Positions 1-64,000 of a stretch of 64,000 nt of DNA are shown in pieces. Source of the DNA: Lachnospiraceae bacterium. Lineage in GTDB: Bacteria > Bacillota > Clostridia > Lachnospirales > Lachnospiraceae. Each line of letters opens with the position of its first letter. Within the stretch, counting starts at the first letter, position 1. The position numbers were made by a program, and so were the translations under genes. The notes under the pieces were generated by a model. It did no database searches. It was not told the origin of the DNA and saw only the letters and a program-made list of their open reading frames with translations. The DNA is taken from positions 28,519 to 92,518 of the forward strand of contig JAGAMF010000006.1 of the NCBI GenBank assembly GCA_017624855.1, given 5' to 3'.

Positions 1-64
1 TTTTATATTGGGAATGCTCACAAAGCAAATGGATAGGTGTTTTACATATTTTTTATAAAAACTA

Positions 65-93
65 TTGACAAATACATTTTACTGAATTATATT
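65..93 (+). promoter_or_regulatory. Sigma-A promoter of the oxidoreductase-tetR operon
   Basis: TTGACA at 65-70 and TATATT at 88-93 with a 17-base spacer form a good vegetative promoter. The -10 element touches the palindrome at 91-108, so a bound repressor would block transcription. Confidence 0.7.
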
Positions 94-108
94 GAATACA
101 GATTCAAT
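91..108. promoter_or_regulatory. Probable TetR operator
   Basis: ATTGAAT-ACAG-ATTCAAT is a perfect 7-bp inverted repeat overlapping the -10 region. A third half site, ATTCAAT, follows near 117-123. The TetR-family gene is the second gene of the operon, so autoregulation by that protein is the simplest reading (inference). Confidence 0.6.
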
Positions 109-154
109 GAAAATAAATTCAATAATGTGATGTGAAATAAAGGAGACAAACAAA

Positions 155-1651
155 ATGAAAAACAACAAAAAAGAAAAAGTAATTATCATTGGTGGCGGCA
201 TTGCAGGATTTTCAGCAGGAATTTATGCACTGCGTGCAGGTTTTGAGGCAGAAATTTATGAAAAGAATGCCATTCCCGGAGGCGAATGTATAGGATGGAA
301 CCGTAAAGGATATCACATTGATAACTGCATTCATTGGCTGACAGGAACTAAAAAAGATACAGAACTTTATGATGTTTGGAAGACTGTTGGGGCTCTGGAT
401 GACGAGATGGAATATGCACCCATAAATTCTTTCTATACATCTACATATAAGGAGCAGAAGGTGACTCTTTGGAATGATTTAAAGCGTACGCAGGAAGAAT
501 TGATTGCGTTGTCGCCTGAAGATGAAGAAGAGATTAAGAAGTTTATTCAGTATGTGGAATATTCCAAGCAGTGTCTGTTCCCGGCAAAGAAGCCCATGGA
601 AATGTGGGGTGTTAAGGATTACATCAATATGGGTAAGACTATGATGGATTTTCCCAAGGTGATGAAGGAATTCGGTGAAATATCCCTTGAGGAATACAGC
701 AAAAGATTTAAGCATCCTTTACTTCAGCATTTGATGTGCGATTATCTGCCTAAATCCTACTGTACTTATTCTTTCCTGGTTTCTTATGCCACAATGGCAG
801 ACGGAAACGGAAATATACCTATGGGAGCATCTCTTCAGATGTCTTTGCGCATGGAGAAAAAATATAAAGACATGGGCGGTAAAATTTGCTATAATAAAGG
901 CGTTAAGAAAATAAATATTGCCAAGAAAAAAGCTACAGGCATTGAACTTGAGGACGGCACTTTTATCGAAGGCGATTATGTGATACCGACTGTAGATACG
1001 CATTTGTTGTTCAATAAATTACTTCCCAAGGAATATATGCCGAAGGAATTACGAGAAGCGTATGATTCGCCCAAGGCATATCCCGCGACCAGCGGATTTC
1101 AGGTAGCATTTGCGGTAGAACTTTTACCGAATGAGGGTGAGACCATATTTATCGATATGGATCCGCTTTGTGTAGGTCAAAGAAGTTTCGAGCGAATGTA
1201 TGTGAAATCTTACGGATATGATCCTGTTTTTATAAAAGATGGTAAAACCGTAATTCAGACCTGCATTACTCAGACTGACGAGGATTATGAATTCTGGAAG
1301 AGTTTATCTCCTGAGGAATATAAGGCAACCAAAGAAAAACTTGTGAAAGAAGTAAAACTTCGCATTGAAAAGGCGTTTCCTGAATATGCAGGCAAGATGG
1401 AGTTTTTGGATGCGTGGACACCGCTTACTTACGAGAGATATTGCAATGCATATCATGGAAGCTATATGAGTTTTGTTACAACGCCTATGGGTAAGCAGAT
1501 TAAGATGAAGGGGCAGTTGAAAGGTATTAAGAACTTGTATGTTGCCGGTCAGTGGACTAATTCTCCCGGCGGTCTTCCCGTTGCGGTGGCAAGCGGCAAA
1601 TTTGCAATCCAGAGAATTCTTAAGAAGCAGAGAAAAAGCATTGAGATATAG
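155..1651 (+). CDS. FAD-dependent oxidoreductase, phytoene desaturase-like
   Basis: A 498-residue flavoprotein of the CrtI/amine oxidase superfamily. The N-terminus has the dinucleotide-binding GGGIAGFSAG loop (about residues 13-22) followed by an acidic residue at the end of the second strand (EIYEKN). The C-terminus has the usual FAD-closing motif (LYVAGQWTNSPGGLPVA, about 467-483). There is no signal peptide, so it should be cytosolic. The substrate cannot be told; family members desaturate or saturate isoprenoids, retinoids or related lipids. It is followed after 51 bases by a TetR regulator and preceded by a promoter with a palindrome, suggesting substrate-inducible expression. The start has a GGAG ribosome site. 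Confidence 0.8.
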   Translation: MKNNKKEKVIIIGGGIAGFSAGIYALRAGFEAEIYEKNAIPGGECIGWNRKGYHIDNCIHWLTGTKKDTELYDVWKTVGALDDEMEYAPINSFYTSTYKEQKVTLWNDLKRTQEELIALSPEDEEEIKKFIQYVEYSKQCLFPAKKPMEMWGVKDYINMGKTMMDFPKVMKEFGEISLEEYSKRFKHPLLQHLMCDYLPKSYCTYSFLVSYATMADGNGNIPMGASLQMSLRMEKKYKDMGGKICYNKGVKKINIAKKKATGIELEDGTFIEGDYVIPTVDTHLLFNKLLPKEYMPKELREAYDSPKAYPATSGFQVAFAVELLPNEGETIFIDMDPLCVGQRSFERMYVKSYGYDPVFIKDGKTVIQTCITQTDEDYEFWKSLSPEEYKATKEKLVKEVKLRIEKAFPEYAGKMEFLDAWTPLTYERYCNAYHGSYMSFVTTPMGKQIKMKGQLKGIKNLYVAGQWTNSPGGLPVAVASGKFAIQRILKKQRKSIEI

Positions 1652-1702
1652 TAACTGTTTGGCGAAAGCCTGAATAGTTATAAAAAATAAAAGAGGACAG
1701 TT

Positions 1703-2269
1703 ATGACCAGAAAAGAGCAGAAGGAAGAAAGAAGAAAAGCAATTTTAATGACGGCATTGAACCTTTTTGTAAATCAAGGCTACTATGAAACCAAGATTAC
1801 GGACATCGCGGCAGCAGTTCCTATGAGTACGGGACTTATGTTTCATTACTTTGAGTCCAAGGAAGAACTTTTGCTTGAACTGGTTAAAATGGGTGCCGGT
1901 GCAACGAAATTTGCGGATAAAATGCCTGAAATTCCGCCGGAGATTTATTTTACGGAATTCTTAAAAAGACTCTTTGATTTTTCGAAAAGTCAGCCCTGGG
2001 TTTTTAACATGTTTATTCTTATGGGGCAGGCAAGAAGGGTTGGGATGCCCGAAGGAGCGAGAAAGATTGCGCTGTCCGTAAATACCATAGAAGAATCTGC
2101 TACGATAATTGAGAAAGGGCAGGAATCAGGAGTATTCCGCGAAGGAGATGCGTTGCTTTTATCTATGTGCTTCTGGGCAACCGTACAGGGTATTATGGAG
2201 GAGATGGCAATGCATAAGGATATGAAGGCACCTGAGCCTGAGTGGATTATGGGGATTTTGAGGAAGTAG
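1703..2269 (+). CDS. TetR/AcrR family transcriptional regulator
   Basis: 188 residues. Residues 1-60 form the typical TetR helix-turn-helix: a helix reading RRKAILMTALNLFVNQGYY, then TKITDIAAAVPMSTGLMFHYFESKEELL. The rest is an alpha-helical ligand-binding domain of normal length. It sits 51 bases behind the oxidoreductase and is probably co-transcribed, so it likely represses the operon through the palindrome at 91-108. The ligand is unknown. An intrinsic terminator follows directly. Confidence 0.88.
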   Translation: MTRKEQKEERRKAILMTALNLFVNQGYYETKITDIAAAVPMSTGLMFHYFESKEELLLELVKMGAGATKFADKMPEIPPEIYFTEFLKRLFDFSKSQPWVFNMFILMGQARRVGMPEGARKIALSVNTIEESATIIEKGQESGVFREGDALLLSMCFWATVQGIMEEMAMHKDMKAPEPEWIMGILRK

Positions 2270-2279
2270 AAAAGTATAG

Positions 2280-2312
2280 AGCCGAGAGGAGTGAAATTCT
2301 CTCGGCTTTGTT
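2280..2312 (+). terminator. Intrinsic terminator after tetR
   Basis: AGCCGAGAG (2280-2288) pairs with CTCTCGGCT (2299-2307), followed by a short T-rich tail. Confidence 0.75.
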
Positions 2313-2552
2313 ATATTGATAGATGTTCAAAACCATGCATTGTATGATTATTTAAGAACAAAAAAGAAACTAATAGCCCGCCTGAGTAAAAACGGTATGG
2401 TCGTAAAGCCCATTTCTTATAAAATTATGTATATGATTTGATTGATGGCGTCAAGAGAGTTTTTCTAAGTGTTACATATTTCATAATAAAAATGGAGATA
2501 AGAATAAGAAACATTTCAAGAATAGTCTTATATAAATTAAGTCGGATATTAT
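2313..2552. other. Intergenic stretch without a recognised gene
   Basis: An AT-rich stretch between the terminator and the sigma-28-like promoter. No plausible coding frame with a ribosome site and no RNA family was recognised. A local GC-richer patch near 2376-2412 was examined as a possible riboswitch and not supported. Confidence 0.4.
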
Positions 2553-2579
2553 TAAGAAAGATAAATTCCCAGCCGATAT
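2553..2579 (+). promoter_or_regulatory. Sigma-28 (SigD/FliA)-type promoter
   Basis: TAAG (2553-2556), 15 bases, then GCCGATAT (2572-2579). This fits the motility sigma factor consensus TAAA-N15-GCCGATAA. The same architecture recurs at 3573-3599 ahead of the next gene. Confidence 0.65.
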
Positions 2580-2595
2580 ATATAATAAGCTAAGG

Positions 2596-2643
2596 ACAGC
2601 GTCTGTTTTCAAAGGATTGAAAGTGAAAATAGGCGCTGTTTTT
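2596..2643 (+). promoter_or_regulatory. Terminator-like hairpin inside the 5' leader
   Basis: ACAGCGTCTGTTTTC (2596-2610) pairs over 15 bp, with two G-U pairs, with GAAAATAGGCGCTGT (2625-2639), followed by TTTTT. It lies just after the expected start of the sigma-28 transcript and before the gene, where an attenuator would lie. Two more hairpins follow (2660-2683 and 2685-2710); the last is directly upstream of the ribosome site. Confidence 0.55.
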
Positions 2644-2723
2644 ATGTAGAAAATATATACCGCTTGGTCCTTTGGGGGAGCGGTGCAATCCGGACTGACA
2701 GAAGGATTGCAGAAAGGATTATT

Positions 2724-3575
2724 ATGGGTATAAACGGAGTAGATTCATATTATAAACAAGATTATGCAGTACAGAATCAGGAAAGAGGGAATGGTTCTTC
2801 TGTTACGGAATTTGAATTAAGAAATAATGCTACAACATCACAAGAAACGGCAGGTAATAAAAAGCCACTCGGTCTTACAACTGTCGGAAACCAAGGCTAT
2901 GTAGCTACATATGCGGATTCTTCTACAGCGCAGGATCCCGTTATTAAGGTGGGAGATTGTGAGATTCATGTCAATGATGTGGATCCGCGCAATGCTACCA
3001 AAATGGAAATGTTTGCGTTGATGTCTTATATGGAGGATAAAGGACTCATTCAAAATAGGGGAATGAAGTCCTTTAACAAGATGACAGCGTATGCTTCGCA
3101 GGCAGAATACAATGGATATTGCAATGGTATTTATGACGAAGATGCTGCGTGGACAACAAAGCGGGATTGGACAGGAATTCTTGAAAATGCGAAGGGAAGT
3201 TTTATGTGCAATCCACAGACATACAAACAGGGTATGGAGTGTGAGAACATCATTGATAATCTAAAAAAGTGGAGTGAAGCTTCTCTTGCGTCCAACGAAA
3301 AAGCAGAGCCTATCGATTATTGGAAGATGATCAGCGACAGAAAAAATGAAATCTATGAGAAGGTAAAGAACGGTGACACGGAAGAAACATTTCAGATTGG
3401 TGGCAGTTCTTTTACGGAGAAAGAATGGGATAAGCTGCTTTCGGAAGTGGATGACATTATGGATGAAGTACGCGAAGCGATGAGGGAAGAGCATCAGAAG
3501 CGTGTTGAAAATGCTACAGAAGAGGAAAACTTAAAAAAGGCGGAGAGTATGTGCAAGGAGAATATTTCATCTTAA
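2724..3575 (+). CDS. Uncharacterised protein with sigma-28-type promoter
   Basis: 283 residues from the ATG at 2724, which has an AAAGGA ribosome site; longer in-frame starts fall inside leader hairpins. It has no signal peptide or membrane segment. The first 60 residues are polar and probably disordered. A middle part (about 70-190) is rich in Trp, Tyr and Asn (for example SYMEDKGLIQNRGMKSF and NGIYDEDAAWTTKRDW). The C-terminal 60 residues are charged helix. It resembles uncharacterised proteins I associate with motile Lachnospiraceae (recall only, possibly DUF6033-like). The promoter type suggests co-expression with flagellar genes, but no function can be given. Confidence 0.6.
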   Translation: MGINGVDSYYKQDYAVQNQERGNGSSVTEFELRNNATTSQETAGNKKPLGLTTVGNQGYVATYADSSTAQDPVIKVGDCEIHVNDVDPRNATKMEMFALMSYMEDKGLIQNRGMKSFNKMTAYASQAEYNGYCNGIYDEDAAWTTKRDWTGILENAKGSFMCNPQTYKQGMECENIIDNLKKWSEASLASNEKAEPIDYWKMISDRKNEIYEKVKNGDTEETFQIGGSSFTEKEWDKLLSEVDDIMDEVREAMREEHQKRVENATEEENLKKAESMCKENISS

Positions 3576-3599
3576 TGATTTCAATTTTTTTGCCGATAT
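3573..3599 (+). promoter_or_regulatory. Second sigma-28-type promoter
   Basis: TAAT (3573-3576), 15 bases, then GCCGATAT (3592-3599). The -35 element overlaps the stop codon of the preceding gene. Both copies continue with a similar ATA(C/T)A(C/T)ATAAG-type sequence. A small hairpin GGTAAA-AGGA-TTTACC follows in the leader. Confidence 0.65.
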
Positions 3600-3657
3600 A
3601 TACGATAAGAACATTTAGGTAAAAGGATTTACCGTTTGGAATACAGGGAGGTATACT

Positions 3658-4392
3658 ATGATAACCGGAACCATATATGAAGCGGGTAAAATGCTGGAAT
3701 TGACTCAAAAATGGGAGCAGAAGAAAAATTCCGGCAACATAATTCAGAAAAAAGAATTGACTCCGGAAGAGCGGCAGTTGCAGAATTATCAGGAAGAACT
3801 GGAGAAAATGCGAGAGGGCAATGAATACAGTGCGATTTATGCCAAGATTCAAAGCGGTCGGGAGTTGAGTCCGGCAGAAGAAGATAAACTGCGCGCAAGA
3901 GATCCTAAATTGTATATGGAATATAAGGCTGATAAAATGGAGCAGGAAGCTTATGAGAAGAAGCTGAAAAACTGTCGCACTAAGGAAGAAGCGCAGAAAC
4001 TTCATGTGAATAGGATGAACGGTAAGCTTTCGGAGTTAAAATCCATTGTGAATAATCCCAATATACCTAAAAGTGAGAAGCTAAAGGAAGCACAGCGGAT
4101 ATTGGGCGATACAAATAAAACAGTTCAGGCATTTCAGGAGTTTGCCAAAAGTGCTGAGTTTAAAGAGTTGCCTACGGAAGAAGAGATTATGAAAGCAAAG
4201 CAGGCAGAAGCTGAGTACAATGAAGAGAAGGTTTCCATTGACAGTAATACTGAGGGCGAAATGAAGAAACAAGGCGATGTTGCTACGGATATTTCAGCGT
4301 CTGATAAAAAGATTCTGGAAGAAATGTATGAACTTGAGAAAAAACATTTTGGCGAGGAAAAAAAGACAGTGAAGATTGATGTGGCACTGTAA
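3658..4392 (+). CDS. Uncharacterised charged coiled-coil protein
   Basis: 244 residues, very rich in Glu and Lys and largely helical by eye, with no signal peptide or membrane segment. Recognisable stretches are ELTPEERQLQNYQEELEKMR (about 35-54), GRELSPAEEDKLRARDPKLY (about 68-87) and a conserved-looking NNPNIPKSEKLKEAQRILG (about 132-150). Similar proteins occur in motile Lachnospiraceae to my recollection, without a known role. It has its own sigma-28-type promoter and a GGGAGG ribosome site. It may act with the preceding gene. Confidence 0.65.
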   Translation: MITGTIYEAGKMLELTQKWEQKKNSGNIIQKKELTPEERQLQNYQEELEKMREGNEYSAIYAKIQSGRELSPAEEDKLRARDPKLYMEYKADKMEQEAYEKKLKNCRTKEEAQKLHVNRMNGKLSELKSIVNNPNIPKSEKLKEAQRILGDTNKTVQAFQEFAKSAEFKELPTEEEIMKAKQAEAEYNEEKVSIDSNTEGEMKKQGDVATDISASDKKILEEMYELEKKHFGEEKKTVKIDVAL

Positions 4393-4433
4393 TTCATATT
4401 TCAGAATATAAGATAAGGATGGGTGAAATTCGA

Positions 4434-5342
4434 ATGAATAAAGAAAAGAGTAGTAAAATTAATAAAAAGAATAATATGCTTATCATTGTAGGAATATTGG
4501 CCATGTTAAATTTTTTACTTGGCTTATGTCCATTGGTACAATGTACGAAAAATACAATAATGTTTTTTACGGGAAGCGGAGATTTTGGATATATAACTAC
4601 TAATTTTAGGATGTTAGCCGGTTTGAGCATCATTGCGCCGCATCTGATTGCAATTTTCTTGATTGATATATCTTTTTTGCTTATGGCAATCGGAGGATTT
4701 TGCAGGAATAATATTGTTTCCGCAATTGGACTTGTTTTGTTCGGAGGCGCTTATATTCCGGCAAGATTATTTGATTATTTTTCGGATTTTATTGCGAGTG
4801 CGGACTGGATAAGATTTTGTGTGGATTTTGGGGATTTGTTTAGGGTGTTTTCTTATACTTCCCCACAGGATTATTTAAGACAGACCAATTTTTTTGCGGT
4901 ATTATTAATTGGATTTTCCATATTGTTTGTAGTAATTCTTCTTATTATGAGAACTGCCAATGCGAAAAAAAAGTGGGCCCAAATTCTTGGTTCCGTATTA
5001 GCGGCTCTGGCAACATTGAATATTGTTATCACCGGCTTTATTGATATTATTTTGCTGAACATAAGAAATAGTATGCATTATTCTTTGACAGAAAGGATTT
5101 CCTATTTAACATATTTTTTCCGCAATATCAAATATATGTTAACGAGGTATTTTGAAGCGGGCAGTTTTAATTCTATTTCTCTTTTGGAACCGATAGAATT
5201 TATGTTTATTGATGTTTTTCTTATTTTCAGCATCAGTATCATTGCGATTTCATCCGCTGTCATGATTATAAAAAAGAAAGCGGATAAGAAGGCTTCAGAA
5301 TCATCACAGGAAAACGCTATCGTTGGATCTGCGCAAGAATAG
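4434..5342 (+). CDS. Multi-pass membrane protein of unknown function
   Basis: 302 residues from the ATG at 4434. An ATG 15 bases upstream directly abuts the AAGG element and is less likely. The N-terminus is basic, followed by about six hydrophobic segments: around 20-40, 65-90, 95-115, 155-175, 185-210 and 270-290. The C-terminus is a charged tail. No family was recognised. It follows the charged coiled-coil gene by 41 bases and could be in its transcript. Confidence 0.55.
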   Translation: MNKEKSSKINKKNNMLIIVGILAMLNFLLGLCPLVQCTKNTIMFFTGSGDFGYITTNFRMLAGLSIIAPHLIAIFLIDISFLLMAIGGFCRNNIVSAIGLVLFGGAYIPARLFDYFSDFIASADWIRFCVDFGDLFRVFSYTSPQDYLRQTNFFAVLLIGFSILFVVILLIMRTANAKKKWAQILGSVLAALATLNIVITGFIDIILLNIRNSMHYSLTERISYLTYFFRNIKYMLTRYFEAGSFNSISLLEPIEFMFIDVFLIFSISIIAISSAVMIIKKKADKKASESSQENAIVGSAQE

Positions 5343-5353
5343 AAAAAATATTC

Positions 5354-5382
5354 TTGACTTCTCTCCAAAACTATGTTACATT
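5354..5382 (+). promoter_or_regulatory. Promoter of the infC-rpmI-rplT operon
   Basis: TTGACT (5354-5359) and TACATT (5377-5382) with 17-base spacing, upstream of the structured leader. Confidence 0.55.
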
Positions 5383-5389
5383 TACATAC

Positions 5390-5529
5390 GGTCAGTAGAC
5401 TAATAGCAAGCAGAGTTATCCACTCTCACCCTGCGACAATCGCGTTTCAGGTGTTCATGATTTTATAAAATAAGGCGCAAGCCCTGATTTTGTAGTATTG
5501 AGTGGATAGTTTATGCTATCCACTTTTTT
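5390..5529 (+). ncRNA. Ribosomal protein L20-type leader with intrinsic terminator
   Basis: The leader of infC operons in Firmicutes is bound by L20 and controls read-through. Here TATCCACTC near 5418-5426 can pair with the 5' arm of the terminator hairpin. That hairpin is AGTGGATAG (5501-5509) and CTATCCACT (5516-5524), followed by TTTTT. The two structures exclude each other, as expected for terminator/antiterminator control. Assignment rests on position and structure, not on a covariance search. Confidence 0.72.
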
Positions 5530-5572
5530 AGTTCTTATAAACTATATGATTCTTTTATGGAGGTGCAAGGTC

Positions 5573-6079
5573 ATTAACGATTTTTTTATTAACGAACAAA
5601 TCAGAGACAAAGAAGTACGTGTAATCGGAGCGGACGGAGAACAGATTGGTGTTATGTCTGCCAAGGAAGCAATGAAGATGGCGGAAGATGCGGGATTGGA
5701 TCTTATTAAGATTGCTCCTACTGCGAAGCCCCCTGTATGTAAAATTGCAGATTACGGTAAATTTCGTTATGAGCAGGCACGTAAAGAAAAGGATGCCAAG
5801 AAGAAGCAGAAGGTTGTGGAAATTAAGGAAATTCGTCTTTCACCCAACATTGATACGAATGACTTAAATACCAAGATGAATTCTGCAAGAAAGTTCTTAT
5901 CCAAGGGCGATAAGGTAAAAGTTACCTTACGTTTCCGTGGTCGTGAAATGGCACATATGGCAAGCAGTAAGCATATTTTAGATGATTTTGCGACAGGACT
6001 TGCGGATGTGGCAGTAGTGGACAAAGAGCCTAAGGTGGAAGGCAAGAGCATGACAATGTTTTTAACTGAGAAACGCTAA
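5573..6079 (+). CDS. infC: Translation initiation factor IF-3
   Basis: IF-3 binds the 30S subunit, keeps it apart from 50S and checks the start codon-initiator tRNA pairing. The protein is 168 residues with the normal start (INDFFINEQIRDKEVRVIG), the basic linker (QARKEKDAKKKQKVVEIKEI) and the C-terminal domain ending GKSMTMFLTEKR. The start chosen is the ATT at 5573, seven bases after a GGAGGTG ribosome site. The in-frame ATG at 5513 lies in the leader terminator. A rare AUU start is the classical device by which IF-3 limits its own synthesis. First gene of infC-rpmI-rplT. Confidence 0.93.
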   Translation: MNDFFINEQIRDKEVRVIGADGEQIGVMSAKEAMKMAEDAGLDLIKIAPTAKPPVCKIADYGKFRYEQARKEKDAKKKQKVVEIKEIRLSPNIDTNDLNTKMNSARKFLSKGDKVKVTLRFRGREMAHMASSKHILDDFATGLADVAVVDKEPKVEGKSMTMFLTEKR

Positions 6080-6122
6080 GGCACAGTTAAAATAGAAAGA
6101 TTTTAATCAGGAGGAACGAAAA

Positions 6123-6320
6123 ATGCCTAAAATGAAAACAAGCAGAGCAGCTGCAAAGCGCTTTAAAGTGACAGGAACCGGTAAATTAAAGAGAAGTAAA
6201 GCTTATAAGAGTCATATCTTAACAAAGAAGTCTACAAAGAGAAAACGTAATTTAAGACAGTCTGCTATTACAGATGCAACAAACGTTAAGAATATGAAGA
6301 AGATTTTACCTTATATCTAA
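6123..6320 (+). CDS. rpmI: 50S ribosomal protein L35
   Basis: 65 residues, very basic, with the family start [20 protein letters not shown] and end MKKILPYI. It is a structural protein of the large subunit. It lies between infC and rplT in the usual order, with an AGGAGG ribosome site. Confidence 0.96.
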
Positions 6321-6338
6321 GTAGGAGGAAGATAAGAA

Positions 6339-6695
6339 ATGGCTAGAATTAAAGGCGGCTTAAATGCTAAGAAAAAACATAATAGAGTATTAAAACTTGC
6401 AAAAGGTTACAGAGGAGCAAGATCTAAGCAGTATCGTGTTGCTAAGCAGTCAGTTATGAGAGCTTTAACTTCCGCTTACGCAGGCAGAAAGCAGAACAAG
6501 CGTCAGTTCAGACGTCTTTGGATTGCACGTATCAACGCAGCAGCAAGAATGAACGGGTTATCATACAGCAAATTCATGTATGGTTTGAAGCTTGCTAACA
6601 TCGACATCAACAGAAAGATGCTTGCAGAAATGGCAATCAATGATGCAGCAGGATTCACAGCATTAGCAGATATCGCTAAGAGTAAAATTGCTTAA
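6339..6695 (+). CDS. rplT: 50S ribosomal protein L20
   Basis: 118 residues, normal length. It begins [20 protein letters not shown] and contains [15 protein letters not shown], the family signature. It binds 23S rRNA early in assembly and is the expected repressor of this operon through the leader at 5390-5529. It starts 18 bases after rpmI and is followed by a strong terminator. Confidence 0.97.
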
Positions 6696-6711
6696 TAGAG
6701 CGTAGAATAAT

Positions 6712-6736
6712 AAAAAGACAGGTTCGCCTGTCTTTT
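6712..6736 (+). terminator. Terminator of the infC operon
   Basis: AGACAGG-TTCG-CCTGTCT with a TTTTTT tail: a stable UUCG tetraloop hairpin. Confidence 0.92.
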
Positions 6737-6883
6737 TTGTTTGCGTATCAATAAAAATCTTATTATACATGCATTTTTTCATTGTTTTTTTCTTGCAATA
6801 ATGGGTAACCTATAATAAACTAAATACAATGGCTTATTATGCGGATAGTGTGTAATTACATAGTCAAAAAGGAGTAAAAAATT

Positions 6884-8260
6884 ATGCAGAGTGACAGACA
6901 GAAATATTTTTTCTGGCTTAAAATTTTACTTACGATAGCCGCACTTACCTTGGGTGTGCTGTATTTTGAACAGGTTTGTCTTTTTGTAAAAGAAGGTTTC
7001 GGTATTTTATCGCCTTTTCTTGTGGGTGCGCTGATTGCGTTTATTTTAAATATTCCCATGAGAGGAATTGAAAAGGTATGTTTTGGAAAAGCTAAGGGTA
7101 AGTTTTTACTTAAAATAAAAAGACCGGTAAGTATTATTTTATCCATTGTTTTTCTTTGCGGACTGCTTACTTTATTGATTTTTGCAGTGGTGCCTCAGGT
7201 GGTGGAAACTGCGAAAACCATGCCGGATAAAATATCCGCATTTTGGTATTCCACATTGGAATGGCTTGAATCGTTAATCGCCAAGTATCCCAAGGAAACC
7301 GAAATGATTATGGACGAAGTAAAGAAAATGAGTGAGATGGAGATTGACTGGAAGCAGTTACTTACTCAGGTAAAAGACTTTTTCTTCACCGGTTTTGGCG
7401 GTTCATTTATTAAAAATGTATTCAGTTTTACAGGTAAAATAGGCGGTGGCATTTTTAATGCCGTTATTGCATTTATTTTCTCGATTTATATACTTGCTCA
7501 GAAAGAGAAACTTTGCATGCAGGGCAAAAGAATTATGAGTGCTTTTATGTCTGAAAAGGTATACCGTAAAACTGCAAAGATTCTCAGTATGCTTATGACC
7601 AATTTCAGCAATTTTATTGCGGGACAGTGTATCGAAGCTGTGATTCTGGCACTTTTAACCATGATTGCCATGGCGATTTTCAGATTCGATTACATCCTTT
7701 TGGTAGGCGTATTAGTGGCTTTTACGGCGTTAATTCCTGTTGTGGGCGGATTTATCGGCTGTGGAATCGGAGCATTTCTGTTCCTTATGGACGACCCCAT
7801 AAAAGCACTTTGGTTTGTGGTGTTGTTCCTTGTAGTACAGCAGATTGAAGGCAACTTGATTTATCCTTATGTGGTAGGCAATTCGGTAGGACTTCCTTCC
7901 ATGTGGATATTGGCGGCCATTACCATCGGCGGTAGCGTTATGGGTATTGGCGGTATGTTGTTCTTCATTCCTTTATTCTCTACGGCATATATGTTGCTTC
8001 GTGATACGGTAAATGAGCGAAACGGCGAGAAGCCATGGACGGAGAAGGCTCTAAAAGAAAAAATCAGAGCCCATGCGGATGAGGAAGAAGGTGGGCGAAG
8101 AGGTTTTGGAATCTTTAAGTTTAAGAGAAACAGAGCCAATAATGCAACAGCTCCTCAGAATGAATCTTCACAGCAGTCTGATAACGGTGAAGGCGAAGAA
8201 AATGTTGCACAAGAGAATGTTTCCGAACAATCCGGAAGTGATTCCACCGAAGAAGAGTAA
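6884..8260 (+). CDS. AI-2E family transporter (UPF0118/PerM-like)
   Basis: 458 residues with about eight membrane segments. The family signature is in the second half: a hydrophilic loop leading to NFIAGQCIEAVILALLTMIA, then ALIPVVGGFIGCGIGAF (about 280-300) and VQQIEGNLIYPYVVG. Members export autoinducer-2 or exchange ions; the substrate here is not determinable. An unusual tail of about 80 residues after the last helix is first basic, then Ser/Glu-rich (ending SDSTEEE), probably cytosolic and disordered. A clear AAGGAG ribosome site precedes the ATG. Confidence 0.85.
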   Translation: MQSDRQKYFFWLKILLTIAALTLGVLYFEQVCLFVKEGFGILSPFLVGALIAFILNIPMRGIEKVCFGKAKGKFLLKIKRPVSIILSIVFLCGLLTLLIFAVVPQVVETAKTMPDKISAFWYSTLEWLESLIAKYPKETEMIMDEVKKMSEMEIDWKQLLTQVKDFFFTGFGGSFIKNVFSFTGKIGGGIFNAVIAFIFSIYILAQKEKLCMQGKRIMSAFMSEKVYRKTAKILSMLMTNFSNFIAGQCIEAVILALLTMIAMAIFRFDYILLVGVLVAFTALIPVVGGFIGCGIGAFLFLMDDPIKALWFVVLFLVVQQIEGNLIYPYVVGNSVGLPSMWILAAITIGGSVMGIGGMLFFIPLFSTAYMLLRDTVNERNGEKPWTEKALKEKIRAHADEEEGGRRGFGIFKFKRNRANNATAPQNESSQQSDNGEGEENVAQENVSEQSGSDSTEEE

Positions 8261-8351
8261 GAGAGAAATTTATCTGAGGTAAGACATGTCCTCGGTAAAA
8301 GTAATAAAACATACAAAAAAGCACCGAAAGGTGCGGAGATGGAGAGAAAGC

Positions 8352-10259
8352 ATGAAACAGAAAAGAGAATTTACGGCGGTATCCATTATTCTGGGACTGC
8401 TCCTGGCAGTAATATTCGGTGCTGCCAATGCGTATTTGGGGTTAAGAGTAGGTATGACCGTATCTGCATCTATTCCTGCGGCAGTAATTTCCATGGGAAT
8501 TATTCGCTTTATTTTACGCAGAAACTCAGTAGTGGAAAACAATATGGTTCAGACCATCGGTTCAGCCGGTGAATCTTTGGCGGCCGGTGCGATTTTTACC
8601 ATGCCCGTATTGTTTATGTGGGCAATCGCAGACGGAACCGCAATGCCCAGTCTTGTGGAAATTTCATTAATCGCATTGTGCGGCGGTGTTTTGGGTGTAC
8701 TTTTCATGGTACCCCTTCGTCAGACTTTGATTGTAGACGAGCATGACAGATTGCCTTATCCCGAAGGTACAGCATGTGCGCAGGTATTACAGGCAGGTGC
8801 CAAGGGTGGTGCGCAGGCCGGAACCGTATTCAGCGGTCTTGGTATTGCGGCAATTTATAAGTTTATTGCTGATGGAATTAAGTTATTCCCCTCAGAAGTG
8901 GATTTTTCAATTAAGAAATATAAGGGCGCAGGTATTGGTGTAGATGTGCTTCCCGCGTTGGTAGGTGTAGGTTACATCTGTGGTGCCAAAACATCTGCTT
9001 TTATGTTTGCGGGCGGTGTTTTGTCATGGCTTGTGTTAATGCCCTTGATTTCCTTATTCGGCGGTGATTTAGTCCTTTATCCCGGCGAAACGCCCATCGG
9101 AGATATGAGTTCATGGGAGATTTGGAAGTACTATATTAAATATATCGGTGCGGGTGCGGTTGCAGCCGGCGGTATCATCAGTTTAATCAAATCGTTACCT
9201 TTGATTGTAAAAACTTTTACACAGAGTATTAAAGGATTTAAGTCTAATAAAGACGATCTTCCTATTTGGGTGATTCTTGGCGGTATTCTTTTGGTTGCGG
9301 TTGCAATGTGGTTGATTCCCGCAATTCCCGTAAACTTCTTTGGTGCGTTAATTATTGTTATTTTCGGATTTTTCTTTGCTACTGTGTCTTCCAGAATGGT
9401 TGGTCTTGTGGGTAGCAGTAACAACCCTATTTCAGGAATGACAATTGCAGCGTTGATTATTGTATCTTTATTGTTAAAAGCGACCGGAAACGGCGGAAGA
9501 GAATCTATGATTGCGGCTATTGCCATCGGTACCGTAGTTTGTATCGTTGCTGCTATGGCAGGTGATACTTCGCAGGATTTAAAGACCGGTTTCCTGGTTG
9601 GTGCAACACCTAAGAAACAGCAGATTGGTGAATTGTTGGGTGCTGTTGTTTCCGCAATTGCCATCGGTGGCGTATTATACCTTCTCAATGAAGCGTGGGG
9701 TTACGGCTCATCAGAACTTCCTGCTCCTCAGGCGGATATCATGCGTTTGGTAGTTGAAGGCGTTATGGGAGAAAATCTTCCCTGGACATTTATTTTTGCC
9801 GGTGCAGGTGTTGCGATTGTATTGGAAATTATCGGTGCATCCGTTCTTCCTTTTGCGGTTGGTATGTATTTACCCGTTCATTTAAGTGCAGCCATTATGT
9901 TTGGTGGTCTTGTAAGACTTGTTGTTGAAAAGAACAAAAAGGCAAGCAAGGAAGATAAGGAAACTCAGGTTGAAAACGGAATTCTGTTCTCATCAGGTAT
10001 GATTGCCGGTGAAGGTTTGGTAGGTATCATCTTAGCCGTACTTGCGATTATTCCCACGAGCATGGTTGATGCAGAAGGTAAAGTAATCAGTGTAGGACAG
10101 TATATTGATATTTCGGGTAAATTCTCTACCGGAAATATCGGCGGCTTACTTTTCTTTGCTGCATTGTTGGCATCCTTCTTTGCCTTTATTTACAAGAAAA
10201 ATAAAGTAAAAGAAGTTGCTGTGGAATCTGTGGAAACAGACGAAGAAGTTGATTCATAA
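8352..10259 (+). CDS. OPT family oligopeptide transporter
   Basis: About 635 residues with 14-16 membrane segments. The N-terminus KREFTAVSIILGLLLAVIFG leading into AANAYLGLRVGMTVSASIPA is typical of the EspB/OPT family, as is SSNNPISGMTIAALI in the middle. Such proteins import short peptides or metal-chelate complexes with protons. The ATG at 8352 is preferred because family members start just before this helix; an ATG at 8286 would add 22 basic residues and also has a possible ribosome site. It is followed by a PepD-type dipeptidase, fitting uptake and then cleavage of peptides. Confidence 0.88.
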   Translation: MKQKREFTAVSIILGLLLAVIFGAANAYLGLRVGMTVSASIPAAVISMGIIRFILRRNSVVENNMVQTIGSAGESLAAGAIFTMPVLFMWAIADGTAMPSLVEISLIALCGGVLGVLFMVPLRQTLIVDEHDRLPYPEGTACAQVLQAGAKGGAQAGTVFSGLGIAAIYKFIADGIKLFPSEVDFSIKKYKGAGIGVDVLPALVGVGYICGAKTSAFMFAGGVLSWLVLMPLISLFGGDLVLYPGETPIGDMSSWEIWKYYIKYIGAGAVAAGGIISLIKSLPLIVKTFTQSIKGFKSNKDDLPIWVILGGILLVAVAMWLIPAIPVNFFGALIIVIFGFFFATVSSRMVGLVGSSNNPISGMTIAALIIVSLLLKATGNGGRESMIAAIAIGTVVCIVAAMAGDTSQDLKTGFLVGATPKKQQIGELLGAVVSAIAIGGVLYLLNEAWGYGSSELPAPQADIMRLVVEGVMGENLPWTFIFAGAGVAIVLEIIGASVLPFAVGMYLPVHLSAAIMFGGLVRLVVEKNKKASKEDKETQVENGILFSSGMIAGEGLVGIILAVLAIIPTSMVDAEGKVISVGQYIDISGKFSTGNIGGLLFFAALLASFFAFIYKKNKVKEVAVESVETDEEVDS

Positions 10260-10295
10260 GATAAAGAAAAATAATTTTATCTGTGAGGTTTCATA

Positions 10296-11747
10296 ATGAA
10301 TTTAAACGATTTACAGCCCAAAGAGGTATTCCGGTTTTTCTATGAGATTTGCCGGATACCTCATGGCAGTTACAATATTGATGCCATCAGTGATTATCTG
10401 GTGGCATTTGCCAAAGAAAGAAATTTAGAGGTTCGTCAGGACCAGTTAAAGAATGTTATTATTAAAAAGCCCGCAACGGAAGGGTATGAGAAAGAAGAAA
10501 CATTGATTCTTCAGGGACATATGGATATGGTAGCGGTAAAAGAAACCGATTCCGACATCGATATGGAAAAAGATCCTTTGCGTTTGGATTATAAGGATGG
10601 TTGTCTGTATGCGCAGGGTACCAGCCTCGGTGGCGATGACGGTATTGCAATCGCCTATGCATTGGCAATTCTTGATTCTGACAGTATAAAACATCCCGGG
10701 CTGGAAGTGGTTTTTACCGTGAATGAAGAAGTAGGTATGGATGGTGCCATCGGTATCGATTTATCTGACTTAAAAGGAACAAGACTTTTAAATATTGACT
10801 CGGAAGAGGAAGGCGTTCTTCTTACTTCCTGTGCCGGCGGTATGCGTGTGCATGCGCTGCTTCCCGTTGTGCGTATTCCTTCGGAAGGAAGTTGCGTAAA
10901 GGTTGTTTTATCCGGCTTAAAAGGTGGTCATTCCGGTGCGGAAATTCATCACGGAAGAGCCAATGCAAATCATACCATGGGAAGGATTTTGTCGGAATTA
11001 TCCCGTAAGGTATCTTTTAATGTGGCTATGCTTTCCGGCGGAGAAAAAGACAATGCCATTCCCTTGTATGCGGAAGCATTGCTTTGCATTGAGAATCCGG
11101 ATATGAATGCGCTCAGTACCGAATTGTCCGCTATTGAAGAAGTATTAAAAAATGAATATGCGGGTAAGGAAGACAGTATTAGAATTACCTTATGCGAATC
11201 CGAGTGTGAAGTTGTTACTATGTTAGATGAGCAGTCAACAAAGGCTGTTTACGAATATTTGTGTTCGGTCCCGGATGGTGTAATTGCCATGAGTGGCTTA
11301 AATCCCGGTTTTGTAGAGACTTCTTTGAATTTAGGCGTGTTAAAGCTTACGGAAGAAGGCTTGGAAGCCGATTATGCATTGCGAAGCAGTATTGAACAGT
11401 CTAAGCTTTTCTTGCGGGACAGAGTGGACATGATTACGCGGGCATTCGGTGGCTCTTGCGAATTCTCCGGGGATTATCCCGGATGGGAATATAGAGCGCA
11501 GTCGCCTCTTCGGGATAAAATGATTCGTGTATACGAAAAATGCTACGGCAGTTTGCCGGAAGTGACGGCGATTCACGCAGGCTTGGAATGCGGTATTCTT
11601 TTAAAGAAAAGAAGTGACTTGGATTGTATTTCTTTCGGTCCGGATATTTATGATATTCATACCACCAAAGAACGCATGCCCGTGGATTCCGTGAAACGAA
11701 CCTGGGAATATTTGCTTGCCGTACTTTCCGAAAAAGAGCAAGGCTGA
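10296..11747 (+). CDS. pepD: Aminoacyl-histidine dipeptidase (M20/PepD)
   Basis: 483 residues. Zinc-dependent cytosolic dipeptidase that cleaves Xaa-His and other dipeptides. Metal and catalytic residues are visible: LQGHMDMV (first His and Asp), LGGDDGIAIAYALAIL (bridging Asp), NEEVGMDGA (catalytic Glu and ligand), NIDSEEEG (ligand Asp) and YDIHTTKERMP (last His). The lid domain contains GGHSGAEIHHGRANA. It starts 36 bases after the OPT transporter, so the pair probably works as peptide uptake plus hydrolysis. Full length. Confidence 0.92.
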   Translation: MNLNDLQPKEVFRFFYEICRIPHGSYNIDAISDYLVAFAKERNLEVRQDQLKNVIIKKPATEGYEKEETLILQGHMDMVAVKETDSDIDMEKDPLRLDYKDGCLYAQGTSLGGDDGIAIAYALAILDSDSIKHPGLEVVFTVNEEVGMDGAIGIDLSDLKGTRLLNIDSEEEGVLLTSCAGGMRVHALLPVVRIPSEGSCVKVVLSGLKGGHSGAEIHHGRANANHTMGRILSELSRKVSFNVAMLSGGEKDNAIPLYAEALLCIENPDMNALSTELSAIEEVLKNEYAGKEDSIRITLCESECEVVTMLDEQSTKAVYEYLCSVPDGVIAMSGLNPGFVETSLNLGVLKLTEEGLEADYALRSSIEQSKLFLRDRVDMITRAFGGSCEFSGDYPGWEYRAQSPLRDKMIRVYEKCYGSLPEVTAIHAGLECGILLKKRSDLDCISFGPDIYDIHTTKERMPVDSVKRTWEYLLAVLSEKEQG

Positions 11748-11835
11748 TTTTTATAAAATGTGTTTCTGAATTCCGAAACAAAGGAATTTTAGATAATTGT
11801 AACTTAGTGATGTTATTACAGAAAGGTAAAATTCT

Positions 11836-13620
11836 ATGAAAAAAACACGAATGAAAACCATTGTGTTGCTTGTGTGTGTTATGACACTTTTGTTTGGCAT
11901 GACCGTATATGCAACAGACGCAGAGGGAGCAGAAGCGGTGGTTACTGCAGAAGCTGCCGATGAATCGGAAGTTGTAGCGGAAGAAGCCGGTTACAGCGAC
12001 GAAGAGATGGAATGGGCGCTGGACTATGTAGATAACTATGATTCGAATATCCAGGAAGACGCAGATGCATTTGAGGGTAATCTTGAAAATGCGGTTAGTG
12101 TAATTCGTTCCGATGTGGAAGTTTATGCTACATTTTTATCCCTTCTTCCTCCCATCATTGCGATTGTACTTGCATTGATTACCAAGGAAGTTTATATGTC
12201 TCTGTTTGTGGGTATTTTATCCGGTTCCTTGCTTTATACAATGTTCCATCCCGTACAGACCGTAACCAAGACTTTTGACACCATTATTGCAAAACTTGCA
12301 GACGGTTGGAATGTAGGTATTATTATTTTCCTGGTTATTCTTGGAATTATGGTTAGTCTTATCAATAAGGCCGGTGGTTCTGCCGCATACGGAGAATGGG
12401 CTTCTAAAAAAATCAAAGGACGCAAGGGTGCGTCTTTGGCAACCTTTGCTTTGGGTGCCATGATTTTCGTGGATGATTATTTTAACTGTCTTACCGTAGG
12501 TAGCGTAATGCGTCCGGTAACGGATAACAGTAAAATTTCCAGAGCAAAACTTGCATATTTAATCGATGCAACAGCTGCACCGATTTGTATCATTGCTCCT
12601 ATTTCTTCATGGGCGGCGGCAGTGTCTTCAGTAGCTCCTGCGGGAGAAGGCTTAAATTTATTTATTCGTTCTATACCTTATAACTTTTATGCATTGTTAA
12701 CAATTATCATGGTTATTACCATTTCGCTTTTGGGCTTTGATTACGGCTCTATGAAGAAGCATGAGTTAAACGCTATGGCAGGTGATTTGTTTACCACCGG
12801 AAAAGAGGAAAACGAAACAGAAGCTGCACCTTCTTCCACAAAGAAGGGTAAAGTAATTGATTTAGTGCTTCCCGTTGTGGTTTTAATCATATCATGTGTA
12901 ATCGGTATGGTGTATACCGGCGGATTCTTTGACGGCGTAGATTTTATTACAGCCTTCTCTGAATGTGATGCATCCGTTGGTTTGGTATTGGGTTCTTTTG
13001 TTGCTCTTGCGTTTACCTTTGTTTATTACTGGGCAACAAGACGCTTGAGATTCAAGGAACTGACAGGTTCTTTTACAGAAGGATTTAAGGCTATGGTTCC
13101 TGCGATTATGATTCTTACTTTTGCATGGACATTAAGCGGTATTACCATGGATCTTGGTGCAAAGGTGTTTGTTGCGGAATTTGTGCGTATGAATGCATCC
13201 GGTCTTACATGGTTATTGCCTGCCATTGTTTTTGTAATTGCAATCGGTCTTGCATTTTCAACAGGTACATCATGGGGAACCTTTGGTATTTTACTTCCCA
13301 TCGTGTGCGCGGTATTCCCCGGTGGCGGCGAATTGATGATTATTTCTATTTCTGCCTGCCTTGCAGGTGCGGTTTGCGGTGACCACTGTTCACCTATTTC
13401 GGATACAACCATTATGGCGTCTGCCGGTGCACAGTGTAATCATATTAACCATGTGTCCACACAGTTACCTTATGCGTTGACAGTAGCCGGTGTATCTTTT
13501 GTTTCTTTCCTGCTTGCGGGATTGATCAAAAATGCATTAATCGTATTACCTATCGCCATCGTATTAATGATTATTGTGTTGGTAGCAATTAAAGCAATTA
13601 CCGGTAAGAAGGAAGCCTAA
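11836..13620 (+). CDS. Na+/H+ antiporter, NhaC family, with acidic N-terminal extension
   Basis: 594 residues. The core (about 100-590) has the NhaC fold with about 12 membrane segments. Conserved pieces are IFVDDYFNCLTVGSVMRPVTD, DATAAPICIIAPISSWAAAVS and FSTGTSWGTFGILLP followed by CGDHCSPISDTTIMASAGA. It exchanges sodium or organic ions (malate/lactate in relatives) for protons. The N-terminus looks like a cleavable signal peptide (KKTRMKTIVLLVCVMTLLF, ending VYATDA). It is followed by about 70 acidic residues that would lie outside the membrane, which is not part of typical NhaC. The stop codon overlaps that of the convergent MerR gene. Confidence 0.85.
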   Translation: MKKTRMKTIVLLVCVMTLLFGMTVYATDAEGAEAVVTAEAADESEVVAEEAGYSDEEMEWALDYVDNYDSNIQEDADAFEGNLENAVSVIRSDVEVYATFLSLLPPIIAIVLALITKEVYMSLFVGILSGSLLYTMFHPVQTVTKTFDTIIAKLADGWNVGIIIFLVILGIMVSLINKAGGSAAYGEWASKKIKGRKGASLATFALGAMIFVDDYFNCLTVGSVMRPVTDNSKISRAKLAYLIDATAAPICIIAPISSWAAAVSSVAPAGEGLNLFIRSIPYNFYALLTIIMVITISLLGFDYGSMKKHELNAMAGDLFTTGKEENETEAAPSSTKKGKVIDLVLPVVVLIISCVIGMVYTGGFFDGVDFITAFSECDASVGLVLGSFVALAFTFVYYWATRRLRFKELTGSFTEGFKAMVPAIMILTFAWTLSGITMDLGAKVFVAEFVRMNASGLTWLLPAIVFVIAIGLAFSTGTSWGTFGILLPIVCAVFPGGGELMIISISACLAGAVCGDHCSPISDTTIMASAGAQCNHINHVSTQLPYALTVAGVSFVSFLLAGLIKNALIVLPIAIVLMIIVLVAIKAITGKKEA

Positions 13621-14441
13621 GACCTCAGGCGATCCTTTCTGACAATATGGATTTTTATCAGAGTGATGGTATCTTGAAGTTTTGGTATACTGTTGTTATA
13701 AAAAGAAATGTAAGTATCGCCGGCAATAATATATTGGCTTGCGGATATATAATCAAGCAATAATTGAATAGAAGTGTGTAATGATTCAAAAGAGCCCTTG
13801 TGCAAAATGGCAGCATATTCTCCTGCGGGCTGAACCGGTGTTTTGTTATCGGGGAGGCTTGCGTTAAGCGGAGAAAAACAAAAGAAGAGCCTGTCTATCT
13901 GCGCAAACGGGCTCTTTCTGGGTATAATAAGTCCTGTAGGAAACGGATAAACATTGTTTCTGTCGCAGTTATTTTTATGGTGCTTTAACGCTTCTGCAAA
14001 TTCGACATAGTTATTGGGCTGAGGTTCAATCAGCGTGGCAAACAGATTCGTTTGCGTGGGCTGAATATAAATAAAAGGTTTATTGGAATCTTCGTTGTTT
14101 ATAAGTTGGTTTAAAGTGTAAACATCATCAAAATACATCATTGAGCTTTGAAGGTAATATAGTTGCTTGCGAAGCGATCGTTCTTTTTCTTCTAACAGGG
14201 CAGATAATTCTACAGGATTACCACATTGCAGCATTTCTTTTATTTCGGTGAGAGGTGTTCCTATTTCGGCCAGGTGCTGAATATGACAGAAAGTATTGTA
14301 TTGACGAATATCATAAAAACGCCTATGGGTTTCGTTGATATAGGCAGGAGATAAAAGTCCAAGGTGTTCATAATGATTTAGAGTATCGACTGTGGTGTTG
14401 CACATCTTGGCAAACTTACCGATAGAAAATAAATGTTCCAT
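13617..14441 (-). CDS. MerR family regulator with effector-binding domain
   Basis: 274 residues. Residues 1-75 are a MerR DNA-binding domain (FSIGKFAKMCNTTVDTLNHY, HLGLLSPAYINETHRRFYD). A dimerisation helix follows (about 80-115). The C-terminal half (about 125-274) resembles the GyrI/SOUL-type effector-binding fold, pointing to a drug- or metabolite-sensing activator. It is read divergently from the flavin reductase at 14587 with 145 bases between, so it may control that gene as well as its own. AAGGAGG precedes its start. It meets nhaC tail to tail with a 4-base overlap and no terminator in between. Confidence 0.85.
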   Translation of the reverse strand: MEHLFSIGKFAKMCNTTVDTLNHYEHLGLLSPAYINETHRRFYDIRQYNTFCHIQHLAEIGTPLTEIKEMLQCGNPVELSALLEEKERSLRKQLYYLQSSMMYFDDVYTLNQLINNEDSNKPFIYIQPTQTNLFATLIEPQPNNYVEFAEALKHHKNNCDRNNVYPFPTGLIIPRKSPFAQIDRLFFCFSPLNASLPDNKTPVQPAGEYAAILHKGSFESLHTSIQLLLDYISASQYIIAGDTYISFYNNSIPKLQDTITLIKIHIVRKDRLRS

Positions 14442-14586
14442 GTGTGTTCCTCCTTGTTATAAAAATTTTTAGTATAATAATACGATACTTGTAATAGCGT
14501 GATATATTTTGAAGTAGTATAGCATATTTATAATTGATTTTCATCCGCGCTTTTGTTAAACTCTTAGGAAAGAAGGAGGCATGAAG

Positions 14587-15153
14587 ATGTCGAGACAATT
14601 TTGGAAACCCGGAAATATGTTATACCCGGTACCGGCGGTAATGGTAAGTTGTCAAAGGGAAGGGGAAAAACCGAATATTATTACTCTTGCCTGGGTTGGA
14701 ACCGTCAACAGCGATCCGCCTATGGTGTCTATATCCGTGCGGCCGGAACGATATTCCTATGATATTATTCGGGAAACCGGGGAATTTGTGATCAATCTGA
14801 CTACGGAAGAACTGGTTTATGCCACCGATTATTGTGGAGTGAAGTCAGGAAGGGATGTAGATAAATACGCCGAAATGAAACTGACGCCATGCGCATCGAA
14901 GGAGATTAAGGCTCCGGGAATCGATGAAAGTCCCGTGTGTATGGAGTGCCGTGTAAAACAGGAGATTCCCCTGGGGACGCATTCCATGTTTCTGGCAGAG
15001 ATAGTGGCAGTATCCGTGGATGAGAAATATATGGATGAAAAAGGTAAATTTTACCTGGATAAAACCGGATTAATCGCCTATTCTCACGGTGAATATGTAT
15101 CCCTGGGAGATAAAATCGGAAGCTTTGGATATTCGGTCAGAAAGAAAAAATAG
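14587..15153 (+). CDS. Flavin reductase-like FMN-binding protein
   Basis: 188 residues. Flavin reductase/flavoredoxin fold: PVPAVMVSCQREGEKPNIIT, LAWVGTVNSDPPMVSISVRP, FVINLTTEELVYATDYCG and GTHSMFLAEIVAVSVDE. It probably binds FMN and passes electrons from NAD(P)H or acts as a flavoredoxin. Two ATGs are in frame; the one at 14587 is seven bases after AAGGAGG, whereas the one at 14581 is only one base away. It is divergent from the MerR regulator. Confidence 0.85.
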   Translation: MSRQFWKPGNMLYPVPAVMVSCQREGEKPNIITLAWVGTVNSDPPMVSISVRPERYSYDIIRETGEFVINLTTEELVYATDYCGVKSGRDVDKYAEMKLTPCASKEIKAPGIDESPVCMECRVKQEIPLGTHSMFLAEIVAVSVDEKYMDEKGKFYLDKTGLIAYSHGEYVSLGDKIGSFGYSVRKKK

Positions 15154-15171
15154 AAAGCCGTAACTAACACA

Positions 15172-15199
15172 TTGACTTTTGAAAATCATAGGATATAAT
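15172..15199 (+). promoter_or_regulatory. Sigma-A promoter
   Basis: TTGACT (15172-15177) and a perfect TATAAT (15194-15199) with 16-base spacing, upstream of the zinc-ribbon gene. Confidence 0.75.
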
Positions 15200-15254
15200 A
15201 TAATTAAGAAGTGATTTAAATATCATTTACTGTATGTTTAGGGGGAAAAAATAA

Positions 15255-15629
15255 ATGGCATGGAAAGCACAGAATGAAATCAGTTCATCAGACGCAAAAA
15301 GGATCGACAATGCGATTACGCAGGTGGACGGACAGAGAAAAAATTTGATTTATCAGTTGGGTGAAGCTTTTTATAAAGCCAACAAAAAGAACGAAGATGT
15401 AGATGCTACATATAAAGTTATGGTTGATAATATCAATAAATTAGAGGATAACCGCAAGGTTTGGATTAACCGTAAGATGAAGTTACAGGGCATGCGTTTT
15501 TGTGACGGTTGCGGTAATGTATTACCTTACGAGAGTTGCTTCTGTAACCGCTGTGGCGTGAAGTTAGAGCCTGTAGCCGAAGAATTACAGGAACTTGAAG
15601 GTGTTCCTAATCCTGTGGAAACCATATAG
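15255..15629 (+). CDS. Small zinc-ribbon protein
   Basis: 124 residues. An N-terminal helical region (about 1-78) is followed by a four-cysteine zinc ribbon, CDGCGNVLPYESCFCNRCG (about 83-101), and a short acidic tail. There is no signal or membrane segment. The ribbon type is common in small cytosolic proteins of unknown role. It has its own strong promoter and is probably cotranscribed with the 66-residue gene behind it. Confidence 0.65.
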   Translation: MAWKAQNEISSSDAKRIDNAITQVDGQRKNLIYQLGEAFYKANKKNEDVDATYKVMVDNINKLEDNRKVWINRKMKLQGMRFCDGCGNVLPYESCFCNRCGVKLEPVAEELQELEGVPNPVETI

Positions 15630-15707
15630 TTAATAAGCTTGAAATGTTTATTAAGGGGATAAACATTACATATTTTGTGTAAAAAGTGAGTGAAGGAGGA
15701 ATGTAGT

Positions 15708-15908
15708 ATGGCAGAGAAATGTTATATCGCTCATAATACGAGAACTGACGAGTACCTTGCCGAGAAATTTCTTCGAGGATTCTATATGACGGTGGATGTG
15801 ACATCGGCATTAAAATGCAAGAGTGAATTGGAATTGCAGAAGAAGATTGACAAGGCAAATGTTGATTACAAATCTCAGTTAACCATTGAGGAAATCACAG
15901 TATACTAA
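15708..15908 (+). CDS. Small hypothetical protein
   Basis: 66 residues beginning MAEKCYIAHNTRTDEYLAEK. The ATG at 15708 is seven bases after AAGGAGGA; an in-frame GTG at 15690 lies before that site and is rejected. No family was recognised. It is soluble and charged. An intrinsic terminator follows within 13 bases. Confidence 0.6.
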   Translation: MAEKCYIAHNTRTDEYLAEKFLRGFYMTVDVTSALKCKSELELQKKIDKANVDYKSQLTIEEITVY

Positions 15909-15920
15909 TCAGGACATACA

Positions 15921-15950
15921 AAACCAGGCAAGGAAATGTCGCCTGGTTTT
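15921..15950 (+). terminator. Intrinsic terminator
   Basis: AAACCAGGC (15921-15929) pairs with GCCTGGTTT (15941-15949), with a T tail. Confidence 0.8.
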
Positions 15951-15989
15951 ATATTGTTTAAAATAAACATAAGAGGATGTATTAAAAAC

Positions 15990-16730
15990 ATGAAGTTGTA
16001 TTTTTATTATTACGGCAAGGTAATACTTGGCATTACGGCAATTGCCATTTCCTTGTATATGTACATTCAAAATCCTGAGAATTTGAATTTTACGGCTGCC
16101 GATCATTGGATTGGAGTGGATATTTTTTGGTTTATATTGTTGGTTGATTTGTTGTGGCGCTTTATTCCGGGCAAATTTCATCATATCGGACAACAAAAGT
16201 ACCTAAAGCGTAATTTTACGCCGTCCAAAGCATATGAGGAGAACGGTGCTTTTACGGATAAAGAGAAAGAACATAAGAAAACCATGGATAAAAGAGCCGT
16301 ATTTGCCTTGGGAGCATTCTTTTTGCTGAATGCTATTTGGCTGGTGCTGTATATTTTAGGAATTTTCAGACCTCAGGAGCTGTTTGGAATTATGCTTCTG
16401 TATTTTATCGGCGATATGGTGTGTGCATTCGGCATATGTCCCTTCCGATTGATTTTTCTGAAACACAGATGCTGTAATGTGTGCAGAATCTATAACTGGG
16501 ATTCTTTGATGCTGGTATTTCCGCTTATGTTGGTGCCTTCCGTGTATTCATGGACCTTGGGCGTGATTGCGATTGTGTATACTGTTCTTTGGGAAGTGTC
16601 ATACCACAAGCATCCGGAGTACTTTTACGGAAGCAGTAATGCTAATTTGAATTGTAATACATGTAAACACGGAATGTGCCCCTACAGATATAAAAAAGGC
16701 AGAAAAAAGGAAACAGAAGAGACCTCGTAA
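15990..16730 (+). CDS. Membrane protein with C-terminal cysteine motifs
   Basis: 246 residues from the ATG at 15990 (AGAGGA upstream). An earlier in-frame start would lie in the preceding terminator. There are about six hydrophobic segments (near 8-25, 38-55, 95-120, 123-145, 172-190 and 193-208). Cysteine-containing motifs, CPFRLIFLKHRCCNVCRIYN (about 149-168) and CNTCKHGMCPYR near the end, suggest a metal site at the cytosolic face. Family not recognised. Confidence 0.6.
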   Translation: MKLYFYYYGKVILGITAIAISLYMYIQNPENLNFTAADHWIGVDIFWFILLVDLLWRFIPGKFHHIGQQKYLKRNFTPSKAYEENGAFTDKEKEHKKTMDKRAVFALGAFFLLNAIWLVLYILGIFRPQELFGIMLLYFIGDMVCAFGICPFRLIFLKHRCCNVCRIYNWDSLMLVFPLMLVPSVYSWTLGVIAIVYTVLWEVSYHKHPEYFYGSSNANLNCNTCKHGMCPYRYKKGRKKETEETS

Positions 16731-16773
16731 AAAATAGCGGTTTTGAAGTTCAAATAAGATGTTTCAAAATAAA

Positions 16774-16803
16774 AAGGAGAATCAAAATTGATTCTCCTTC
16801 TTT
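16774..16803. terminator. Bidirectional intrinsic terminator
   Basis: A perfect 12-bp stem, AAGGAGAATCAA with TTGATTCTCCTT. T-rich tails on both strands let it end the membrane protein transcript and, on the minus strand, the tRNA-Pro transcript. Confidence 0.85.
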
Positions 16804-16823
16804 GTTGTGTTAAAATAAAAAAA

Positions 16824-16898
16824 TCGGAGTGACAAGATTCGAACTTGCGACCTCTGCCTCCCTAAGGCAGCGCTCTAGCCAAACTGAGCCACACCCCG
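16824..16898 (-). tRNA. tRNA-Pro (anticodon AGG)
   Basis: The minus strand folds into a full cloverleaf. The acceptor is CGGGGTG/CACTCCG with one G-U pair, the D stem GCTC/GAGC, the anticodon stem CTGCC/GGCAG with loop TTAGGGA, and the T arm has loop TTCGAAT; the discriminator is A. The anticodon is AGG with G37, as in proline tRNAs. CCA is not encoded. A34 is unusual for a bacterial tRNA-Pro. Confidence 0.92.
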
Positions 16899-16934
16899 AT
16901 AGTGTTATGTGAGCTTTCGTAACTCACGAATGCT

Positions 16935-16964
16935 ATTATAAGCTGAAATATGGTCAGAAGTCAA
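16935..16964 (-). promoter_or_regulatory. Promoter of tRNA-Pro
   Basis: On the minus strand TTGACT and a perfect TATAAT are 18 bases apart, with the -10 about 37 bases before the tRNA. Confidence 0.75.
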
Positions 16965-17027
16965 GCACTTTTTAAAAAATAAATAAAAAAAGAAAAATAT
17001 CGAAAACTACACATTTCGGAGGATGAA

Positions 17028-17588
17028 ATGAAAGAAGAACCTAAAAACTATTTAAAGACTTTTATGGGGAAAAAAGTAGACCCCTTAACAGTTACGGCAG
17101 AAGATATTACCTTAGAGGATATTGCCCATGCCTTATCCCTTATGTGTCGGGGGAACGGGCAGGTGGTACATTTTTATTCCGTAGGACAGCATTGTATAAA
17201 TTGTGCCAAGGAAGCGAAAGAAAGAGGTTGGAATGACAGATTACAGCTTGGGTGCCTGCTTCATGATGCAGCAGAAGCCTATATGAGTGATTTGATTACT
17301 CCGATAAAGGTTCATATGCCCCAATATTATGAAATTGAAGAGCATTTTTTAAAAGCGGTTTATGAAAAGTTCGGTCTGGCAGATTTGTCCGAGGAAGAGT
17401 GGAGGCTTATTATGGAGGTAGACAGAGCCCTGCTCACCTATGACCTTGTAGAACTTTTAAAAGAGCCTGTGCCGGAAGAGGGGTATATGGTTACAAGGAT
17501 TCCGGACATTGCTTTTCGGCCTTTTGAAGAAGTTGAAAATGAATATAAAAGCATTGCCGAAGAGCTGTTGAAGAAGATTTCGGAGTAA
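17028..17588 (+). CDS. HD-domain phosphohydrolase
   Basis: 186 residues. The fold matches the YfbR/YedJ-like HD superfamily: FYSVGQHCINCAKEA gives the first His, GCLLHDAAEAYMSDL the HD pair, and EVDRALLTYDL the last Asp. Metal-dependent hydrolysis of a nucleotide is the likely reaction, but the substrate is unknown. The start has GGAGGATG upstream. It is 46 bases before the DUF2974 hydrolase and probably in the same transcript. Confidence 0.8.
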   Translation: MKEEPKNYLKTFMGKKVDPLTVTAEDITLEDIAHALSLMCRGNGQVVHFYSVGQHCINCAKEAKERGWNDRLQLGCLLHDAAEAYMSDLITPIKVHMPQYYEIEEHFLKAVYEKFGLADLSEEEWRLIMEVDRALLTYDLVELLKEPVPEEGYMVTRIPDIAFRPFEEVENEYKSIAEELLKKISE

Positions 17589-17633
17589 AAGGAAGAAAAC
17601 CGGGGAAGAATATTGTTAAAAAGGAGACTTTTT

Positions 17634-18713
17634 ATGAGCAATATTCTTGATTATGTGCGTACTTACGGTGGCGATTCTTTTCGAGAGAGAAGGTTTTGTT
17701 CGGCAGATGCATTGGTGCTGGCTCAGTTAGCATATATGAACTGGCAGAGTGCGGTGCCTACATTAAAAGACAACGGAGATTACATTACCCTTCATGAAAC
17801 CTTATATTGCGGAGATTTGGAACATATTATCCGCGGTTCGGTTTTTAAGGAAGAAAACAGGGCCTTATTTTATCAGACGGCCAACAGTCGACGGTTTGGC
17901 ACATTGCGTCTGAATTATTACTCCGAGGTTTGGAATGAGGAGCGTAATCTTCAAATGTCCGCAATCACCTTTCTTTTTCCGGAAGGGGGCTTGTGTGTCA
18001 GCTTTCGCGGAACGGATGAAAGTCTAAACGGATGGAAGGAAAGCTTTAGCATGGTATATCGTTTTCCCGTGCCGGCCCAGGAATATGCGGCAACCTATCT
18101 GTATCGGGTAGCCCGGTTAACCAAAGGCCCCATGATTGTCTGCGGTCATTCCAAGGGTGGCAATTTGGCGGTATATGCTTCCGTAAAAGGCGGAGAAGAG
18201 ATTCTAAGACGAACGAAAAGAATCTATAATTTTGACGGTCCGGGATTTTGGGACGACTTTTTTAAAGAAAAGAATTACGATGCCATAGCCGGTAAAATCC
18301 GCAAATATGTGGCACCGGAAAGCTTTATTGGCTTGCTTTTAAAAGATTCGGGCAAGACTTTTATGGTGGAATGTAAGGCCAGAGGAATGGAGCAACACGA
18401 TCCTTATCGCTGGGAAGTCTATAACGGCAGGCTACGTAAAGTATGCAGATATAAAAAAGAACGCAGAAAAGCGGGAGAACAGTTGAATCGGCGGATTCTT
18501 GATGCATCGAGGGAGAAATCCAGGGATGTGATTGATGCTTTTTTTAAAGCGGCTACCGATAGCGGTCTGCACAAGCTATCGGAACTGAATGCAGATTATG
18601 CATTGGAGGTTCTAAAAAATTTTCACGGAAAATATGTCTATGACAGAGAATCGTTGATTGTATTTGCAAGGCTCATGATTTATATGCTGCCGGGGCGAAA
18701 AATCCTTCGTTGA
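17634..18713 (+). CDS. DUF2974 (Mbeg1-like) alpha/beta-hydrolase
   Basis: 359 residues from the ATG at 17634, seven bases after AAGGAG. It is a lipase-like protein. The opening MSNILDYVRTYGG and ALVLAQLAYMNW are typical of DUF2974, CVSFRGTDESLNGWKES is the oxyanion region, and the nucleophile elbow GHSKGGN has Ser at about residue 173. Cytosolic, with no signal peptide. Members are thought to be lipid or ester hydrolases, but the natural substrate is unknown. Confidence 0.83.
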   Translation: MSNILDYVRTYGGDSFRERRFCSADALVLAQLAYMNWQSAVPTLKDNGDYITLHETLYCGDLEHIIRGSVFKEENRALFYQTANSRRFGTLRLNYYSEVWNEERNLQMSAITFLFPEGGLCVSFRGTDESLNGWKESFSMVYRFPVPAQEYAATYLYRVARLTKGPMIVCGHSKGGNLAVYASVKGGEEILRRTKRIYNFDGPGFWDDFFKEKNYDAIAGKIRKYVAPESFIGLLLKDSGKTFMVECKARGMEQHDPYRWEVYNGRLRKVCRYKKERRKAGEQLNRRILDASREKSRDVIDAFFKAATDSGLHKLSELNADYALEVLKNFHGKYVYDRESLIVFARLMIYMLPGRKILR

Positions 18714-18783
18714 CAGTAGCAGGAAGCCGGATACTCTGTTATAATTGTAATAGTTTTTATTAAAATAAAAGGAGCAAAAGAGA

Positions 18784-21700
18784 ATGGATGCAAAATTAAG
18801 AATTGAAGGAATTATAAATAAGACCATCAGTTATTCCATGCAGCAGAACAGGATTAATGCCTTGAAGAAAATTCGCATTGCCAATCTGACGGAGGAGGAG
18901 TACGAAGGTCTTAAAGTAAAAATCTCTTTTGCGCCGCAGTTTGCGTCGGACTTGGAAGTGGCGGTGCTGAAACTTGCGGCATACGAAAATATAGAATTAA
19001 AAAATATTGTGCCGGTAATTAACGGAGACTATCTGGCTTCCCTTACCGAAAAGGAAGTGGGATATGTAACGGTTGCGGTGTACAACGGTGAAGAACTGTT
19101 GGGCAGCGAAAACTCTGAAATAGAGATTCTCCCTTACGGACAGTGGAGCGGAACGGTGTATATGCCGGAGCTTCTCTGTGCCTTTGTTATGCCCAATCAT
19201 CCTGCGGTGCAGGGAATTGTTGCCAAGGCGGCGCTTTGGTTGGAAAAATGGAAGGGCGATCCGGCTATTTTAGGGTATTCCACACAAAATCCCAATGAGG
19301 TCAGAATGCAGATGGCAGCCGTATACGAGGCAATTAAGCAGGAGGCCATTGCATATTGCCTTCCTCCCGCCTCATATGAAACGGTGGGACAGAAAATCAG
19401 AACACCGGATGAAATAACGGGACAGAAGATGGCAACCTGCCTGGATTTGACGATTTTATATGCATCTGCGCTGGAAGCCATGGGATTAAATCCCCTGATT
19501 ATGATACATAAAGAACATGCTTATATCGGTTGCTGGTTGGAGGAGAAGTCTTTTGCGGAGTGCGTGCAGGATGATGTTTCCGCACTTTTAAAAAGAACTG
19601 CCGAAGGTATTGATGAAATTGCCTTGGCGGAATGTACGGTGATGACAGCCGGTAAAAATGTGTCTTTCGAGGATGCGTGCAAGACTGCAAAAGAACAGTT
19701 GCAGAAGGAAGAAGAGTTCCGCATGGCAATCGATGTTGAGCGTTGCCGTGGCGGCAATATCAGACCTCTTCCTGCAAGAGTTTTCGAAAACGGCGTGTAT
19801 ACCGTTGTTTCTTACGAAACAGAAGGCGGAGAGGCCCAGGCACCTAAGGAATTAAGTAATGTGGGCCGTGGTGCCACGGTAACAGAGAATACCATGACCA
19901 AGCAAAAGCTCTGGGAACGAAAACTGCTGGATTTAAGTCTTAGAAATACTTTGCTGAATTTCCGCGTAACCAAAGCAGGAATTCAGCTTATGGTAGACGA
20001 TCCTGCTCATTTGGAAGATGCATTATGCCATGGAGAAGATTTTGCTATTTATCCTTTGCCGGCGGATTCCAATCTTACCCCCGGAAGCGATAAAATTTTC
20101 TCTGTAACGGATTATGCGGAAGAAATCAAAACCGTTGCCGTGTCAGAATTTAAGAGTAAAAGAATTCGTACTTTTATGCAGGAAGAAGATCTTGTAAAAG
20201 GTATGAAATACTTGCAGCGACAGGCAAAATTAAGCATTGAAGAAAACGGTTCCAATACTTTATATCTGGCATTGGGCTTTTTGAAGTGGTATGAAACAGA
20301 GGTTAGTCAGAAACCCCGTTATGCCCCTCTTGTTTTGGTACCCGTTGATGTGACCAAGAAGTTGCAGGATAAAAGTTATCACATTCGTATTCGCGATGAA
20401 GAACCTCAGATTAACATTACATTACTGGAGTTTTTACGCCAGGATTTCGGCATGGATATCGGCGGCTTGGATCCCCTTCCCATGGATGAAAACGGAGTAG
20501 ACATTCCTTTGGTTTTAAATACGGTCAGACAAAGTATTATGGAGAAGAAACACTGGGATGTGTTGCCTTTAACCTTCCTGGGTATTTTCTCATTCAGCCG
20601 TTTTATTATGTGGAATGATTTGCGCAACCGTTCCGAAGAAATCCTCTCAAATAAAGTGGTTGCCAGCCTGATTTCGGGCAAAATGGAATGGCAGCCTAAG
20701 GAAACCGTGGGTAGCCAAAATGCCGATGAACGAATTAAGCCCGGAGATATGGCGGTGGTAATGAGTGCCGACGCCTCTCAGATGGTGGCGATTGAAACCG
20801 CTGCCAAGGGAGAGAGTTTTGTGTTGCACGGACCTCCCGGAACCGGTAAGAGTCAGACCATTACAAATATGATTGCCAATGCACTTTATCAGGGCAAGTC
20901 TGTGCTTTTTGTGGCAGAAAAAATGGCAGCTTTATCCGTAGTACAGAAGCGTCTGGAAAAAGTGGGGCTTGCTCCTTTTTGCTTGGAATTGCATTCCAAC
21001 AAGGCTCAGAAGCAGGCTGTTTTAAAACAGTTGGAACGTACTTTGGAAGCCGGCGGTAAAAAGAGCAGCGGCGAATTCCTGGCTTATGCGGATAAATTAT
21101 ACGCAGAGCGTTGTAAATTGAATGAAGTGGTGGAAGCTTTGCATGAAAAGCAGGCCAGCGGTTTCAGCATATATGAATTGATTGGTAAATATGAGCTGCA
21201 GAAGGCTTATGACGGTAAGGTATTCTTTACGGAAGAGTGGGCCATGGATGTTAATCGTCAGGCCTATGACGATTGCTGCAGTGTATTGGCGCAGTGCGGT
21301 GCTGTAGGGGAAGAATGCGGCGGAATCAATAAGCATCCCTTAAAAGAATTTAAATTATACGAGTATTCTATGCAGCTTCGTAAAGATTGGGAGGAAATTC
21401 TATCCCGTTATCAGGTTGCGTTGAAAGAAAAGAGCAGTGTACTCGGACAGTTGTCCGCAAGTCTCGAATTGCCGGAAACTGCATCTATGGATGATTTATG
21501 CCTGTTGGAGCGTGTTTTATCATATCTTCTCGGAATGGAAGAGATTCATGATACACTTTTAAATCAAATGTATGCGTCCGAAAAAGAAGAAGCAATTCGT
21601 GAGCAGATTACCAAGGGCAGAGATTTGCAGAGCATTCAAAAAGAGCTTTTGACACATTTTAAGCCCGCAGTATTTGACTATAATGTAACAGATGCCAGAC

Positions 21701-24687
21701 AGCGTTTGATTGCAGCACAGGGCAAATGGGTGTTGGGCAAGAAGATGGATATCAATGCCTTAATCAAAGAGCTCCGCTTCCTTGCAATCAATCCCAATAT
21801 GGTGCAGGAAGCCAATTTAGAGAAACTGTATGAGCGCATTGAGCTTTATCATAAAATGAAAGGCGCCGTAACGGCAGACCCTGAATTTGAGGCTGCCTTT
21901 GGCGGTTTATATAAAGGTGCCGATACGGATTGGGAAAAATTGACAGCTGTTTATGAGAAACATCTGGCTCTTTGCCGTATTTTTACGGACAGTGAAAGTA
22001 AGGAAGGCTTTTATGCCGTTCTTTCCGGTTTGATTGCGGGAGAAGGTGTGGCGGAACTTGTAAAAGCCGAAAAAGCCGGTTTTGAAATGTTTATAGAAAA
22101 ATCAAAGGCTTGTTTGGAAATTGAAAATACATTGATTACAGAATACGGCCTTGATTGGAATGCGTTCCGCAAAGAAGAAGACTTAATTCCTGTGCTGTTT
22201 GAGCGTTGCGGCGGATGGATTTCCCATTCGGAAGAACTCAGAACATACATTGCTTACTGCAATGCGGAAAAACAGGCTGTGGAACTTGGCTTGGAAGAAC
22301 TTACGGAAGGATATCGTAACGGTATGCTTTCGGAAGCGGAACTGGTGCCTGTTTTTGAGTGTAATTTTGCCAAAACGGCAGCAGGCGGTGCCATTGCGTC
22401 CAGAGAAGTGTTAACGCATTTTAGCGGCGCGGGATTTACGGCAACCATTGAGAAGTTCTGTGAAATTTCGGATAAATTCGAATTGCTTACCAGGGAAGAA
22501 ACCGTGGCAAGATTGTCTGCCAAAATTCCCGAAGCGGGAGAAGGATTTGCTGGTTCTTCGGAAATCGGTATTCTTCGCAAGGCGATTAAGAGTCAGCGCA
22601 GAGCAATGCCTATTCGTAAACTTTTTAACGAAATACCGGTGCTTCTCAGAAGAATGTGCCCTTGTATGTTAATGAGCCCCATATCGGTAGCTCAGTACAT
22701 AGATCCCTCTTTCCCGAAGTTTGACTTGGTTATTTTTGATGAGGCTTCACAGCTTCCTACCGGTGAGTCTGTCGGTGCACTTGCCCGCGGCGAGAATGTA
22801 ATTGTCGTAGGCGATCCGAAGCAGTTGCCGCCCACAAGCTTTTTCATGACCAATCAGCATGACGAAGAATATGCGGAAGTAGAGGATATGGAAAGCTTGT
22901 TGGATGACTGTCTTGCAATCAGTATGCCTCAGAATCATCTTTTATGGCATTATCGCTCAAGACATGAAAGTTTGATTGCGTATAGCAATATGACCTACTA
23001 TGATAACAAATTGTATACATTCCCTTCGCCCAACGACCGTGTATCAGAAGTAAAATGGGTTTATGTGGAAGGACAATACGATAGAGGTAAAACAAAGCAA
23101 AATCGTGCCGAGGCCGAAGCGGTGGTAGAGGAAGTACTGCGCAGATTACGGGATGAAGAGTTGCGTAAGAGCAGTATCGGTGTTGTTACCTTCAGTTCGG
23201 TACAGCAGGAATTGATTGATGATTTAATGCAGGAAGCTTTGCATAAAGAACCGGAGCTTGAACAGTATTGTGTAAATGTGGAAGAACCGCTGTTTATCAA
23301 AAACCTTGAAAATGTTCAGGGTGATGAGCGTGATGTGATTCTTTTCTCCGTAGGATACGGTCCCGATGCCAGCGGCAAGGTGGCCATGAATTTCGGCCCT
23401 TTGAATCAGGACGGTGGCTGGAGAAGATTAAATGTGGCCATTTCCCGTTCCAGAAAGAGCATGATGATTTATTCCTCTTTCAGACCTGAAAAGCTTGATT
23501 TATCAAGAACGGCATCCGCCGGTATTGTCGGCTTAAAAGGCTTCTTGGAATTTGCCGCAAGAGGCAAAAACGCTTTATATAAGAGTGCGGATGATATTAA
23601 GCTTCGTAACAGTGATGTGGCAAAATCCATTGTTGCAAGATTAAAAGAGGCTGGATATGATGCGGATATTGATATCGGTACTTCCGAATACAAAGTGGAC
23701 ATCGGTGTCATCGACCCCGAAAATGCGGATCATTACTGTCTCGGTATTCTTTTGGACGGTGAGAATTATTTGGCTGCACAGACTGCAAGGGATCGAAATC
23801 TTTTACAACCTTCCGTATTGGAAGGATTGGGTTGGAAGCTGCATCGCATATGGACCTTGGATTGGTTGGATACATCGGAGCGTGAGTTTGGAAAGCTGGA
23901 AGAAGCGATAAAAAGAGCACTGCATCCGGAGTTGTATGCAGAAGAGGAAGTCACGGATGCAGAAAGTGCAGACCAAAATTCTGATGCACAGGCAGAAGAA
24001 TCCATTGCGGATGATGAAGCAGATGCTGAGGTAATCGACGAAGTAAATACGGAAGTGATTGCAGGAAGCATCAGTACCGATGCCGCACAGGAGAGTCCTG
24101 CGGTAAAAGTGCAACCTGTCCGGAAAGAATATGTACAGGTGCAGTTGCCTGTTTTAGGTGATTCGGAAGACTTTTATGAGCCGAAAACCAAGGTGCAGAT
24201 TATGAAGGCCATTGAAAAAACATTGCAGGCTGAGGCACCCATTGAATATGATTTGATGAAGAAGCGGGTGCTTATGTGTTGGGGTATGATGCGTAATACT
24301 CCAAAATCCGATGCGGTCTTTGAGGAGATTCTCCGTGAAGTGCCCGTAACACAGACCAATACGGCAGGTAATACTTTCCTTTGGCTTGACAATATGGATC
24401 CTTGTAAATATGCAATCTATCGTATACATGAGGAAGGCGCCTTGGAGAAGCGAACCTTAAGCCAGATTCCGGCAGAAGAGGCAGTAAATGCGGTAAAAGA
24501 AGTACTGGATAAAAATGTTTCACTGTCACGGGATGATTTGGTAAAAGAAGCTGCAAAGGTGTTTGGTTATAACCGTGTAACGGCAAGTATCGACCAGGTA
24601 CTTGGAATTGCCATTTCTTATGCAGAGCAGAGAGGTTATGCCGAAATATCCGAGGACGGTATGAGAGTTTTACAGAAAGAACAGTAA
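18784..24687 (+). CDS. Giant DUF4011-type superfamily 1 helicase with nuclease-like domain
   Basis: 1967 residues. Parts in order: an N-terminal region with a transglutaminase-like pattern (Cys near 219, His near 245); DUF4011 (from about 371, KLWERKLLDLSLRNTLLNF); and an SF1 helicase with Walker A GPPGTGKS (683-690), DEAS (1319-1322) and GDPKQLPPTSF (about 1343). The C-terminal helicase motifs include NLENVQGDERDVILFSVGYG and RLNVAISRSRK. A Vsr/MTES_1575 endonuclease-like domain follows (about 1610-1700; KVDIGVIDPEN, LDGENYLAAQTARDR, LGWKLHRIWTLDW). After an acidic linker comes DUF3320. Proteins of this architecture are reported in anti-phage and plasmid-control settings; a housekeeping role is also possible. 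It stands alone between terminated units. Confidence 0.85.
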   Translation: MDAKLRIEGIINKTISYSMQQNRINALKKIRIANLTEEEYEGLKVKISFAPQFASDLEVAVLKLAAYENIELKNIVPVINGDYLASLTEKEVGYVTVAVYNGEELLGSENSEIEILPYGQWSGTVYMPELLCAFVMPNHPAVQGIVAKAALWLEKWKGDPAILGYSTQNPNEVRMQMAAVYEAIKQEAIAYCLPPASYETVGQKIRTPDEITGQKMATCLDLTILYASALEAMGLNPLIMIHKEHAYIGCWLEEKSFAECVQDDVSALLKRTAEGIDEIALAECTVMTAGKNVSFEDACKTAKEQLQKEEEFRMAIDVERCRGGNIRPLPARVFENGVYTVVSYETEGGEAQAPKELSNVGRGATVTENTMTKQKLWERKLLDLSLRNTLLNFRVTKAGIQLMVDDPAHLEDALCHGEDFAIYPLPADSNLTPGSDKIFSVTDYAEEIKTVAVSEFKSKRIRTFMQEEDLVKGMKYLQRQAKLSIEENGSNTLYLALGFLKWYETEVSQKPRYAPLVLVPVDVTKKLQDKSYHIRIRDEEPQINITLLEFLRQDFGMDIGGLDPLPMDENGVDIPLVLNTVRQSIMEKKHWDVLPLTFLGIFSFSRFIMWNDLRNRSEEILSNKVVASLISGKMEWQPKETVGSQNADERIKPGDMAVVMSADASQMVAIETAAKGESFVLHGPPGTGKSQTITNMIANALYQGKSVLFVAEKMAALSVVQKRLEKVGLAPFCLELHSNKAQKQAVLKQLERTLEAGGKKSSGEFLAYADKLYAERCKLNEVVEALHEKQASGFSIYELIGKYELQKAYDGKVFFTEEWAMDVNRQAYDDCCSVLAQCGAVGEECGGINKHPLKEFKLYEYSMQLRKDWEEILSRYQVALKEKSSVLGQLSASLELPETASMDDLCLLERVLSYLLGMEEIHDTLLNQMYASEKEEAIREQITKGRDLQSIQKELLTHFKPAVFDYNVTDARQRLIAAQGKWVLGKKMDINALIKELRFLAINPNMVQEANLEKLYERIELYHKMKGAVTADPEFEAAFGGLYKGADTDWEKLTAVYEKHLALCRIFTDSESKEGFYAVLSGLIAGEGVAELVKAEKAGFEMFIEKSKACLEIENTLITEYGLDWNAFRKEEDLIPVLFERCGGWISHSEELRTYIAYCNAEKQAVELGLEELTEGYRNGMLSEAELVPVFECNFAKTAAGGAIASREVLTHFSGAGFTATIEKFCEISDKFELLTREETVARLSAKIPEAGEGFAGSSEIGILRKAIKSQRRAMPIRKLFNEIPVLLRRMCPCMLMSPISVAQYIDPSFPKFDLVIFDEASQLPTGESVGALARGENVIVVGDPKQLPPTSFFMTNQHDEEYAEVEDMESLLDDCLAISMPQNHLLWHYRSRHESLIAYSNMTYYDNKLYTFPSPNDRVSEVKWVYVEGQYDRGKTKQNRAEAEAVVEEVLRRLRDEELRKSSIGVVTFSSVQQELIDDLMQEALHKEPELEQYCVNVEEPLFIKNLENVQGDERDVILFSVGYGPDASGKVAMNFGPLNQDGGWRRLNVAISRSRKSMMIYSSFRPEKLDLSRTASAGIVGLKGFLEFAARGKNALYKSADDIKLRNSDVAKSIVARLKEAGYDADIDIGTSEYKVDIGVIDPENADHYCLGILLDGENYLAAQTARDRNLLQPSVLEGLGWKLHRIWTLDWLDTSEREFGKLEEAIKRALHPELYAEEEVTDAESADQNSDAQAEESIADDEADAEVIDEVNTEVIAGSISTDAAQESPAVKVQPVRKEYVQVQLPVLGDSEDFYEPKTKVQIMKAIEKTLQAEAPIEYDLMKKRVLMCWGMMRNTPKSDAVFEEILREVPVTQTNTAGNTFLWLDNMDPCKYAIYRIHEEGALEKRTLSQIPAEEAVNAVKEVLDKNVSLSRDDLVKEAAKVFGYNRVTASIDQVLGIAISYAEQRGYAEISEDGMRVLQKEQ

Positions 24688-24698
24688 AGATAATAAAG

Positions 24699-24732
24699 AA
24701 AAACCTACTCACATCAGTTGAGTAGGTTTTTT
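24699..24732. terminator. Bidirectional terminator
   Basis: AAACCTACTCA pairs with TGAGTAGGTTT; A and T runs on both sides. It ends the helicase gene and, on the other strand, the tRNA-Leu(CAG) transcript. Confidence 0.88.
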
Positions 24733-24735
24733 ATA

Positions 24736-24818
24736 TGCAGGAGAAGGGACTTGAACCCTCATGTTGTTGCCAACACACGGACCTGAACCGTGCGCGTCTG
24801 CCATTCCGCCACTCCTGC
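24736..24818 (-). tRNA. tRNA-Leu (anticodon CAG)
   Basis: 83-base cloverleaf on the minus strand. The acceptor starts GCAGGAG and ends CTCCTGC with discriminator A. The anticodon stem CACGG/CCGTG carries loop TTCAGGT. A long variable arm, typical of leucine tRNA, contains GTTGGCAACAAC. CCA is not encoded. Confidence 0.93.
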
Positions 24819-24828
24819 GTTTCATTTT

Positions 24829-24858
24829 TTAAAAAAACCGAAGATAAAATCTTCGGTT
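24829..24858 (-). terminator. Terminator between the two tRNA-Leu genes
   Basis: On the minus strand AACCGAAGAT and ATCTTCGGTT form a 10-bp hairpin followed by a T run, just after tRNA-Leu(AAG). Confidence 0.8.
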
Positions 24859-24864
24859 CTTTAA

Positions 24865-24948
24865 TGCGGGAAAAGGGACTTGAACCCTCACGTCGTTGCC
24901 AACACTAGATCCTTAGTCTAGCCTGTCTGCCAATTCCAGCATCCCCGC
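24865..24948 (-). tRNA. tRNA-Leu (anticodon AAG)
   Basis: 84-base cloverleaf. The acceptor starts GCGGGGA and pairs with TTCCCGC, discriminator A. The anticodon stem CTAGA/TCTAG carries loop CTAAGGA, and there is a class II variable arm. The anticodon is AAG, so position 34 is A and must be converted to inosine to read CUC. CCA is not encoded. Confidence 0.92.
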
Positions 24949-24991
24949 ATATCTTATCATAAGTATTGCTACTTATCTTTGCGACTTTTCA

Positions 24992-25020
24992 ATATTAACA
25001 AAGCCTTGAGAAAAAGTCAA
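24992..25020 (-). promoter_or_regulatory. Promoter of the tRNA-Leu(AAG) gene
   Basis: Minus strand TTGACT and TAATAT with 17 bases between, about 44 bases upstream of the tRNA. Confidence 0.7.
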
Positions 25021-25213
25021 GGTTATTTTTAAAATTAATATAAAAATATTTTTTATCGGTGGTTCCGTAAGAAAATACTTGAACTTTCCGGAAGACCTTA
25101 TAAGGTTAAAAAGAAAGATTCTATAAGGTTATGGACAAAGGCAGAATGAAAAAGTAAAATAAGTGAGGACAAAAAATTGTTGACTATTTTAATAAAAGGA
25201 TAGAGATATTGAG

Positions 25214-25606
25214 ATGAAATATATTTTTCAAACGGGCATAATTTTTGCCATAACCTTAATCGGTGAAATTTTAGCCGGGCTTTTACCATTACCCATACCG
25301 GGAAGCATATATGGTTTGATATTGTTGTTTTTATTGTTGTTAACGGGTGCATTGAAGTTAAAATATGTGGAAGGCGCAGGCAATTTTTTCCTGACGATTC
25401 TGCCTTTTCTTTTTATATCCAATTGCGTAAGTTTAATGGACTCCATGGAGTTATTGGGCAATCATGCAATTGTAATTGTGGTTTTAACCGTAGTATCCAC
25501 TTTGGTGGTTATGGTGGTAACCGGAGGCGTGGCACAATTTTTTATTTCTCGACGCAAGAAAGCAGAAGTAAAAGAGGCAACAGAAGGAGGTGCGGAACAT
25601 GAATGA
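25214..25606 (+). CDS. lrgA: LrgA/CidA family holin-like protein
   Basis: 130 residues with four membrane segments and the family motif LLPLPIPGSIYGLILLFLLL (about 19-38). LrgA/CidA proteins act in the membrane with LrgB to modulate murein hydrolase export and lysis, or as metabolite (pyruvate-type) transporters in some species. The gene overlaps lrgB by eight bases, showing translational coupling. Confidence 0.88.
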   Translation: MKYIFQTGIIFAITLIGEILAGLLPLPIPGSIYGLILLFLLLLTGALKLKYVEGAGNFFLTILPFLFISNCVSLMDSMELLGNHAIVIVVLTVVSTLVVMVVTGGVAQFFISRRKKAEVKEATEGGAEHE

Positions 25607-26291
25607 GTTCTTTTCGGAATCCCTTTTGTTTGGATTTACTTTAAGTGTAGCGGCTTACGGAGTTGGATTTGCGGTGCAGAAGAAATTTAAAAAAGCATTT
25701 TTAAATCCTTTGATTATTGCCATGCTCCTTATTATTCTATTTTTGAAAATCTTTCGGATTGATTATGAAACCTATGATTATGGGGCAAAATATATCACAT
25801 ATTTTATTCAGCCCGCCACGGTGTGCCTGGCGATTCCCCTTTATAAGCAGGTTGAAGTGTTAAAAAAGAATCCGTTAACGGTGTTGGTATCCGTATTGGC
25901 CGGCTGTATTGCCCATGTATTGATTATGATCGGAAGTTTTTATTGGTTGCAGCTGGATGAAACGGTAATTCGCTCTTTATTGTCAAAGTCGGTAACTTTG
26001 GCATTTGCCTTGCCCATTACGGAAGAACTGGGCGGAATCGGCGCCATCACCATAGTGGGCCTGACTATTGCGGGTATTTTTGGCGCGGTTGTGGGACCGG
26101 GGCTTTTAAAAGCCTTAAAAATAACCGATCCTGTAGCACAGGGCTTGGGCATCGGTGCGTCATCCCACGGTGTAGGTTGCGGAAGACTGGTGGAATTGGG
26201 CGAGGTCTATGCGGCTATGGGAACCGTGTCGGTGTCTGTGGCAGGTATATTGACGGTGCTTATCGTTAATATTGCCGTTATGTGGATATAA
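25599..26291 (+). CDS. lrgB: LrgB/CidB family membrane protein
   Basis: 230 residues from the ATG at 25599, eight bases after AAGGAGG; a GTG at 25590 is inside the ribosome site. There are about six membrane segments. Family stretches are FIQPATVCLAIPLYKQ, SKSVTLAFALPITEELGGIG and LGIGASSHGVGCGRLVELGE. It is the partner of LrgA. No LytSR-type regulator is next to them. Confidence 0.9.
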   Translation: MNEFFSESLLFGFTLSVAAYGVGFAVQKKFKKAFLNPLIIAMLLIILFLKIFRIDYETYDYGAKYITYFIQPATVCLAIPLYKQVEVLKKNPLTVLVSVLAGCIAHVLIMIGSFYWLQLDETVIRSLLSKSVTLAFALPITEELGGIGAITIVGLTIAGIFGAVVGPGLLKALKITDPVAQGLGIGASSHGVGCGRLVELGEVYAAMGTVSVSVAGILTVLIVNIAVMWI

Positions 26292-26312
26292 TAGTGAATT
26301 GTGAAAAATGAT

Positions 26313-26342
26313 TGAAACTTTTTCTTATGTGACTGTGTCTAA
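26313..26342 (+). promoter_or_regulatory. SigV-like ECF autoregulatory promoter
   Basis: TGAAAC (26313-26318), 17 bases, then TGTCTAA (26336-26342). This resembles the TGAAAC...CGTCTAA promoter recognised by SigV-type ECF factors, directly before such a gene. Confidence 0.65.
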
Positions 26343-26375
26343 TTTCACAGAGGAGTTAAAAGGAGGTGACAGACC

Positions 26376-26876
26376 TTGCTTTCCTTTTCCGGAAAAGATA
26401 AAACCAATGAAGAGGTGGTGGAAGCGGTGCTTCTGGAAAATTATGACAGATATTACCGCTTAGCCTACAGTTATGTGAAAAATGAAGCAGATGCCGCTGA
26501 CATTGTACAAAACGGCGCCTATAAAGCGATACGAAACAGCAAGTCACTGCGAAATGTAGAATATGCGGGAACTTGGATATATAGAATCATGTTGAATGAA
26601 ACCTTCCGTTTTTGTAAGAAGAACGGTCCCATAGTTTTACCTTTGGATGAAATTCCGGTAGAACAGGGCAAGGAGGACCTTTATGAAGACATTGACTTAA
26701 AAAAGGCATTGGATTCGCTGAATGTAAAAGATAAGGCAGTGATTGAACTTAGATATTTTGAGGACAGACAACTAAATGAAATAGCAGAAATTTTGGGCGA
26801 AAATTTAAGCACGGTAAAAAGTCGTTTATACCGCGGACTGGGAAAACTGCGTATTGAGTTGGCTGTTGATGAATAA
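26376..26876 (+). CDS. ECF sigma factor, SigV-like
   Basis: 166 residues. Sigma region 2 is LLENYDRYYRLAYSYVKNEA with DIVQNGAYKAIRN; region 4 is VIELRYFEDRQLNEIAEILGENLSTVKSRLYRGLGKLR. It starts at a TTG (26376), seven bases after a near-perfect AAGGAGGTGA. It is followed by an RsiV-like anti-sigma factor. In Bacillus and Clostridioides the SigV/RsiV pair responds to lysozyme, so a cell-envelope role is likely here (inference). Confidence 0.88.
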   Translation: MLSFSGKDKTNEEVVEAVLLENYDRYYRLAYSYVKNEADAADIVQNGAYKAIRNSKSLRNVEYAGTWIYRIMLNETFRFCKKNGPIVLPLDEIPVEQGKEDLYEDIDLKKALDSLNVKDKAVIELRYFEDRQLNEIAEILGENLSTVKSRLYRGLGKLRIELAVDE

Positions 26877-26900
26877 AACAATGGAAAGGCTGGGTGCTTT

Positions 26901-27830
26901 GTGAATAAGAAAGGTATCGATGAGTTGAAAAGAGAATATGAAGAAGTCTCTGTGCCCAATGGCGGCTTGGATGGATACAAAGATGCCATTCGCCGGGCAA
27001 AAGAGGACAATCGTAGTCAGAGACGGAAGGCTGTACGCGCATGGAAGATTGCTGCAACATCTGCCGCGGCGATAGTGATTGCTTTTATTATTTTACCTAA
27101 TGCATCGCCCCAAGCAGCACATGCCATGGGGAAAATTCCGGTAATCGGAACTGTGGTAAAAGCAGTAACTTTTCGTGATTACCAATATGAGGACGAAACT
27201 CAAATTGCGGACATTGAAGTACCGAAACTTGTAACTGCTGACATCACCGAAAATGAGGAAGCGGCTTATGACGGCGGAGCAACCTCTCCCACGGCTTATA
27301 CTTTGCAGGGAAGCGTAGAGGAAATAAACGGTGAAATCCAAGAATTGGCACAACGGATTATTGAGGATTTTCAAGCTGATGTGGAGCAAAGGGAAGGATA
27401 TAAGGAAGTTATCGTGTCCCATGAAGTGATTTGTTCTACCGAGCAGTACTTCTCCTTGAAATTAATGCATTATGAGGGCGAAGGAAGCGGTACTCAGTGG
27501 AATTATTATTACACCATTGATTTGGCTACCGGCGAACGGATGAAACTTAAAGATTTATTTGCTGAAGATGCGGATTATATCGGTATAATCAGCAATGAAA
27601 TCAAGAAGCAGATGCAGGAACGAATGGAAAATGATGAGGATAAATATTATTGGTTAAATGACGAAATTGAAGAACTGAATTTTAAGGAGATTACGCCGGA
27701 TACTCAATTTTATATCAATGAAAGCAATAATCTTGTTATTATTTTCAACGAGGGGGAAGTGGCGCCTGCTTACATGGGTTCGGTCAGTTTTGAAATTCCT
27801 TCCGAGCTATTAAAAGACATCAGAAAATAA
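26901..27830 (+). CDS. RsiV-like anti-sigma factor (DUF3298)
   Basis: 309 residues with a GTG start. A cytosolic N-terminus of about 45 residues would hold the sigma factor. One membrane helix (about 48-68) follows, then the RsiV-typical GKIPVIGTVVKAVTFRDYQY just outside the membrane. The extracellular part ends in a DUF3298 fold (YYTIDLATGERMKLKDLF, NLVIIFNEGEVAPAYMG), which in RsiV binds lysozyme and exposes the protein to proteolysis. It is encoded 24 bases after its sigma factor. Confidence 0.85.
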   Translation: MNKKGIDELKREYEEVSVPNGGLDGYKDAIRRAKEDNRSQRRKAVRAWKIAATSAAAIVIAFIILPNASPQAAHAMGKIPVIGTVVKAVTFRDYQYEDETQIADIEVPKLVTADITENEEAAYDGGATSPTAYTLQGSVEEINGEIQELAQRIIEDFQADVEQREGYKEVIVSHEVICSTEQYFSLKLMHYEGEGSGTQWNYYYTIDLATGERMKLKDLFAEDADYIGIISNEIKKQMQERMENDEDKYYWLNDEIEELNFKEITPDTQFYINESNNLVIIFNEGEVAPAYMGSVSFEIPSELLKDIRK

Positions 27831-27840
27831 TATTATTGAA

Positions 27841-27879
27841 AAACAGTTCAAAAATTTTTTGTATTTTGAACTGTTTTTT
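27841..27879 (+). terminator. Intrinsic terminator
   Basis: AAACAGTTCAAAA pairs with TTTTGAACTGTTT (27864-27876), ending in a T run. Confidence 0.88.
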
Positions 27880-28094
27880 GCTTGCAAAATGAGTAAAAAG
27901 AAGCAATATTATGTAAAGAAACAGTATACAAAGATAAAAAAACAACGGAATCGTATGTGGTCTAAAAAGCAAAATAAAAAGGAAATAAGCGACTTACGCA
28001 GAATATTTATTATAGAATTAAAGTTTATATAGGGCAGCTTATTTTACATATTGTATATTATTTGCCGGCTTAGGCGGCAGAATGGGAGACTGAT

Positions 28095-29099
28095 ATGACA
28101 ATCCGTGAAAAACTGGAATTGTATGAAAAAGAATATTTGAGTCCTTATGCAATGTTAAGTATGAATTCTAAAGGGCGTCTGCATCCGGAAGAACAGTGTG
28201 ATATCCGTCCGGTTTTTCAGCGCGACCGCGACAGAATTATTCACAGTAAGGCATTCCGCCGACTGAAGGATAAGACACAGGTTTTTTTAACTCCGGAAGG
28301 TGATCATTACAGAACCCGACTTACCCATACTTTGGAGGTTTCTCAGAATGCCCGTACCATTGCCAAAGCCCTTCGTCTCAATGAAGATTTGGTAGAAGCC
28401 ATTGCTTTGGGACATGATTTGGGGCATACTCCCTTCGGACATTCCGGCGAGAGAGCTTTAAATTTGGTTTGCCCTCATGGATTTAAACACAACGAACAGA
28501 GTGTAAGAACCGTGGATTATTTGGAGAAAGACGGTCAGGGCTTGAATCTTACCATGGAAGTAAGAGACGGTATCCTGAATCATCAGACATCTTCCATGCC
28601 TTCTACGCTGGAAGGTAAAATCGTCCGCTTTTCGGATAAAATAGCATATTTTCACCATGATATGGATGATGCCATTCGCGGTGGTATTTTGACGGAAAAA
28701 GACATTCCGAAGGAAATCGGAGATGTACTGGGTTATACCACGGGAGAGCGTTTGGATCGTTTTATTCATGATATTGTAACGGAAAGTACCGATAAAAATG
28801 ATATTGTAATGTCGCCGGCGGTGGCGGAAGGTATGCAGAAACTCAGACAGTTTATGTTTGAAAGAGTTTATCAGAATCCGGAAGCCAAGAGTGAGGAAAG
28901 TAAGGCCGAGATGTTGATAACCACTCTTTATGATTTCTATTTGAAACATTTAGAGCGTTTACCCAAGGAACTTCTTGCCATGCTTGATAACGGAACCCCG
29001 GAAGAAATTATTGTATGCGATTATATAGCGGCAATGACGGATCGCTTTGCCATTGCACAGTATGACGAGATTTTTATTCCCAAGTCATGGCACGGCTAG
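28095..29099 (+). CDS. dgt: dGTP triphosphohydrolase-like protein
   Basis: 334 residues, HD superfamily. Family motifs are DRDRIIHSKAFRRLKDKTQV, TRLTHTLEVSQNARTIA (first His), ALGHDLGHTPFGHSGE (HD pair) and IVRFSDKIAYFHHDMDD (last Asp). It hydrolyses dNTPs to nucleoside plus triphosphate and so tunes the dNTP pool. It lies upstream of dnaG and rpoD, a position conserved in Clostridia. About 260 bases of AT-rich upstream sequence contain no other gene. Confidence 0.92.
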   Translation: MTIREKLELYEKEYLSPYAMLSMNSKGRLHPEEQCDIRPVFQRDRDRIIHSKAFRRLKDKTQVFLTPEGDHYRTRLTHTLEVSQNARTIAKALRLNEDLVEAIALGHDLGHTPFGHSGERALNLVCPHGFKHNEQSVRTVDYLEKDGQGLNLTMEVRDGILNHQTSSMPSTLEGKIVRFSDKIAYFHHDMDDAIRGGILTEKDIPKEIGDVLGYTTGERLDRFIHDIVTESTDKNDIVMSPAVAEGMQKLRQFMFERVYQNPEAKSEESKAEMLITTLYDFYLKHLERLPKELLAMLDNGTPEEIIVCDYIAAMTDRFAIAQYDEIFIPKSWHG

Positions 29100-29163
29100 G
29101 TTCGGACAAGTTTTGAATATGAAATGATATTCTGAAACAATACCGGAAAAGAAGAGGAATTTT

Positions 29164-30936
29164 ATGTATTTTTCAGAGGAACTGATTGATGAAATTCAGC
29201 AAAAGAATGACATTGTGGATGTAATATCCCAGTACATTCATTTACAAAAAAAAGGAAGTAACTATGTTGCTGTATGTCCTTTTCATAATGACAAAAATCC
29301 CTCTTTCTCCGTGAGTCAGCCCAAACAGCTGTATAAATGCTTTGCGTGCGGAGAGGCCGGAAGCGTTTTTACTTTTTTGCAGAAATATGAGAACTATACA
29401 TTTCCGGAAGCGGTTAAAATTCTGGCGGAGCGTGCAGGTGTAAAATTGCCGGAAGAAAACAATTCTGCGGCAAACCGTGCGAAGGAAAGCCGGCGTGTGC
29501 GACTTCTGGAAGTGAACAAAGAGGCCGCAAAATATTATTATTACTTACTGCGCTCGGATAAGGGCAAGGTAGGAATGGATTATCTGAAACGCCGTGAATT
29601 GACCGAGGAAACCCGAAATAAATTTGGTTTGGGATATTCCAGTACTTATGGCAGTGATTTGTTGTCTTATCTTAAAAGCAAGGGATATACGGATGAAGAA
29701 ATCATCGGAGCGGGGCTTGCCAGCCATTCTGAGAAGTATGGTTTAAGCTCTAAGTTCTGGAACAGGGTTATGTTTCCCATTCAGGACAGCAATCATCGTG
29801 TAATCGGCTTTGGCGGCCGTGTTATGGGTGATGGCGAGCCGAAGTATCTTAACTCTCCGGAAACGGAAATTTTTGATAAAAGCCGTAATCTGTACGGTTT
29901 GAATTTTGCCAGAACATCCCGCAAAGACAATATTATTTTATGTGAAGGATATATGGATGTTATTGCCCTGCATCAGGCAGGCTTTAATCAGGCTGTTGCT
30001 TCTCTGGGAACCGCTTTTACATCGGGACAGGCCAATTTATTAAGGCGTCACACCAAAGATGTTTTGCTGGCCTATGACAGCGACGGTGCAGGAACAAAGG
30101 CGGCGCTTCGAGCGATTCAGATTCTTCGTGAAAACGGATTGGCAGCCAGAGTAATTAACATGGAGCCTTATAAAGACCCGGATGAATTTATCAAAAATCT
30201 TGGTGCAGAGGAATTTCAGAAGCGCGTGGATGATGCCGTGAATAGTTTTGTTTTTCAAATCAGAGCCATCAGAAAGAATTACCGAATTGATGACATGGAT
30301 CAGAAAACACGATTTGAAAAAAGCATCGCATCTATTGTTGCGGAAGTTGCGGATGAAATCGAACGGGAGAATTATATATCAACGGCAGCAGTGGAATTGG
30401 GCATTAACCGTGAAGTATTTCGTAAGGCGGTTGGAGAGAGTGCCTTATCCGGAACGGGTAAAATTGCAGCTCGCCCCAAATCATCTGTGGTAAGCGAAAA
30501 GATTAAGGCCGAAGACCATAAAAGAAAGCCTCAGCAGTTGCTATTGACATGGCTGGCAGAGGAACCGCAGGTATATGAAAAAATCAAACAGTATATATCC
30601 GCTGAGGATTTTATTGATGAATTATATCAGCCGGTAGCAAAGCGTTTTCTGGAAGATTTGGAGAAGGGAAAAGCAAATCCCGCACTTTTAATCAGTTTAA
30701 TTGAAGACCCTGAAGAACAGACGAAGGTCAGTGAATTGTTTACCACCCGATTGACGGATATCAATACAAAAGAAGAGCGGCAAAAAGCTTTTCATGATAT
30801 TCTCATTGCGGTAAAAACCAACAGCTTTGAGTATTATTCCGGTCAGACGGGAACCGATATCAGTGCAATCAATAAAGTAATCGAAGGTAAAAAAGCTTTA
30901 CAGGAATTGGCGAAAACGCATATTTTTCTGGATTAA
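29164..30936 (+). CDS. dnaG: DNA primase
   Basis: 590 residues. It makes RNA primers at the replication fork. The N-terminal CHC2 zinc finger is CPFHNDKNPSFSVSQ with KCFACGEAG (about 39-69). The TOPRIM core has ILCEGYMDVIALHQAGF and LLAYDSDGAGTKAALRA (about 260-320). The C-terminal region carries the DnaB-binding helical part. Second gene of dgt-dnaG-rpoD, 64 bases after dgt. Confidence 0.95.
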   Translation: MYFSEELIDEIQQKNDIVDVISQYIHLQKKGSNYVAVCPFHNDKNPSFSVSQPKQLYKCFACGEAGSVFTFLQKYENYTFPEAVKILAERAGVKLPEENNSAANRAKESRRVRLLEVNKEAAKYYYYLLRSDKGKVGMDYLKRRELTEETRNKFGLGYSSTYGSDLLSYLKSKGYTDEEIIGAGLASHSEKYGLSSKFWNRVMFPIQDSNHRVIGFGGRVMGDGEPKYLNSPETEIFDKSRNLYGLNFARTSRKDNIILCEGYMDVIALHQAGFNQAVASLGTAFTSGQANLLRRHTKDVLLAYDSDGAGTKAALRAIQILRENGLAARVINMEPYKDPDEFIKNLGAEEFQKRVDDAVNSFVFQIRAIRKNYRIDDMDQKTRFEKSIASIVAEVADEIERENYISTAAVELGINREVFRKAVGESALSGTGKIAARPKSSVVSEKIKAEDHKRKPQQLLLTWLAEEPQVYEKIKQYISAEDFIDELYQPVAKRFLEDLEKGKANPALLISLIEDPEEQTKVSELFTTRLTDINTKEERQKAFHDILIAVKTNSFEYYSGQTGTDISAINKVIEGKKALQELAKTHIFLD

Positions 30937-30974
30937 GTTCAAAATAAGAGATAAAACGGAAGGATGGAAAAAGG

Positions 30975-32102
30975 ATGGAAGAAAGTACAAAGCAAAAATT
31001 CGATGAGAAATTAAAAGAGCTCGTCGATATTGCGAAAACCAAAAAGAATACTTTGGAGGATCATGAAGTCAGTGCTCATTTTGCAGATATGAGTTTGGAA
31101 GAAGAGCAGTTTGATAAAATTCTTGAAACTTTAGAGAAGAACAATATTGATGTTCTTCGTATTATGGACAGTGAAGAAGAGCCGGTAGATGAAGAACTCC
31201 TGTTGGCTGACAGTGAAGAATTGGATGTTGATGTGGATGTGGAAAATATCGATCTTTCCGTACCGGAAGGTGTTGGTATTGAAGACCCCGTAAGAATGTA
31301 TCTGAAAGAAATCGGTAAGGTGCCTCTTTTAAGTGCGGAAGAGGAAATTGAACTTGCCAAGAAAATGGAAATGGGCGATGAAGATGCAAAGAAGAGACTT
31401 GCGGAAGCGAATCTTCGACTTGTAGTATCCATTGCGAAGAGATATGTGGGAAGAGGTCTTTTATTCCTTGATCTGATTCAGGAAGGTAACTTAGGTCTTA
31501 TTAAGGCGGTAGAAAAGTTTGATTACCGCAAGGGATATAAGTTTTCAACCTATGCAACATGGTGGATCCGTCAGGCAATCACCAGAGCAATTGCGGATCA
31601 GGCCAGAACAATTCGTATTCCCGTGCATATGGTGGAAACAATCAATAAATTGATTCGTGTCAGTAGACAGTTATTGCAGGAGTTAGGTCGTGAACCGACC
31701 CCCGAAGAAATTGCTGCTGTGTTAAAAATGCCCGAAGAGCGTGTGCGTGAAATTCTTAAGATTTCTCAGGAACCGGTATCTTTGGAAACACCTATCGGTG
31801 AAGAGGAAGACAGCCACTTGGGAGATTTTATTCAGGACGATAATGTGCCCGTTCCTGCGGATGCGGCAGCATTTACCCTTTTAAAAGAACAGTTGGGAGA
31901 AGTATTGTCAACTTTAACCGAGAGAGAACAGAAAGTACTTCGTTTGCGTTTCGGTCTTGATGACGGTCGTGCCCGTACTTTGGAAGAAGTTGGTAAAGAA
32001 TTCAATGTAACCAGAGAGCGAATTCGACAGATTGAAGCGAAGGCATTAAGAAAGCTTCGTCATCCCAGCAGAAGCAGAAAGTTAAGAGATTATTTGGATT
32101 AA
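30975..32102 (+). CDS. rpoD: Primary sigma factor of RNA polymerase
   Basis: 375 residues. Region 1.2 is [20 protein letters not shown]; region 2 includes [19 protein letters not shown] and [20 protein letters not shown]; regions 3 and 4 end with [18 protein letters not shown]-like sequence and [20 protein letters not shown]. An acidic stretch (about 60-95) precedes region 1.2, as usual in Firmicutes SigA. It recognises the TTGACA/TATAAT promoters marked across this window. Confidence 0.97.
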
Positions 32103-32119
32103 GAAGAGGTTATCCGGTC

Positions 32120-32914
32120 ATGGATTTAAGCAGGAGACTTGCAAAGGTGGCAGATTTGGTATTGCCTGCCGTTACCCTTACGGATGTAGGGTGTGACCAC
32201 GGTTATCTGTCCGTTTATCTGGTGCAGAGCAAGAGGTGTGAAAAGGTCATAGCCATGGATATTAATAAAGGTCCGTTGCAAAAGGCCCGGGAGAATATTC
32301 TGCGATACGGCTGCGGTGACTACATAGAAACAAGACTGTCTGACGGCTTGCGTAAGTTGAATGAGGGAGAGGCTCAAGGCTGCGTTTGTGCAGGTATGGG
32401 CGGGTCTCTTGCGTTACAGATACTTTGGAATGACAGAGATAAAGTAAAAAATATGGCGCAGGTAATCCTTCAACCCCAGTCGGAGTTGTGGCTTGTGCGA
32501 AGAACCCTTAAAAAATGGGGCTTTGTTATTGAAAAAGAGGATATGGAATTTGAGGATGGAAAGTATTATTTTATGATGCGTATTTGTCCCGGAGATCATT
32601 TGTGTATGGATGCTTCGCCTGACGAAAATGATTCTCTTTTCGGAACATGTTTAAGTGACGAAACAGAGGAAGTTGTCAGAGTAATATCCGAGGAATGCAT
32701 TGCCAATGCGGCTTATGAAATGTTTTCCAAGGAATTATTGGAAGGTCGACACCCTCTTTTAAAGGAATATATTTTAAAAGAAATGAAGCGGCTTACGGAA
32801 GTATATGAGGCTTTATGCCGTCAGGAAGATTCCGTAAAATGCCAAAAAAGAAAAGAACATATTGAAACAGAGCTGGCTGTTTGCGGCTTTGCTCTTGGCC
32901 TGTACGAAGAATAG
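32120..32914 (+). CDS. trmK: tRNA (adenine(22)-N(1))-methyltransferase TrmK
   Basis: 264 residues, class I SAM methyltransferase. SAM motif I is LTDVGCDHGYLSVYLV (about 21-36); later VIAMDINKGPLQKAREN and VCAGMGGSLALQILW fit TrmK. It modifies A22 in the D-loop of tRNA. It starts 18 bases after rpoD, the conserved Firmicutes order rpoD-trmK-nif3. Confidence 0.93.
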   Translation: MDLSRRLAKVADLVLPAVTLTDVGCDHGYLSVYLVQSKRCEKVIAMDINKGPLQKARENILRYGCGDYIETRLSDGLRKLNEGEAQGCVCAGMGGSLALQILWNDRDKVKNMAQVILQPQSELWLVRRTLKKWGFVIEKEDMEFEDGKYYFMMRICPGDHLCMDASPDENDSLFGTCLSDETEEVVRVISEECIANAAYEMFSKELLEGRHPLLKEYILKEMKRLTEVYEALCRQEDSVKCQKRKEHIETELAVCGFALGLYEE

Positions 32915-32944
32915 AAGCGGTGATAAACCGGTACGGAGGCTCAT

Positions 32945-33727
32945 ATGAGATGTAAAGATTTAATTGCAAAACTGGAGCAGTTATCGCCTGCAATGTATGC
33001 CATGGAATGGGACAATTCCGGGCTGTTGTTGGGAGATGCGGAAAAAGAAATCCGTAAGGTACTTATTTCCGTAGATATAACGGATGAAGTAATCGATGAA
33101 GCGGTTCGTCACGGTGCGGATATGATTATCGCTCATCACCCTCTGATTTTTTCCAAGATTAACAAAGTGGTTGCCACGGATTTAACCGGAAGAAGAATTA
33201 TTCGCATGATTGAAAACGGTATCTGTTGTTATTGTATGCATACCAATTTTGATGTAATGGGAATGGCAGATGAGGCAGCCGAAAGATTGGGGCTGATTCA
33301 GAGCGAAGTTTTGATGGTTACTTATGAGGATGATATATCCAAAGAAGGAATCGGTCGTTACGGATTTTTAAAAGATATCTGTTCCCTAAAAGAACTGGCG
33401 GAGCTTGTAAAGCAGCAATTTGCATTAAATCATGTTACCGTTTACGGAGAAGCGGATACAAGAGTTGCCAAGGCGGCAATTTCTACCGGCTCCGGTAAAA
33501 GCATGATAAAATATGCTTTAAAAACCGACTGTGATGTAATTATAACGGGAGATATTGATTATCATTCGGCACTGGATTCCGTTGCCCAGGGGTTATGCAT
33601 CATTGATGCAGGGCATTTCGGACTGGAGAAGATTTTTATCCGTTATTTAAAAGAATATCTGCAGCGGGAGGCCACCACAATTACAGCGGTGGAATCTGTG
33701 CAGGATGAAATCGGCTATGTAGTGTAG
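32945..33727 (+). CDS. Nif3-like dinuclear metal-centre protein
   Basis: 260 residues. It begins with MRCKDLIAKLEQLSPAMYAM leading to EWDNSGLLLGD. Metal-binding pieces are MIIAHHPLIF (two His), MHTNFDV (His and Asp) and DAGHFGLEK (His and Glu). Members form hexameric rings with a two-metal site and are proposed GTP cyclohydrolase type I-like enzymes. The longer Gram-positive insert domain is absent, giving the short form. Last gene of the macromolecular-synthesis cluster. Confidence 0.92.
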   Translation: MRCKDLIAKLEQLSPAMYAMEWDNSGLLLGDAEKEIRKVLISVDITDEVIDEAVRHGADMIIAHHPLIFSKINKVVATDLTGRRIIRMIENGICCYCMHTNFDVMGMADEAAERLGLIQSEVLMVTYEDDISKEGIGRYGFLKDICSLKELAELVKQQFALNHVTVYGEADTRVAKAAISTGSGKSMIKYALKTDCDVIITGDIDYHSALDSVAQGLCIIDAGHFGLEKIFIRYLKEYLQREATTITAVESVQDEIGYVV

Positions 33728-33806
33728 GATTGCGGTTATTTTAGAAATACAAACGGTATATTATTTATAAAAGGTATTGGGGACAAAAATAAAGGGGGTA
33801 GCAGCT

Positions 33807-35462
33807 ATGTTACATTTTATTATTGACGGACAGAAAAAAGAGTATGAAGAAGGTATTACTTTTGAAGATGTGGCAAAAGAATACCAAAAGGATTACGACA
33901 GTACCATTGCGGCAGTAATTTTAAACGGCAAGATTTGCGAATTAATGAAGAAGCCGATTCGCAACGGTGAACTTACTTTCTGTGATTTAAGATCTTCTAT
34001 CGGACATCTTACATATGTGAGAACCGCAACTTTACTTTTCGTGAAAGCGGCTCACGATGTAATCGGTGATAAGAATATTGATAAAATAAAAGTAGAATGT
34101 GCTTTGGGCTCCGGTTTTTATTTTACGGCAAAAGGAAATTTCGTGGTGGACAGACCCTTGGCACAGGCGATTAAAAACCGTATGCAGGAAATGGTGGATG
34201 CGTGTACACCCATCCGGAAGCATTCTATGGCATTAGATGATGCTACGGCTATTTTTGCCAAGCAGGGCATGAAGGATAAGCAGCGCCTTTGCAAGTTCAG
34301 AAGAAGTTCTTTAATTAATGTATATGATGTAGAAGGATATTACGATTATTTTTACGGCTATATGTTGCCCAATATGGGATATGTGAAGCTGTTTGACGTA
34401 ATTGCATACAGTAACGGTTTTGTGTTGAATCTTCCCAGAAAGAGTTCGCCCAATGAATTGAAGGAATTTGTTCCTTTGGAGAAATTGTTCGCTACCATGA
34501 TGGAAGCAACAGACTGGAGCGAGAAGTTGGAAATTGATACCGTGGGCGAATTAAATGAGTGTATTTGCAACGGCAAATTAAATGAGATGATTCTGGTGCA
34601 GGAAGCTTTGCAGGAGCGTAAAATTGCAGAAATCGCTCACGATATTGTAAGTCGCGGTGGCGTTAAGTTTGTTATGATTGCAGGACCTTCTTCTTCGGGG
34701 AAAACCAGTTTTTCACACAGATTGTCGGTGCAGTTAAAGACTCACGGTTTGAAGCCTCATCCTATTGCGGTGGACGATTATTTTGTAAATCGTGAAGATA
34801 CACCTTTGGACGAAAACGGCGATTATAATTTCGAATGTTTGGAAGCAATTGATATAAAACTGTTTAACAAAGATATGCAGAATCTTCTTGCAGGTAAAAC
34901 CGTGGAGATTCCTACCTTTAATTTTAAAACCGGACACAGAGAATATAAGGGTAATTATAAAACCTTAGGCCCTGATGACATTCTTGTAATTGAAGGTATT
35001 CATGCCTTAAACGATAAAATGTCCGAGAGCCTTCCTGTGGAAAGCAAATATAAGGTGTATATCAGTGCATTAACCACCTTAAACATTGACGAACATAACA
35101 GAATTCCTACCACTGACGGCAGATTGCTTCGTCGTATGGTGCGTGATGCGAGAACCCGTGGGGCTTCCGCAACCAGAACCATACAGATGTGGCCTTCCGT
35201 ACGCCGTGGCGAAGAAGAGAATATTTTCCCCTTCCAGGAAAGTGCGGATGCAATGTTCAATTCTGCATTGATTTATGAATTGGCAGTAATCAAACCTTTT
35301 GCAGAACCGCTTTTATACAGTGTAAAACCTACAGATCCGGAGTATCATGAAGCAAAGAGACTTTTGAAGTTCTTGGAATATTTCCTGACTGTGGATACCG
35401 AGAATTTGCCCAATAATTCCATTGCAAGAGAATTTGTGGGCGGAAGCTGTTTTAATGTGTAA
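33807..35462 (+). CDS. Uridine kinase-like nucleoside kinase with TGS-type N-terminus
   Basis: 551 residues from the ATG at 33807, eight bases after AAAGGGGG. The N-terminus (about 1-70) is a TGS/ThrRS-editing-like module (FIIDGQKKEYEEGITFEDVA). The C-terminal part is a phosphoribulokinase/uridine kinase domain with P-loop GPSSSGKTSFSHRL (about 292-305), AVDDYFVNREDTP and ILVIEGIHALND. This fusion is widespread in Clostridia; phosphorylation of a nucleoside such as uridine is presumed, not proven. It is encoded after nif3 with a separate ribosome site. Confidence 0.88.
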   Translation: MLHFIIDGQKKEYEEGITFEDVAKEYQKDYDSTIAAVILNGKICELMKKPIRNGELTFCDLRSSIGHLTYVRTATLLFVKAAHDVIGDKNIDKIKVECALGSGFYFTAKGNFVVDRPLAQAIKNRMQEMVDACTPIRKHSMALDDATAIFAKQGMKDKQRLCKFRRSSLINVYDVEGYYDYFYGYMLPNMGYVKLFDVIAYSNGFVLNLPRKSSPNELKEFVPLEKLFATMMEATDWSEKLEIDTVGELNECICNGKLNEMILVQEALQERKIAEIAHDIVSRGGVKFVMIAGPSSSGKTSFSHRLSVQLKTHGLKPHPIAVDDYFVNREDTPLDENGDYNFECLEAIDIKLFNKDMQNLLAGKTVEIPTFNFKTGHREYKGNYKTLGPDDILVIEGIHALNDKMSESLPVESKYKVYISALTTLNIDEHNRIPTTDGRLLRRMVRDARTRGASATRTIQMWPSVRRGEEENIFPFQESADAMFNSALIYELAVIKPFAEPLLYSVKPTDPEYHEAKRLLKFLEYFLTVDTENLPNNSIAREFVGGSCFNV

Positions 35463-35493
35463 AATTCCATAAAAAAGTTAATAGAGTTAAAAC

Positions 35494-35836
35494 CGAGTGG
35501 GATAAATGATCGCGCCTGTCTGTCCGCAAGGTGGCAGGTGAGGAAAGTCCGGGCTTCATAGGGCAGGATGCCGGATAACGTCCGGTGGAGGCGACTCCAA
35601 GGATAGTGCAACAGAAATAAACCGCCGTGCAAACGGTAAGGGTGGAAAGGCAGTGTAAGAGACTACCGCCCGGGTGGTAACATCCGGGGCATATGTAAAC
35701 CCCATCCGAAGCAAGACCAAACAGAGGACCATAGATTTGCCCGATCTGTTCTCAGGTAGGTCGCTTGAGATTAGCGGTAACGTTAATACCAGATAGATGA
35801 TCATTCACGACAGAACCCGGCTTACAGTCCCACTCG
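35494..35836 (+). ncRNA. rnpB: RNase P RNA, class A
   Basis: The catalytic RNA that trims tRNA 5' leaders. Ends pair as CGAGTGGGA with TCCCACTCG. Hallmarks are the 5' conserved GAGGAAAGTCCGGGC (CR I), GCAACAGAAATAAACCGCC, GGGTAAGGGTGGAAAGG-like P8-P10 sequence, ACCGCCCGGG and the 3' AGATAGATGATCATT...GACAGAACCCGGCTTA. Full length. A T-rich stretch after the closing stem probably ends transcription. Confidence 0.96.
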
Positions 35837-35875
35837 TTTTATTTATATTGTGTATTTAAGAAAGGTACCAAAGAT

Positions 35876-36391
35876 ATGGGGCGCGTTTCCGTAAAAGAAA
35901 ATAAGAGTATGTATCAGGTGCGACGGGAAGAACTGGGCTTGTCCAGAGAGAAGGCTTCGGAGCTGTTGGAAACCATTCCACCTGAGCGTATCGAGAAAAT
36001 AGAAAATCAGAAATCCCTTCCGCATCCGGAAGAGGCCCTTGTTATGGCGGAAGCATATAAAATGCCTACATTGTGCAATTATTATTGTGCAAACGATTGT
36101 CCCATCGGTAAGCGCTATGTGCCGGAAATTAAGCAAAAGGATTTGTCGCAGATTGTATTGGAGATGTTGGCTTCGCTGAATGCCATGCAGAAAAAACAGG
36201 AGCGTTTGATTGAAATCACCGTGGACGGTAAGATTGAAGGTGATGAAATTGAAGATTTTGTATATATCCAGGAAGAATTGGAGCGAATTTCCATTGCGGT
36301 AGAGTCACTGCAACTTTGGGCAGAGCAGATGCTTGCCGATAATTTAATTGATGCAGAGGCGTACCATTCATATAAAAACAGCAGAAAATAA
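35876..36391 (+). CDS. XRE-family helix-turn-helix protein
   Basis: 171 residues. Residues 10-65 form a divergent XRE helix-turn-helix (YQVRREELGLSREKASELL, PPERIEKIENQKSLPHPEE). A cysteine-containing link (LCNYYCANDCPIGKRY, about 64-79) and a long helical C-terminal part follow. It may be a metal- or redox-sensing regulator, but no ligand is known. It lies 39 bases after rnpB and ends at a strong terminator. Confidence 0.72.
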   Translation: MGRVSVKENKSMYQVRREELGLSREKASELLETIPPERIEKIENQKSLPHPEEALVMAEAYKMPTLCNYYCANDCPIGKRYVPEIKQKDLSQIVLEMLASLNAMQKKQERLIEITVDGKIEGDEIEDFVYIQEELERISIAVESLQLWAEQMLADNLIDAEAYHSYKNSRK

Positions 36392-36406
36392 AAGTAAAAA
36401 ATAGCG

Positions 36407-36443
36407 AAGATGCTTATGTTTTTTGCCATAAGCATCTTTTATT
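36407..36443 (+). terminator. Intrinsic terminator
   Basis: AAGATGCTTATG (36407-36418) pairs perfectly with CATAAGCATCTT (36427-36438), followed by a T-rich tail. Confidence 0.88.
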
Positions 36444-36551
36444 TTGCCGATTTGGTAAAAATAGGGTGCTTTATTTTGCCGATGTTGTTATGTATGAAGC
36501 GCAGGGGCTGTTTTATAATAAAACCATGTAAAAGGAAGCGATATACGCAAA

Positions 36552-36600
36552 AAGCTTAAGGATGGGTTCGGGCATGGACCGAATCCCCGTCCGGAGGCTT
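36552..36600 (+). promoter_or_regulatory. Long structured leader hairpin before the DUF975 gene
   Basis: Nested pairing: AAGCTT (36552-36557) with AGGCTT (36595-36600), GGA with TCC, GG with CC, and TTCGG (36567-36571) with CCGAA (36579-36583). The 3' arm contains a GGAGG that would be masked; the ribosome site actually used (GGGAGG, 36608-36613) lies just outside. No known riboswitch class was recognised. Confidence 0.45.
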
Positions 36601-36621
36601 AATGAGAGGGAGGATTTAAAC

Positions 36622-37497
36622 ATGAAAGTGGCAAGCGACTTTCGAAGAGAAGCAAGAGAAGCATTAAAAGGGAATTGGGTTATTGCTACGATAATCGGTC
36701 TGGTAAGCACGGTATTGGGTGTCAACACGATTTTTGCGGCAAACGGATATAGTTTGGACATGGATACAGAGGGACTTGGTCAGATACTTGCGGAAGTTCC
36801 GGAAGAAACTGCCATGGCGATTTTGGCGTTTGTAGCGGTTTTTACAAGTATTATAGCTATTTTGAATATTATTATTTTCTTTGTTGCAGGACCTTCCACT
36901 TTGGGATATGTTAAAATTAATTTGGATATGTTAGACGGCAAAAAGCCTGAATTTGTTGATTTGTTCTCCGGATTTAAGAGATATAAAGAAGGCTTTTTGA
37001 TGCATTTTGTGAGATTGTTGTTTATCGGATTGTGGATTCTCGCGTATGTCGGAGGTGCAATTGTTTTGGGTGTTATTTGTGCATTCATCAGCAGACCTCT
37101 TGCTATGGGCGTTACTGTTATTGCCAGCCTAGTTGCAGCTGCTTTGATTATTGTAAAATATTATGATTATGCCTTAGCACCGTATATTGTTTATGAATAT
37201 CCTGAAATCGGTGCAAGAACCGCTTTGCAGAAATCCAAGCAGTTGATGGATGGTAACAGATGGCGTTTGTTCTGCCTTATGTTCAGTTTTATCGGATGGT
37301 CGTTATTGGCAGCATTTTTCACCTTTGGAATCGGATTCTTGGTTTTAAAACCTTATCAGGAGGCCGCGTATGCAGCGTTCTATCGTCAGATTATGACGGA
37401 GAGAAACCGCTCTTATCGTCTTAACATCAAAGATGAAAACGACGGTGAAGTGAAAGAAGTGGAAAGCGTAGTAACCAATTACAGATGGAATTACTAA
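36622..37497 (+). CDS. DUF975 family membrane protein
   Basis: 291 residues from the ATG at 36622 (GGGAGG upstream). DUF975 hallmarks: RREAREALKGNWVIATIIGL at the start, the GPSTLGYVKINLDMLDGKKP loop (about 92-111), FSGFKRYKEGFLMHFV, and SKQLMDGNRWRLFCLMFSFI with a closing helix and PYQEAAYAAFYRQ. About six membrane segments. Function unknown; these proteins recur in Clostridia and Lactobacillales. Confidence 0.85.
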   Translation: MKVASDFRREAREALKGNWVIATIIGLVSTVLGVNTIFAANGYSLDMDTEGLGQILAEVPEETAMAILAFVAVFTSIIAILNIIIFFVAGPSTLGYVKINLDMLDGKKPEFVDLFSGFKRYKEGFLMHFVRLLFIGLWILAYVGGAIVLGVICAFISRPLAMGVTVIASLVAAALIIVKYYDYALAPYIVYEYPEIGARTALQKSKQLMDGNRWRLFCLMFSFIGWSLLAAFFTFGIGFLVLKPYQEAAYAAFYRQIMTERNRSYRLNIKDENDGEVKEVESVVTNYRWNY

Positions 37498-37518
37498 AAA
37501 GTGACATTTTATAGATTG

Positions 37519-37563
37519 TCTCCCGAATATCGGATGTATGTCCGATGTTTGGGAGATTTTTTT
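37519..37563 (+). terminator. Intrinsic terminator
   Basis: TCTCCC (37519-37524) with GGGAGA (37551-37556) encloses an inner ATCGGA/TCCGAT stem; a T run follows. Confidence 0.87.
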
Positions 37564-37597
37564 GTAAAAAGCATTGCAGGCTTTTAGAAGAATGATA

Positions 37598-37626
37598 TTG
37601 ACAGAATCAAAATAATTGAATATAAT
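37598..37626 (+). promoter_or_regulatory. Consensus sigma-A promoter of the gpx-ohrR operon
   Basis: TTGACA (37598-37603) and TATAAT (37621-37626) with exactly 17 bases between: a perfect consensus promoter whose -10 element is the left end of the operator palindrome. Confidence 0.88.
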
Positions 37627-37650
37627 TTAATTGAACTCAATTAAATTATA
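37621..37650. promoter_or_regulatory. OhrR-type operator, 30-bp perfect palindrome
   Basis: TATAATTTAATTGA, then AC, then the exact reverse complement of the first arm. It covers the -10 element and the transcription start. The AT-rich AATTGA/TCAATT core resembles operators of OhrR/MarR proteins, and such a regulator is encoded in the operon. Confidence 0.75.
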
Positions 37651-37676
37651 AATTTGAATTATTAGGAGGTAGGAAA

Positions 37677-38153
37677 ATGTCAATTTATGATTACAAAGTA
37701 AAAGATACAAACGGAGAAGAAATTTCATTATCAGCATATGAAGGAAAAGTGCTTTTGATTGTTAATACAGCTACCGGTTGCGGTTTTACGCCTCAGTACG
37801 AGGGATTGCAGAATTTATATGAAAAATACGGAGAGCAGGGATTGGAAATTCTTGATTTTCCCTGTAATCAGTTCGGACATCAGGCGCCGGGCAGCGAATC
37901 GGAGATTATGGATTTTTGTCAGGTGAATTATGGTGTTACTTTTAAGCAGTTTGCCAAGGTGGAAGTCAACGGCACCAATGAAATTCCGCTCTACACATAT
38001 TTAAAAGAACAAAAGGGCGGTGTTATGGGCAAAAAAATCAAATGGAATTTTACAAAGTTTTTGGTAGACCGTGAAGGGAATGTGATTGGTCGTTTTGCAC
38101 CTACCGTTAAGCCGGAAGAACTGGAGGATAAGATTAAGGAGGTGTTATCATGA
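37677..38153 (+). CDS. Glutathione peroxidase-family thiol peroxidase
   Basis: 158 residues. Motifs: VNTATGCGFTPQYEGLQNLY with the peroxidatic Cys at residue 35, LDFPCNQFGHQAPGS with the Gln, and KWNFTKFLVDREG with the Trp/Asn pair of the active site. It has Cys rather than selenocysteine, and like other bacterial members probably uses thioredoxin to reduce hydroperoxides. The start has AGGAGG. It overlaps the OhrR-type gene by four bases (ATGA), which predicts peroxide-inducible control by that regulator. Confidence 0.9.
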   Translation: MSIYDYKVKDTNGEEISLSAYEGKVLLIVNTATGCGFTPQYEGLQNLYEKYGEQGLEILDFPCNQFGHQAPGSESEIMDFCQVNYGVTFKQFAKVEVNGTNEIPLYTYLKEQKGGVMGKKIKWNFTKFLVDREGNVIGRFAPTVKPEELEDKIKEVLS

Positions 38154-38596
38154 GTGATATGGGATATGAAAGTTTGAAATTGGAGAATCAGTTGTGTTTT
38201 CCATTATATGCATGCTCCAGAGAAGTGATTAAGCAGTATAGGCCGCATTTGGATGCACTTGATTTGACTTATACCCAGTATATTACCATGATGGTTTTCT
38301 GGGAAGAGAAGAAGATAAATGTAAAAGAACTTGGGAAGAAGTTGTTTTTGGATTCCGGTACGCTGACTCCCGTATTGAAAAGTCTTGAAAAGAAGGGCTA
38401 TGTGAAACGATATCGTTCCAAAGAAGATGAGCGTGTTTTGATGGTGGAAATAACCGAGACCGGAGAACTTTTAAAAGAAAAGGCGGTTGAGGTGCCGGCG
38501 AAGATGGCCGGATGCGCCGGATTGGAACTTGCGGAGGCTATAGAACTGCGTAGATTACTTGATAAAGTTTTAAGCGGTTTCGCAGAATCGGAATAA
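38150..38596 (+). CDS. OhrR-type MarR family redox regulator
   Basis: 148 residues. The start LKLENQLCFPLYACSREVIK carries the OhrR sensing Cys (residue 16 here) in its usual context, with a further Cys at 22. LTYTQYITMMVFWEEK and the wing DSGTLTPVLKSLEKKGYVKR are the MarR winged helix. Oxidation of the Cys by organic peroxide would release DNA and induce the operon. Translationally coupled to the peroxidase. Confidence 0.88.
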   Translation: MSDMGYESLKLENQLCFPLYACSREVIKQYRPHLDALDLTYTQYITMMVFWEEKKINVKELGKKLFLDSGTLTPVLKSLEKKGYVKRYRSKEDERVLMVEITETGELLKEKAVEVPAKMAGCAGLELAEAIELRRLLDKVLSGFAESE

Positions 38597-38610
38597 ATGT
38601 AATAAAAGTA

Positions 38611-38647
38611 AAAAAGGCTGCCGCATGTGCAAAAGCGGTAGTTTTTT
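38611..38647 (+). terminator. Intrinsic terminator
   Basis: GCTGCCGC (38617-38624) pairs with GCGGTAGT (38635-38642), with an A run before and a T run after. Confidence 0.8.
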
Positions 38648-38784
38648 CGTTGAAAGGGAGAATTTTATAGTTTATGAAAATAGTATATTGCAATATATAA
38701 AAGTACATAAAAATTATACTCACAACTCTGTAATAATGTTATAATATAAGTGTAAAAGATGATCTTTTTCAAAAGGTGACGCCT

Positions 38785-39228
38785 ATGGAAAACCACAGAC
38801 TGATTAACATTTACATTAAAATTCATAACAAAAAGAACATTACAATGGATGATTTGCGCTATTTGGCACAATATGATCCGGAATGCTTTCGAAAAACCTG
38901 CGCAAATGTGGTATACAATATTCCGGAAACAAAGGAAGTGATGGACGGTGCCGTTATGAGTGATTCTTTGCTTGCTGAGACGTTGCAAACAGATTCCGAA
39001 GAGACTAAGGCTATCGGTGAAACAAAGGAATTTGATTTGCAGGCAATTTTGGAAAATATAAAGAAGATGGAAGACGGTAATGTTTTTTATAAAAATGTGG
39101 ATTCTAAACGGGTTAAAAACCTGTTGGGAAATCTTTTTATGGAATTGTTGTTTCCCCATAATGGCAAGGATGCGTTCATTTTTGAAGATGTTGGTGAAGT
39201 GGAACCCAAATTCGATATTAAAGCGTAA
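38785..39228 (+). CDS. Hypothetical protein
   Basis: 147 residues from the ATG at 38785 (AAAGGTG upstream; an in-frame GTG at 38776 is part of that site). Soluble and charged. It begins MENHRLINIYIKIHNKKNIT and contains LRYLAQYDPECFRKTCANVV. No family was recognised. It is bracketed by terminators, so it is a single-gene unit, with a TATAAT element about 40 bases upstream. Confidence 0.6.
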   Translation: MENHRLINIYIKIHNKKNITMDDLRYLAQYDPECFRKTCANVVYNIPETKEVMDGAVMSDSLLAETLQTDSEETKAIGETKEFDLQAILENIKKMEDGNVFYKNVDSKRVKNLLGNLFMELLFPHNGKDAFIFEDVGEVEPKFDIKA

Positions 39229-39255
39229 AAAGCATTTTATACAAAAGTTTAATTT

Positions 39256-39283
39256 AAAGGGTATTTCGGAAATACCCTTTTTT
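39256..39283 (+). terminator. Intrinsic terminator
   Basis: AAAGGGTATTTC-GGAAATACCCTTT with TTTTTT: strong hairpin. Confidence 0.9.
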
Positions 39284-39342
39284 ATTTGGGCTTGATTTGC
39301 TATAATGTATGAAGTGCGTATGAAGAAATAAGGAGAATGTAA

Positions 39343-41652
39343 ATGGGCATTTTGGATAGATTAAACGATCAACAAAAAATAGGTGTAAAAACCATAGATG
39401 GCCCCGTGTTATTGTTAGCCGGTGCCGGCTCCGGTAAAACCAGAGTTTTAACCAACCGTATCGCGTATTTGTTGGAGCATGGTGTGAATCCTTGGAACAT
39501 ACTTGCCATTGCTTTTACAAATAAGGCAGCGGGAGAGATGCGTGAGCGTGTGGATGATATGGTGGGATTTGGTTCTGAGAGCATCTGGATTGCTACTTTT
39601 CATTCCACTTGTGTCAGAATTCTTCGCCGACATATTGACAGATTGGGCTACGATACTAATTTTACAATTTACGATTCTGACGATCAGAAGAGTATCATTA
39701 AGGCAATTTGTAAGCGTGATAATATTGATACAAAGCAGATCAAAGAGCGTACCATTATGGGAGTCATTTCTTCTTGTAAGGATGAGATGATTTCGCCTTC
39801 GGAATATGAGCAGGAGGCCATGGGTAATCGTATTAATCAGCGTATCGCTCATGTGTATAAGGAATATCAGAATACCTTAAAAAAGAATAATGCCCTGGAC
39901 TTTGATGATTTACTGGTTAAGACCGTGGAGCTGTTTCGGAATTGCCCCGATATACTGGAAAGTTACCAGAAGCGTTTTCAGTATATTATGGTGGACGAGT
40001 ATCAGGATACCAATACGGTGCAGTTTGAAATGATTCGTCTTTTAGCGCAGGCCCATCGTAATTTGTGCGTAGTGGGAGATGACGACCAGTCTATCTATAA
40101 GTTCCGCGGCGCAAATATTCGCAATATCCTTGATTTTGAATTTAATTATCCGGATGCTACCGTAATTAAGTTAGAGCAGAATTACCGTTCCACCAAGAAT
40201 ATTCTTGATGCGGCAAATGCAGTAATAAGCCATAATAAGGGCCGTAAAAGCAAAGCCTTGTGGTCTGAGCGGGGAGAAGGTAAAAAGTTGCATTTTCGTC
40301 AATTTGAGAATGCAATTGAAGAAGCACAGTATATTTGTGACGATATCCGTCATAAGGTTCGTACAAAAGAAGCAAGTTATAAAGACTGTGCGGTATTGTA
40401 TCGAACCAATGCTCAGTCCCGTGCCATTGAAGAACAGTTTGTAAGAGATAACATTGCATATCGTCTGGTGGGTGGCACCAACTTTTATGGTCGTAAGGAA
40501 ATCAAGGATGTACTTGCTTATTTAAAAACCGTAGAGAGCGGTAGGGATGATTTAGCGGTTAAAAGAATCATCAATGTACCCAAAAGAGGTATTGGCGCGG
40601 TCAGTATAGAGAAGGCGGAGCGTTTTGCTTCCGAAAATGAAATCAGTCTTTTTGAGGCCTTTGCCCGTGCGGATGAGATTCCTTCGTTGGGTAAAACTGC
40701 GGAAAAGATGAGAGCTTTTACCTCTATGATTCGTGTATTCAGAACCAAAATGCAGGACGGATATTATGATGATTTACCGGAATTGCTTGATGATGTGATT
40801 AAGGGAACCGGTTATTTGGAGGATTTGGAAAACTCCGATGATGAAGATGCAGAGGACAGAATCCAGAATATCGATGAATTGATTACCAAAGCTGCGGCTT
40901 ATGAAGAGAAATATGAGGCAGAGAATCCCGAGGCCGAGCATGGCCCTACTTTGCAGGATTTCCTTACGGAAGTATCTCTTGTGGCGGATATTGACGGAGT
41001 TGACAGCTCTAATGAAAGAGTGCTTCTCATGACCATTCACAGTGCCAAAGGTCTTGAATTCTCACATGTATATCTGACCGGTATGGAAGACGGACTTTTC
41101 CCCGGTTATATGGCCATTACCGCCGAGAATGACGAGGAAATGGAAGAGGAGCGTCGCTTAGCTTATGTAGGTATTACCAGAGCCAAGGATGAGTTGACTT
41201 TAACCTGTGCCAAGGCCCGTATGATTCGCGGGGAAACGCAGTATAATCCTGTAAGCACTTTTGTCAGAGAAATTCCTTCCGAGCTCTTGGAAGGCAATAT
41301 GCCTAAGAAAACGGTGTACTATGAAGAACCTGTAAAATCCGAGTCGGTAGCCTATGTGAAACAAGCGCCTTTTACCGGGTTTAGCAATGTTGGAATGGTA
41401 AAACCCAAGGCAAGTTTGCGCCAACCTGCATCAAAGCCTTATGGGGGCTTATCGGGCCTTACCAAAGGAAGCCAGATGAGTGGAGGCAGTTTTAATTTTG
41501 AAGTGGGCGAACGGGTTCGTCACATAAAATATGGTGACGGAGTGATCGATTGCGTGGAAGTGGCAGACGGAACCACAACGGTTACCGTATATTTTGATAA
41601 GGCCGGCAAGCGTGTATTGAATGCCGCTTTTGCAAGATTACAGAAAATTTAG
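39343..41652 (+). CDS. pcrA: ATP-dependent DNA helicase PcrA/UvrD
   Basis: 769 residues, SF1A helicase used in nucleotide-excision repair, plasmid rolling-circle replication and removal of recombination intermediates. Motifs: GAGSGKTRVLTNRIAYLL (Walker A, about 27-44), FTNKAAGEMRERV, YIMVDEYQDTNTVQ (DEYQD), GDDDQSIYKFRGA, LEQNYRSTKNIL, LLMTIHSAKGLEFSHVY and RLAYVGITRAKDEL. The C-terminal tail ends in the Tudor-like RNA polymerase-binding part (VGERVRHIKYGDGVI). Full length with an AAGGAG ribosome site and a TATAAT upstream. Confidence 0.95.
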   Translation: MGILDRLNDQQKIGVKTIDGPVLLLAGAGSGKTRVLTNRIAYLLEHGVNPWNILAIAFTNKAAGEMRERVDDMVGFGSESIWIATFHSTCVRILRRHIDRLGYDTNFTIYDSDDQKSIIKAICKRDNIDTKQIKERTIMGVISSCKDEMISPSEYEQEAMGNRINQRIAHVYKEYQNTLKKNNALDFDDLLVKTVELFRNCPDILESYQKRFQYIMVDEYQDTNTVQFEMIRLLAQAHRNLCVVGDDDQSIYKFRGANIRNILDFEFNYPDATVIKLEQNYRSTKNILDAANAVISHNKGRKSKALWSERGEGKKLHFRQFENAIEEAQYICDDIRHKVRTKEASYKDCAVLYRTNAQSRAIEEQFVRDNIAYRLVGGTNFYGRKEIKDVLAYLKTVESGRDDLAVKRIINVPKRGIGAVSIEKAERFASENEISLFEAFARADEIPSLGKTAEKMRAFTSMIRVFRTKMQDGYYDDLPELLDDVIKGTGYLEDLENSDDEDAEDRIQNIDELITKAAAYEEKYEAENPEAEHGPTLQDFLTEVSLVADIDGVDSSNERVLLMTIHSAKGLEFSHVYLTGMEDGLFPGYMAITAENDEEMEEERRLAYVGITRAKDELTLTCAKARMIRGETQYNPVSTFVREIPSELLEGNMPKKTVYYEEPVKSESVAYVKQAPFTGFSNVGMVKPKASLRQPASKPYGGLSGLTKGSQMSGGSFNFEVGERVRHIKYGDGVIDCVEVADGTTTVTVYFDKAGKRVLNAAFARLQKI

Positions 41653-41760
41653 AAATATTTCCTATTTTTTCTAAAAATAGGGATAGTAAAATTATGGATT
41701 TCGTGGTATTCTAATTATAGATTTGTTAGGCAATAAATCGTAAAAAGGGAGGTTTGAATC

Positions 41761-42033
41761 ATGAAGAAATTTGAAGAACTTTTAGAATCAGTAAAGTTAA
41801 ACGAGCTTATTAACAGAAAAGAGAAAGAACAGGACGAGAAAGTAAAGAGAACCATCATCTGGGTTTTGGCAATTATCGGTGCTGTAGCAGCGATTGCAGG
41901 TATTGCATATCTTGTATATCGTTATCTTACACCTGATTACTTAGAAGATTTTGATGATGATTTTGATGATGATTTCGATGATGACTTCTTTGATGATGAA
42001 GAAGCAGTTGAAGTTAAAGCTGATGCAAAATAA
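41761..42033 (+). CDS. Small membrane-anchored protein with acidic repeat tail
   Basis: 90 residues. A charged N-terminal helix (1-30) precedes one membrane segment (TIIWVLAIIGAVAAIAGIAY, about 31-50). A tail with three DFDD-type repeats (DFDDDFDDDFDDDFF, about 63-77) follows. Short proteins like this are frequent in Lachnospiraceae without assigned function. It has a GGGAGG ribosome site and ends at a terminator. Confidence 0.65.
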   Translation: MKKFEELLESVKLNELINRKEKEQDEKVKRTIIWVLAIIGAVAAIAGIAYLVYRYLTPDYLEDFDDDFDDDFDDDFFDDEEAVEVKADAK

Positions 42034-42046
42034 ATAAAGGATTCAT

Positions 42047-42077
42047 AAAACGGGATGTGTCACAGCATCCCGCTTTT
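42047..42077 (+). terminator. Intrinsic terminator
   Basis: CGGGATG (42051-42057) pairs with CATCCCG (42066-42072), with A residues before and TTTT after. It also shows that an in-frame GTG at 42057 is not the rlmD start. Confidence 0.78.
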
Positions 42078-42092
42078 GTTGTAGGAAGAGAA

Positions 42093-43490
42093 ATGAAAAA
42101 AGGCGATATTTTACAAGGATATGTAACAAAATGTGATTTCCCCAATAAGGGAAGAGTACAGGTAAAAGAAGAGGACGGAACATTGTCTGAGGTAACGGTG
42201 AAGAATGCGTTGCCCGGCCAGACGGTATCCTGCATGATTAACAAGAAAAAGCACGGGAAAGTGGAAGGAAGACTTCTGGAAGTGGTGGTGCCTGCGGATT
42301 GTGAGATGGCAGCACCTTGTCCGCATGCGGGAATCTGCGGAGGGTGCCTCTATCAGACATATCCTTATGAAGAACAGTTAAAGATTAAGAAGAGCCAGGT
42401 GGAGGATTTGATTCGCCCGGTTTATGAAGCATTCAATATCGGCGATAAGGCTTTTACGGAAGTGTTTGAAGGGATTAAGGCAAGCCCCGTAAGTGAAGGA
42501 TATCGTAATAAAATGGAGTTCTCTTTCGGTGACGAATACAAAGACGGTCCTCTTTCTCTTGGTATGCATAAAAGAGGGAGCTTTTATGATATTGTGTCCG
42601 TAACGGACTGCCGTATTGTGGATGAGGATTATCGCCTTATTCTTGCTGCAACCAAGGAATATTTTACCAAGGAAGGATTACCCTTCTTCCATCGTTTGCG
42701 TCATGAGGGGTATCTGCGTCACCTCCTTGTGCGTAAAGCGGTAAAAACAGGAGAGATTTTAATTGGACTTATTACTACAAGTCAGATGCAGGTGGATTTA
42801 AAGCCTTATGTGGATGCCATTCTTGCATTGCCCTTACAGGGCAGCATTGCGGGCATTGTACATACCGTAAACGATTCCGTGGCGGATGTGGTAAAGAACG
42901 AGGGAACCACACTTTTATACGGCAAGGATTATTTCTATGAGGAGTTATTGGGTCTTCGTTTTAAAATCACTCAGTTCTCTTTCTTCCAGACTAACAGCTT
43001 AGGAGCGGAAGTGTTATACGATACCACAAGAAGCTATCTTGGTACCATGGAAAAAGAAAATCCTACCGTGTTTGATTTATACAGCGGAACCGGAACCATT
43101 GCCCAGCTCCTTGCCCCTGTGGCCGGTAAGGTGGTAGGCGTTGAAATCGTGGAAGAAGCAGTGGAAGCAGCAAAAGAAAACGCTGCCTTAAACGGCCTTA
43201 ACAATTGCGAATTCATTGCCGGCGATGTGTTAAAAGTACTGGATGATATTACGGAAAAACCGGACTACATTATTCTCGATCCGCCCAGAGACGGAATTCA
43301 TCCCAAGGCATTGCAAAAGATTATAGCTTACGGTGTAGACCGAATTGTGTATGTGTCTTGCAAGCCCACCAGTTTGGCGAGGGATTTGGAAGCATTGCTA
43401 CAAGGGGGATATAAGCTGGAGAGAATGTGTTGTGTGGACATGTTTCCCGGCACGGCAAATGTTGAGACGGTAGCATTGCTGAAGCGGTAG
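42093..43490 (+). CDS. rlmD: 23S rRNA (uracil-C5)-methyltransferase, RlmD/RumA family
   Basis: 465 residues from the ATG at 42093 (AGGAAGAG upstream). An N-terminal TRAM domain (GYVTKCDFPNKGRVQVKEED) precedes a four-Cys Fe-S-like motif, C70-x5-C76-x5-C82-x2-C85. The methyltransferase domain has FDLYSGTGTIAQLLAP (SAM), ILDPPRDGIHPKAL and the catalytic YVSCKPTSLARDL (Cys about 423). It methylates a uracil of 23S rRNA. The last codons (VETVALLKR) are also the left attachment repeat of an integrated element, so the gene's 3' end serves as an integration site but the reading frame is kept. Confidence 0.92.
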   Translation: MKKGDILQGYVTKCDFPNKGRVQVKEEDGTLSEVTVKNALPGQTVSCMINKKKHGKVEGRLLEVVVPADCEMAAPCPHAGICGGCLYQTYPYEEQLKIKKSQVEDLIRPVYEAFNIGDKAFTEVFEGIKASPVSEGYRNKMEFSFGDEYKDGPLSLGMHKRGSFYDIVSVTDCRIVDEDYRLILAATKEYFTKEGLPFFHRLRHEGYLRHLLVRKAVKTGEILIGLITTSQMQVDLKPYVDAILALPLQGSIAGIVHTVNDSVADVVKNEGTTLLYGKDYFYEELLGLRFKITQFSFFQTNSLGAEVLYDTTRSYLGTMEKENPTVFDLYSGTGTIAQLLAPVAGKVVGVEIVEEAVEAAKENAALNGLNNCEFIAGDVLKVLDDITEKPDYIILDPPRDGIHPKALQKIIAYGVDRIVYVSCKPTSLARDLEALLQGGYKLERMCCVDMFPGTANVETVALLKR

Positions 43491-43491
43491 G
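43461..43491 (+). repeat. Left attachment repeat (attL)
   Basis: Last 30 bases of rlmD plus one. Begins GTTGAGACGGTA and continues GCATTGCTGAAGCGG. It differs from the right copy at two positions (43472 and 43487). Confidence 0.75.
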
Positions 43492-43593
43492 GTTGTGATT
43501 GAATGAGAAGATTTGTTTGGTGTTAGATCGTAATATGGATGACATATTGGATAGTGTTGTGGATAAAAATAATGTGCGCAGGAGGAAAGCATC

Positions 43594-44247
43594 GTGGAAG
43601 AGAAAAAAGGAGTTATTTACATATTAACCAATCCGTCCTTTCCGGATTATGTAAAAATTGGATATGCGGATGATATAGAACGAAGACTGAATCAACTTAA
43701 TCGAAGCGAATGTATTCCTTTTGCATTTAGGGTTTATGCAATCTATGAGGTGAATTCAAGATTATCTGATTTGAAGATACATGCTATTATTGACAAACTG
43801 AATCCTAATTTACGTTCGATAGATAATTTTAATGGTCAGAAAAGAGTCAGAGAGTTTTATGCTATGTCTGCAGAGGATGCATATTCGATTTTAGAAGCTA
43901 TTGCGGAAATTCATGGATGTACCGATAAACTAATGTTGGTTAATCCAAATGAAGAGGAAATAAAAGCAGAGGAAGCGGCAGAAGAAGTGAAAAAGGAAAG
44001 TCGTACAAGGTCAGCCAACTTTACCTTCTCAGAGTGGGAGATACCGCTTGGTGCGGTGTTGGAATATTATACAGACAACACAATTACTTGCACGGTAGTA
44101 GATGATAGAAAAGTTGAATATAACGGCGAAATTATGAGTCTTACGGGTGTGGCGAAGATAATAACAGGTAAAATTTCAGGAATCGCGGGTCCAAGATATT
44201 TCAAATACAAAGGTGCATGGTTGTGGGATATAGAAGGTCGCAAATAA
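43594..44247 (+). CDS. GIY-YIG/T5orf172-type nuclease with RAMA-like C-terminus
   Basis: 217 residues, GTG start at 43594 behind AGGAGG. The N-terminal domain (about 8-95) is GIY-YIG-like: GVIYILTNPSFPDYVKIGYA with Tyr-Ile-Leu in place of the GIY core, then RRLNQLNRS and REFYAM. A Glu/Lys linker (about 120-140) leads to a domain (about 145-217) with WEIPLGAVLEYYTD and FKYKGAWLWDIE. That domain resembles the RAMA module linked to modified-DNA recognition. Catalytic residues were not confirmed. First gene inside the rlmD element; possible DNA-modification-sensing nuclease. Confidence 0.65.
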   Translation: MEEKKGVIYILTNPSFPDYVKIGYADDIERRLNQLNRSECIPFAFRVYAIYEVNSRLSDLKIHAIIDKLNPNLRSIDNFNGQKRVREFYAMSAEDAYSILEAIAEIHGCTDKLMLVNPNEEEIKAEEAAEEVKKESRTRSANFTFSEWEIPLGAVLEYYTDNTITCTVVDDRKVEYNGEIMSLTGVAKIITGKISGIAGPRYFKYKGAWLWDIEGRK

Positions 44248-44316
44248 TTTTTCAACCAAAAATTTCTGATAATAATAATTATGAATTCTTTTTTTAGGAA
44301 ATTTATTGTTGCAAAA

Positions 44317-44441
44317 AGGTGTGCCAAAAAGTGGAGCCATTTTTCAAAAAGTGACACACCTATATAAATATCAGGGGTTTTAGGGGATTTTGCCCCTGAC
44401 TAGATGCATTTTGGAATGGATATACAAAATGCGTATCTAGT
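44317..44441. other. Cluster of three inverted repeats
   Basis: Three successive hairpins in 125 noncoding bases. AGGTGTG (44317-44323) pairs with CACACCT (44355-44361), TCAGGGG (44371-44377) with CCCCTGA (44393-44399), and ACTAGAT...GCATTTTG (44399-44413) with CAAAATGC...ATCTAGT (44425-44441). It lies inside the mobile element. It could be a terminator complex, an origin of transfer or a recombination site; no class was recognised. Confidence 0.45.
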
Positions 44442-44542
44442 AAAAGATCCCTAGAGAAATGTAAATGATTTAGAGATTTTTTCTTACCGGAATCATTGCT
44501 TTTTCCAATTCATAGTTGTATCATTAAGGCAAGAAGTCATAG

Positions 44543-44788
44543 ATGACTTATCGGACGAAAAGATGCAGAAGCGATTATGGAAGGCGGGAAGCTTTGAACA
44601 AGGAATTTGAATGTTGCTACACATTCCTAGCCGAGATAATGGAGAAGTACGGAGCGCTGGTTTTGCGAGACATTGCCGTAGAGATTCAGTATGAACCAGA
44701 AACTTGGTGTGATGATGCAGAGGGAAAAAGACTTCGGTATGAGGCTTATGCGAGAAGATTTCTGAAACGGTTTGAGAAGGCAACATAA
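44543..44788 (+). CDS. Small hypothetical protein of the element
   Basis: 81 residues if it starts at the ATG at 44543, which lacks a strong ribosome site. A TTG at 44594, behind GGCGGGAAG, would give 64 residues. Contains ALVLRDIAVEIQYEPETWCD and is soluble. No family was recognised. It may be a remnant. Confidence 0.4.
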   Translation: MTYRTKRCRSDYGRREALNKEFECCYTFLAEIMEKYGALVLRDIAVEIQYEPETWCDDAEGKRLRYEAYARRFLKRFEKAT

Positions 44789-44878
44789 GGATTACCGGCA
44801 TCCTACGAGAGTGGGATGTATACATACGATAGAGCGTTCAAAATAATGCATATGGAATATAATTATTAAATTGGATTA

Positions 44879-44917
44879 AACCTCGGTGAAATTTTTTACC
44901 GGGGTTCTTTTTTTATG
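44879..44917 (+). terminator. Intrinsic terminator
   Basis: AACCTCGGT pairs with ACCGGGGTT (one G-U), followed by a long T run. Confidence 0.82.
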
Positions 44918-44928
44918 GGAATAGGTTA

Positions 44929-44957
44929 TTGACTGTAGGTAATAAAAGTCATATAAT
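44929..44957 (+). promoter_or_regulatory. Sigma-A promoter of the HTH-ORF6N genes
   Basis: TTGACT (44929-44934), 17 bases, TATAAT (44952-44957). Confidence 0.82.
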
Positions 44958-44987
44958 TTATTTATGCAATGCATAAAGGAGTGAACT

Positions 44988-45215
44988 ATGGAAGCAAGAG
45001 AAGAATTGAGAAAATTAAGAGAAAGTACCGGTATGAGTCGAAAAGAATTTTGTGAGTACTTTGAAATTCCGTATATGACGGAAACAGACTGGGAATTAGG
45101 GAATCGAAGAGTTCCACAGTATCTTTTACGGTTGATGGCCTATAAGATTGAAAAAGAGAAGTTGGCTGATAAAAGAAATAAGGATGGCAAGAAAGACGAA
45201 GTAACTAATTTATAA
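44988..45215 (+). CDS. Small XRE-like helix-turn-helix protein
   Basis: 75 residues. EELRKLRESTGMSRKEFCEY and FEIPYMTETDWELGNRRVPQ form an XRE-type helix-turn-helix (about 5-45), followed by helical YLLRLMAYKIEKEKL. Expected to be a DNA-binding regulator of the element. It has a strong promoter and an AAGGAG ribosome site. Probably cotranscribed with the ORF6N gene; a palindrome lies between them. Confidence 0.68.
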   Translation: MEAREELRKLRESTGMSRKEFCEYFEIPYMTETDWELGNRRVPQYLLRLMAYKIEKEKLADKRNKDGKKDEVTNL

Positions 45216-45226
45216 TGTATAGATAA

Positions 45227-45249
45227 TTGTGCAACAGCCTGTTGCACAA
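45227..45249. promoter_or_regulatory. Perfect palindrome before the ORF6N gene
   Basis: TTGTGCAACA-GCC-TGTTGCACAA: 10-bp arms with a 3-base centre, ending 23 bases before the start. Could be an operator for the HTH or ORF6N protein, or an RNA hairpin next to the ribosome site. Confidence 0.6.
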
Positions 45250-45272
45250 ACTGTGGAAGGATGAGTGTAAAG

Positions 45273-46262
45273 ATGACTGAAAGCGCAGATTTGATGACGC
45301 TTGACAATATATGTAATCGAGTTTATGTTATTCGAGGACAGCAGGTTATGCTTGATTGTGATTTGGCTGAGATTTATGGATATGAAGTGAAGCGTTTGAA
45401 TGAGCAGGTAAAGCGTAATATCACAAGATTCCCTGAAGATTTTATGTTTCAATTAACAACAGAGGAAGATGAGATCTTGAAGTCGCAAATTGCGACTTCA
45501 AGTTGGGGTGGAAAAAGAAAGCTTCCGTATGCATTTACGGAACAAGGCATTTATATGCTTGCTACAGTTCTCAGAGGTGAGCTTGCAGAGCAGCAAAGTA
45601 TATTCATTATGCGTGCATTTCGTGAGATGCGTCATTATATGAAACAGAATCAGCAGTTTGTTACACGGTCAGAGATGTATCTTGTAAGTGCGAGAGTGTC
45701 AGAAATTTCTGTGCAAATGTCAAATATGGCTGACAGACAGAAGAAAACAGAGCAAGATATGCAGGTTATTCAAAAGAGCATAGATACTCTAAATGAAAAC
45801 TTTGTTTCAGATAAGGATTTCAAAAATTTTGTTATCTATAAAGGACAGAAGTTCGAAGCAGATGCGGCGTACATAGATATATATCAACGGGCTAGGAAGA
45901 GTATTTATGTAGTGGATGATTATATGAATACAAAGACTTTACAGCTTTTGTCGCAGAAGCAAGTCGGTGTAGAAGTGGTTTTATTTACGGAAAATGGTCA
46001 TGGGAAAAGAGGTTTTTTGACAACGGCGGTAGTAAATGATTTTATACAAGAATATCCACCACTTAGAATTAAACCGAATGCAGATTGTCATGACAGATTG
46101 ATAGTTCTGGATTATGGTGAGCCTACAGAACAAGCATATCATTGCGGTGCTTCCAGCAAGGACGCAGGGAAGAAACTTTGCGCCATAAATGTGATATTAG
46201 AAACAAGAATGATTCATCCGGTAATAGATAAGTTGCTATTAGCTTCGGATAAAAAGATATAG
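45273..46262 (+). CDS. ORF6N-domain antirepressor-like protein with PLD-like C-terminus
   Basis: 329 residues. The N-terminal ORF6N domain (about 8-100) reads VYVIRGQQVMLDCDLAEIYG, VKRLNEQVKRNITRFPEDF and FTEQGIYMLATVLRG, as in phage antirepressors. A helical linker follows. The C-terminal domain (about 185-325) reads ARKSIYVVDDYMNTKTLQLL and CHDRLIVLDYG, then a Gly-Ala-Ser-Ser-Lys-Asp stretch, resembling the phospholipase D-like module often fused to ORF6N. The ATG at 45273 is preferred to 45261, which abuts GGAAGG; the choice is uncertain. Part of the rlmD element. Confidence 0.75.
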   Translation: MTESADLMTLDNICNRVYVIRGQQVMLDCDLAEIYGYEVKRLNEQVKRNITRFPEDFMFQLTTEEDEILKSQIATSSWGGKRKLPYAFTEQGIYMLATVLRGELAEQQSIFIMRAFREMRHYMKQNQQFVTRSEMYLVSARVSEISVQMSNMADRQKKTEQDMQVIQKSIDTLNENFVSDKDFKNFVIYKGQKFEADAAYIDIYQRARKSIYVVDDYMNTKTLQLLSQKQVGVEVVLFTENGHGKRGFLTTAVVNDFIQEYPPLRIKPNADCHDRLIVLDYGEPTEQAYHCGASSKDAGKKLCAINVILETRMIHPVIDKLLLASDKKI

Positions 46263-46305
46263 TCATTCTTGTGTGTAATGTCCGTAGAGAGGCAAGGGTA
46301 ATCAG

Positions 46306-46710
46306 ATGGATAACTTGCCTGTGTCGGACAAGCATTACGACAAGAAGTATGAGGATATGCAGGTGCGTCTGGATAAGCTTTATGATGAGGTAGAAGAAAT
46401 AGAAACTCTGATTGAAGAAGTGGAGACCAGACTGTATAATATTAGGCAGGAGAAAATATCCGGTGACAATGTGTACCAGTTTTTACTCTTCTTTGATAAG
46501 CTGTACGACAGATTTACGGATATTGAGAAGAAAACATTTATGAAGAGCTTCCTTGCGGATGTGAACATTTACGAGGAAGAACAGGCGGACGGAAGAATCC
46601 TTCGTAGTCTTAAGTTTAGATTTCCTGTGTTTTTCAATGGGAAAGAGATATACGAATTGGATTGGGACAACGAAAGTACCGTTGAGACGGTGGCATTGCT
46701 GAAGCGATAG
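46306..46710 (+). pseudogene. C-terminal fragment of a large serine recombinase
   Basis: 134 residues matching only the end of Lachnospiraceae-type large serine recombinases: SDKHYDKKYEDMQVRLDKLY, a coiled-coil helix (EVEEIETLIEEVETRLYNIR), ISGDNVYQFLLFFDKLYDRF, and a strand-rich end finishing VETVALLKR. The catalytic serine domain, recombinase domain and zinc ribbon are absent. No good ribosome site precedes the ATG, and an in-frame stop lies at 46285. Its last codons are the right attachment repeat, so it was the integrase of this element. Confidence 0.78.
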
Positions 46711-46711
46711 G
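46681..46711 (+). repeat. Right attachment repeat (attR)
   Basis: Begins GTTGAGACGGTG and continues GCATTGCTGAAGCGA; 29 of 31 bases identical to 43461-43491. It is the 3' end of the recombinase fragment. Confidence 0.75.
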
Positions 46712-46765
46712 ACATAGTAAACAATTTTATATATGTAAAAAGTACATGAGAAGGTAGGTGGGGAA

Positions 46766-48193
46766 ATGGTAATAACACCAGTAGAAGTATTTTTAGGAAT
46801 GGTTAGAGTGATTCGTTACAGAAGCGGTAACCGTAGCAATAAAATTAAAGTAAAACCGGCAGAAGTAATCTGTGCATCCTGTATGTTCTGCACAATCGAG
46901 CAGAGCAGATTGGAACGGTTTTTATTAACAGAGCAGGATTGGGTTCGATATAATTTACTGAAAAATACTATTCAAACAAGAATGTTAATGGATCTTGATT
47001 TAAAAGAATATGATGTCGAAGAAATCAGGAGAGCTCTTGAATATGATTTTGAATATTTTAATGATTTTACTCATGGATTGCTGACTTCTGATGATGAAAA
47101 AGGCTTGTGCACATTGGATGAGATGGAGGAGATTGCGAGGGAAGAGGCTATTTCGCAATATAATGTTATTTATCTGATCTTTTCTGTTTACAGTCGACTT
47201 TTAGCAAAGCAGGGTGCACGGGATCTTATAAGGCAGTGTTTGGATCTGACCGAAAAAAAGAAAACAGTGAATAAAAACGATGCGCTGAGTGATGCAAATG
47301 ATATTATGACCATGCGCAATGCGTTAAAAGAAAAGTTAAAAGACAAAGTCAAGGGACAGGATTTGGCCGTTGATAAATTTGTTGACGGTTTTATGCGTTA
47401 TAAAATACGAGGAAGTGTATCGGGAAAACCGGCAGCCGTTTATTTGTTTGCCGGACCTCCGGGAACCGGAAAAACATATATGGCAGAAACATTTGCAAAG
47501 TTGGTTGCAGATGAAGGTTATAAATATAAGCGTTTTGATATGTCTGCTTTTGGTGGGAACGGAAATGACAATATAACCGGTTTGGTTGGTTTTGAGAAAA
47601 CCTGGAAAGCATCACAGCCCGGTTTGCTTACGGAGTTTGTAAGAAAAAATCCCAAATGTATTTTGCTCTTTGATGAGATTGAAAAAGCAGGTGCCGCTGT
47701 CCGAATGCTGTTTTTAAGTGTGTTGGAAGGCGCTGTTCTTACAGACCGTTATTATGATAAGCAAGTATCTTTTGAAGATGCTATTCTTATTTTTACCACA
47801 AATGAAGGCAAGGACCTTTATGAAGACAATCGGTCCGTAAATCTTACCACATTGTCCGATGCGGCGGTAATAGAGGGACTTCGGGAGTCACAGTTTGCAC
47901 CGGAATTGATTTCTCGACTTATGTCGGGAAATGTTGTGATGTTTAATCATTTAAGCTATTCCAATATGTCGGAAATTTTTAAGGTATCTGTAAATAATAC
48001 GATGGCCGGACTTGGTCGTGACCGTTTTAAGTTTACCATGCGTCGACCGGAAGAATTACAGCAACTCTATTTTTTGAATAAAGGTGCGAATATCGATGCC
48101 AGATTTGTGTCCTCCAATACAAAGAAAATGGTAGAAGATTATTTTCTTCAGGCTATGGAGTATCTTGGAAAGCAAGAAGAGGAGGCGTTGTAG
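46766..48193 (+). CDS. ClpB-like AAA+ ATPase
   Basis: 475 residues. The N-terminal 185 residues are helical and match no family I know. The AAA+ module has Walker A GPPGTGKT (230-237), Walker B CILLFDEIEKA (298-308), sensor 1 IFTTNEG (about 342-348), the arginine-finger region FAPELISRL (377-385) and a sensor-2-like GANIDARF (440-447). Order and spacing fit the second ATPase domain of ClpA/B unfoldases. No ClpP-binding loop was identified. It ends in TAG at 48191-48193, and the same frame stays open into the FtsH-like gene. Likely one functional unit with it. Confidence 0.8.
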   Translation: MVITPVEVFLGMVRVIRYRSGNRSNKIKVKPAEVICASCMFCTIEQSRLERFLLTEQDWVRYNLLKNTIQTRMLMDLDLKEYDVEEIRRALEYDFEYFNDFTHGLLTSDDEKGLCTLDEMEEIAREEAISQYNVIYLIFSVYSRLLAKQGARDLIRQCLDLTEKKKTVNKNDALSDANDIMTMRNALKEKLKDKVKGQDLAVDKFVDGFMRYKIRGSVSGKPAAVYLFAGPPGTGKTYMAETFAKLVADEGYKYKRFDMSAFGGNGNDNITGLVGFEKTWKASQPGLLTEFVRKNPKCILLFDEIEKAGAAVRMLFLSVLEGAVLTDRYYDKQVSFEDAILIFTTNEGKDLYEDNRSVNLTTLSDAAVIEGLRESQFAPELISRLMSGNVVMFNHLSYSNMSEIFKVSVNNTMAGLGRDRFKFTMRRPEELQQLYFLNKGANIDARFVSSNTKKMVEDYFLQAMEYLGKQEEEAL

Positions 48194-48277
48194 GAATTAA
48201 AAGAAATCGTTGTTTCCGCAGAAATAAATGTTACTGTACGCGAATATTTTAAAAGAAAGCATAAACCTCGAATTCTT

Positions 48278-50917
48278 GTGTGCGGAAGAACAAATACGGA
48301 TGTATATGCGGATAGTGTTAAGAATTTATATATATCCAGTCCGAAAGATATAAAATCAAAGAAATTACAGCAAATTGCAGAGTGTGATTTCGCGGATTAT
48401 AACAGCTTTAAAGAATATCTTCAGGATTGTAATTGGAACAGTAACGACAGAAAAGATAAATATGATTTGGTGTTGATAGACCTTTGGGCAGATTCGAAGG
48501 GCGATAATGTTCGCCTTACCGAAACAGAAGGATATCAATGCCTTAAAACAGTGGAAGAAGAGAATCTTAATATTCCTGTTGTTGTTTTAGAGAAGGAAGT
48601 TGTACATTTGCATTACAACAAGACGAAGAAGACATGGGAAAAAGGAATTTCAAAGGATTTGTCTTTCAGAGATGAGGAGAAAAATATACTTAACAGCCAT
48701 GGTGTTACGGATTATATTTGCGGAGTATTTTATGATGTAGAAGAAAAATCCGGCAAATATAGTTTGCTGCTTGAAAAGAAGGCGTTGGATTCTGTTTTAG
48801 ACAGACAACATCGTATTGAAGCGGCAGTGAAACTGGCAAAAGCAGAGCAGAAGATTTCTGCGGATGTTACATATCATTATGAGAAAGAAAGCGGAAAATT
48901 GGAGATTATTTTCGATAATCTTTGTGTGGGAAACGCTACGGAAGAAAGTGCAGAATTGAGACAGCAGAGCAAGAAATATTTGCTTGCGGACAAACCTCAG
49001 GTTCGTGTAAAAGATGTTTTCGGTAATGCATTGGCAAAAGAAGCAGTAAAGCGTTGTATTGATAATATCAGACATCCGGAAAAATATAAGGCAGCAGGCG
49101 CTAAGTTAATGAAAGGTATCCTGATGTATGGTGATCCCGGAATGGGAAAGACCATGTTTGCCAAAGCTTTGGCATTCGAGTCGGGCGCATCTTTTATCTC
49201 TACTGTGGGTGCGGATTTTCTTCAGGATGGAGGTCTTGCCCGTTTGGAAGAAATGTTTAAAACAGCCAGACGCAAGAAACCTTGTATTTTATTTATCGAT
49301 GAATTTGATGCATTTACGGAAGTCAGAAGAGAAGGGATGAACCAGTATGTAAAGAGTCTGCTGGAAAAATTCCTGATGGAAATGGATGGTTTGGAGTCTG
49401 ATAATGAAGGTGTATATGTAGTGGGAGCAACCAACTGTATGCCGGATGAATTGGACAGTGCTGTAATGAGACGATTTAGCGCTAAAATACAGTTTAAATA
49501 TCCGAATATGAAAGAGCGGCAGGAATTCCTTCTTTACATTTTAAAGAAAAAAGGATTGGAAAATGTGCTTTCGGAGAGAGCTGCCAAAACTTTAAGTCTT
49601 ATGATGTACGAAAGAATGAGAAGCTATGCGGAAATGGAGAGCTTTATCGAAGAGTCCATAGCAGAGGCGGTTTATCGTGATAAGCCGGTTACTGCAAGAT
49701 TTTTATTCAACCGCGTTCATAATGAAACAAGTGGTGAAGCAAATCCGGAGGAAAACGGTGAGAGAATGTTAGAAACTGCTTTTCATGAAGCGGGACATGC
49801 GGTGTTACAGTGGTATTTTGGCAGAAAGAACGAATATGTTACCATCGTATCCAGAGGGGATTATGGCGGATATTCCATGGCAAAACCGAAGCTGTATAAT
49901 GGACAGGATTTCTTGAATCACATATGCATTTGCCTGGCAGGTCGTGTTGCTGAAACGCTTTATTTGGGTGAAGACAGTATGGAGAGCATCAATATTGGTG
50001 CGGGAAGTGATTTACAGAAGGCTACGCAGATTGCATATGAGTATGTTTGCCGATACGGTTTGGGCAGTCGCTTTCTTGTTGTGCCGGGTAAATTTGCTCC
50101 TTATGGTAATCGTTATCCGGAAACTGTATTGCCCGAACATGAAAAAGAACTGATATGGAACGATGTAAAACGGATTCTTGAGGAACAGAAAGAGCGGACC
50201 AAAGAACTTTTACAAGAGAATTTCTATGAAGTCGGAGCCTTGGCTATTTCTTTGGTTTATATGAAAGAGCTGGATGGAGAGACGGTAGAGAATATTATTC
50301 AAAATAAGGTCCCTTATTTGGAGGAAAGCTGCTTCATTAATGAAGATCAGGATTATGTAACTGTGGAGAATTCCGGCGAGAATAAATATTTATTCGGATA
50401 TCCCATTTATCCTCGTACAGAGGTTAAGATTTCCTTGGAAGACGATGAAACCGTAATGGTTGATAAGAAGCATTATTATACCGTAAAAACAGATACAGAA
50501 GTGATAGGCGTATATGAAGATATACAAACCGCTATGGCGCAGACATATGGTTGTATCAATGCCAGCTGCAGAAGGTTTGAAAGCAAAGAAAATGCGAAGA
50601 AGTATCTGGAAATGTCGGAATTAAAGGTTGTTTCTAACGGAGAAGAGAATTTCATTGGTTTCAAAGTCGATGCAATGGAAGAAATGATAGAGGGCAATGC
50701 GCAAGAAAAACGAGTGATAGATTTAACAGAGGATTTAAATTGTAAATTATTTGAAGATGCAGCGACTCATGGATTATCTCCGGCGGAATATCTGTTAGGT
50801 TATATAGTGAATGGAATGATGGAAGAATATGAAGATTTATATCTTGTAATTCGAATTTATGACAAGTCGCTTCAGCAGGAATTAATTCAATGTTTGGAAA
50901 CAGGGGAAGATTGGTAA
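48278..50917 (+). CDS. Soluble FtsH-like AAA+ protease (M41) with receiver-like N-terminus
   Basis: 879 residues from a GTG without a ribosome site. Domains: a divergent receiver-like fold (to about 150; YDLVLIDLW, GYQCLK, IPVVVLEKE, HGVTDYI); an FtsH-type AAA+ with GDPGMGKT (285-292), ILFIDEFDAF (337-346), VVGATN (381-386) and RRF (398-400); an M41 zinc protease with HEAGH (503-507) and third ligand Asp in GAGSDLQKATQIA (about 578); and a C-terminal region (about 730-780) resembling the RNase H1 N-terminal hybrid-binding module. It has no membrane segment, unlike FtsH. The 28 in-frame codons upstream (48194-48277) complete the first strand of the receiver, so the true N-terminus is uncertain. 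Confidence 0.82.
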   Translation: MCGRTNTDVYADSVKNLYISSPKDIKSKKLQQIAECDFADYNSFKEYLQDCNWNSNDRKDKYDLVLIDLWADSKGDNVRLTETEGYQCLKTVEEENLNIPVVVLEKEVVHLHYNKTKKTWEKGISKDLSFRDEEKNILNSHGVTDYICGVFYDVEEKSGKYSLLLEKKALDSVLDRQHRIEAAVKLAKAEQKISADVTYHYEKESGKLEIIFDNLCVGNATEESAELRQQSKKYLLADKPQVRVKDVFGNALAKEAVKRCIDNIRHPEKYKAAGAKLMKGILMYGDPGMGKTMFAKALAFESGASFISTVGADFLQDGGLARLEEMFKTARRKKPCILFIDEFDAFTEVRREGMNQYVKSLLEKFLMEMDGLESDNEGVYVVGATNCMPDELDSAVMRRFSAKIQFKYPNMKERQEFLLYILKKKGLENVLSERAAKTLSLMMYERMRSYAEMESFIEESIAEAVYRDKPVTARFLFNRVHNETSGEANPEENGERMLETAFHEAGHAVLQWYFGRKNEYVTIVSRGDYGGYSMAKPKLYNGQDFLNHICICLAGRVAETLYLGEDSMESINIGAGSDLQKATQIAYEYVCRYGLGSRFLVVPGKFAPYGNRYPETVLPEHEKELIWNDVKRILEEQKERTKELLQENFYEVGALAISLVYMKELDGETVENIIQNKVPYLEESCFINEDQDYVTVENSGENKYLFGYPIYPRTEVKISLEDDETVMVDKKHYYTVKTDTEVIGVYEDIQTAMAQTYGCINASCRRFESKENAKKYLEMSELKVVSNGEENFIGFKVDAMEEMIEGNAQEKRVIDLTEDLNCKLFEDAATHGLSPAEYLLGYIVNGMMEEYEDLYLVIRIYDKSLQQELIQCLETGEDW

Positions 50918-50941
50918 CCATAATTTTTAGGAGGTACACTT

Positions 50942-50968
50942 ATGTGTGGAATGACATCTGATCAATAA
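50942..50968 (+). other. Possible 8-codon mini-ORF
   Basis: ATG TGT GGA ATG ACA TCT GAT CAA TAA, placed behind an AGGAGGT site. It is either the relic of a deleted gene or a leader peptide before the GNAT gene. Confidence 0.3.
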
Positions 50969-50991
50969 TATTAATTTGATTGGAGGAAAAA

Positions 50992-51465
50992 ATGAATACA
51001 AACATCAGAGAGATAAAAAACAGCGAATATGCTTTGTTGGATGATTTTTTATACGAAGCAATTTTTATACCGGAAGGTGTGGAAGCACCGCCTCGAGAGA
51101 TTATTTATGCCCCGGAGTTACAGGTTTATGTGGAGAATTTCGGGAGACAGGATGGCGATATCTGTTTTGTGGCAGAGGCGGCAGGTAAAGTTGTAGGCGC
51201 CGTGTGGGTCCGTATCATGGATGATTATGGACATGTGGAAGAGGGTGTGCCTTCTTTTGCAATTTCATTGTATCGTGAATATCGGGGACTTGGTATCGGA
51301 ACGGCCATGATGAAGCGAATGCTTGCAGAGCTGAAAGCAAGAGGATATCGGAAAACCTCTCTTGCGGTACAGAAAGCAAACTACGCGGTGAAGATGTATC
51401 AAAATGTGGGCTTTGAAATCGTGGACGAAAATGAAGAAGAGTATATTATGGTGTGTGTATTATAA
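50992..51465 (+). CDS. GNAT family N-acetyltransferase
   Basis: 157 residues from the ATG at 50992 (GGAGGA upstream). Acetyl-CoA motif A is ISLYREYRGLGIGTAMMKRM (about 96-115); motif B is YAVKMYQNVGFEIVDE. The acceptor substrate is unknown. It is a single-gene unit ended by a strong hairpin. Confidence 0.85.
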   Translation: MNTNIREIKNSEYALLDDFLYEAIFIPEGVEAPPREIIYAPELQVYVENFGRQDGDICFVAEAAGKVVGAVWVRIMDDYGHVEEGVPSFAISLYREYRGLGIGTAMMKRMLAELKARGYRKTSLAVQKANYAVKMYQNVGFEIVDENEEEYIMVCVL

Positions 51466-51520
51466 TCTTGATCATTAAGAAGTTCCCGCATTGTAAATCA
51501 AACTGAAAAAGAACATTGGA

Positions 51521-51563
51521 ATAAACCTTGGTAAAAGTATAATTTACCGAGGTTTATTTTATT
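51521..51563 (+). terminator. Intrinsic terminator
   Basis: ATAAACCTTGGTAAA (51521-51535) pairs over 15 bp with TTTACCGAGGTTTAT (51543-51557), then T-rich. Confidence 0.87.
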
Positions 51564-51699
51564 AAGAAGAAAAATATGTTGCAATCACATTCTTGTTTGG
51601 TATGCGTGCTTTGTTGTTGATTTTAAATTTAAACAGATGTAAAATTTTACTGTTACGGTTATAGTGAAATTGTGATGTTCATATTTGGAGATTTGTGAA

Positions 51700-52335
51700 A
51701 TGATAGATAATGCCATAAATTACATAAAAGAACTGTTTGCCAAGGATTACAGTGGGCATGATTACCATCATACCATGCGCGTATATCGGCTTGCGGTACA
51801 GCTTGCGGAATGTGAAAATGCCGATGTGCAGGTGGTACAATTGGCGGCCTTACTGCATGATGCAGATGATATAAAATTATCTCCGGATACCCATGCGACA
51901 AAACAGAATGCGGTTGATTTTATGAGAAACAACGGCGTGAATGATGAGATGATAGATTCCGTGTGCAGAATTATTGAAGAGGTTTCCTTTGCGGGAACGG
52001 ATTCGGTAGTACCAAGTACCATAGAAGGGAAATGTGTGCAGGATGCAGACCGGTTGGACGCCATGGGCGCTATGGGAATCGCAAGAACGTTTGCTTATGG
52101 AGGCAGCAGGGGAAGACAGATGTATGACCCGGATATTAAGCCTGTGCTTCATATGAGCAAAGAAGAGTATAGACAGAATGAGAATTCTACAAGCCTGAAT
52201 CACTTTTATGAGAAGCTGTTATTGCTAAAAGACATGATGAATACGGAAACTGCGAAGAAAATGGCAGAGCACAGGCATGCGGTTATGGAGTCTTATCTGG
52301 AAGAATTCATGGCAGAGTGGAACGGTGTGCGATGA
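51700..52335 (+). CDS. HD-domain phosphohydrolase (YedJ-like)
   Basis: 211 residues from the ATG at 51700. HD motifs: GHDYHHTMRVYRLAVQLAE (His), LAALLHDADDIKL (HD) and CVQDADRLDAMGAMGIARTF (Asp). It fits the YedJ/YpgQ type of metal-dependent nucleotide pyrophosphohydrolase; the substrate is unknown. The ribosome site is a modest GGAG. Confidence 0.82.
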   Translation: MIDNAINYIKELFAKDYSGHDYHHTMRVYRLAVQLAECENADVQVVQLAALLHDADDIKLSPDTHATKQNAVDFMRNNGVNDEMIDSVCRIIEEVSFAGTDSVVPSTIEGKCVQDADRLDAMGAMGIARTFAYGGSRGRQMYDPDIKPVLHMSKEEYRQNENSTSLNHFYEKLLLLKDMMNTETAKKMAEHRHAVMESYLEEFMAEWNGVR

Positions 52336-52424
52336 GTGGATGACAGGAAACAAGATACGGCAGGTGAGGATCATAATAGCATCCTAAGAAAAACAGAAGT
52401 ATGAAAGAGGAGGAGATTTTACAT

Positions 52425-53177
52425 ATGCGGAAACATACGATTGAATTAAAATCAGAATATATGCAGCGTAGTGTAACAGTGGGAATTGTTACAGCTGAGA
52501 AAATCGATAAAGTCCTCCTTCTGCTTCACGGGTACGGCGGCTCTTTTCAAATATTGGATAAGGAACTTCCTTTGGGGGAATATGCCGAAGAGAACAATAT
52601 GTTGATGATACTGCCTGATATGGGTAACGGATATTACATAGACAGACCGAGCTACCGCGTAAATGATTTTATGATGAAGGAACTGTTGCCGACGGTGTTT
52701 GCTACATATGACTTAGGGAATGATATGGCTACATACATTGCCGGGATTTCCATGGGGGGATATGGAAGTCTTCTAATCGGCGCGACATATCCAAAGGCTT
52801 TTAAGCAAATGATTGCCATTAGCCCAGCTTTTATTGCTCATGATGTGGCAATTGGGAATCCGCAGGTGGTAGGAACTGCTAAAAGTCCGGAAGTGATGAA
52901 ATATTATGCGGAGATTTTTGCTCCTTTTGATACATTGGAGGAGGACCCGCTTCGGAATCCTATACCTGCCGTAATCCGCAGTCATGAGAACGGGACTGTT
53001 CCGGAAATTATTATGACTTGCGGAACGAAAGATGAATTATATAAAAGAAATACCGATGCCATGGAAGTATTTCGTGGGCATGGTGTAAAAGTGGATTGGC
53101 TTTCTGTTGAGGAAGGCTTGCACGATAAGGAATGCTTCGATAAAGGGCTTCGATATGCATTTAAGCGGCTGAAATAG
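52425..53177 (+). CDS. Esterase D-like alpha/beta-hydrolase
   Basis: 250 residues from the ATG at 52425 (GGAGGAG nine bases upstream; the ATG at 52401 precedes this site). Nucleophile elbow GISMGGYG with Ser about 109, oxyanion LLHGYGGSF (about 37-45) and a final acid/His segment ending HDKECFDKGLRYAF. It fits the tributyrin esterase/S-formylglutathione hydrolase group of short-chain acyl esterases. Cytosolic. Confidence 0.83.
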   Translation: MRKHTIELKSEYMQRSVTVGIVTAEKIDKVLLLLHGYGGSFQILDKELPLGEYAEENNMLMILPDMGNGYYIDRPSYRVNDFMMKELLPTVFATYDLGNDMATYIAGISMGGYGSLLIGATYPKAFKQMIAISPAFIAHDVAIGNPQVVGTAKSPEVMKYYAEIFAPFDTLEEDPLRNPIPAVIRSHENGTVPEIIMTCGTKDELYKRNTDAMEVFRGHGVKVDWLSVEEGLHDKECFDKGLRYAFKRLK

Positions 53178-53222
53178 TAAAAAAATTGGTTTCAACTTTT
53201 GCTTAAATAAAAATATATTTTT

Positions 53223-53251
53223 GCAACCTTTTTAACAGTCATACAGTGTTA
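53223..53251 (+). promoter_or_regulatory. ECF promoter, copy 1
   Basis: GCAACC (53223-53228), 17 bases, GTGTTA (53246-53251), preceded by a T run. Identical in spacing to 54458-54486. It lies directly before the ECF sigma gene, so autoregulation is likely. Confidence 0.72.
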
Positions 53252-53269
53252 ATGGTAAGGAGGTCTGTT

Positions 53270-53770
53270 TTGAACGCGAAAGAAAATATGTCAGCGGAAG
53301 AACTGATTGAAAAATATTCGGATATGATATACAGAGTTGCTTTTTCCAGAACTCAGAATGTAAGCGATGCGCAGGATATTACCCAAGATGTATTTTTAAA
53401 ATATTTAAAATACACGAAAGCCGGAAATACCTTCCGGGACGAGGAACATCGCAAGGCGTGGCTTTTAAAAGTGGCGGTAAATACCGGCAATACTTTTGTG
53501 ACTACGGCGTGGTTTCGGCATCGGGCAAGTTTAGACGAAGTGGGTGAGATTGCCGCGGAGAATAAAGAGGATAAAAGCGAAGTATATGAAGCTGTTATGG
53601 ATATTCCGGAGAAATACAGGGTGGTAATCCATTTGTTTTACTACGAGGAATTATCTATAAAAGAAATTTGCAGCATACTGAATATGAGTGAAACAGCTGT
53701 AAAATCCAGACTCCATAGAGCAAGAGAATTGTTAAGGGAAAAGCTGAAAGGGGCACAGTATGAATTTTAA
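53270..53770 (+). CDS. ECF sigma factor
   Basis: 166 residues from the TTG at 53270, five bases after AAGGAGGT. In-frame codons further upstream fall in the -10 element and cannot be translated. Region 2: ELIEKYSDMIYRVAFSRTQN and DAQDITQDVFLKYLKY. Region 4: VIHLFYYEELSIKEICSILN and SETAVKSRLHRARELLREKL. The next gene overlaps its end by 11 bases and encodes a probable anti-sigma factor. Confidence 0.9.
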   Translation: MNAKENMSAEELIEKYSDMIYRVAFSRTQNVSDAQDITQDVFLKYLKYTKAGNTFRDEEHRKAWLLKVAVNTGNTFVTTAWFRHRASLDEVGEIAAENKEDKSEVYEAVMDIPEKYRVVIHLFYYEELSIKEICSILNMSETAVKSRLHRARELLREKLKGAQYEF

Positions 53771-54431
53771 GAAAGAATATCAGGAAGCTTTCTCCAATAT
53801 AAAAGCGGATGAAGACTTCAAAAAACAACTTGCAAAGAAATTAAATGAAGCAGAGCGACCCAGATGGAAAACATCTTATACGGGTATGATTGCGGCAGCC
53901 GCAGTATTGATTGTTGTGGTGAGTGTGGGTATCGCAACGGGGGTGTTGGTAACGAATTCCTCACAGGAACAATCGGATGTGCATGGCGGAATGGTGCAGA
54001 ACGATAGTAGTGATATTACCGACGGACAGGATGTAAGCGAAGTGCTTCCGACTACACCGGGAGTGGCAGCAGGAACGAATAATTCAGAGACATACATGGA
54101 AATGAATTTTTCGGATTTGAGCTGGTACGGTAAGGCAGAAAATGATGAGGCACTTTTGGATACTTTTATATCCTTGGTAGGTGGCGAAACATTGGATACC
54201 CTTTATTGTGGCGCGGATAAAGGTGATGATGGAGCGGTTGCATTAAGCGATGCAGAGGTTGATGCGTTGATTGCTTCTTTTGACGGAGCAGTGGCTGAAG
54301 ATGTGGCGGCAGAAGGTGACGGCAAATATTACAGAGCGGTGTTTGAATCCGGCATGAATATTCGTTTTGTTGTATATGAAAACGGCTATTTACAGTTGGA
54401 AGATACCGGAAGCATGTATAAGCTGAAGTAA
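53760..54431 (+). CDS. Probable anti-sigma factor, single-pass membrane protein
   Basis: 223 residues. The cytosolic N-terminus of about 40 residues (KKEYQEAFSNIKADEDFKKQ) is followed by one membrane helix (about 42-65). An extracytoplasmic part of about 155 residues is rich in Asp, Ser and Gly, with no known sensor domain. The 11-base overlap with the sigma gene and the topology support an anti-sigma role; what it senses is unknown. Confidence 0.72.
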   Translation: MNFKKEYQEAFSNIKADEDFKKQLAKKLNEAERPRWKTSYTGMIAAAAVLIVVVSVGIATGVLVTNSSQEQSDVHGGMVQNDSSDITDGQDVSEVLPTTPGVAAGTNNSETYMEMNFSDLSWYGKAENDEALLDTFISLVGGETLDTLYCGADKGDDGAVALSDAEVDALIASFDGAVAEDVAAEGDGKYYRAVFESGMNIRFVVYENGYLQLEDTGSMYKLK

Positions 54432-54457
54432 TTTTTTTCATAAAAATAAAATTTTTT

Positions 54458-54486
54458 GCAACCTTTTCAAATGCTGATAAGTGTTT
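54458..54486 (+). promoter_or_regulatory. ECF promoter, copy 2
   Basis: GCAACC (54458-54463), 17 bases, GTGTTT (54481-54486), again preceded by a T run. It predicts that the lipoprotein gene belongs to the regulon of the sigma factor encoded just upstream. Confidence 0.72.
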
Positions 54487-54527
54487 AGTGTAAAAGGACA
54501 AAAAATCAAAAGGAGAATTCAAAAATT

Positions 54528-57155
54528 ATGAAAAGAAAAACTGTATGCAGAATGCTTACCATGATGTTGGCACTTAGTATGGTGGTTGCACCCATGAGCG
54601 GTTGCAGAGGATTGTTTCCGCAGAATCAGAATACCAATGGGCCGGTTGTGGGAAGTGATGCAGGTCAAACTTCCGAAAGTGATATTACCGATGATGAAGT
54701 AATGGCAGGTGCAACAGATTTAATGAGTCATATTAAAAATGATTTTGCAGCATCTGAGTTGCCTGAGGATTATAATCAGCCTATGTATAATCTTCCCATT
54801 GACCATGTGTTTGAGTTTGAATGCTGCGAAGAAATTGGTAACTATCCCAATGAGGCTTTTACGGTGGTAGATAATACTGATTTTGTGAATAAAGGCGGTA
54901 TGACTTTTAACTGGAATACTTATGAAGACGGTAAAATCACCGTAGAGCCCAGAGGTGCCCTGTATCTGGACAAGAACGGTTCAAGTAATATTAACGATGG
55001 AACATGGGGATCGTTAAATGTATTGTATTTGGTTCAGAAGGTTGATTTGACTACCGGTGAAACCTTGGAAAAACCTATTATTACACCGTTTACCGTACAG
55101 CAGCCTTTACAGGCTCCCATTATCAGTCAGGGCGTAGACGAAAACAATAACTATACCATTTCATGGGAAGCGGTTCCCGGTGCAGTGGAGTATCGTGTAT
55201 ATGAACACTTTTTAGATTACGGATACAAGGTAGAATGCGTAACAACCGAAACTTCCGTATCGGTATCTGAGTTTGAAACTCAGAAGACAATGGAAGAGTA
55301 TGAAGAGCTGATTGCACAGGAATATATTGACGCAGGTTATGACAGCGGTATTGTCGGCAGAGACGGTGTGTCCAACATGAACTATGGTGTAAAATACGAC
55401 GATGAAATGGAAAGCGGATATTTCCTTGTAGTTGCGGTTGGAGAAGACGGAGTGCAGTCAGGTGCCAGCAATTGCGTGGATGTACGTGATATTGCCATGA
55501 AGTTGCCTCACGAGGTTCAGGACACTACATTTGAGGTTGATATTACTTCTATTGAAGATGTTCCCGCCTATGTAGATGTTGTAATGGTTGACGGTTCCGT
55601 TCAGCAGATGATTATTGATTACAAGGGAGCACCGGTTTATAGTTTCCCCGATAATGAGAATAAAATTGCACTTAAGTGTAAGGTTTTAAATACACAGTTT
55701 GATAGCTTCTTTGTTATATTAAGCGGTATGCATTATGAGGATGTGTTGGCTCAGAGTGAGTTTGTTAAGAGCAGACAAGATGAGTTGGCAAGTAAAGTAG
55801 GAAGTGCACAGGAACCGGAAATTAATGTGACTCATTCACCTTCGGAAGATTTAACAGAAGCAATCGAGGAATTCCGCGAGGATATGCCCGGATCAGAGCC
55901 TTCAGAAGAACCCAGCGAAGAGCCTTCAGAAGAACCCAGCGAGGAACCTTCGGAAGAGCCCAGCGAAGAGCCTTCAGAAGAACCCAGCGAGGAACCTTCG
56001 GAAGAGCCCAGCGAGGAACCCTCGGAAGAACCCAGTGAGGAGCCTTCGGAAGAACCCAGTGAGGAGCCTTCAGAAGAACCTGAAGTGCCTTCTGTACCGG
56101 AAGGAAATGCAAGCCTTCCCATGCAGTTAATGAATGATACGGTAGCTTATGTAGAGCAGACTATGAATGCATTGGGTGGCGACAGAGTAAACGGCGTTCT
56201 TTATGCATCCAATGATTTACAGGCATGGCTTGCAATGTGTATGATTGCACAGAGCGAAGTAATCCCGGTGCCTTATGAGATGTTTCCGGATGCAGTAAAC
56301 TTAGACTATACAACCGGTTTACTTATGGAAGCATTTCGCCAGAATCCTACCGCAGGAATGATTAAAGAATTACGATATTCAGGTGAATATCAGGCATATG
56401 TGGTAGAATATCTGGAAACACCCGAAGTAAGACTGGATAAAGCACAGCAGGAATTGGACGCTGCATATGAAATTGAAAGTCGTATCATTGATGACGGAAT
56501 GTCAGATTATGAAAAAGTATTGGCAATCAATGAGTATTTCAGAATCAATGCTTCTTATGATTTTGATTCTACAGCAACTGAGATTTCAGATATGTCCACA
56601 TTGTCAGAACAGTTTATAGATGCACACACTCCTTATGGCATTATTTGCAATAATTATGGTGTATGTGAAAGCTATTCCGAGTCCTTCGTTTTAGTGGCAA
56701 GAATTGCCGGCTTGGATGCAATGTGTGAATTTGGTACATTATACGGCGGCGGACATGAATGGAACCGTGTAAAAGTAGACGACAGCTGGTGTGTGTTGGA
56801 TGTTACCAATAATGACATTGATACATTTGTTAACGGCTTGATGAACATAACCGATGAACAGGCATCCGGAATTTTGGTTCCCGACCATTCGGCAATTTTA
56901 AATGACTACAATTACGCAGCAACAGATGAAACAAAAGAATATTACTACATGTCAGGTTGTGTGGTAAATGATTTGTCTGAGGCGGCAGATATGATTGCAG
57001 ACATCTTAGAAGATGAAGATATCGCATTGATTCGTATTCCCGCAGGTTGCACCGAGGCTGAATTGGAAGCGGTAATCGAAGAATTGGTATATGAAAAAGG
57101 CGTTAATTTCTCTACTGCAGGTGTGCATATGAATATTCTTTGCGTAGAGCAGTAA
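54528..57155 (+). CDS. Transglutaminase-like surface lipoprotein with PSEE repeats
   Basis: 875 residues. A lipoprotein signal peptide (KRKTVCRMLTMMLALSMVV, lipobox ending MSGC at about residue 26) anchors it outside the membrane. A fibronectin-like segment (about 195-240, YTISWEAVPGAVEYRVYEH) follows. Then come 15 tandem PSEE repeats (about 458-517), a helical part, and a transglutaminase-like domain whose triad reads Cys713 (YGVCESYSES), His743 (GGHEWNRV) and Asp758 (VLDVTNND). Such domains act as cysteine peptidases or cross-linkers. The ECF promoter places it under the adjacent sigma factor. Confidence 0.85.
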   Translation: MKRKTVCRMLTMMLALSMVVAPMSGCRGLFPQNQNTNGPVVGSDAGQTSESDITDDEVMAGATDLMSHIKNDFAASELPEDYNQPMYNLPIDHVFEFECCEEIGNYPNEAFTVVDNTDFVNKGGMTFNWNTYEDGKITVEPRGALYLDKNGSSNINDGTWGSLNVLYLVQKVDLTTGETLEKPIITPFTVQQPLQAPIISQGVDENNNYTISWEAVPGAVEYRVYEHFLDYGYKVECVTTETSVSVSEFETQKTMEEYEELIAQEYIDAGYDSGIVGRDGVSNMNYGVKYDDEMESGYFLVVAVGEDGVQSGASNCVDVRDIAMKLPHEVQDTTFEVDITSIEDVPAYVDVVMVDGSVQQMIIDYKGAPVYSFPDNENKIALKCKVLNTQFDSFFVILSGMHYEDVLAQSEFVKSRQDELASKVGSAQEPEINVTHSPSEDLTEAIEEFREDMPGSEPSEEPSEEPSEEPSEEPSEEPSEEPSEEPSEEPSEEPSEEPSEEPSEEPSEEPSEEPSEEPEVPSVPEGNASLPMQLMNDTVAYVEQTMNALGGDRVNGVLYASNDLQAWLAMCMIAQSEVIPVPYEMFPDAVNLDYTTGLLMEAFRQNPTAGMIKELRYSGEYQAYVVEYLETPEVRLDKAQQELDAAYEIESRIIDDGMSDYEKVLAINEYFRINASYDFDSTATEISDMSTLSEQFIDAHTPYGIICNNYGVCESYSESFVLVARIAGLDAMCEFGTLYGGGHEWNRVKVDDSWCVLDVTNNDIDTFVNGLMNITDEQASGILVPDHSAILNDYNYAATDETKEYYYMSGCVVNDLSEAADMIADILEDEDIALIRIPAGCTEAELEAVIEELVYEKGVNFSTAGVHMNILCVEQ
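55899..56078 (+). repeat. 15 tandem 12-base repeats encoding PSEE
   Basis: Each unit is CC(T/C)-Ser-GA(A/G)-GA(A/G), with TCA/TCG and AGC/AGT serine codons alternating, so the DNA has an underlying 24-base period. It forms an acidic, proline-spaced stalk in the lipoprotein. Confidence 0.95.
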
Positions 57156-57186
57156 TAATACAAAACAGATAAAATGAATGTAAAAG

Positions 57187-57230
57187 TACCGTAGTGATAA
57201 ATATAAAATCACTGCGGTATTTTTGTTTTT
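57187..57230 (+). terminator. Intrinsic terminator
   Basis: TACCGTAGTGAT pairs with ATCACTGCGGTA (one G-U), followed by TTTTTGTTTTT. Confidence 0.87.
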
Positions 57231-57258
57231 ATAAATATAAAAGGGAAGGGGTTGAAGA

Positions 57259-57876
57259 ATGAGGATATTTTATGTGGAAGAAGAGTGTGATGCGGATAAA
57301 ACATTGAAAAAAACCATTGATGAAAAAGATGTAGAATGCATTAAATGCAACAGTATTACAGAAGCGTTCACCCGGATTAAAAGTGCCGGAAAAGAGGAAA
57401 TATCCGTTATTATGATAAAAAGTACATGGGCAGAACAGGATACCTTTTCGAATAATAAGTTGATTGTTCAGACTTTTGGTAATTTTGAGGTGTTCTATGG
57501 AGACAGGCCTGTGGCTTTTATGCGCGCAAAATCAAAAGAGCTGTTGGCTTATTTGATTGACAGGCGGGGAGCTACGGTTACTACAGCGGAAGCCTGTGGC
57601 ATTCTTTGGGAAGGTAAAGAATATAATTTTTCATTACAAAGACAGTTTCAGACCGTGGTATCCGACCTGATTAAAAGTTTGAGAAAAATAGATTTTGAGC
57701 ATTTAATTCACCGTAGCAGAAACTGCCTGTCGGTAGAAGTTTCGGAAGTGGAATGCGACTATTATAAGCTTTTAAAAGGAGATGCAGAAGCTAAGAAATT
57801 GTACATGGGGGAATATATGACCAACTACAGTTGGGCGGAATTGACTGCAGGTTTTCTTGCACAAAAGTATCATTAA
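57259..57876 (+). CDS. Response-regulator-like protein with winged helix
   Basis: 205 residues. The N-terminal 65 residues look like a shortened receiver fold (MRIFYVEEE, ISVIMIKSTW) without a clear phosphorylation Asp. The C-terminal part (about 72-175) matches the SARP/OmpR-type winged helix seen in Lachnospiraceae regulators: IVQTFGNFEVFYGDRPVAFM, RAKSKELLAYLIDRRGATVT and QFQTVVSDLIKSLRK. AAGGGG precedes the start. Targets unknown. Confidence 0.7.
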   Translation: MRIFYVEEECDADKTLKKTIDEKDVECIKCNSITEAFTRIKSAGKEEISVIMIKSTWAEQDTFSNNKLIVQTFGNFEVFYGDRPVAFMRAKSKELLAYLIDRRGATVTTAEACGILWEGKEYNFSLQRQFQTVVSDLIKSLRKIDFEHLIHRSRNCLSVEVSEVECDYYKLLKGDAEAKKLYMGEYMTNYSWAELTAGFLAQKYH

Positions 57877-58143
57877 TAAAAAATATGTCGTTTTATAAAA
57901 AATATTGTAATTTGGTGTAGAAATGGTGTAGTGGAGGGTGTATATTGTAAGTACATTAGATTTAATGTAGAGTACAAAAGAATGAGAGAACAAAAGAGTT
58001 GACAAAGGTACAATGCGATTAATACTAATGTACTAAAGATAAATATCAAACAAAAGATATGTGTCTTTACATTCAGGATAAAACAACCAAATGAAGTACA
58101 ATGTATCCCCCCGAAATATACGGAAGATAAGCAGACAAAATAT
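57877..58143. other. Noncoding stretch with repeated GTACA motifs
   Basis: No convincing reading frame. It contains TACATTA-GATT-TAATGTA (perfect inverted repeat near 57952-57969) and several GTACA/TGTAC copies down to about 58105. A possible promoter is TTGACA at 57999 with TACTAA at 58023. Together with the terminator after it, a small RNA of about 150 bases is conceivable but unproven. Confidence 0.35.
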
Positions 58144-58181
58144 AAAAGACAGGTACACCGTTAAAGTGCACCTGTCTTTTT
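58144..58181. terminator. Bidirectional terminator
   Basis: AAAAGACAGGT-(A)-CAC pairs with GTG-(C)-ACCTGTCTTTT. It ends the minus-strand alarmone synthetase gene and may end a plus-strand transcript. Confidence 0.83.
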
Positions 58182-58182
58182 G

Positions 58183-58896
58183 TTATTCATCATCATTCTG
58201 TGGCATCATCTCCGGAGGAAATTTAGGATAAATCTGATTCTTGATATCCTGCATTTTAGAGTCCATATCTGCAATGGTGGTAGCACATTCCAAAAGCTGT
58301 GCGCTGATGGAAGCACTGTCTATCTGTGATAAATCTTTTTTATATTTTAATTCATGTTCCAAACTTGCCCAGAAATCCATAGCAATGGTACGAAGCTGAA
58401 CTTCAACTTTGAGAAATTCTTTGCCTTCGGAGAAAAATACCGGAGTTTCCACAATCATGTGGTAGCTGCGATAGCCGTTGGGTTTGGGTTCGCGGATATA
58501 ATCTTTGTAACTGATTAAGCGAATGTCGTCTTGTTTAAGAAGCATATCGGCAATTTCATAGATATCATCCACGAAGTCACAGATTACGCGGACACCGGCT
58601 ACATCGTTTAACTCGTTTTGCATATTATCCAAAGTAAAAGCCAAACCTTTGCGGTTTAATTTGTCTATAATACTTCTCGGATTCTTGATTCTTGACTTAA
58701 TGGCGTGAATCGGATTTCGCTTACTCTTAATGGATAATTCTTCGTTTAATACTTCGAATTTGGTACGAACTTCTTTGATGGCGCAACCGTATTTGGTAAC
58801 CAGCTGCTGAAACTGTTCCATGGAAGATGCCATGGCTTCCTGTACCGCATATTGTTGGAATTGTTCATATAAAAATATCTTATCATCCTGTTGCAT
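58183..58896 (-). CDS. Small alarmone synthetase (RelQ/YjbM-type GTP pyrophosphokinase)
   Basis: 237 residues, with only the RelA/SpoT synthetase domain. Signatures: SRIKNPRSIIDKLNRKGLAF, DVAGVRVICDFVDDIYEIAD, EPKPNGYRSYHMIVETPVFF (substrate loop) and VEVQLRTIAMDFWASLEHEL. It makes (p)ppGpp from GTP/GDP and ATP. There is no hydrolase domain or TGS. The start follows AAGGGGG. It lies behind the HD protein on the same strand, but separated by 87 bases. Confidence 0.9.
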   Translation of the reverse strand: MQQDDKIFLYEQFQQYAVQEAMASSMEQFQQLVTKYGCAIKEVRTKFEVLNEELSIKSKRNPIHAIKSRIKNPRSIIDKLNRKGLAFTLDNMQNELNDVAGVRVICDFVDDIYEIADMLLKQDDIRLISYKDYIREPKPNGYRSYHMIVETPVFFSEGKEFLKVEVQLRTIAMDFWASLEHELKYKKDLSQIDSASISAQLLECATTIADMDSKMQDIKNQIYPKFPPEMMPQNDDE

Positions 58897-58983
58897 AATT
58901 TATCCCCCTTAAAAACTTATACACAAAATGTTTTTTAATGTATTGCCTCTTACGATAGAATACAAATGTATCTGCATTGTATA

Positions 58984-59589
58984 TCAGTAGCCCAAATAAT
59001 ATTTGTAATATTCATATAATGATTGGGCGAAATCCTTGTATTTTTTGCTGGCATCAAAGCGTAAATATTTTATGTCCAGATCATCCACCCTGACTCTGTC
59101 CAGGGCATCGGCATCTTTTAGCATTTTAGCAATGTAAAAAGCTCTGTCGCTGTCTTTTACCCCATAAGAGGCAATAATCTGAGCCATATGCTCATCATTG
59201 GGTGAGTGGGCGTGAATTGCCGCCTGTACAATACGCATATCTTCCTGCGGAAGCATAATCACATCCGATAACATACTGCTGGAACGGCTACCGTGTTCAT
59301 CGTCCTTGGAGTCATCGATTCTTCCGATGTCATGGTAGGAGCAGGCGGTAAGTAACAGTACGGTGTCCGCCTCGTTGCAATCGTTCTCCATGGCAATAAG
59401 ACCGCCGAAAAGAAGTACACGCTCAATGTGAGCGATACCGTGAATGTGACTTTTGTATAAGCACTCGGTTTTCAGTTCTTTGATCTTTTGTTCAAAAACA
59501 GGCCATAATGCCCAGCTTTTAAGAGCATTAATCTGCTCATCAAATGCAGTGGTTTCCCGCTGAAGTAAATCCTGTAAGATAGATTCCAT
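58984..59589 (-). CDS. HD-domain protein
   Basis: 201 residues. HD pieces: SHIHGIAHIERVLLFGGLIA (His), LTACSYHDIGRIDDSKDDEHG (HD) and MLKDADALDRVRVDD (Asp). Metal-dependent phosphohydrolase, substrate unknown. AGGAGGT precedes the start. It is encoded upstream of the alarmone synthetase; whether it acts on nucleotides of the same pathway is speculation. Confidence 0.78.
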   Translation of the reverse strand: MESILQDLLQRETTAFDEQINALKSWALWPVFEQKIKELKTECLYKSHIHGIAHIERVLLFGGLIAMENDCNEADTVLLLTACSYHDIGRIDDSKDDEHGSRSSSMLSDVIMLPQEDMRIVQAAIHAHSPNDEHMAQIIASYGVKDSDRAFYIAKMLKDADALDRVRVDDLDIKYLRFDASKKYKDFAQSLYEYYKYYLGY

Positions 59590-59764
59590 GATGTATTACC
59601 TCCTCCTGCATTATTAATATGTTTAGAAATGTTAATTTTAGGAAAAAACATTAATAAATCATATTGATATTATAGCATATCAAGGCGCGAAAATAAACCA
59701 ACGAATCATGAAATAATTGTTAATACATTGCAAACAAACCGTGTTTTTGAAGTATGGGTTATGG

Positions 59765-59792
59765 TTGACTTTTTGGTACAGATTGATATACT
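59765..59792 (+). promoter_or_regulatory. Promoter of the suf operon
   Basis: TTGACT (59765-59770), 16 bases, TATACT (59787-59792). Confidence 0.68.
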
Positions 59793-59831
59793 AAAAGGTG
59801 GTGTTTTAGCACAAAGGAAGGAGCAGAAAAA

Positions 59832-60560
59832 ATGCTTGAGTTAAGAAATGTATCTTACTGCGTAGATGACAACAATACGCAGAAAGAGATTATTAAAAAT
59901 ATAAGTGTAAAAATTGACAACGGTTTTGTGGCAATTACAGGTCCCAACGGTGGTGGTAAGTCTACTTTGGCGAAATTGATTGCAGGTATCCTAAAACCTA
60001 CTTCGGGACAGATTCTGTTGGACGGAGAGGATATTACGGAAGCTTCCATTACCGACAGAGCCAATATGGGAATCAGTTTTGCATTCCAGCAGCCGGTGCG
60101 TTTTAAGGGTATTACCGTAAAAGATTTGATTACCCTGGCAGCAGGTAAGAAAATTACCGTTACGGAAGCATGTAAATACTTGTCGGAAGTTGGGCTTTGC
60201 GCCAAGGAATATATTAATCGTGAAGTGAATGCCAGTCTTTCCGGCGGTGAGTTGAAGCGTATTGAAATTGCCATGATTATGGCAAGAGGTACGAAGGTAT
60301 CCGTATTCGACGAGCCTGAGGCGGGAATCGATCTTTGGAGTTTTAAGAATCTGATTCAGGTATTCGAAAATATGCATGAGAAGTTAGGCGGTTCCATTAT
60401 TATCATTTCTCATCAGGAGCGTATTTTAAACATTGCGGATGAAATTATTGTTCTTGCTAACGGTGAAGTGACCGCTCACGGCAAAAAAGATGATGTTTTA
60501 CCCGGACTTCTTTGCGGAGATGTGGGTTGTAAGACATTGATGGACAAGATTGAACAGTAA
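59832..60560 (+). CDS. sufC: SufC-like ABC ATPase of Fe-S cluster assembly
   Basis: 242 residues. Walker A GPNGGGKST (37-45), Q-loop FAFQQPVRFKGI, signature SLSGGELKRIEIAMIMARG (about 136-154) and Walker B SVFDEPEAGIDLWSF. The glycine-rich P-loop and the EPEAGIDLWSF text are typical of SufC-like ATPases of the short anaerobic two-gene Suf systems. It powers the SufB-type scaffold encoded next. No SufS, SufU or SufD is present here. Confidence 0.88.
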   Translation: MLELRNVSYCVDDNNTQKEIIKNISVKIDNGFVAITGPNGGGKSTLAKLIAGILKPTSGQILLDGEDITEASITDRANMGISFAFQQPVRFKGITVKDLITLAAGKKITVTEACKYLSEVGLCAKEYINREVNASLSGGELKRIEIAMIMARGTKVSVFDEPEAGIDLWSFKNLIQVFENMHEKLGGSIIIISHQERILNIADEIIVLANGEVTAHGKKDDVLPGLLCGDVGCKTLMDKIEQ

Positions 60561-60600
60561 GAGAAAATAACAGCATGTATATGCGGAAAGCAGGATAGAT

Positions 60601-61518
60601 ATGGATGCAATTCAGAAGAATTTGTTGGAGCAGGTAGCTGACCTGCATGAGATTCCCACAGGTGCGTACAACATTCGTGCCAATGGCGGTCTTGCAGGAA
60701 GAAATACCACTGCCAATATAGATATTATTACCAAAGAGGACAAGCCGGGAATCGATATTATTATCAAAGACGGAACCAAGAAGGAAAGCCTTCATATTCC
60801 GGTACTTTTAACCCAGACCGGATTAAAAGAATCCGTATACAATGATTTTATCATCGGAGAGGATTGTGATGTTACCATTATTGCAGGTTGCGGTATTCAC
60901 AACGGCGGCAAGGAAGGTACGGAGCACAGCGGTATTCACAGCTTTATCGTAGGTAAAAATTCCAGAGTAAAATATGTGGAGAAGCATTACGGCAGCGGCG
61001 AAGGAACCGGTGAGCGTATTATGAATCCCACCACCATTATTGAATTAAAAGAAGGCGCTTATCTGGAAATGGATACGGTGCAGATTAAGGGTGTTGATTC
61101 CACCAAGAGAACAACAAAGGCAACCTTGGGCGATGACTCTACACTGGTAATCAAAGAAAAAATCATGACCCACGGCAAGCAGACCGCGGAAACAGATTTT
61201 GAAGTAAATCTTGACGGTGTGAATTCCGGAGCAAATGTTATTTCCCGTTCGGTTGCCAAGGATGATTCTTATCAGTTGTTTTTATCCAAAATCAACGGTA
61301 ACAACAAATGTAACGGTCATACGGAGTGTGACGCTATTATTATGGACAATGCATGTGTTCGTGCGGTGCCTGAAATTACGGCAAACCATATTGACGCCAG
61401 CCTGATTCACGAGGCTGCAATCGGTAAAATTGCCGGAGAGCAGTTGATTAAATTGATGACCCTGGGCTTGACGGAAGCAGAAGCGGAAGCACAGATTGTC
61501 AGCGGCTTTTTGAAGTAG
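60601..61518 (+). CDS. sufB: SufB/SufD-family scaffold protein (short form)
   Basis: 305 residues, shorter than classical SufB (about 470). Beta-helix core with HIPVLLTQTGLKESVYNDFI, DCDVTIIAGCGIHNGGKEGT (Cys), EHSGIHSFIVGKNSRVKYVE, INGNNKCNGHTECDAIIMDN (two Cys) and HEAAIGKIAGEQLIKLMTLG (His/Glu), the usual cluster-binding region. With SufC it forms a minimal SMS-type Fe-S assembly system known from anaerobes. The gap to sufC is 40 bases. Confidence 0.88.
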   Translation: MDAIQKNLLEQVADLHEIPTGAYNIRANGGLAGRNTTANIDIITKEDKPGIDIIIKDGTKKESLHIPVLLTQTGLKESVYNDFIIGEDCDVTIIAGCGIHNGGKEGTEHSGIHSFIVGKNSRVKYVEKHYGSGEGTGERIMNPTTIIELKEGAYLEMDTVQIKGVDSTKRTTKATLGDDSTLVIKEKIMTHGKQTAETDFEVNLDGVNSGANVISRSVAKDDSYQLFLSKINGNNKCNGHTECDAIIMDNACVRAVPEITANHIDASLIHEAAIGKIAGEQLIKLMTLGLTEAEAEAQIVSGFLK

Positions 61519-61528
61519 GAGATATAGG

Positions 61529-62398
61529 ATGAAAAGTTCTTCGCCGAAAGAAAAAGAGAAGCCAAGGGCTGTTGATTCAAAAATAAAACTGGTTTTAAAA
61601 ATTGTTCTTTGGTGTGTAGTTGCGATTGTTATTGTAGTTACCCTTGACCGGTTTATTGTATGGTTGGACAATCGTAATAACATCGTTATCGGACATGTAA
61701 TACCGGAAGATGGTATGGATGTTGTGGAAGAGTTGCCTATACCATCCGAAAAATTATATATGACAGCCTACGGAGAAATAAACAAAGAAATGTTACAGGA
61801 AGAATTAAGGAAAACCGTTGTACAAATCCGGGCGGATATTGTATCTGAGACGGAAGGCACTGATTACACCATAAACGGAAGCGGTGTTATCCTTGAAATT
61901 ACGGAGGCGTATATTGATATTGCAACGGCAGCCCATGTGGTGGAACTGACGGCTGAACCGGAGGTGTACTTTTGTGATGGAAGCCATGTAAACGGGATCG
62001 TGCTTGCATACGGAAAACAAAGCGATGTGGCGTTTGTTCGTATTGAGATTTCAGCATTGCCTGATGGTATCGGCGAACAGGTGCAGGAAGCAAAGTGTTG
62101 TACTATAGAAGAATATAATGAGTTGGTACTTAGTAGTGAAGTCTTCTGTGTCGGTTCTGTTTCCAAAGTGGCTGATACAGTGGTAAGAGGTGCGCTTGTA
62201 GAGAAAGACCGGTTTGTTCCACTGTTTCAGAATGATATGCTGATAGGTGATACCGCCGTGGACGGAGGCATGTCCGGAGGCGGAACTTATAATGATAAGG
62301 GAAAACTGCTGGGTATTGTTGTGGGAACTGCCGACAGCGAATCTGCAAGTGTGGCAATAACCGATGTAATGGCAGAATACCGCAGTATTGAACAATAA
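61529..62398 (+). CDS. Membrane-anchored trypsin-like serine protease
   Basis: 289 residues. A cytosolic basic start precedes one membrane helix (about 26-45), then an extracellular protease domain. The triad is readable: His136 (ATAAHVVE), Asp166 (QSDVAFVRI) and Ser249 (GGMSGGGTYN), in the HtrA/trypsin order. There is no PDZ domain, so it is a short, DegP-like protease core. It starts 10 bases after sufB and is clearly in the operon; why an extracytoplasmic protease is encoded there is unclear. Confidence 0.82.
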   Translation: MKSSSPKEKEKPRAVDSKIKLVLKIVLWCVVAIVIVVTLDRFIVWLDNRNNIVIGHVIPEDGMDVVEELPIPSEKLYMTAYGEINKEMLQEELRKTVVQIRADIVSETEGTDYTINGSGVILEITEAYIDIATAAHVVELTAEPEVYFCDGSHVNGIVLAYGKQSDVAFVRIEISALPDGIGEQVQEAKCCTIEEYNELVLSSEVFCVGSVSKVADTVVRGALVEKDRFVPLFQNDMLIGDTAVDGGMSGGGTYNDKGKLLGIVVGTADSESASVAITDVMAEYRSIEQ

Positions 62399-62419
62399 AA
62401 ATGAAAGGAAGTAAAAACA

Positions 62420-63658
62420 ATGACTAAAATTGACATTGTATCCGGTTTCCTCGGAGCCGGCAAAACCACTTTTATACAAAAGATGTTAAAAGATGTTTTA
62501 CATAAGGAGAAGGTTGTTTTAATTGAAAACGAATTCGGTGAAATCGGTATCGACGGCGGCTTTTTAAAAGAAGCAGGTGTGGAAATCCGTGAAATGAATT
62601 CCGGATGTATTTGTTGTTCTCTGGTAGGAGATTTCGGAACCGCATTAAAAGAAGTGATTGAAACCTACACACCGGAGCGTGTTTTAATTGAACCCTCAGG
62701 AGTCGGTAAGCTGTCGGATGTCATCAAAGCGGTGGCAGACCTGGAAAAAGACGGTGCCATGGCAGATGTTACATTAAATGCAGCCGTTGCCGTTGTGGAT
62801 GTATCCAAGTGTAAAATGTATATTAAGAATTTTGGTGAGTTCTTTATTAATCAGATTGAGCATGCGGGAACCATTGTATTAAGCCGTACACAGAATGTCA
62901 GCGAAGACAAGTTACAGGCGGCGGTAGAATTGTTGCGTCAGCACAATGAGAAGGCAACGATTATTACCACTCCCTGGGATGCTATTGACGGCGTAAAAAT
63001 TCTTGAAACCATGGAAGCAGGAAAATCCTTGGAAGAGGAATTGATGGAAGAGATGATGAAGCATCACCATGAGCATCATCATCACCACGATCATGATGAA
63101 GACTGTGATTGTGGATGTCATGACCACGACCACGAGCATCATCATCACCACGACCATGATGAAGACTGTGACTGCGGTTGTCATGACCACGACCACGAGC
63201 ACCATCATCACCACGATCATGATGAAGACTGTGACTGCGGTTGTCACGACCACGACCATGAACATCATCACCACGACCATGAGCATCACCACGATCACGA
63301 CCATGAACATCACCACCATGACCACGGTGAAGAATGCACTTGCGGATGCCACGACCACGATCATCACCATCATCATCATGCGGATGAGGTATTTACCAGC
63401 TGGGGATTTGAAACTCCCAAGACTTACACCAAGGCTGAAATCGAAGAGATTCTGGACGCATTGGAAGATGCCGGTAAATATGGTTTTGTCCTTCGTGCAA
63501 AGGGTATGGTGCCTGATAAAGAAGGCGGATTTATTTACTTTGATTATGTGCCCGATGAGAAGAATGTCAGAAACGGTTCGCCGGAAGTTACCGGTAAGAT
63601 TTGCGTAATCGGAAGCAAGATTTCAGAAGAACATTTAAAAGCTTTGTTCGGAGTATAA
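62420..63658 (+). CDS. CobW/G3E GTPase metallochaperone with His/Cys-rich insert
   Basis: 412 residues. P-loop GFLGAGKTTF (about 9-18), ENEFGEIGIDGG (switch) and the metal-binding CICC motif (Cys63, 65, 66) define the COG0523 family, which delivers zinc or other metals using GTP. An insert of about 110 residues (about 213-325) is almost only His, Asp, Glu and Cys, built on three 21-residue repeats. A CobW C-terminal domain follows (FTSWGFETPKTYTKAEIEEI to the end). It is 21 bases after the protease gene, in the suf operon. Confidence 0.9.
   Translation: MTKIDIVSGFLGAGKTTFIQKMLKDVLHKEKVVLIENEFGEIGIDGGFLKEAGVEIREMNSGCICCSLVGDFGTALKEVIETYTPERVLIEPSGVGKLSDVIKAVADLEKDGAMADVTLNAAVAVVDVSKCKMYIKNFGEFFINQIEHAGTIVLSRTQNVSEDKLQAAVELLRQHNEKATIITTPWDAIDGVKILETMEAGKSLEEELMEEMMKHHHEHHHHHDHDEDCDCGCHDHDHEHHHHHDHDEDCDCGCHDHDHEHHHHHDHDEDCDCGCHDHDHEHHHHDHEHHHDHDHEHHHHDHGEECTCGCHDHDHHHHHHADEVFTSWGFETPKTYTKAEIEEILDALEDAGKYGFVLRAKGMVPDKEGGFIYFDYVPDEKNVRNGSPEVTGKICVIGSKISEEHLKALFGV
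63071..63259 (+). repeat. Three 63-base tandem repeats encoding a His/Asp/Cys metal-binding unit
   Basis: Each unit encodes five His, then DHDEDCDCGCHDHDHE. Copies differ by a few silent changes; shorter degenerate units continue to about 63380. In-frame repeats of 21 codons allow the metal-binding arm to grow or shrink. Confidence 0.92.
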
Positions 63659-63688
63659 AAAGTCTGGTTTTAAACGGAGAATGAATCA

Positions 63689-64000
63689 ATGAAAGCAGTT
63701 TATATTATTAACGGTTTTTTGGAAAGCGGTAAAACGGAGTTTATTCAGTTTACCATGCAGCAGCCTTATTTTCAGAGCAAGGAAAAGACCTTATTGCTTG
63801 TGTGCGAGGAAGGCGAGTTGGAGTACGAGGATTCCCTTTTAAAAAGCACTAATACCGTAATGGAAATTATTGAAAGCAAGGATGATTTTAATGCATCCAA
63901 GCTAATGGAATTGGAGAAAAAGCACAGACCCGGCCGTATCATTATCGAATATAACGGCATGTGGCCTTACAAGGATTTAAAATTCCCCTGGCATTGGAAA
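63689..64000 (+). CDS. Second CobW/G3E-like GTPase, N-terminal part
   Basis: 104 codons, open to the window edge. It begins MKAVYIINGFLESGKTEFIQ, with P-loop GFLESGKT (about 9-16) as in the gene before it but lacking the usual GAGKTT. The rest has the strand/helix pattern TLLLVCEEGELEYED and RIIIEYNGMWPYKD expected of G3E proteins. It is 30 bases after the first CobW-type gene and probably in the same operon. Truncated by the window, not by mutation. Confidence 0.75.
   Translation, partial: MKAVYIINGFLESGKTEFIQFTMQQPYFQSKEKTLLLVCEEGELEYEDSLLKSTNTVMEIIESKDDFNASKLMELEKKHRPGRIIIEYNGMWPYKDLKFPWHWK

Follow-up and report, generated by a model that had tools for sequence, protein, structure and literature searches.

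The window, a stretch of 64,000 nucleotides from a Lachnospiraceae bacterium (assembly GCA_017624855.1, contig JAGAMF010000006.1), carries on its forward strand two long reading frames that lie in the same phase and are separated by a single TAG (Table 1). The upstream frame gives 475 amino acids from its ATG, and past the TAG the same frame stays open for 907 codons (48194–50917). Both the shared phase and the lone stop had been pointed out in an earlier reading made from the DNA letters, hereafter the sequence-only reading, and are confirmed here. It was also correct in finding no usual start before a GTG at 48278: the first 28 codons past the TAG contain no ATG, GTG or TTG in frame, and the 20 bases 5′ of this GTG hold no Shine-Dalgarno-like site. 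A startless run of this length would occur by chance with p of about 0.11, given the codon frequencies of the fused gene, and taken alone it is weak evidence. The window has three same-frame junctions flanked on both sides by more than 150 open codons. Only the one at TAG 48191 is without a close start, the other two having a start codon as the ninth codon past the stop. TAG closes 12 of the 42 open stretches longer than 200 codons in the window and is thus a normal stop here. The fused gene has this one stop and no frame shift.

Table 1. Features of the fused gene and of the adjacent putative integration site, in window coordinates
Feature	Position	Strand	Remarks
Left copy of 31-bp repeat, likely attL	43461..43491	+	3′ end of methyltransferase gene, presumably rlmD-type
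Right copy of 31-bp repeat, likely attR	46681..46711	+	3′ end of recombinase remnant; 54 bp 5′ of fused gene
Predicted single fused gene: Clp-type AAA+, receiver-like, FtsH-type AAA+, M41, C-terminal extension	46766..50917	+	One in-frame TAG; 18/18 kept homologues without stop
Upstream open frame, 475 aa	46766..48193	+	ATG start, TAG end
Clp-type AAA+ module (Pfam AAA_2)	47429..47920	+	Walker A GPPGTGKT, Walker B LLFDEIEK
AGGAGG, Shine-Dalgarno-like	48180..48185	+	Within Glu codons; sole nearby in-frame start TTG 48188, TAG directly after
In-frame TAG	48191..48193	+	In variable linker, before last Clp lid strand
KEIVVSAEI, presumed final Clp lid strand	48200..48226	+	Encoded 3′ of TAG; aligns with equivalent strand in homologues
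Receiver-like (probably pseudo-receiver) domain	48263..48763, borders approximate	+	Weak profile match only; Asp ending strand 3, G-[AV] motif
FtsH-type AAA+ module	49118..49498	+	Walker A GDPGMGKT, Walker B LFIDEFDA
M41 zinc protease	49772..50296	+	HEAGH at 49784–49798; presumed third ligand Asp in GAGSD
RNase H1 N-terminal domain (Cauli_VI), weak match	50474..50605	+	E 0.0014, below cut-off; in C-terminal extension

Domain content of the product

Pfam places AAA_2 (2e-29) in the first half and AAA (3e-30) and Peptidase_M41 (7e-27) in the second, in agreement with the Clp-like and FtsH/M41-like halves proposed from the letters. The Walker A and B motifs of both rings, the HEXXH motif and the third zinc ligand, which we take to be the Asp of GAGSD, are all kept. 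The label ‘ClpB-like’ holds as far as the Clp type of the module is concerned, but not in its detail: when the family profile was compared with solved structures, ClpE was the best match (E 7e-55), ClpE and ClpC were nearest, and Hsp104, ClpA and ClpB followed in that order. A similar correction applies to the residues that follow the TAG, which had been assigned to the first strand of the receiver. That strand, ILVC, does lie downstream of the stop, but it is preceded by KEIVVSAEI, which belongs to the Clp lid and, by comparison with ClpB-type lids, is presumably its last strand. Clp_N was not found in the N-terminal part of the window's product, and two of four relatives scanned gave E values of 0.11 and 0.16.

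The receiver-like part matches a de novo protein best (E 0.0012), its best natural match being a weak one to a nitrogen assimilation regulatory protein (E 0.02), and no Pfam receiver was matched in the window's product up to E 0.1. The Asp at strand 3, which in a response-regulator receiver would be the phospho-acceptor, is present in 14 of the 19 fused proteins. A single-sequence structure model of the Clp–receiver part had a pLDDT of 36.5 and was unusable. The absence of a membrane anchor, as had been claimed, is supported by hydropathy: no 19-residue window of the read-through product reaches 1.6, as compared with 13–32 such windows in each of five canonical FtsHs, and the product is apparently soluble. 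Three of the 18 homologues (L068, L095, L096) have one or two marginal windows, up to 1.72.

A 31-bp repeat next to the gene bears out the integration site that had been suspected there. Pfam assigned the six neighbours scanned in the window to a tRNA_U5-meth_tr methyltransferase, T5orf172, ORF6N, GNAT and HD, with one left unmatched. PADLOC returned for the fused product only partial AAA+ matches (IetA, TRIP13, PDC-M37B, DolB and others).

A family of fused homologues

Whether relatives are fused or separate had been proposed as a check, and the search gave a clear outcome: the 18 homologues kept, all from the same phylum and one of them a paralogue in the same genome, are single frames, with no split gene among them. 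They share the order Clp-type AAA+, receiver-like linker, FtsH-type AAA+ and M41 zinc protease, except that in L097 the contig end cuts the frame after the FtsH module, leaving M41 unseen. Two frames reaching a contig end (G358, L067; G929, L100), a 98-aa open frame (G067:C4) and a 621-aa frame with a weak 25-bit match (G588, L099) were dropped before this count. The five genome samples overlap, each including the window's own genome, so that per-sample counts are not additive. The search matches of the 18 homologues contain no stop, as compared with one TAG in that of the window, and their frames are likewise free of internal stops.

A profile built from the 18 homologues, with the window excluded, aligns to the read-through product as a single segment (amino acids 163–1180, 731.5 bits) that passes through the TAG into EIVVSAEI. 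The whole scores 739.3 bits and the halves 316.4 and 409.8, so that continuity alone adds little. In a tree of the FtsH/M41 parts, the 19 fused proteins lie on one side of a branch with 100/99 support, apart from 19 canonical-type FtsHs; another double-AAA protein (L043) was offered to the tree and removed by the score and length filter. The window's end branch is long (2.28), that of L098 being longer still, and could reflect relaxed constraint. Judged on their sequences, the fused genes are a rare family of two-ring AAA+ metalloproteases, predicted to be soluble and distinct from canonical FtsH. No description of this architecture was found in a literature search whose coverage excluded most subscription journals. 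Some family members adjoin genes for Ser/Thr kinases and PP2C, TIR proteins or YbjN-family proteins, neighbours that hint at signal-controlled proteolysis.

The fusion was also sought elsewhere. A scan of genome contigs gave one locus, a canonical-type FtsH. No fused gene was detected in viral contigs with one peptide pattern and one DNA pattern, and a DNA search of plasmids gave no match. In a protein search, none of 1096 plasmid and 64 phage records covered 80% of the query; the 20 inspected from each set were partial FtsH-like matches. The best plasmid protein among those listed, from S. oralis, covered 55% of the query and is taken for a canonical FtsH.

Interpretation of the in-frame stop

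The fused single-frame homologues, the profile match across the TAG and the position of the UAG inside the Clp lid together indicate that 46766–50917 is a single fused gene carrying a UAG in frame rather than two genes. Same-strand neighbours are common, but two unrelated genes adjacent and in phase by chance would hardly reproduce the domain order of 18 fused homologues or leave a lid strand after the stop, and this can be set aside. We favour, with a probability of roughly 0.7, a gene of the rare soluble, single-chain, two-ring family that a recent nonsense change has most likely disabled, or in which the stop reflects strain variation or an error in the consensus. This corresponds to the nonsense mutation or sequence error that the sequence-only reading had listed among its options, whereas its suggestion that the UAG belongs to a designed layout is not supported by the homologues, in which the uninterrupted form is the rule.

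In an intact copy, the chain would be expected to assemble into a hexamer of stacked rings. Its Clp ring would engage and pull substrates and its FtsH ring would feed the M41 chamber, with the receiver-like piece possibly coupling or gating the two; one chain would then do the job for which ClpCP uses two proteins. In the window's copy the UAG would truncate the Clp lid ahead of its last strand. As sequenced, the product would be a 475-aa Clp fragment with little or no protease, so that the gene is most likely disabled, and the AGGAGG beside the stop, the only copy in the whole gene, would be a coincidence. The window keeps 32 of 35 conserved positions before the TAG and 56 of 63 after it; the counts are similar for L042, the intact paralogue (33/35 and 60/69), and for L068 (33/37 and 60/69). 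This implies that the stop is recent or harmless. Equal conservation after the stop would also be expected under functional read-through.

Within the favoured explanation, a base-call error or a minority assembly variant in a gene that is really whole is a tentative sub-case. The rest of the gene looks intact, with one stop and no frame shift; however, no second in-frame interruption of this sort was seen in the 64 kb, and consensus substitution errors are uncommon. The single consensus of a draft assembly would look alike under mutation, variant and error.

Functional read-through, in which most ribosomes would stop to give the Clp fragment and a minority would make the full protease at a low or regulated dose, is unlikely. 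It would fit the open frame of 907 codons with its conserved residues and the profile match across the stop, but the UAG is common to none of the 18 homologues, and the RNA at 48191–48290 is predicted to fold no more stably than shuffled sequences (z 0.02; one sequence, pseudoknots excluded). A pattern for tRNAs with a CTA anticodon gave 14 matches against 28 for the reversed-pattern control; the three inspected out of these 14 proved to be tRNAs for Arg (TCT) and Leu (AAG) and a site with no tRNA, and this limited search revealed no suppressor tRNA. PylS was not found above the cut-off, although such absences weigh little in an assembly that is 74.5% complete. Read-through is possible but unsupported, and its use as a translational switch, in which the Clp-only chain would be the default product and the full two-ring protease would arise by reading through the stop, is slightly less probable again. 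Were the switch true, a single locus would supply both an unfoldase and a protease, and their ratio would be fixed or regulated. The UAG matters only if it is shown to be read through, and the family is the more interesting subject.

Less probable than either is a true split, with two polypeptides that work together. Translation of the second would begin at a codon other than the usual starts, or by reinitiation close to the UAG. The AGGAGG just 5′ of the TAG would suit it; nevertheless, the first in-frame usual start, GTG 48278, is 93 bases past this site, has no Shine-Dalgarno-like site of its own and would cost the first receiver-like strand, and an in-frame ATC at 48206 is already 20 bases away. 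The UAG, moreover, cuts within a domain, and none of the 18 kept homologues is split.

Comparison with known systems

An extra AAA+ module ahead of an FtsH-type module also occurs in the FtsH-containing MoxR–vWA ternary conflict systems; in these, which are defined by their MoxR and vWA partners, the N-terminal module is of FtsH type and inactive (Kaur et al. 2020, PMC7159879). The N-terminal module of the fused product is instead of an active-looking Clp type, and no MoxR or vWA gene was found among the six window neighbours scanned. IetA of the IetAS defence system has a comparable FtsH-like AAA+ module (PADLOC, 99.1 bits), but the fused product has in addition an M41 protease and a Clp module in cis; on this product FtsH_fam scores 240.8 bits, higher than the 86.5 bits of the NCBIfam anti-phage IteA model, whose cut-off is 510.

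With FtsH/HflB (TIGR01241) the fused product shares an FtsH-type AAA+ module and, after it, an M41 zinc protease that has HEXXH and an Asp as third ligand. Its score of 240.8 bits is, however, below the curated cut-off of 600, it has no membrane-strength segment, it adds a Clp ring and a receiver-like domain, and it falls on the other side of the tree. The Clp-type AAA+ module and lid resemble the second module of the Hsp100 proteins ClpC, ClpE and ClpA, but the fused family has only one Clp-type ring, and its protease sits on the same chain and comes from a different family. The ClpP-docking motif, [LIVMY]-G-[FL], was seen by eye in none of the 19 fused proteins in the aligned segment. In the well-known bacterial AAA+ proteases there is a single kind of motor, which is part of the protease chain in FtsH and Lon and docks to the protease in Clp. 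Clp-type and FtsH-type motors in series on one soluble M41 chain would offer a compact test of cooperation between unlike rings, and the receiver-like piece between them suggests control.

One interrupted gene

The Clp-type and FtsH-type halves had been described as lying in the same frame and separated by a single TAG, and this holds: the frame is open from its ATG to the TAG and again from there to its end. The upstream half encodes a Clp-type AAA+ module (Pfam AAA_2, E 2e-29); in the downstream half, an FtsH-type AAA+ module was matched at E 3e-30 and a Peptidase_M41 domain at E 7e-27. The two halves are similar in GC content (0.385 versus 0.387) and in third-position GC (0.344 versus 0.357).

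Related genomes were screened using a profile that covers the junction and the linker. Matches occurred in 5 of 31 genomes of the genus and, in the samples of family, order, class and phylum, in 7/397, 6/392, 4/391 and 3/398 genomes, respectively; these samples overlap, and each count includes the genome studied here. Eighteen homologous genes were kept, including a paralogue in the same genome (L042, on contig G000:C12), while four matches were dropped (two ended by contig ends, one 98-aa frame and one weak match). Whether the homologues are fused or split, a check proposed in the sequence-only reading, could thus be settled: both AAA+ modules are present in each of the 18 frames, one of which (L097) is truncated by a contig end after the FtsH module, and the search tool counted no stops within the matches to these genes.

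When a family profile was built from the 18 homologues, leaving the window out, the read-through product (both halves translated across the TAG) aligned as one segment from residue 163 to 1180 (731.5 bits), crossing the TAG into EIVVSAEI. The two halves scored 316.4 and 409.8 bits on their own and the whole 739.3, so the case for one gene rests on the fused homologues more than on added score. Homologues have a strand at the place of EIVVSAEI, for instance KVLVRLNV or KIHLDIDF. Judged against ClpB-type lids, we take this stretch to be the final lid strand, which would imply that the UAG interrupts a domain.

Nature of the UAG

A nonsense change, a variant or an error, ranked jointly first, together account for the UAG with a probability of about 0.7. 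TAG terminates 12 of the 42 open stretches longer than 200 codons in the six frames of the window, and is therefore an ordinary stop here. Among positions conserved in the other 18 proteins, the window keeps 32/35 before the stop and 56/63 after it, close to the intact but divergent L042 and L068; the stopless homologue L098 keeps fewer (23/41 and 49/71). These counts give no indication of decay 3′ of the TAG, so the stop is recent, an error, or tolerated.

Functional read-through of the UAG appears improbable: the RNA 3′ of the stop is no more stably folded than its shuffled counterparts (z 0.02), the 74.5% complete genome yielded no PylS match above cut-off, and a pattern search of that genome for CTA-anticodon tRNAs gave 14 matches as against 28 for the reversed-pattern control. 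Three of the 14 were inspected and correspond to tRNA-Arg(TCT), the window's tRNA-Leu(AAG) and a place without a tRNA. A true split into two genes is less probable still: although, as first noticed by eye, the gene's sole AGGAGG precedes the TAG, the next 28 codons indeed lack an in-frame ATG, GTG or TTG (chance probability about 0.11 when taken alone), and no in-frame start after the TAG is usably spaced from the AGGAGG.

Properties of the family

A tree was built from the FtsH/M41 regions of all 19 fused proteins together with 19 canonical-type FtsH proteins. The two groups fell on opposite sides of a branch with 100/99 support, and every one of 200 bootstrap trees separated them. Long branches in four rows, one of them the window, make the inner order unsure. 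Walker A and B are present in both modules of 18/19 fused proteins, and HEXXH in all 18 rows extending that far. The remaining protein, L098, retains HEAGH, with three of four Walker motifs degenerate, and is perhaps a regulatory form. The supposed lack of a membrane anchor was borne out, the read-through product having no hydrophobic segment of membrane strength; three of the 18 homologues have one or two marginal windows each, well below the 13–32 of five canonical FtsHs. Clp rings dock to ClpP via a tripeptide motif. It is seen in none of the 19 fused proteins, which fits with a protease carried in cis. In sequence, the middle domain resembles a receiver, with an Asp ending strand 3 in 14/19 proteins and a G-[AV] motif in 19/19; profile matches are weak (best natural match, E 0.02).

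Features of the window and of related loci
Feature	Sequence	Coordinates	Remarks
Fused gene	window (+)	46766-50917	ATG at 46766
TAG	window	48191-48193	
Repeat copy	window	43461-43491	3′ end of tRNA_U5-meth_tr methyltransferase gene
Repeat copy	window	46681-46711	overlaps 3′ end of 134-aa frame
Integrated-element remnant	window	43461-46711	at 3′ end of rlmD-type gene; carries T5orf172, ORF6N and the recombinase-like 134-aa frame
Repeat protein	window	54528-57155	long central run of four-residue Ser-Glu-Glu-Pro-type repeat
Other M41 protein of the same genome	L043 (G000:C5)	4321-8421	about 1,364 aa; second AAA+ module precedes FtsH-type module; not among tree rows
Family member	L064	6127-10965	1,613 aa; two consecutive FtsH-type AAA+ modules; RNase H1 N-terminal domain match (Cauli_VI) at protein start, as in L063
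Family member	L098	7576-10458	
Nearby protein	L093	11709-14897	1,063 aa; TIR domain and WD40-like repeats

Genomic context

The fused gene adjoins an integration site, as had been proposed. The site is marked by two copies of a 31-bp repeat (93.5% identical), the first in a methyltransferase gene that is presumably rlmD; as the fused gene starts 54 bp past the right copy, it lies beside, not inside, the 3.2-kb remnant. The 134-aa frame has no Pfam match but is similar to phage proteins that carry the annotation integrase or site-specific recombinase, including those of two Streptococcus suis phages with names ending in 'rum'; we assume it to be a serine recombinase.

Neighbourhoods were surveyed at 18 loci, some of them short, and the associations are leads rather than statistics. 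Immediate neighbours at L041, L062, L065 and L093 are YbjN-family genes or relatives of these; the L093 score is slightly below cut-off, and L065 has two genes tied to those of L093 by BLAST, the one scanned having no Pfam match. At L042, L095 and L096 the surroundings include Ser/Thr kinase and PP2C genes, assigned for L096 through its BLAST similarity to L095. L041 and L093 have TIR genes nearby, and L094 has one gene for a conjugative coupling protein and another for an Mrr-type nuclease. None of these types was found among the six window neighbours scanned. The paralogue L042 directly precedes genes for a Ser/Thr kinase, a PP2C phosphatase and a PRTase_2/TRSP protein, a set that, in our estimation, resembles tellurite-type stress operons.

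Comparison with known systems

A literature search, with subscription journals mostly outside its scope, found no description of the Clp-receiver-FtsH-M41 architecture. FtsH ternary systems are described as containing a pair of FtsH-type modules, with MoxR and vWA as partners (Kaur et al. 2020, PMC7159879). That arrangement differs from the architecture in the window, where a Clp-type module and an FtsH-type module share one frame.
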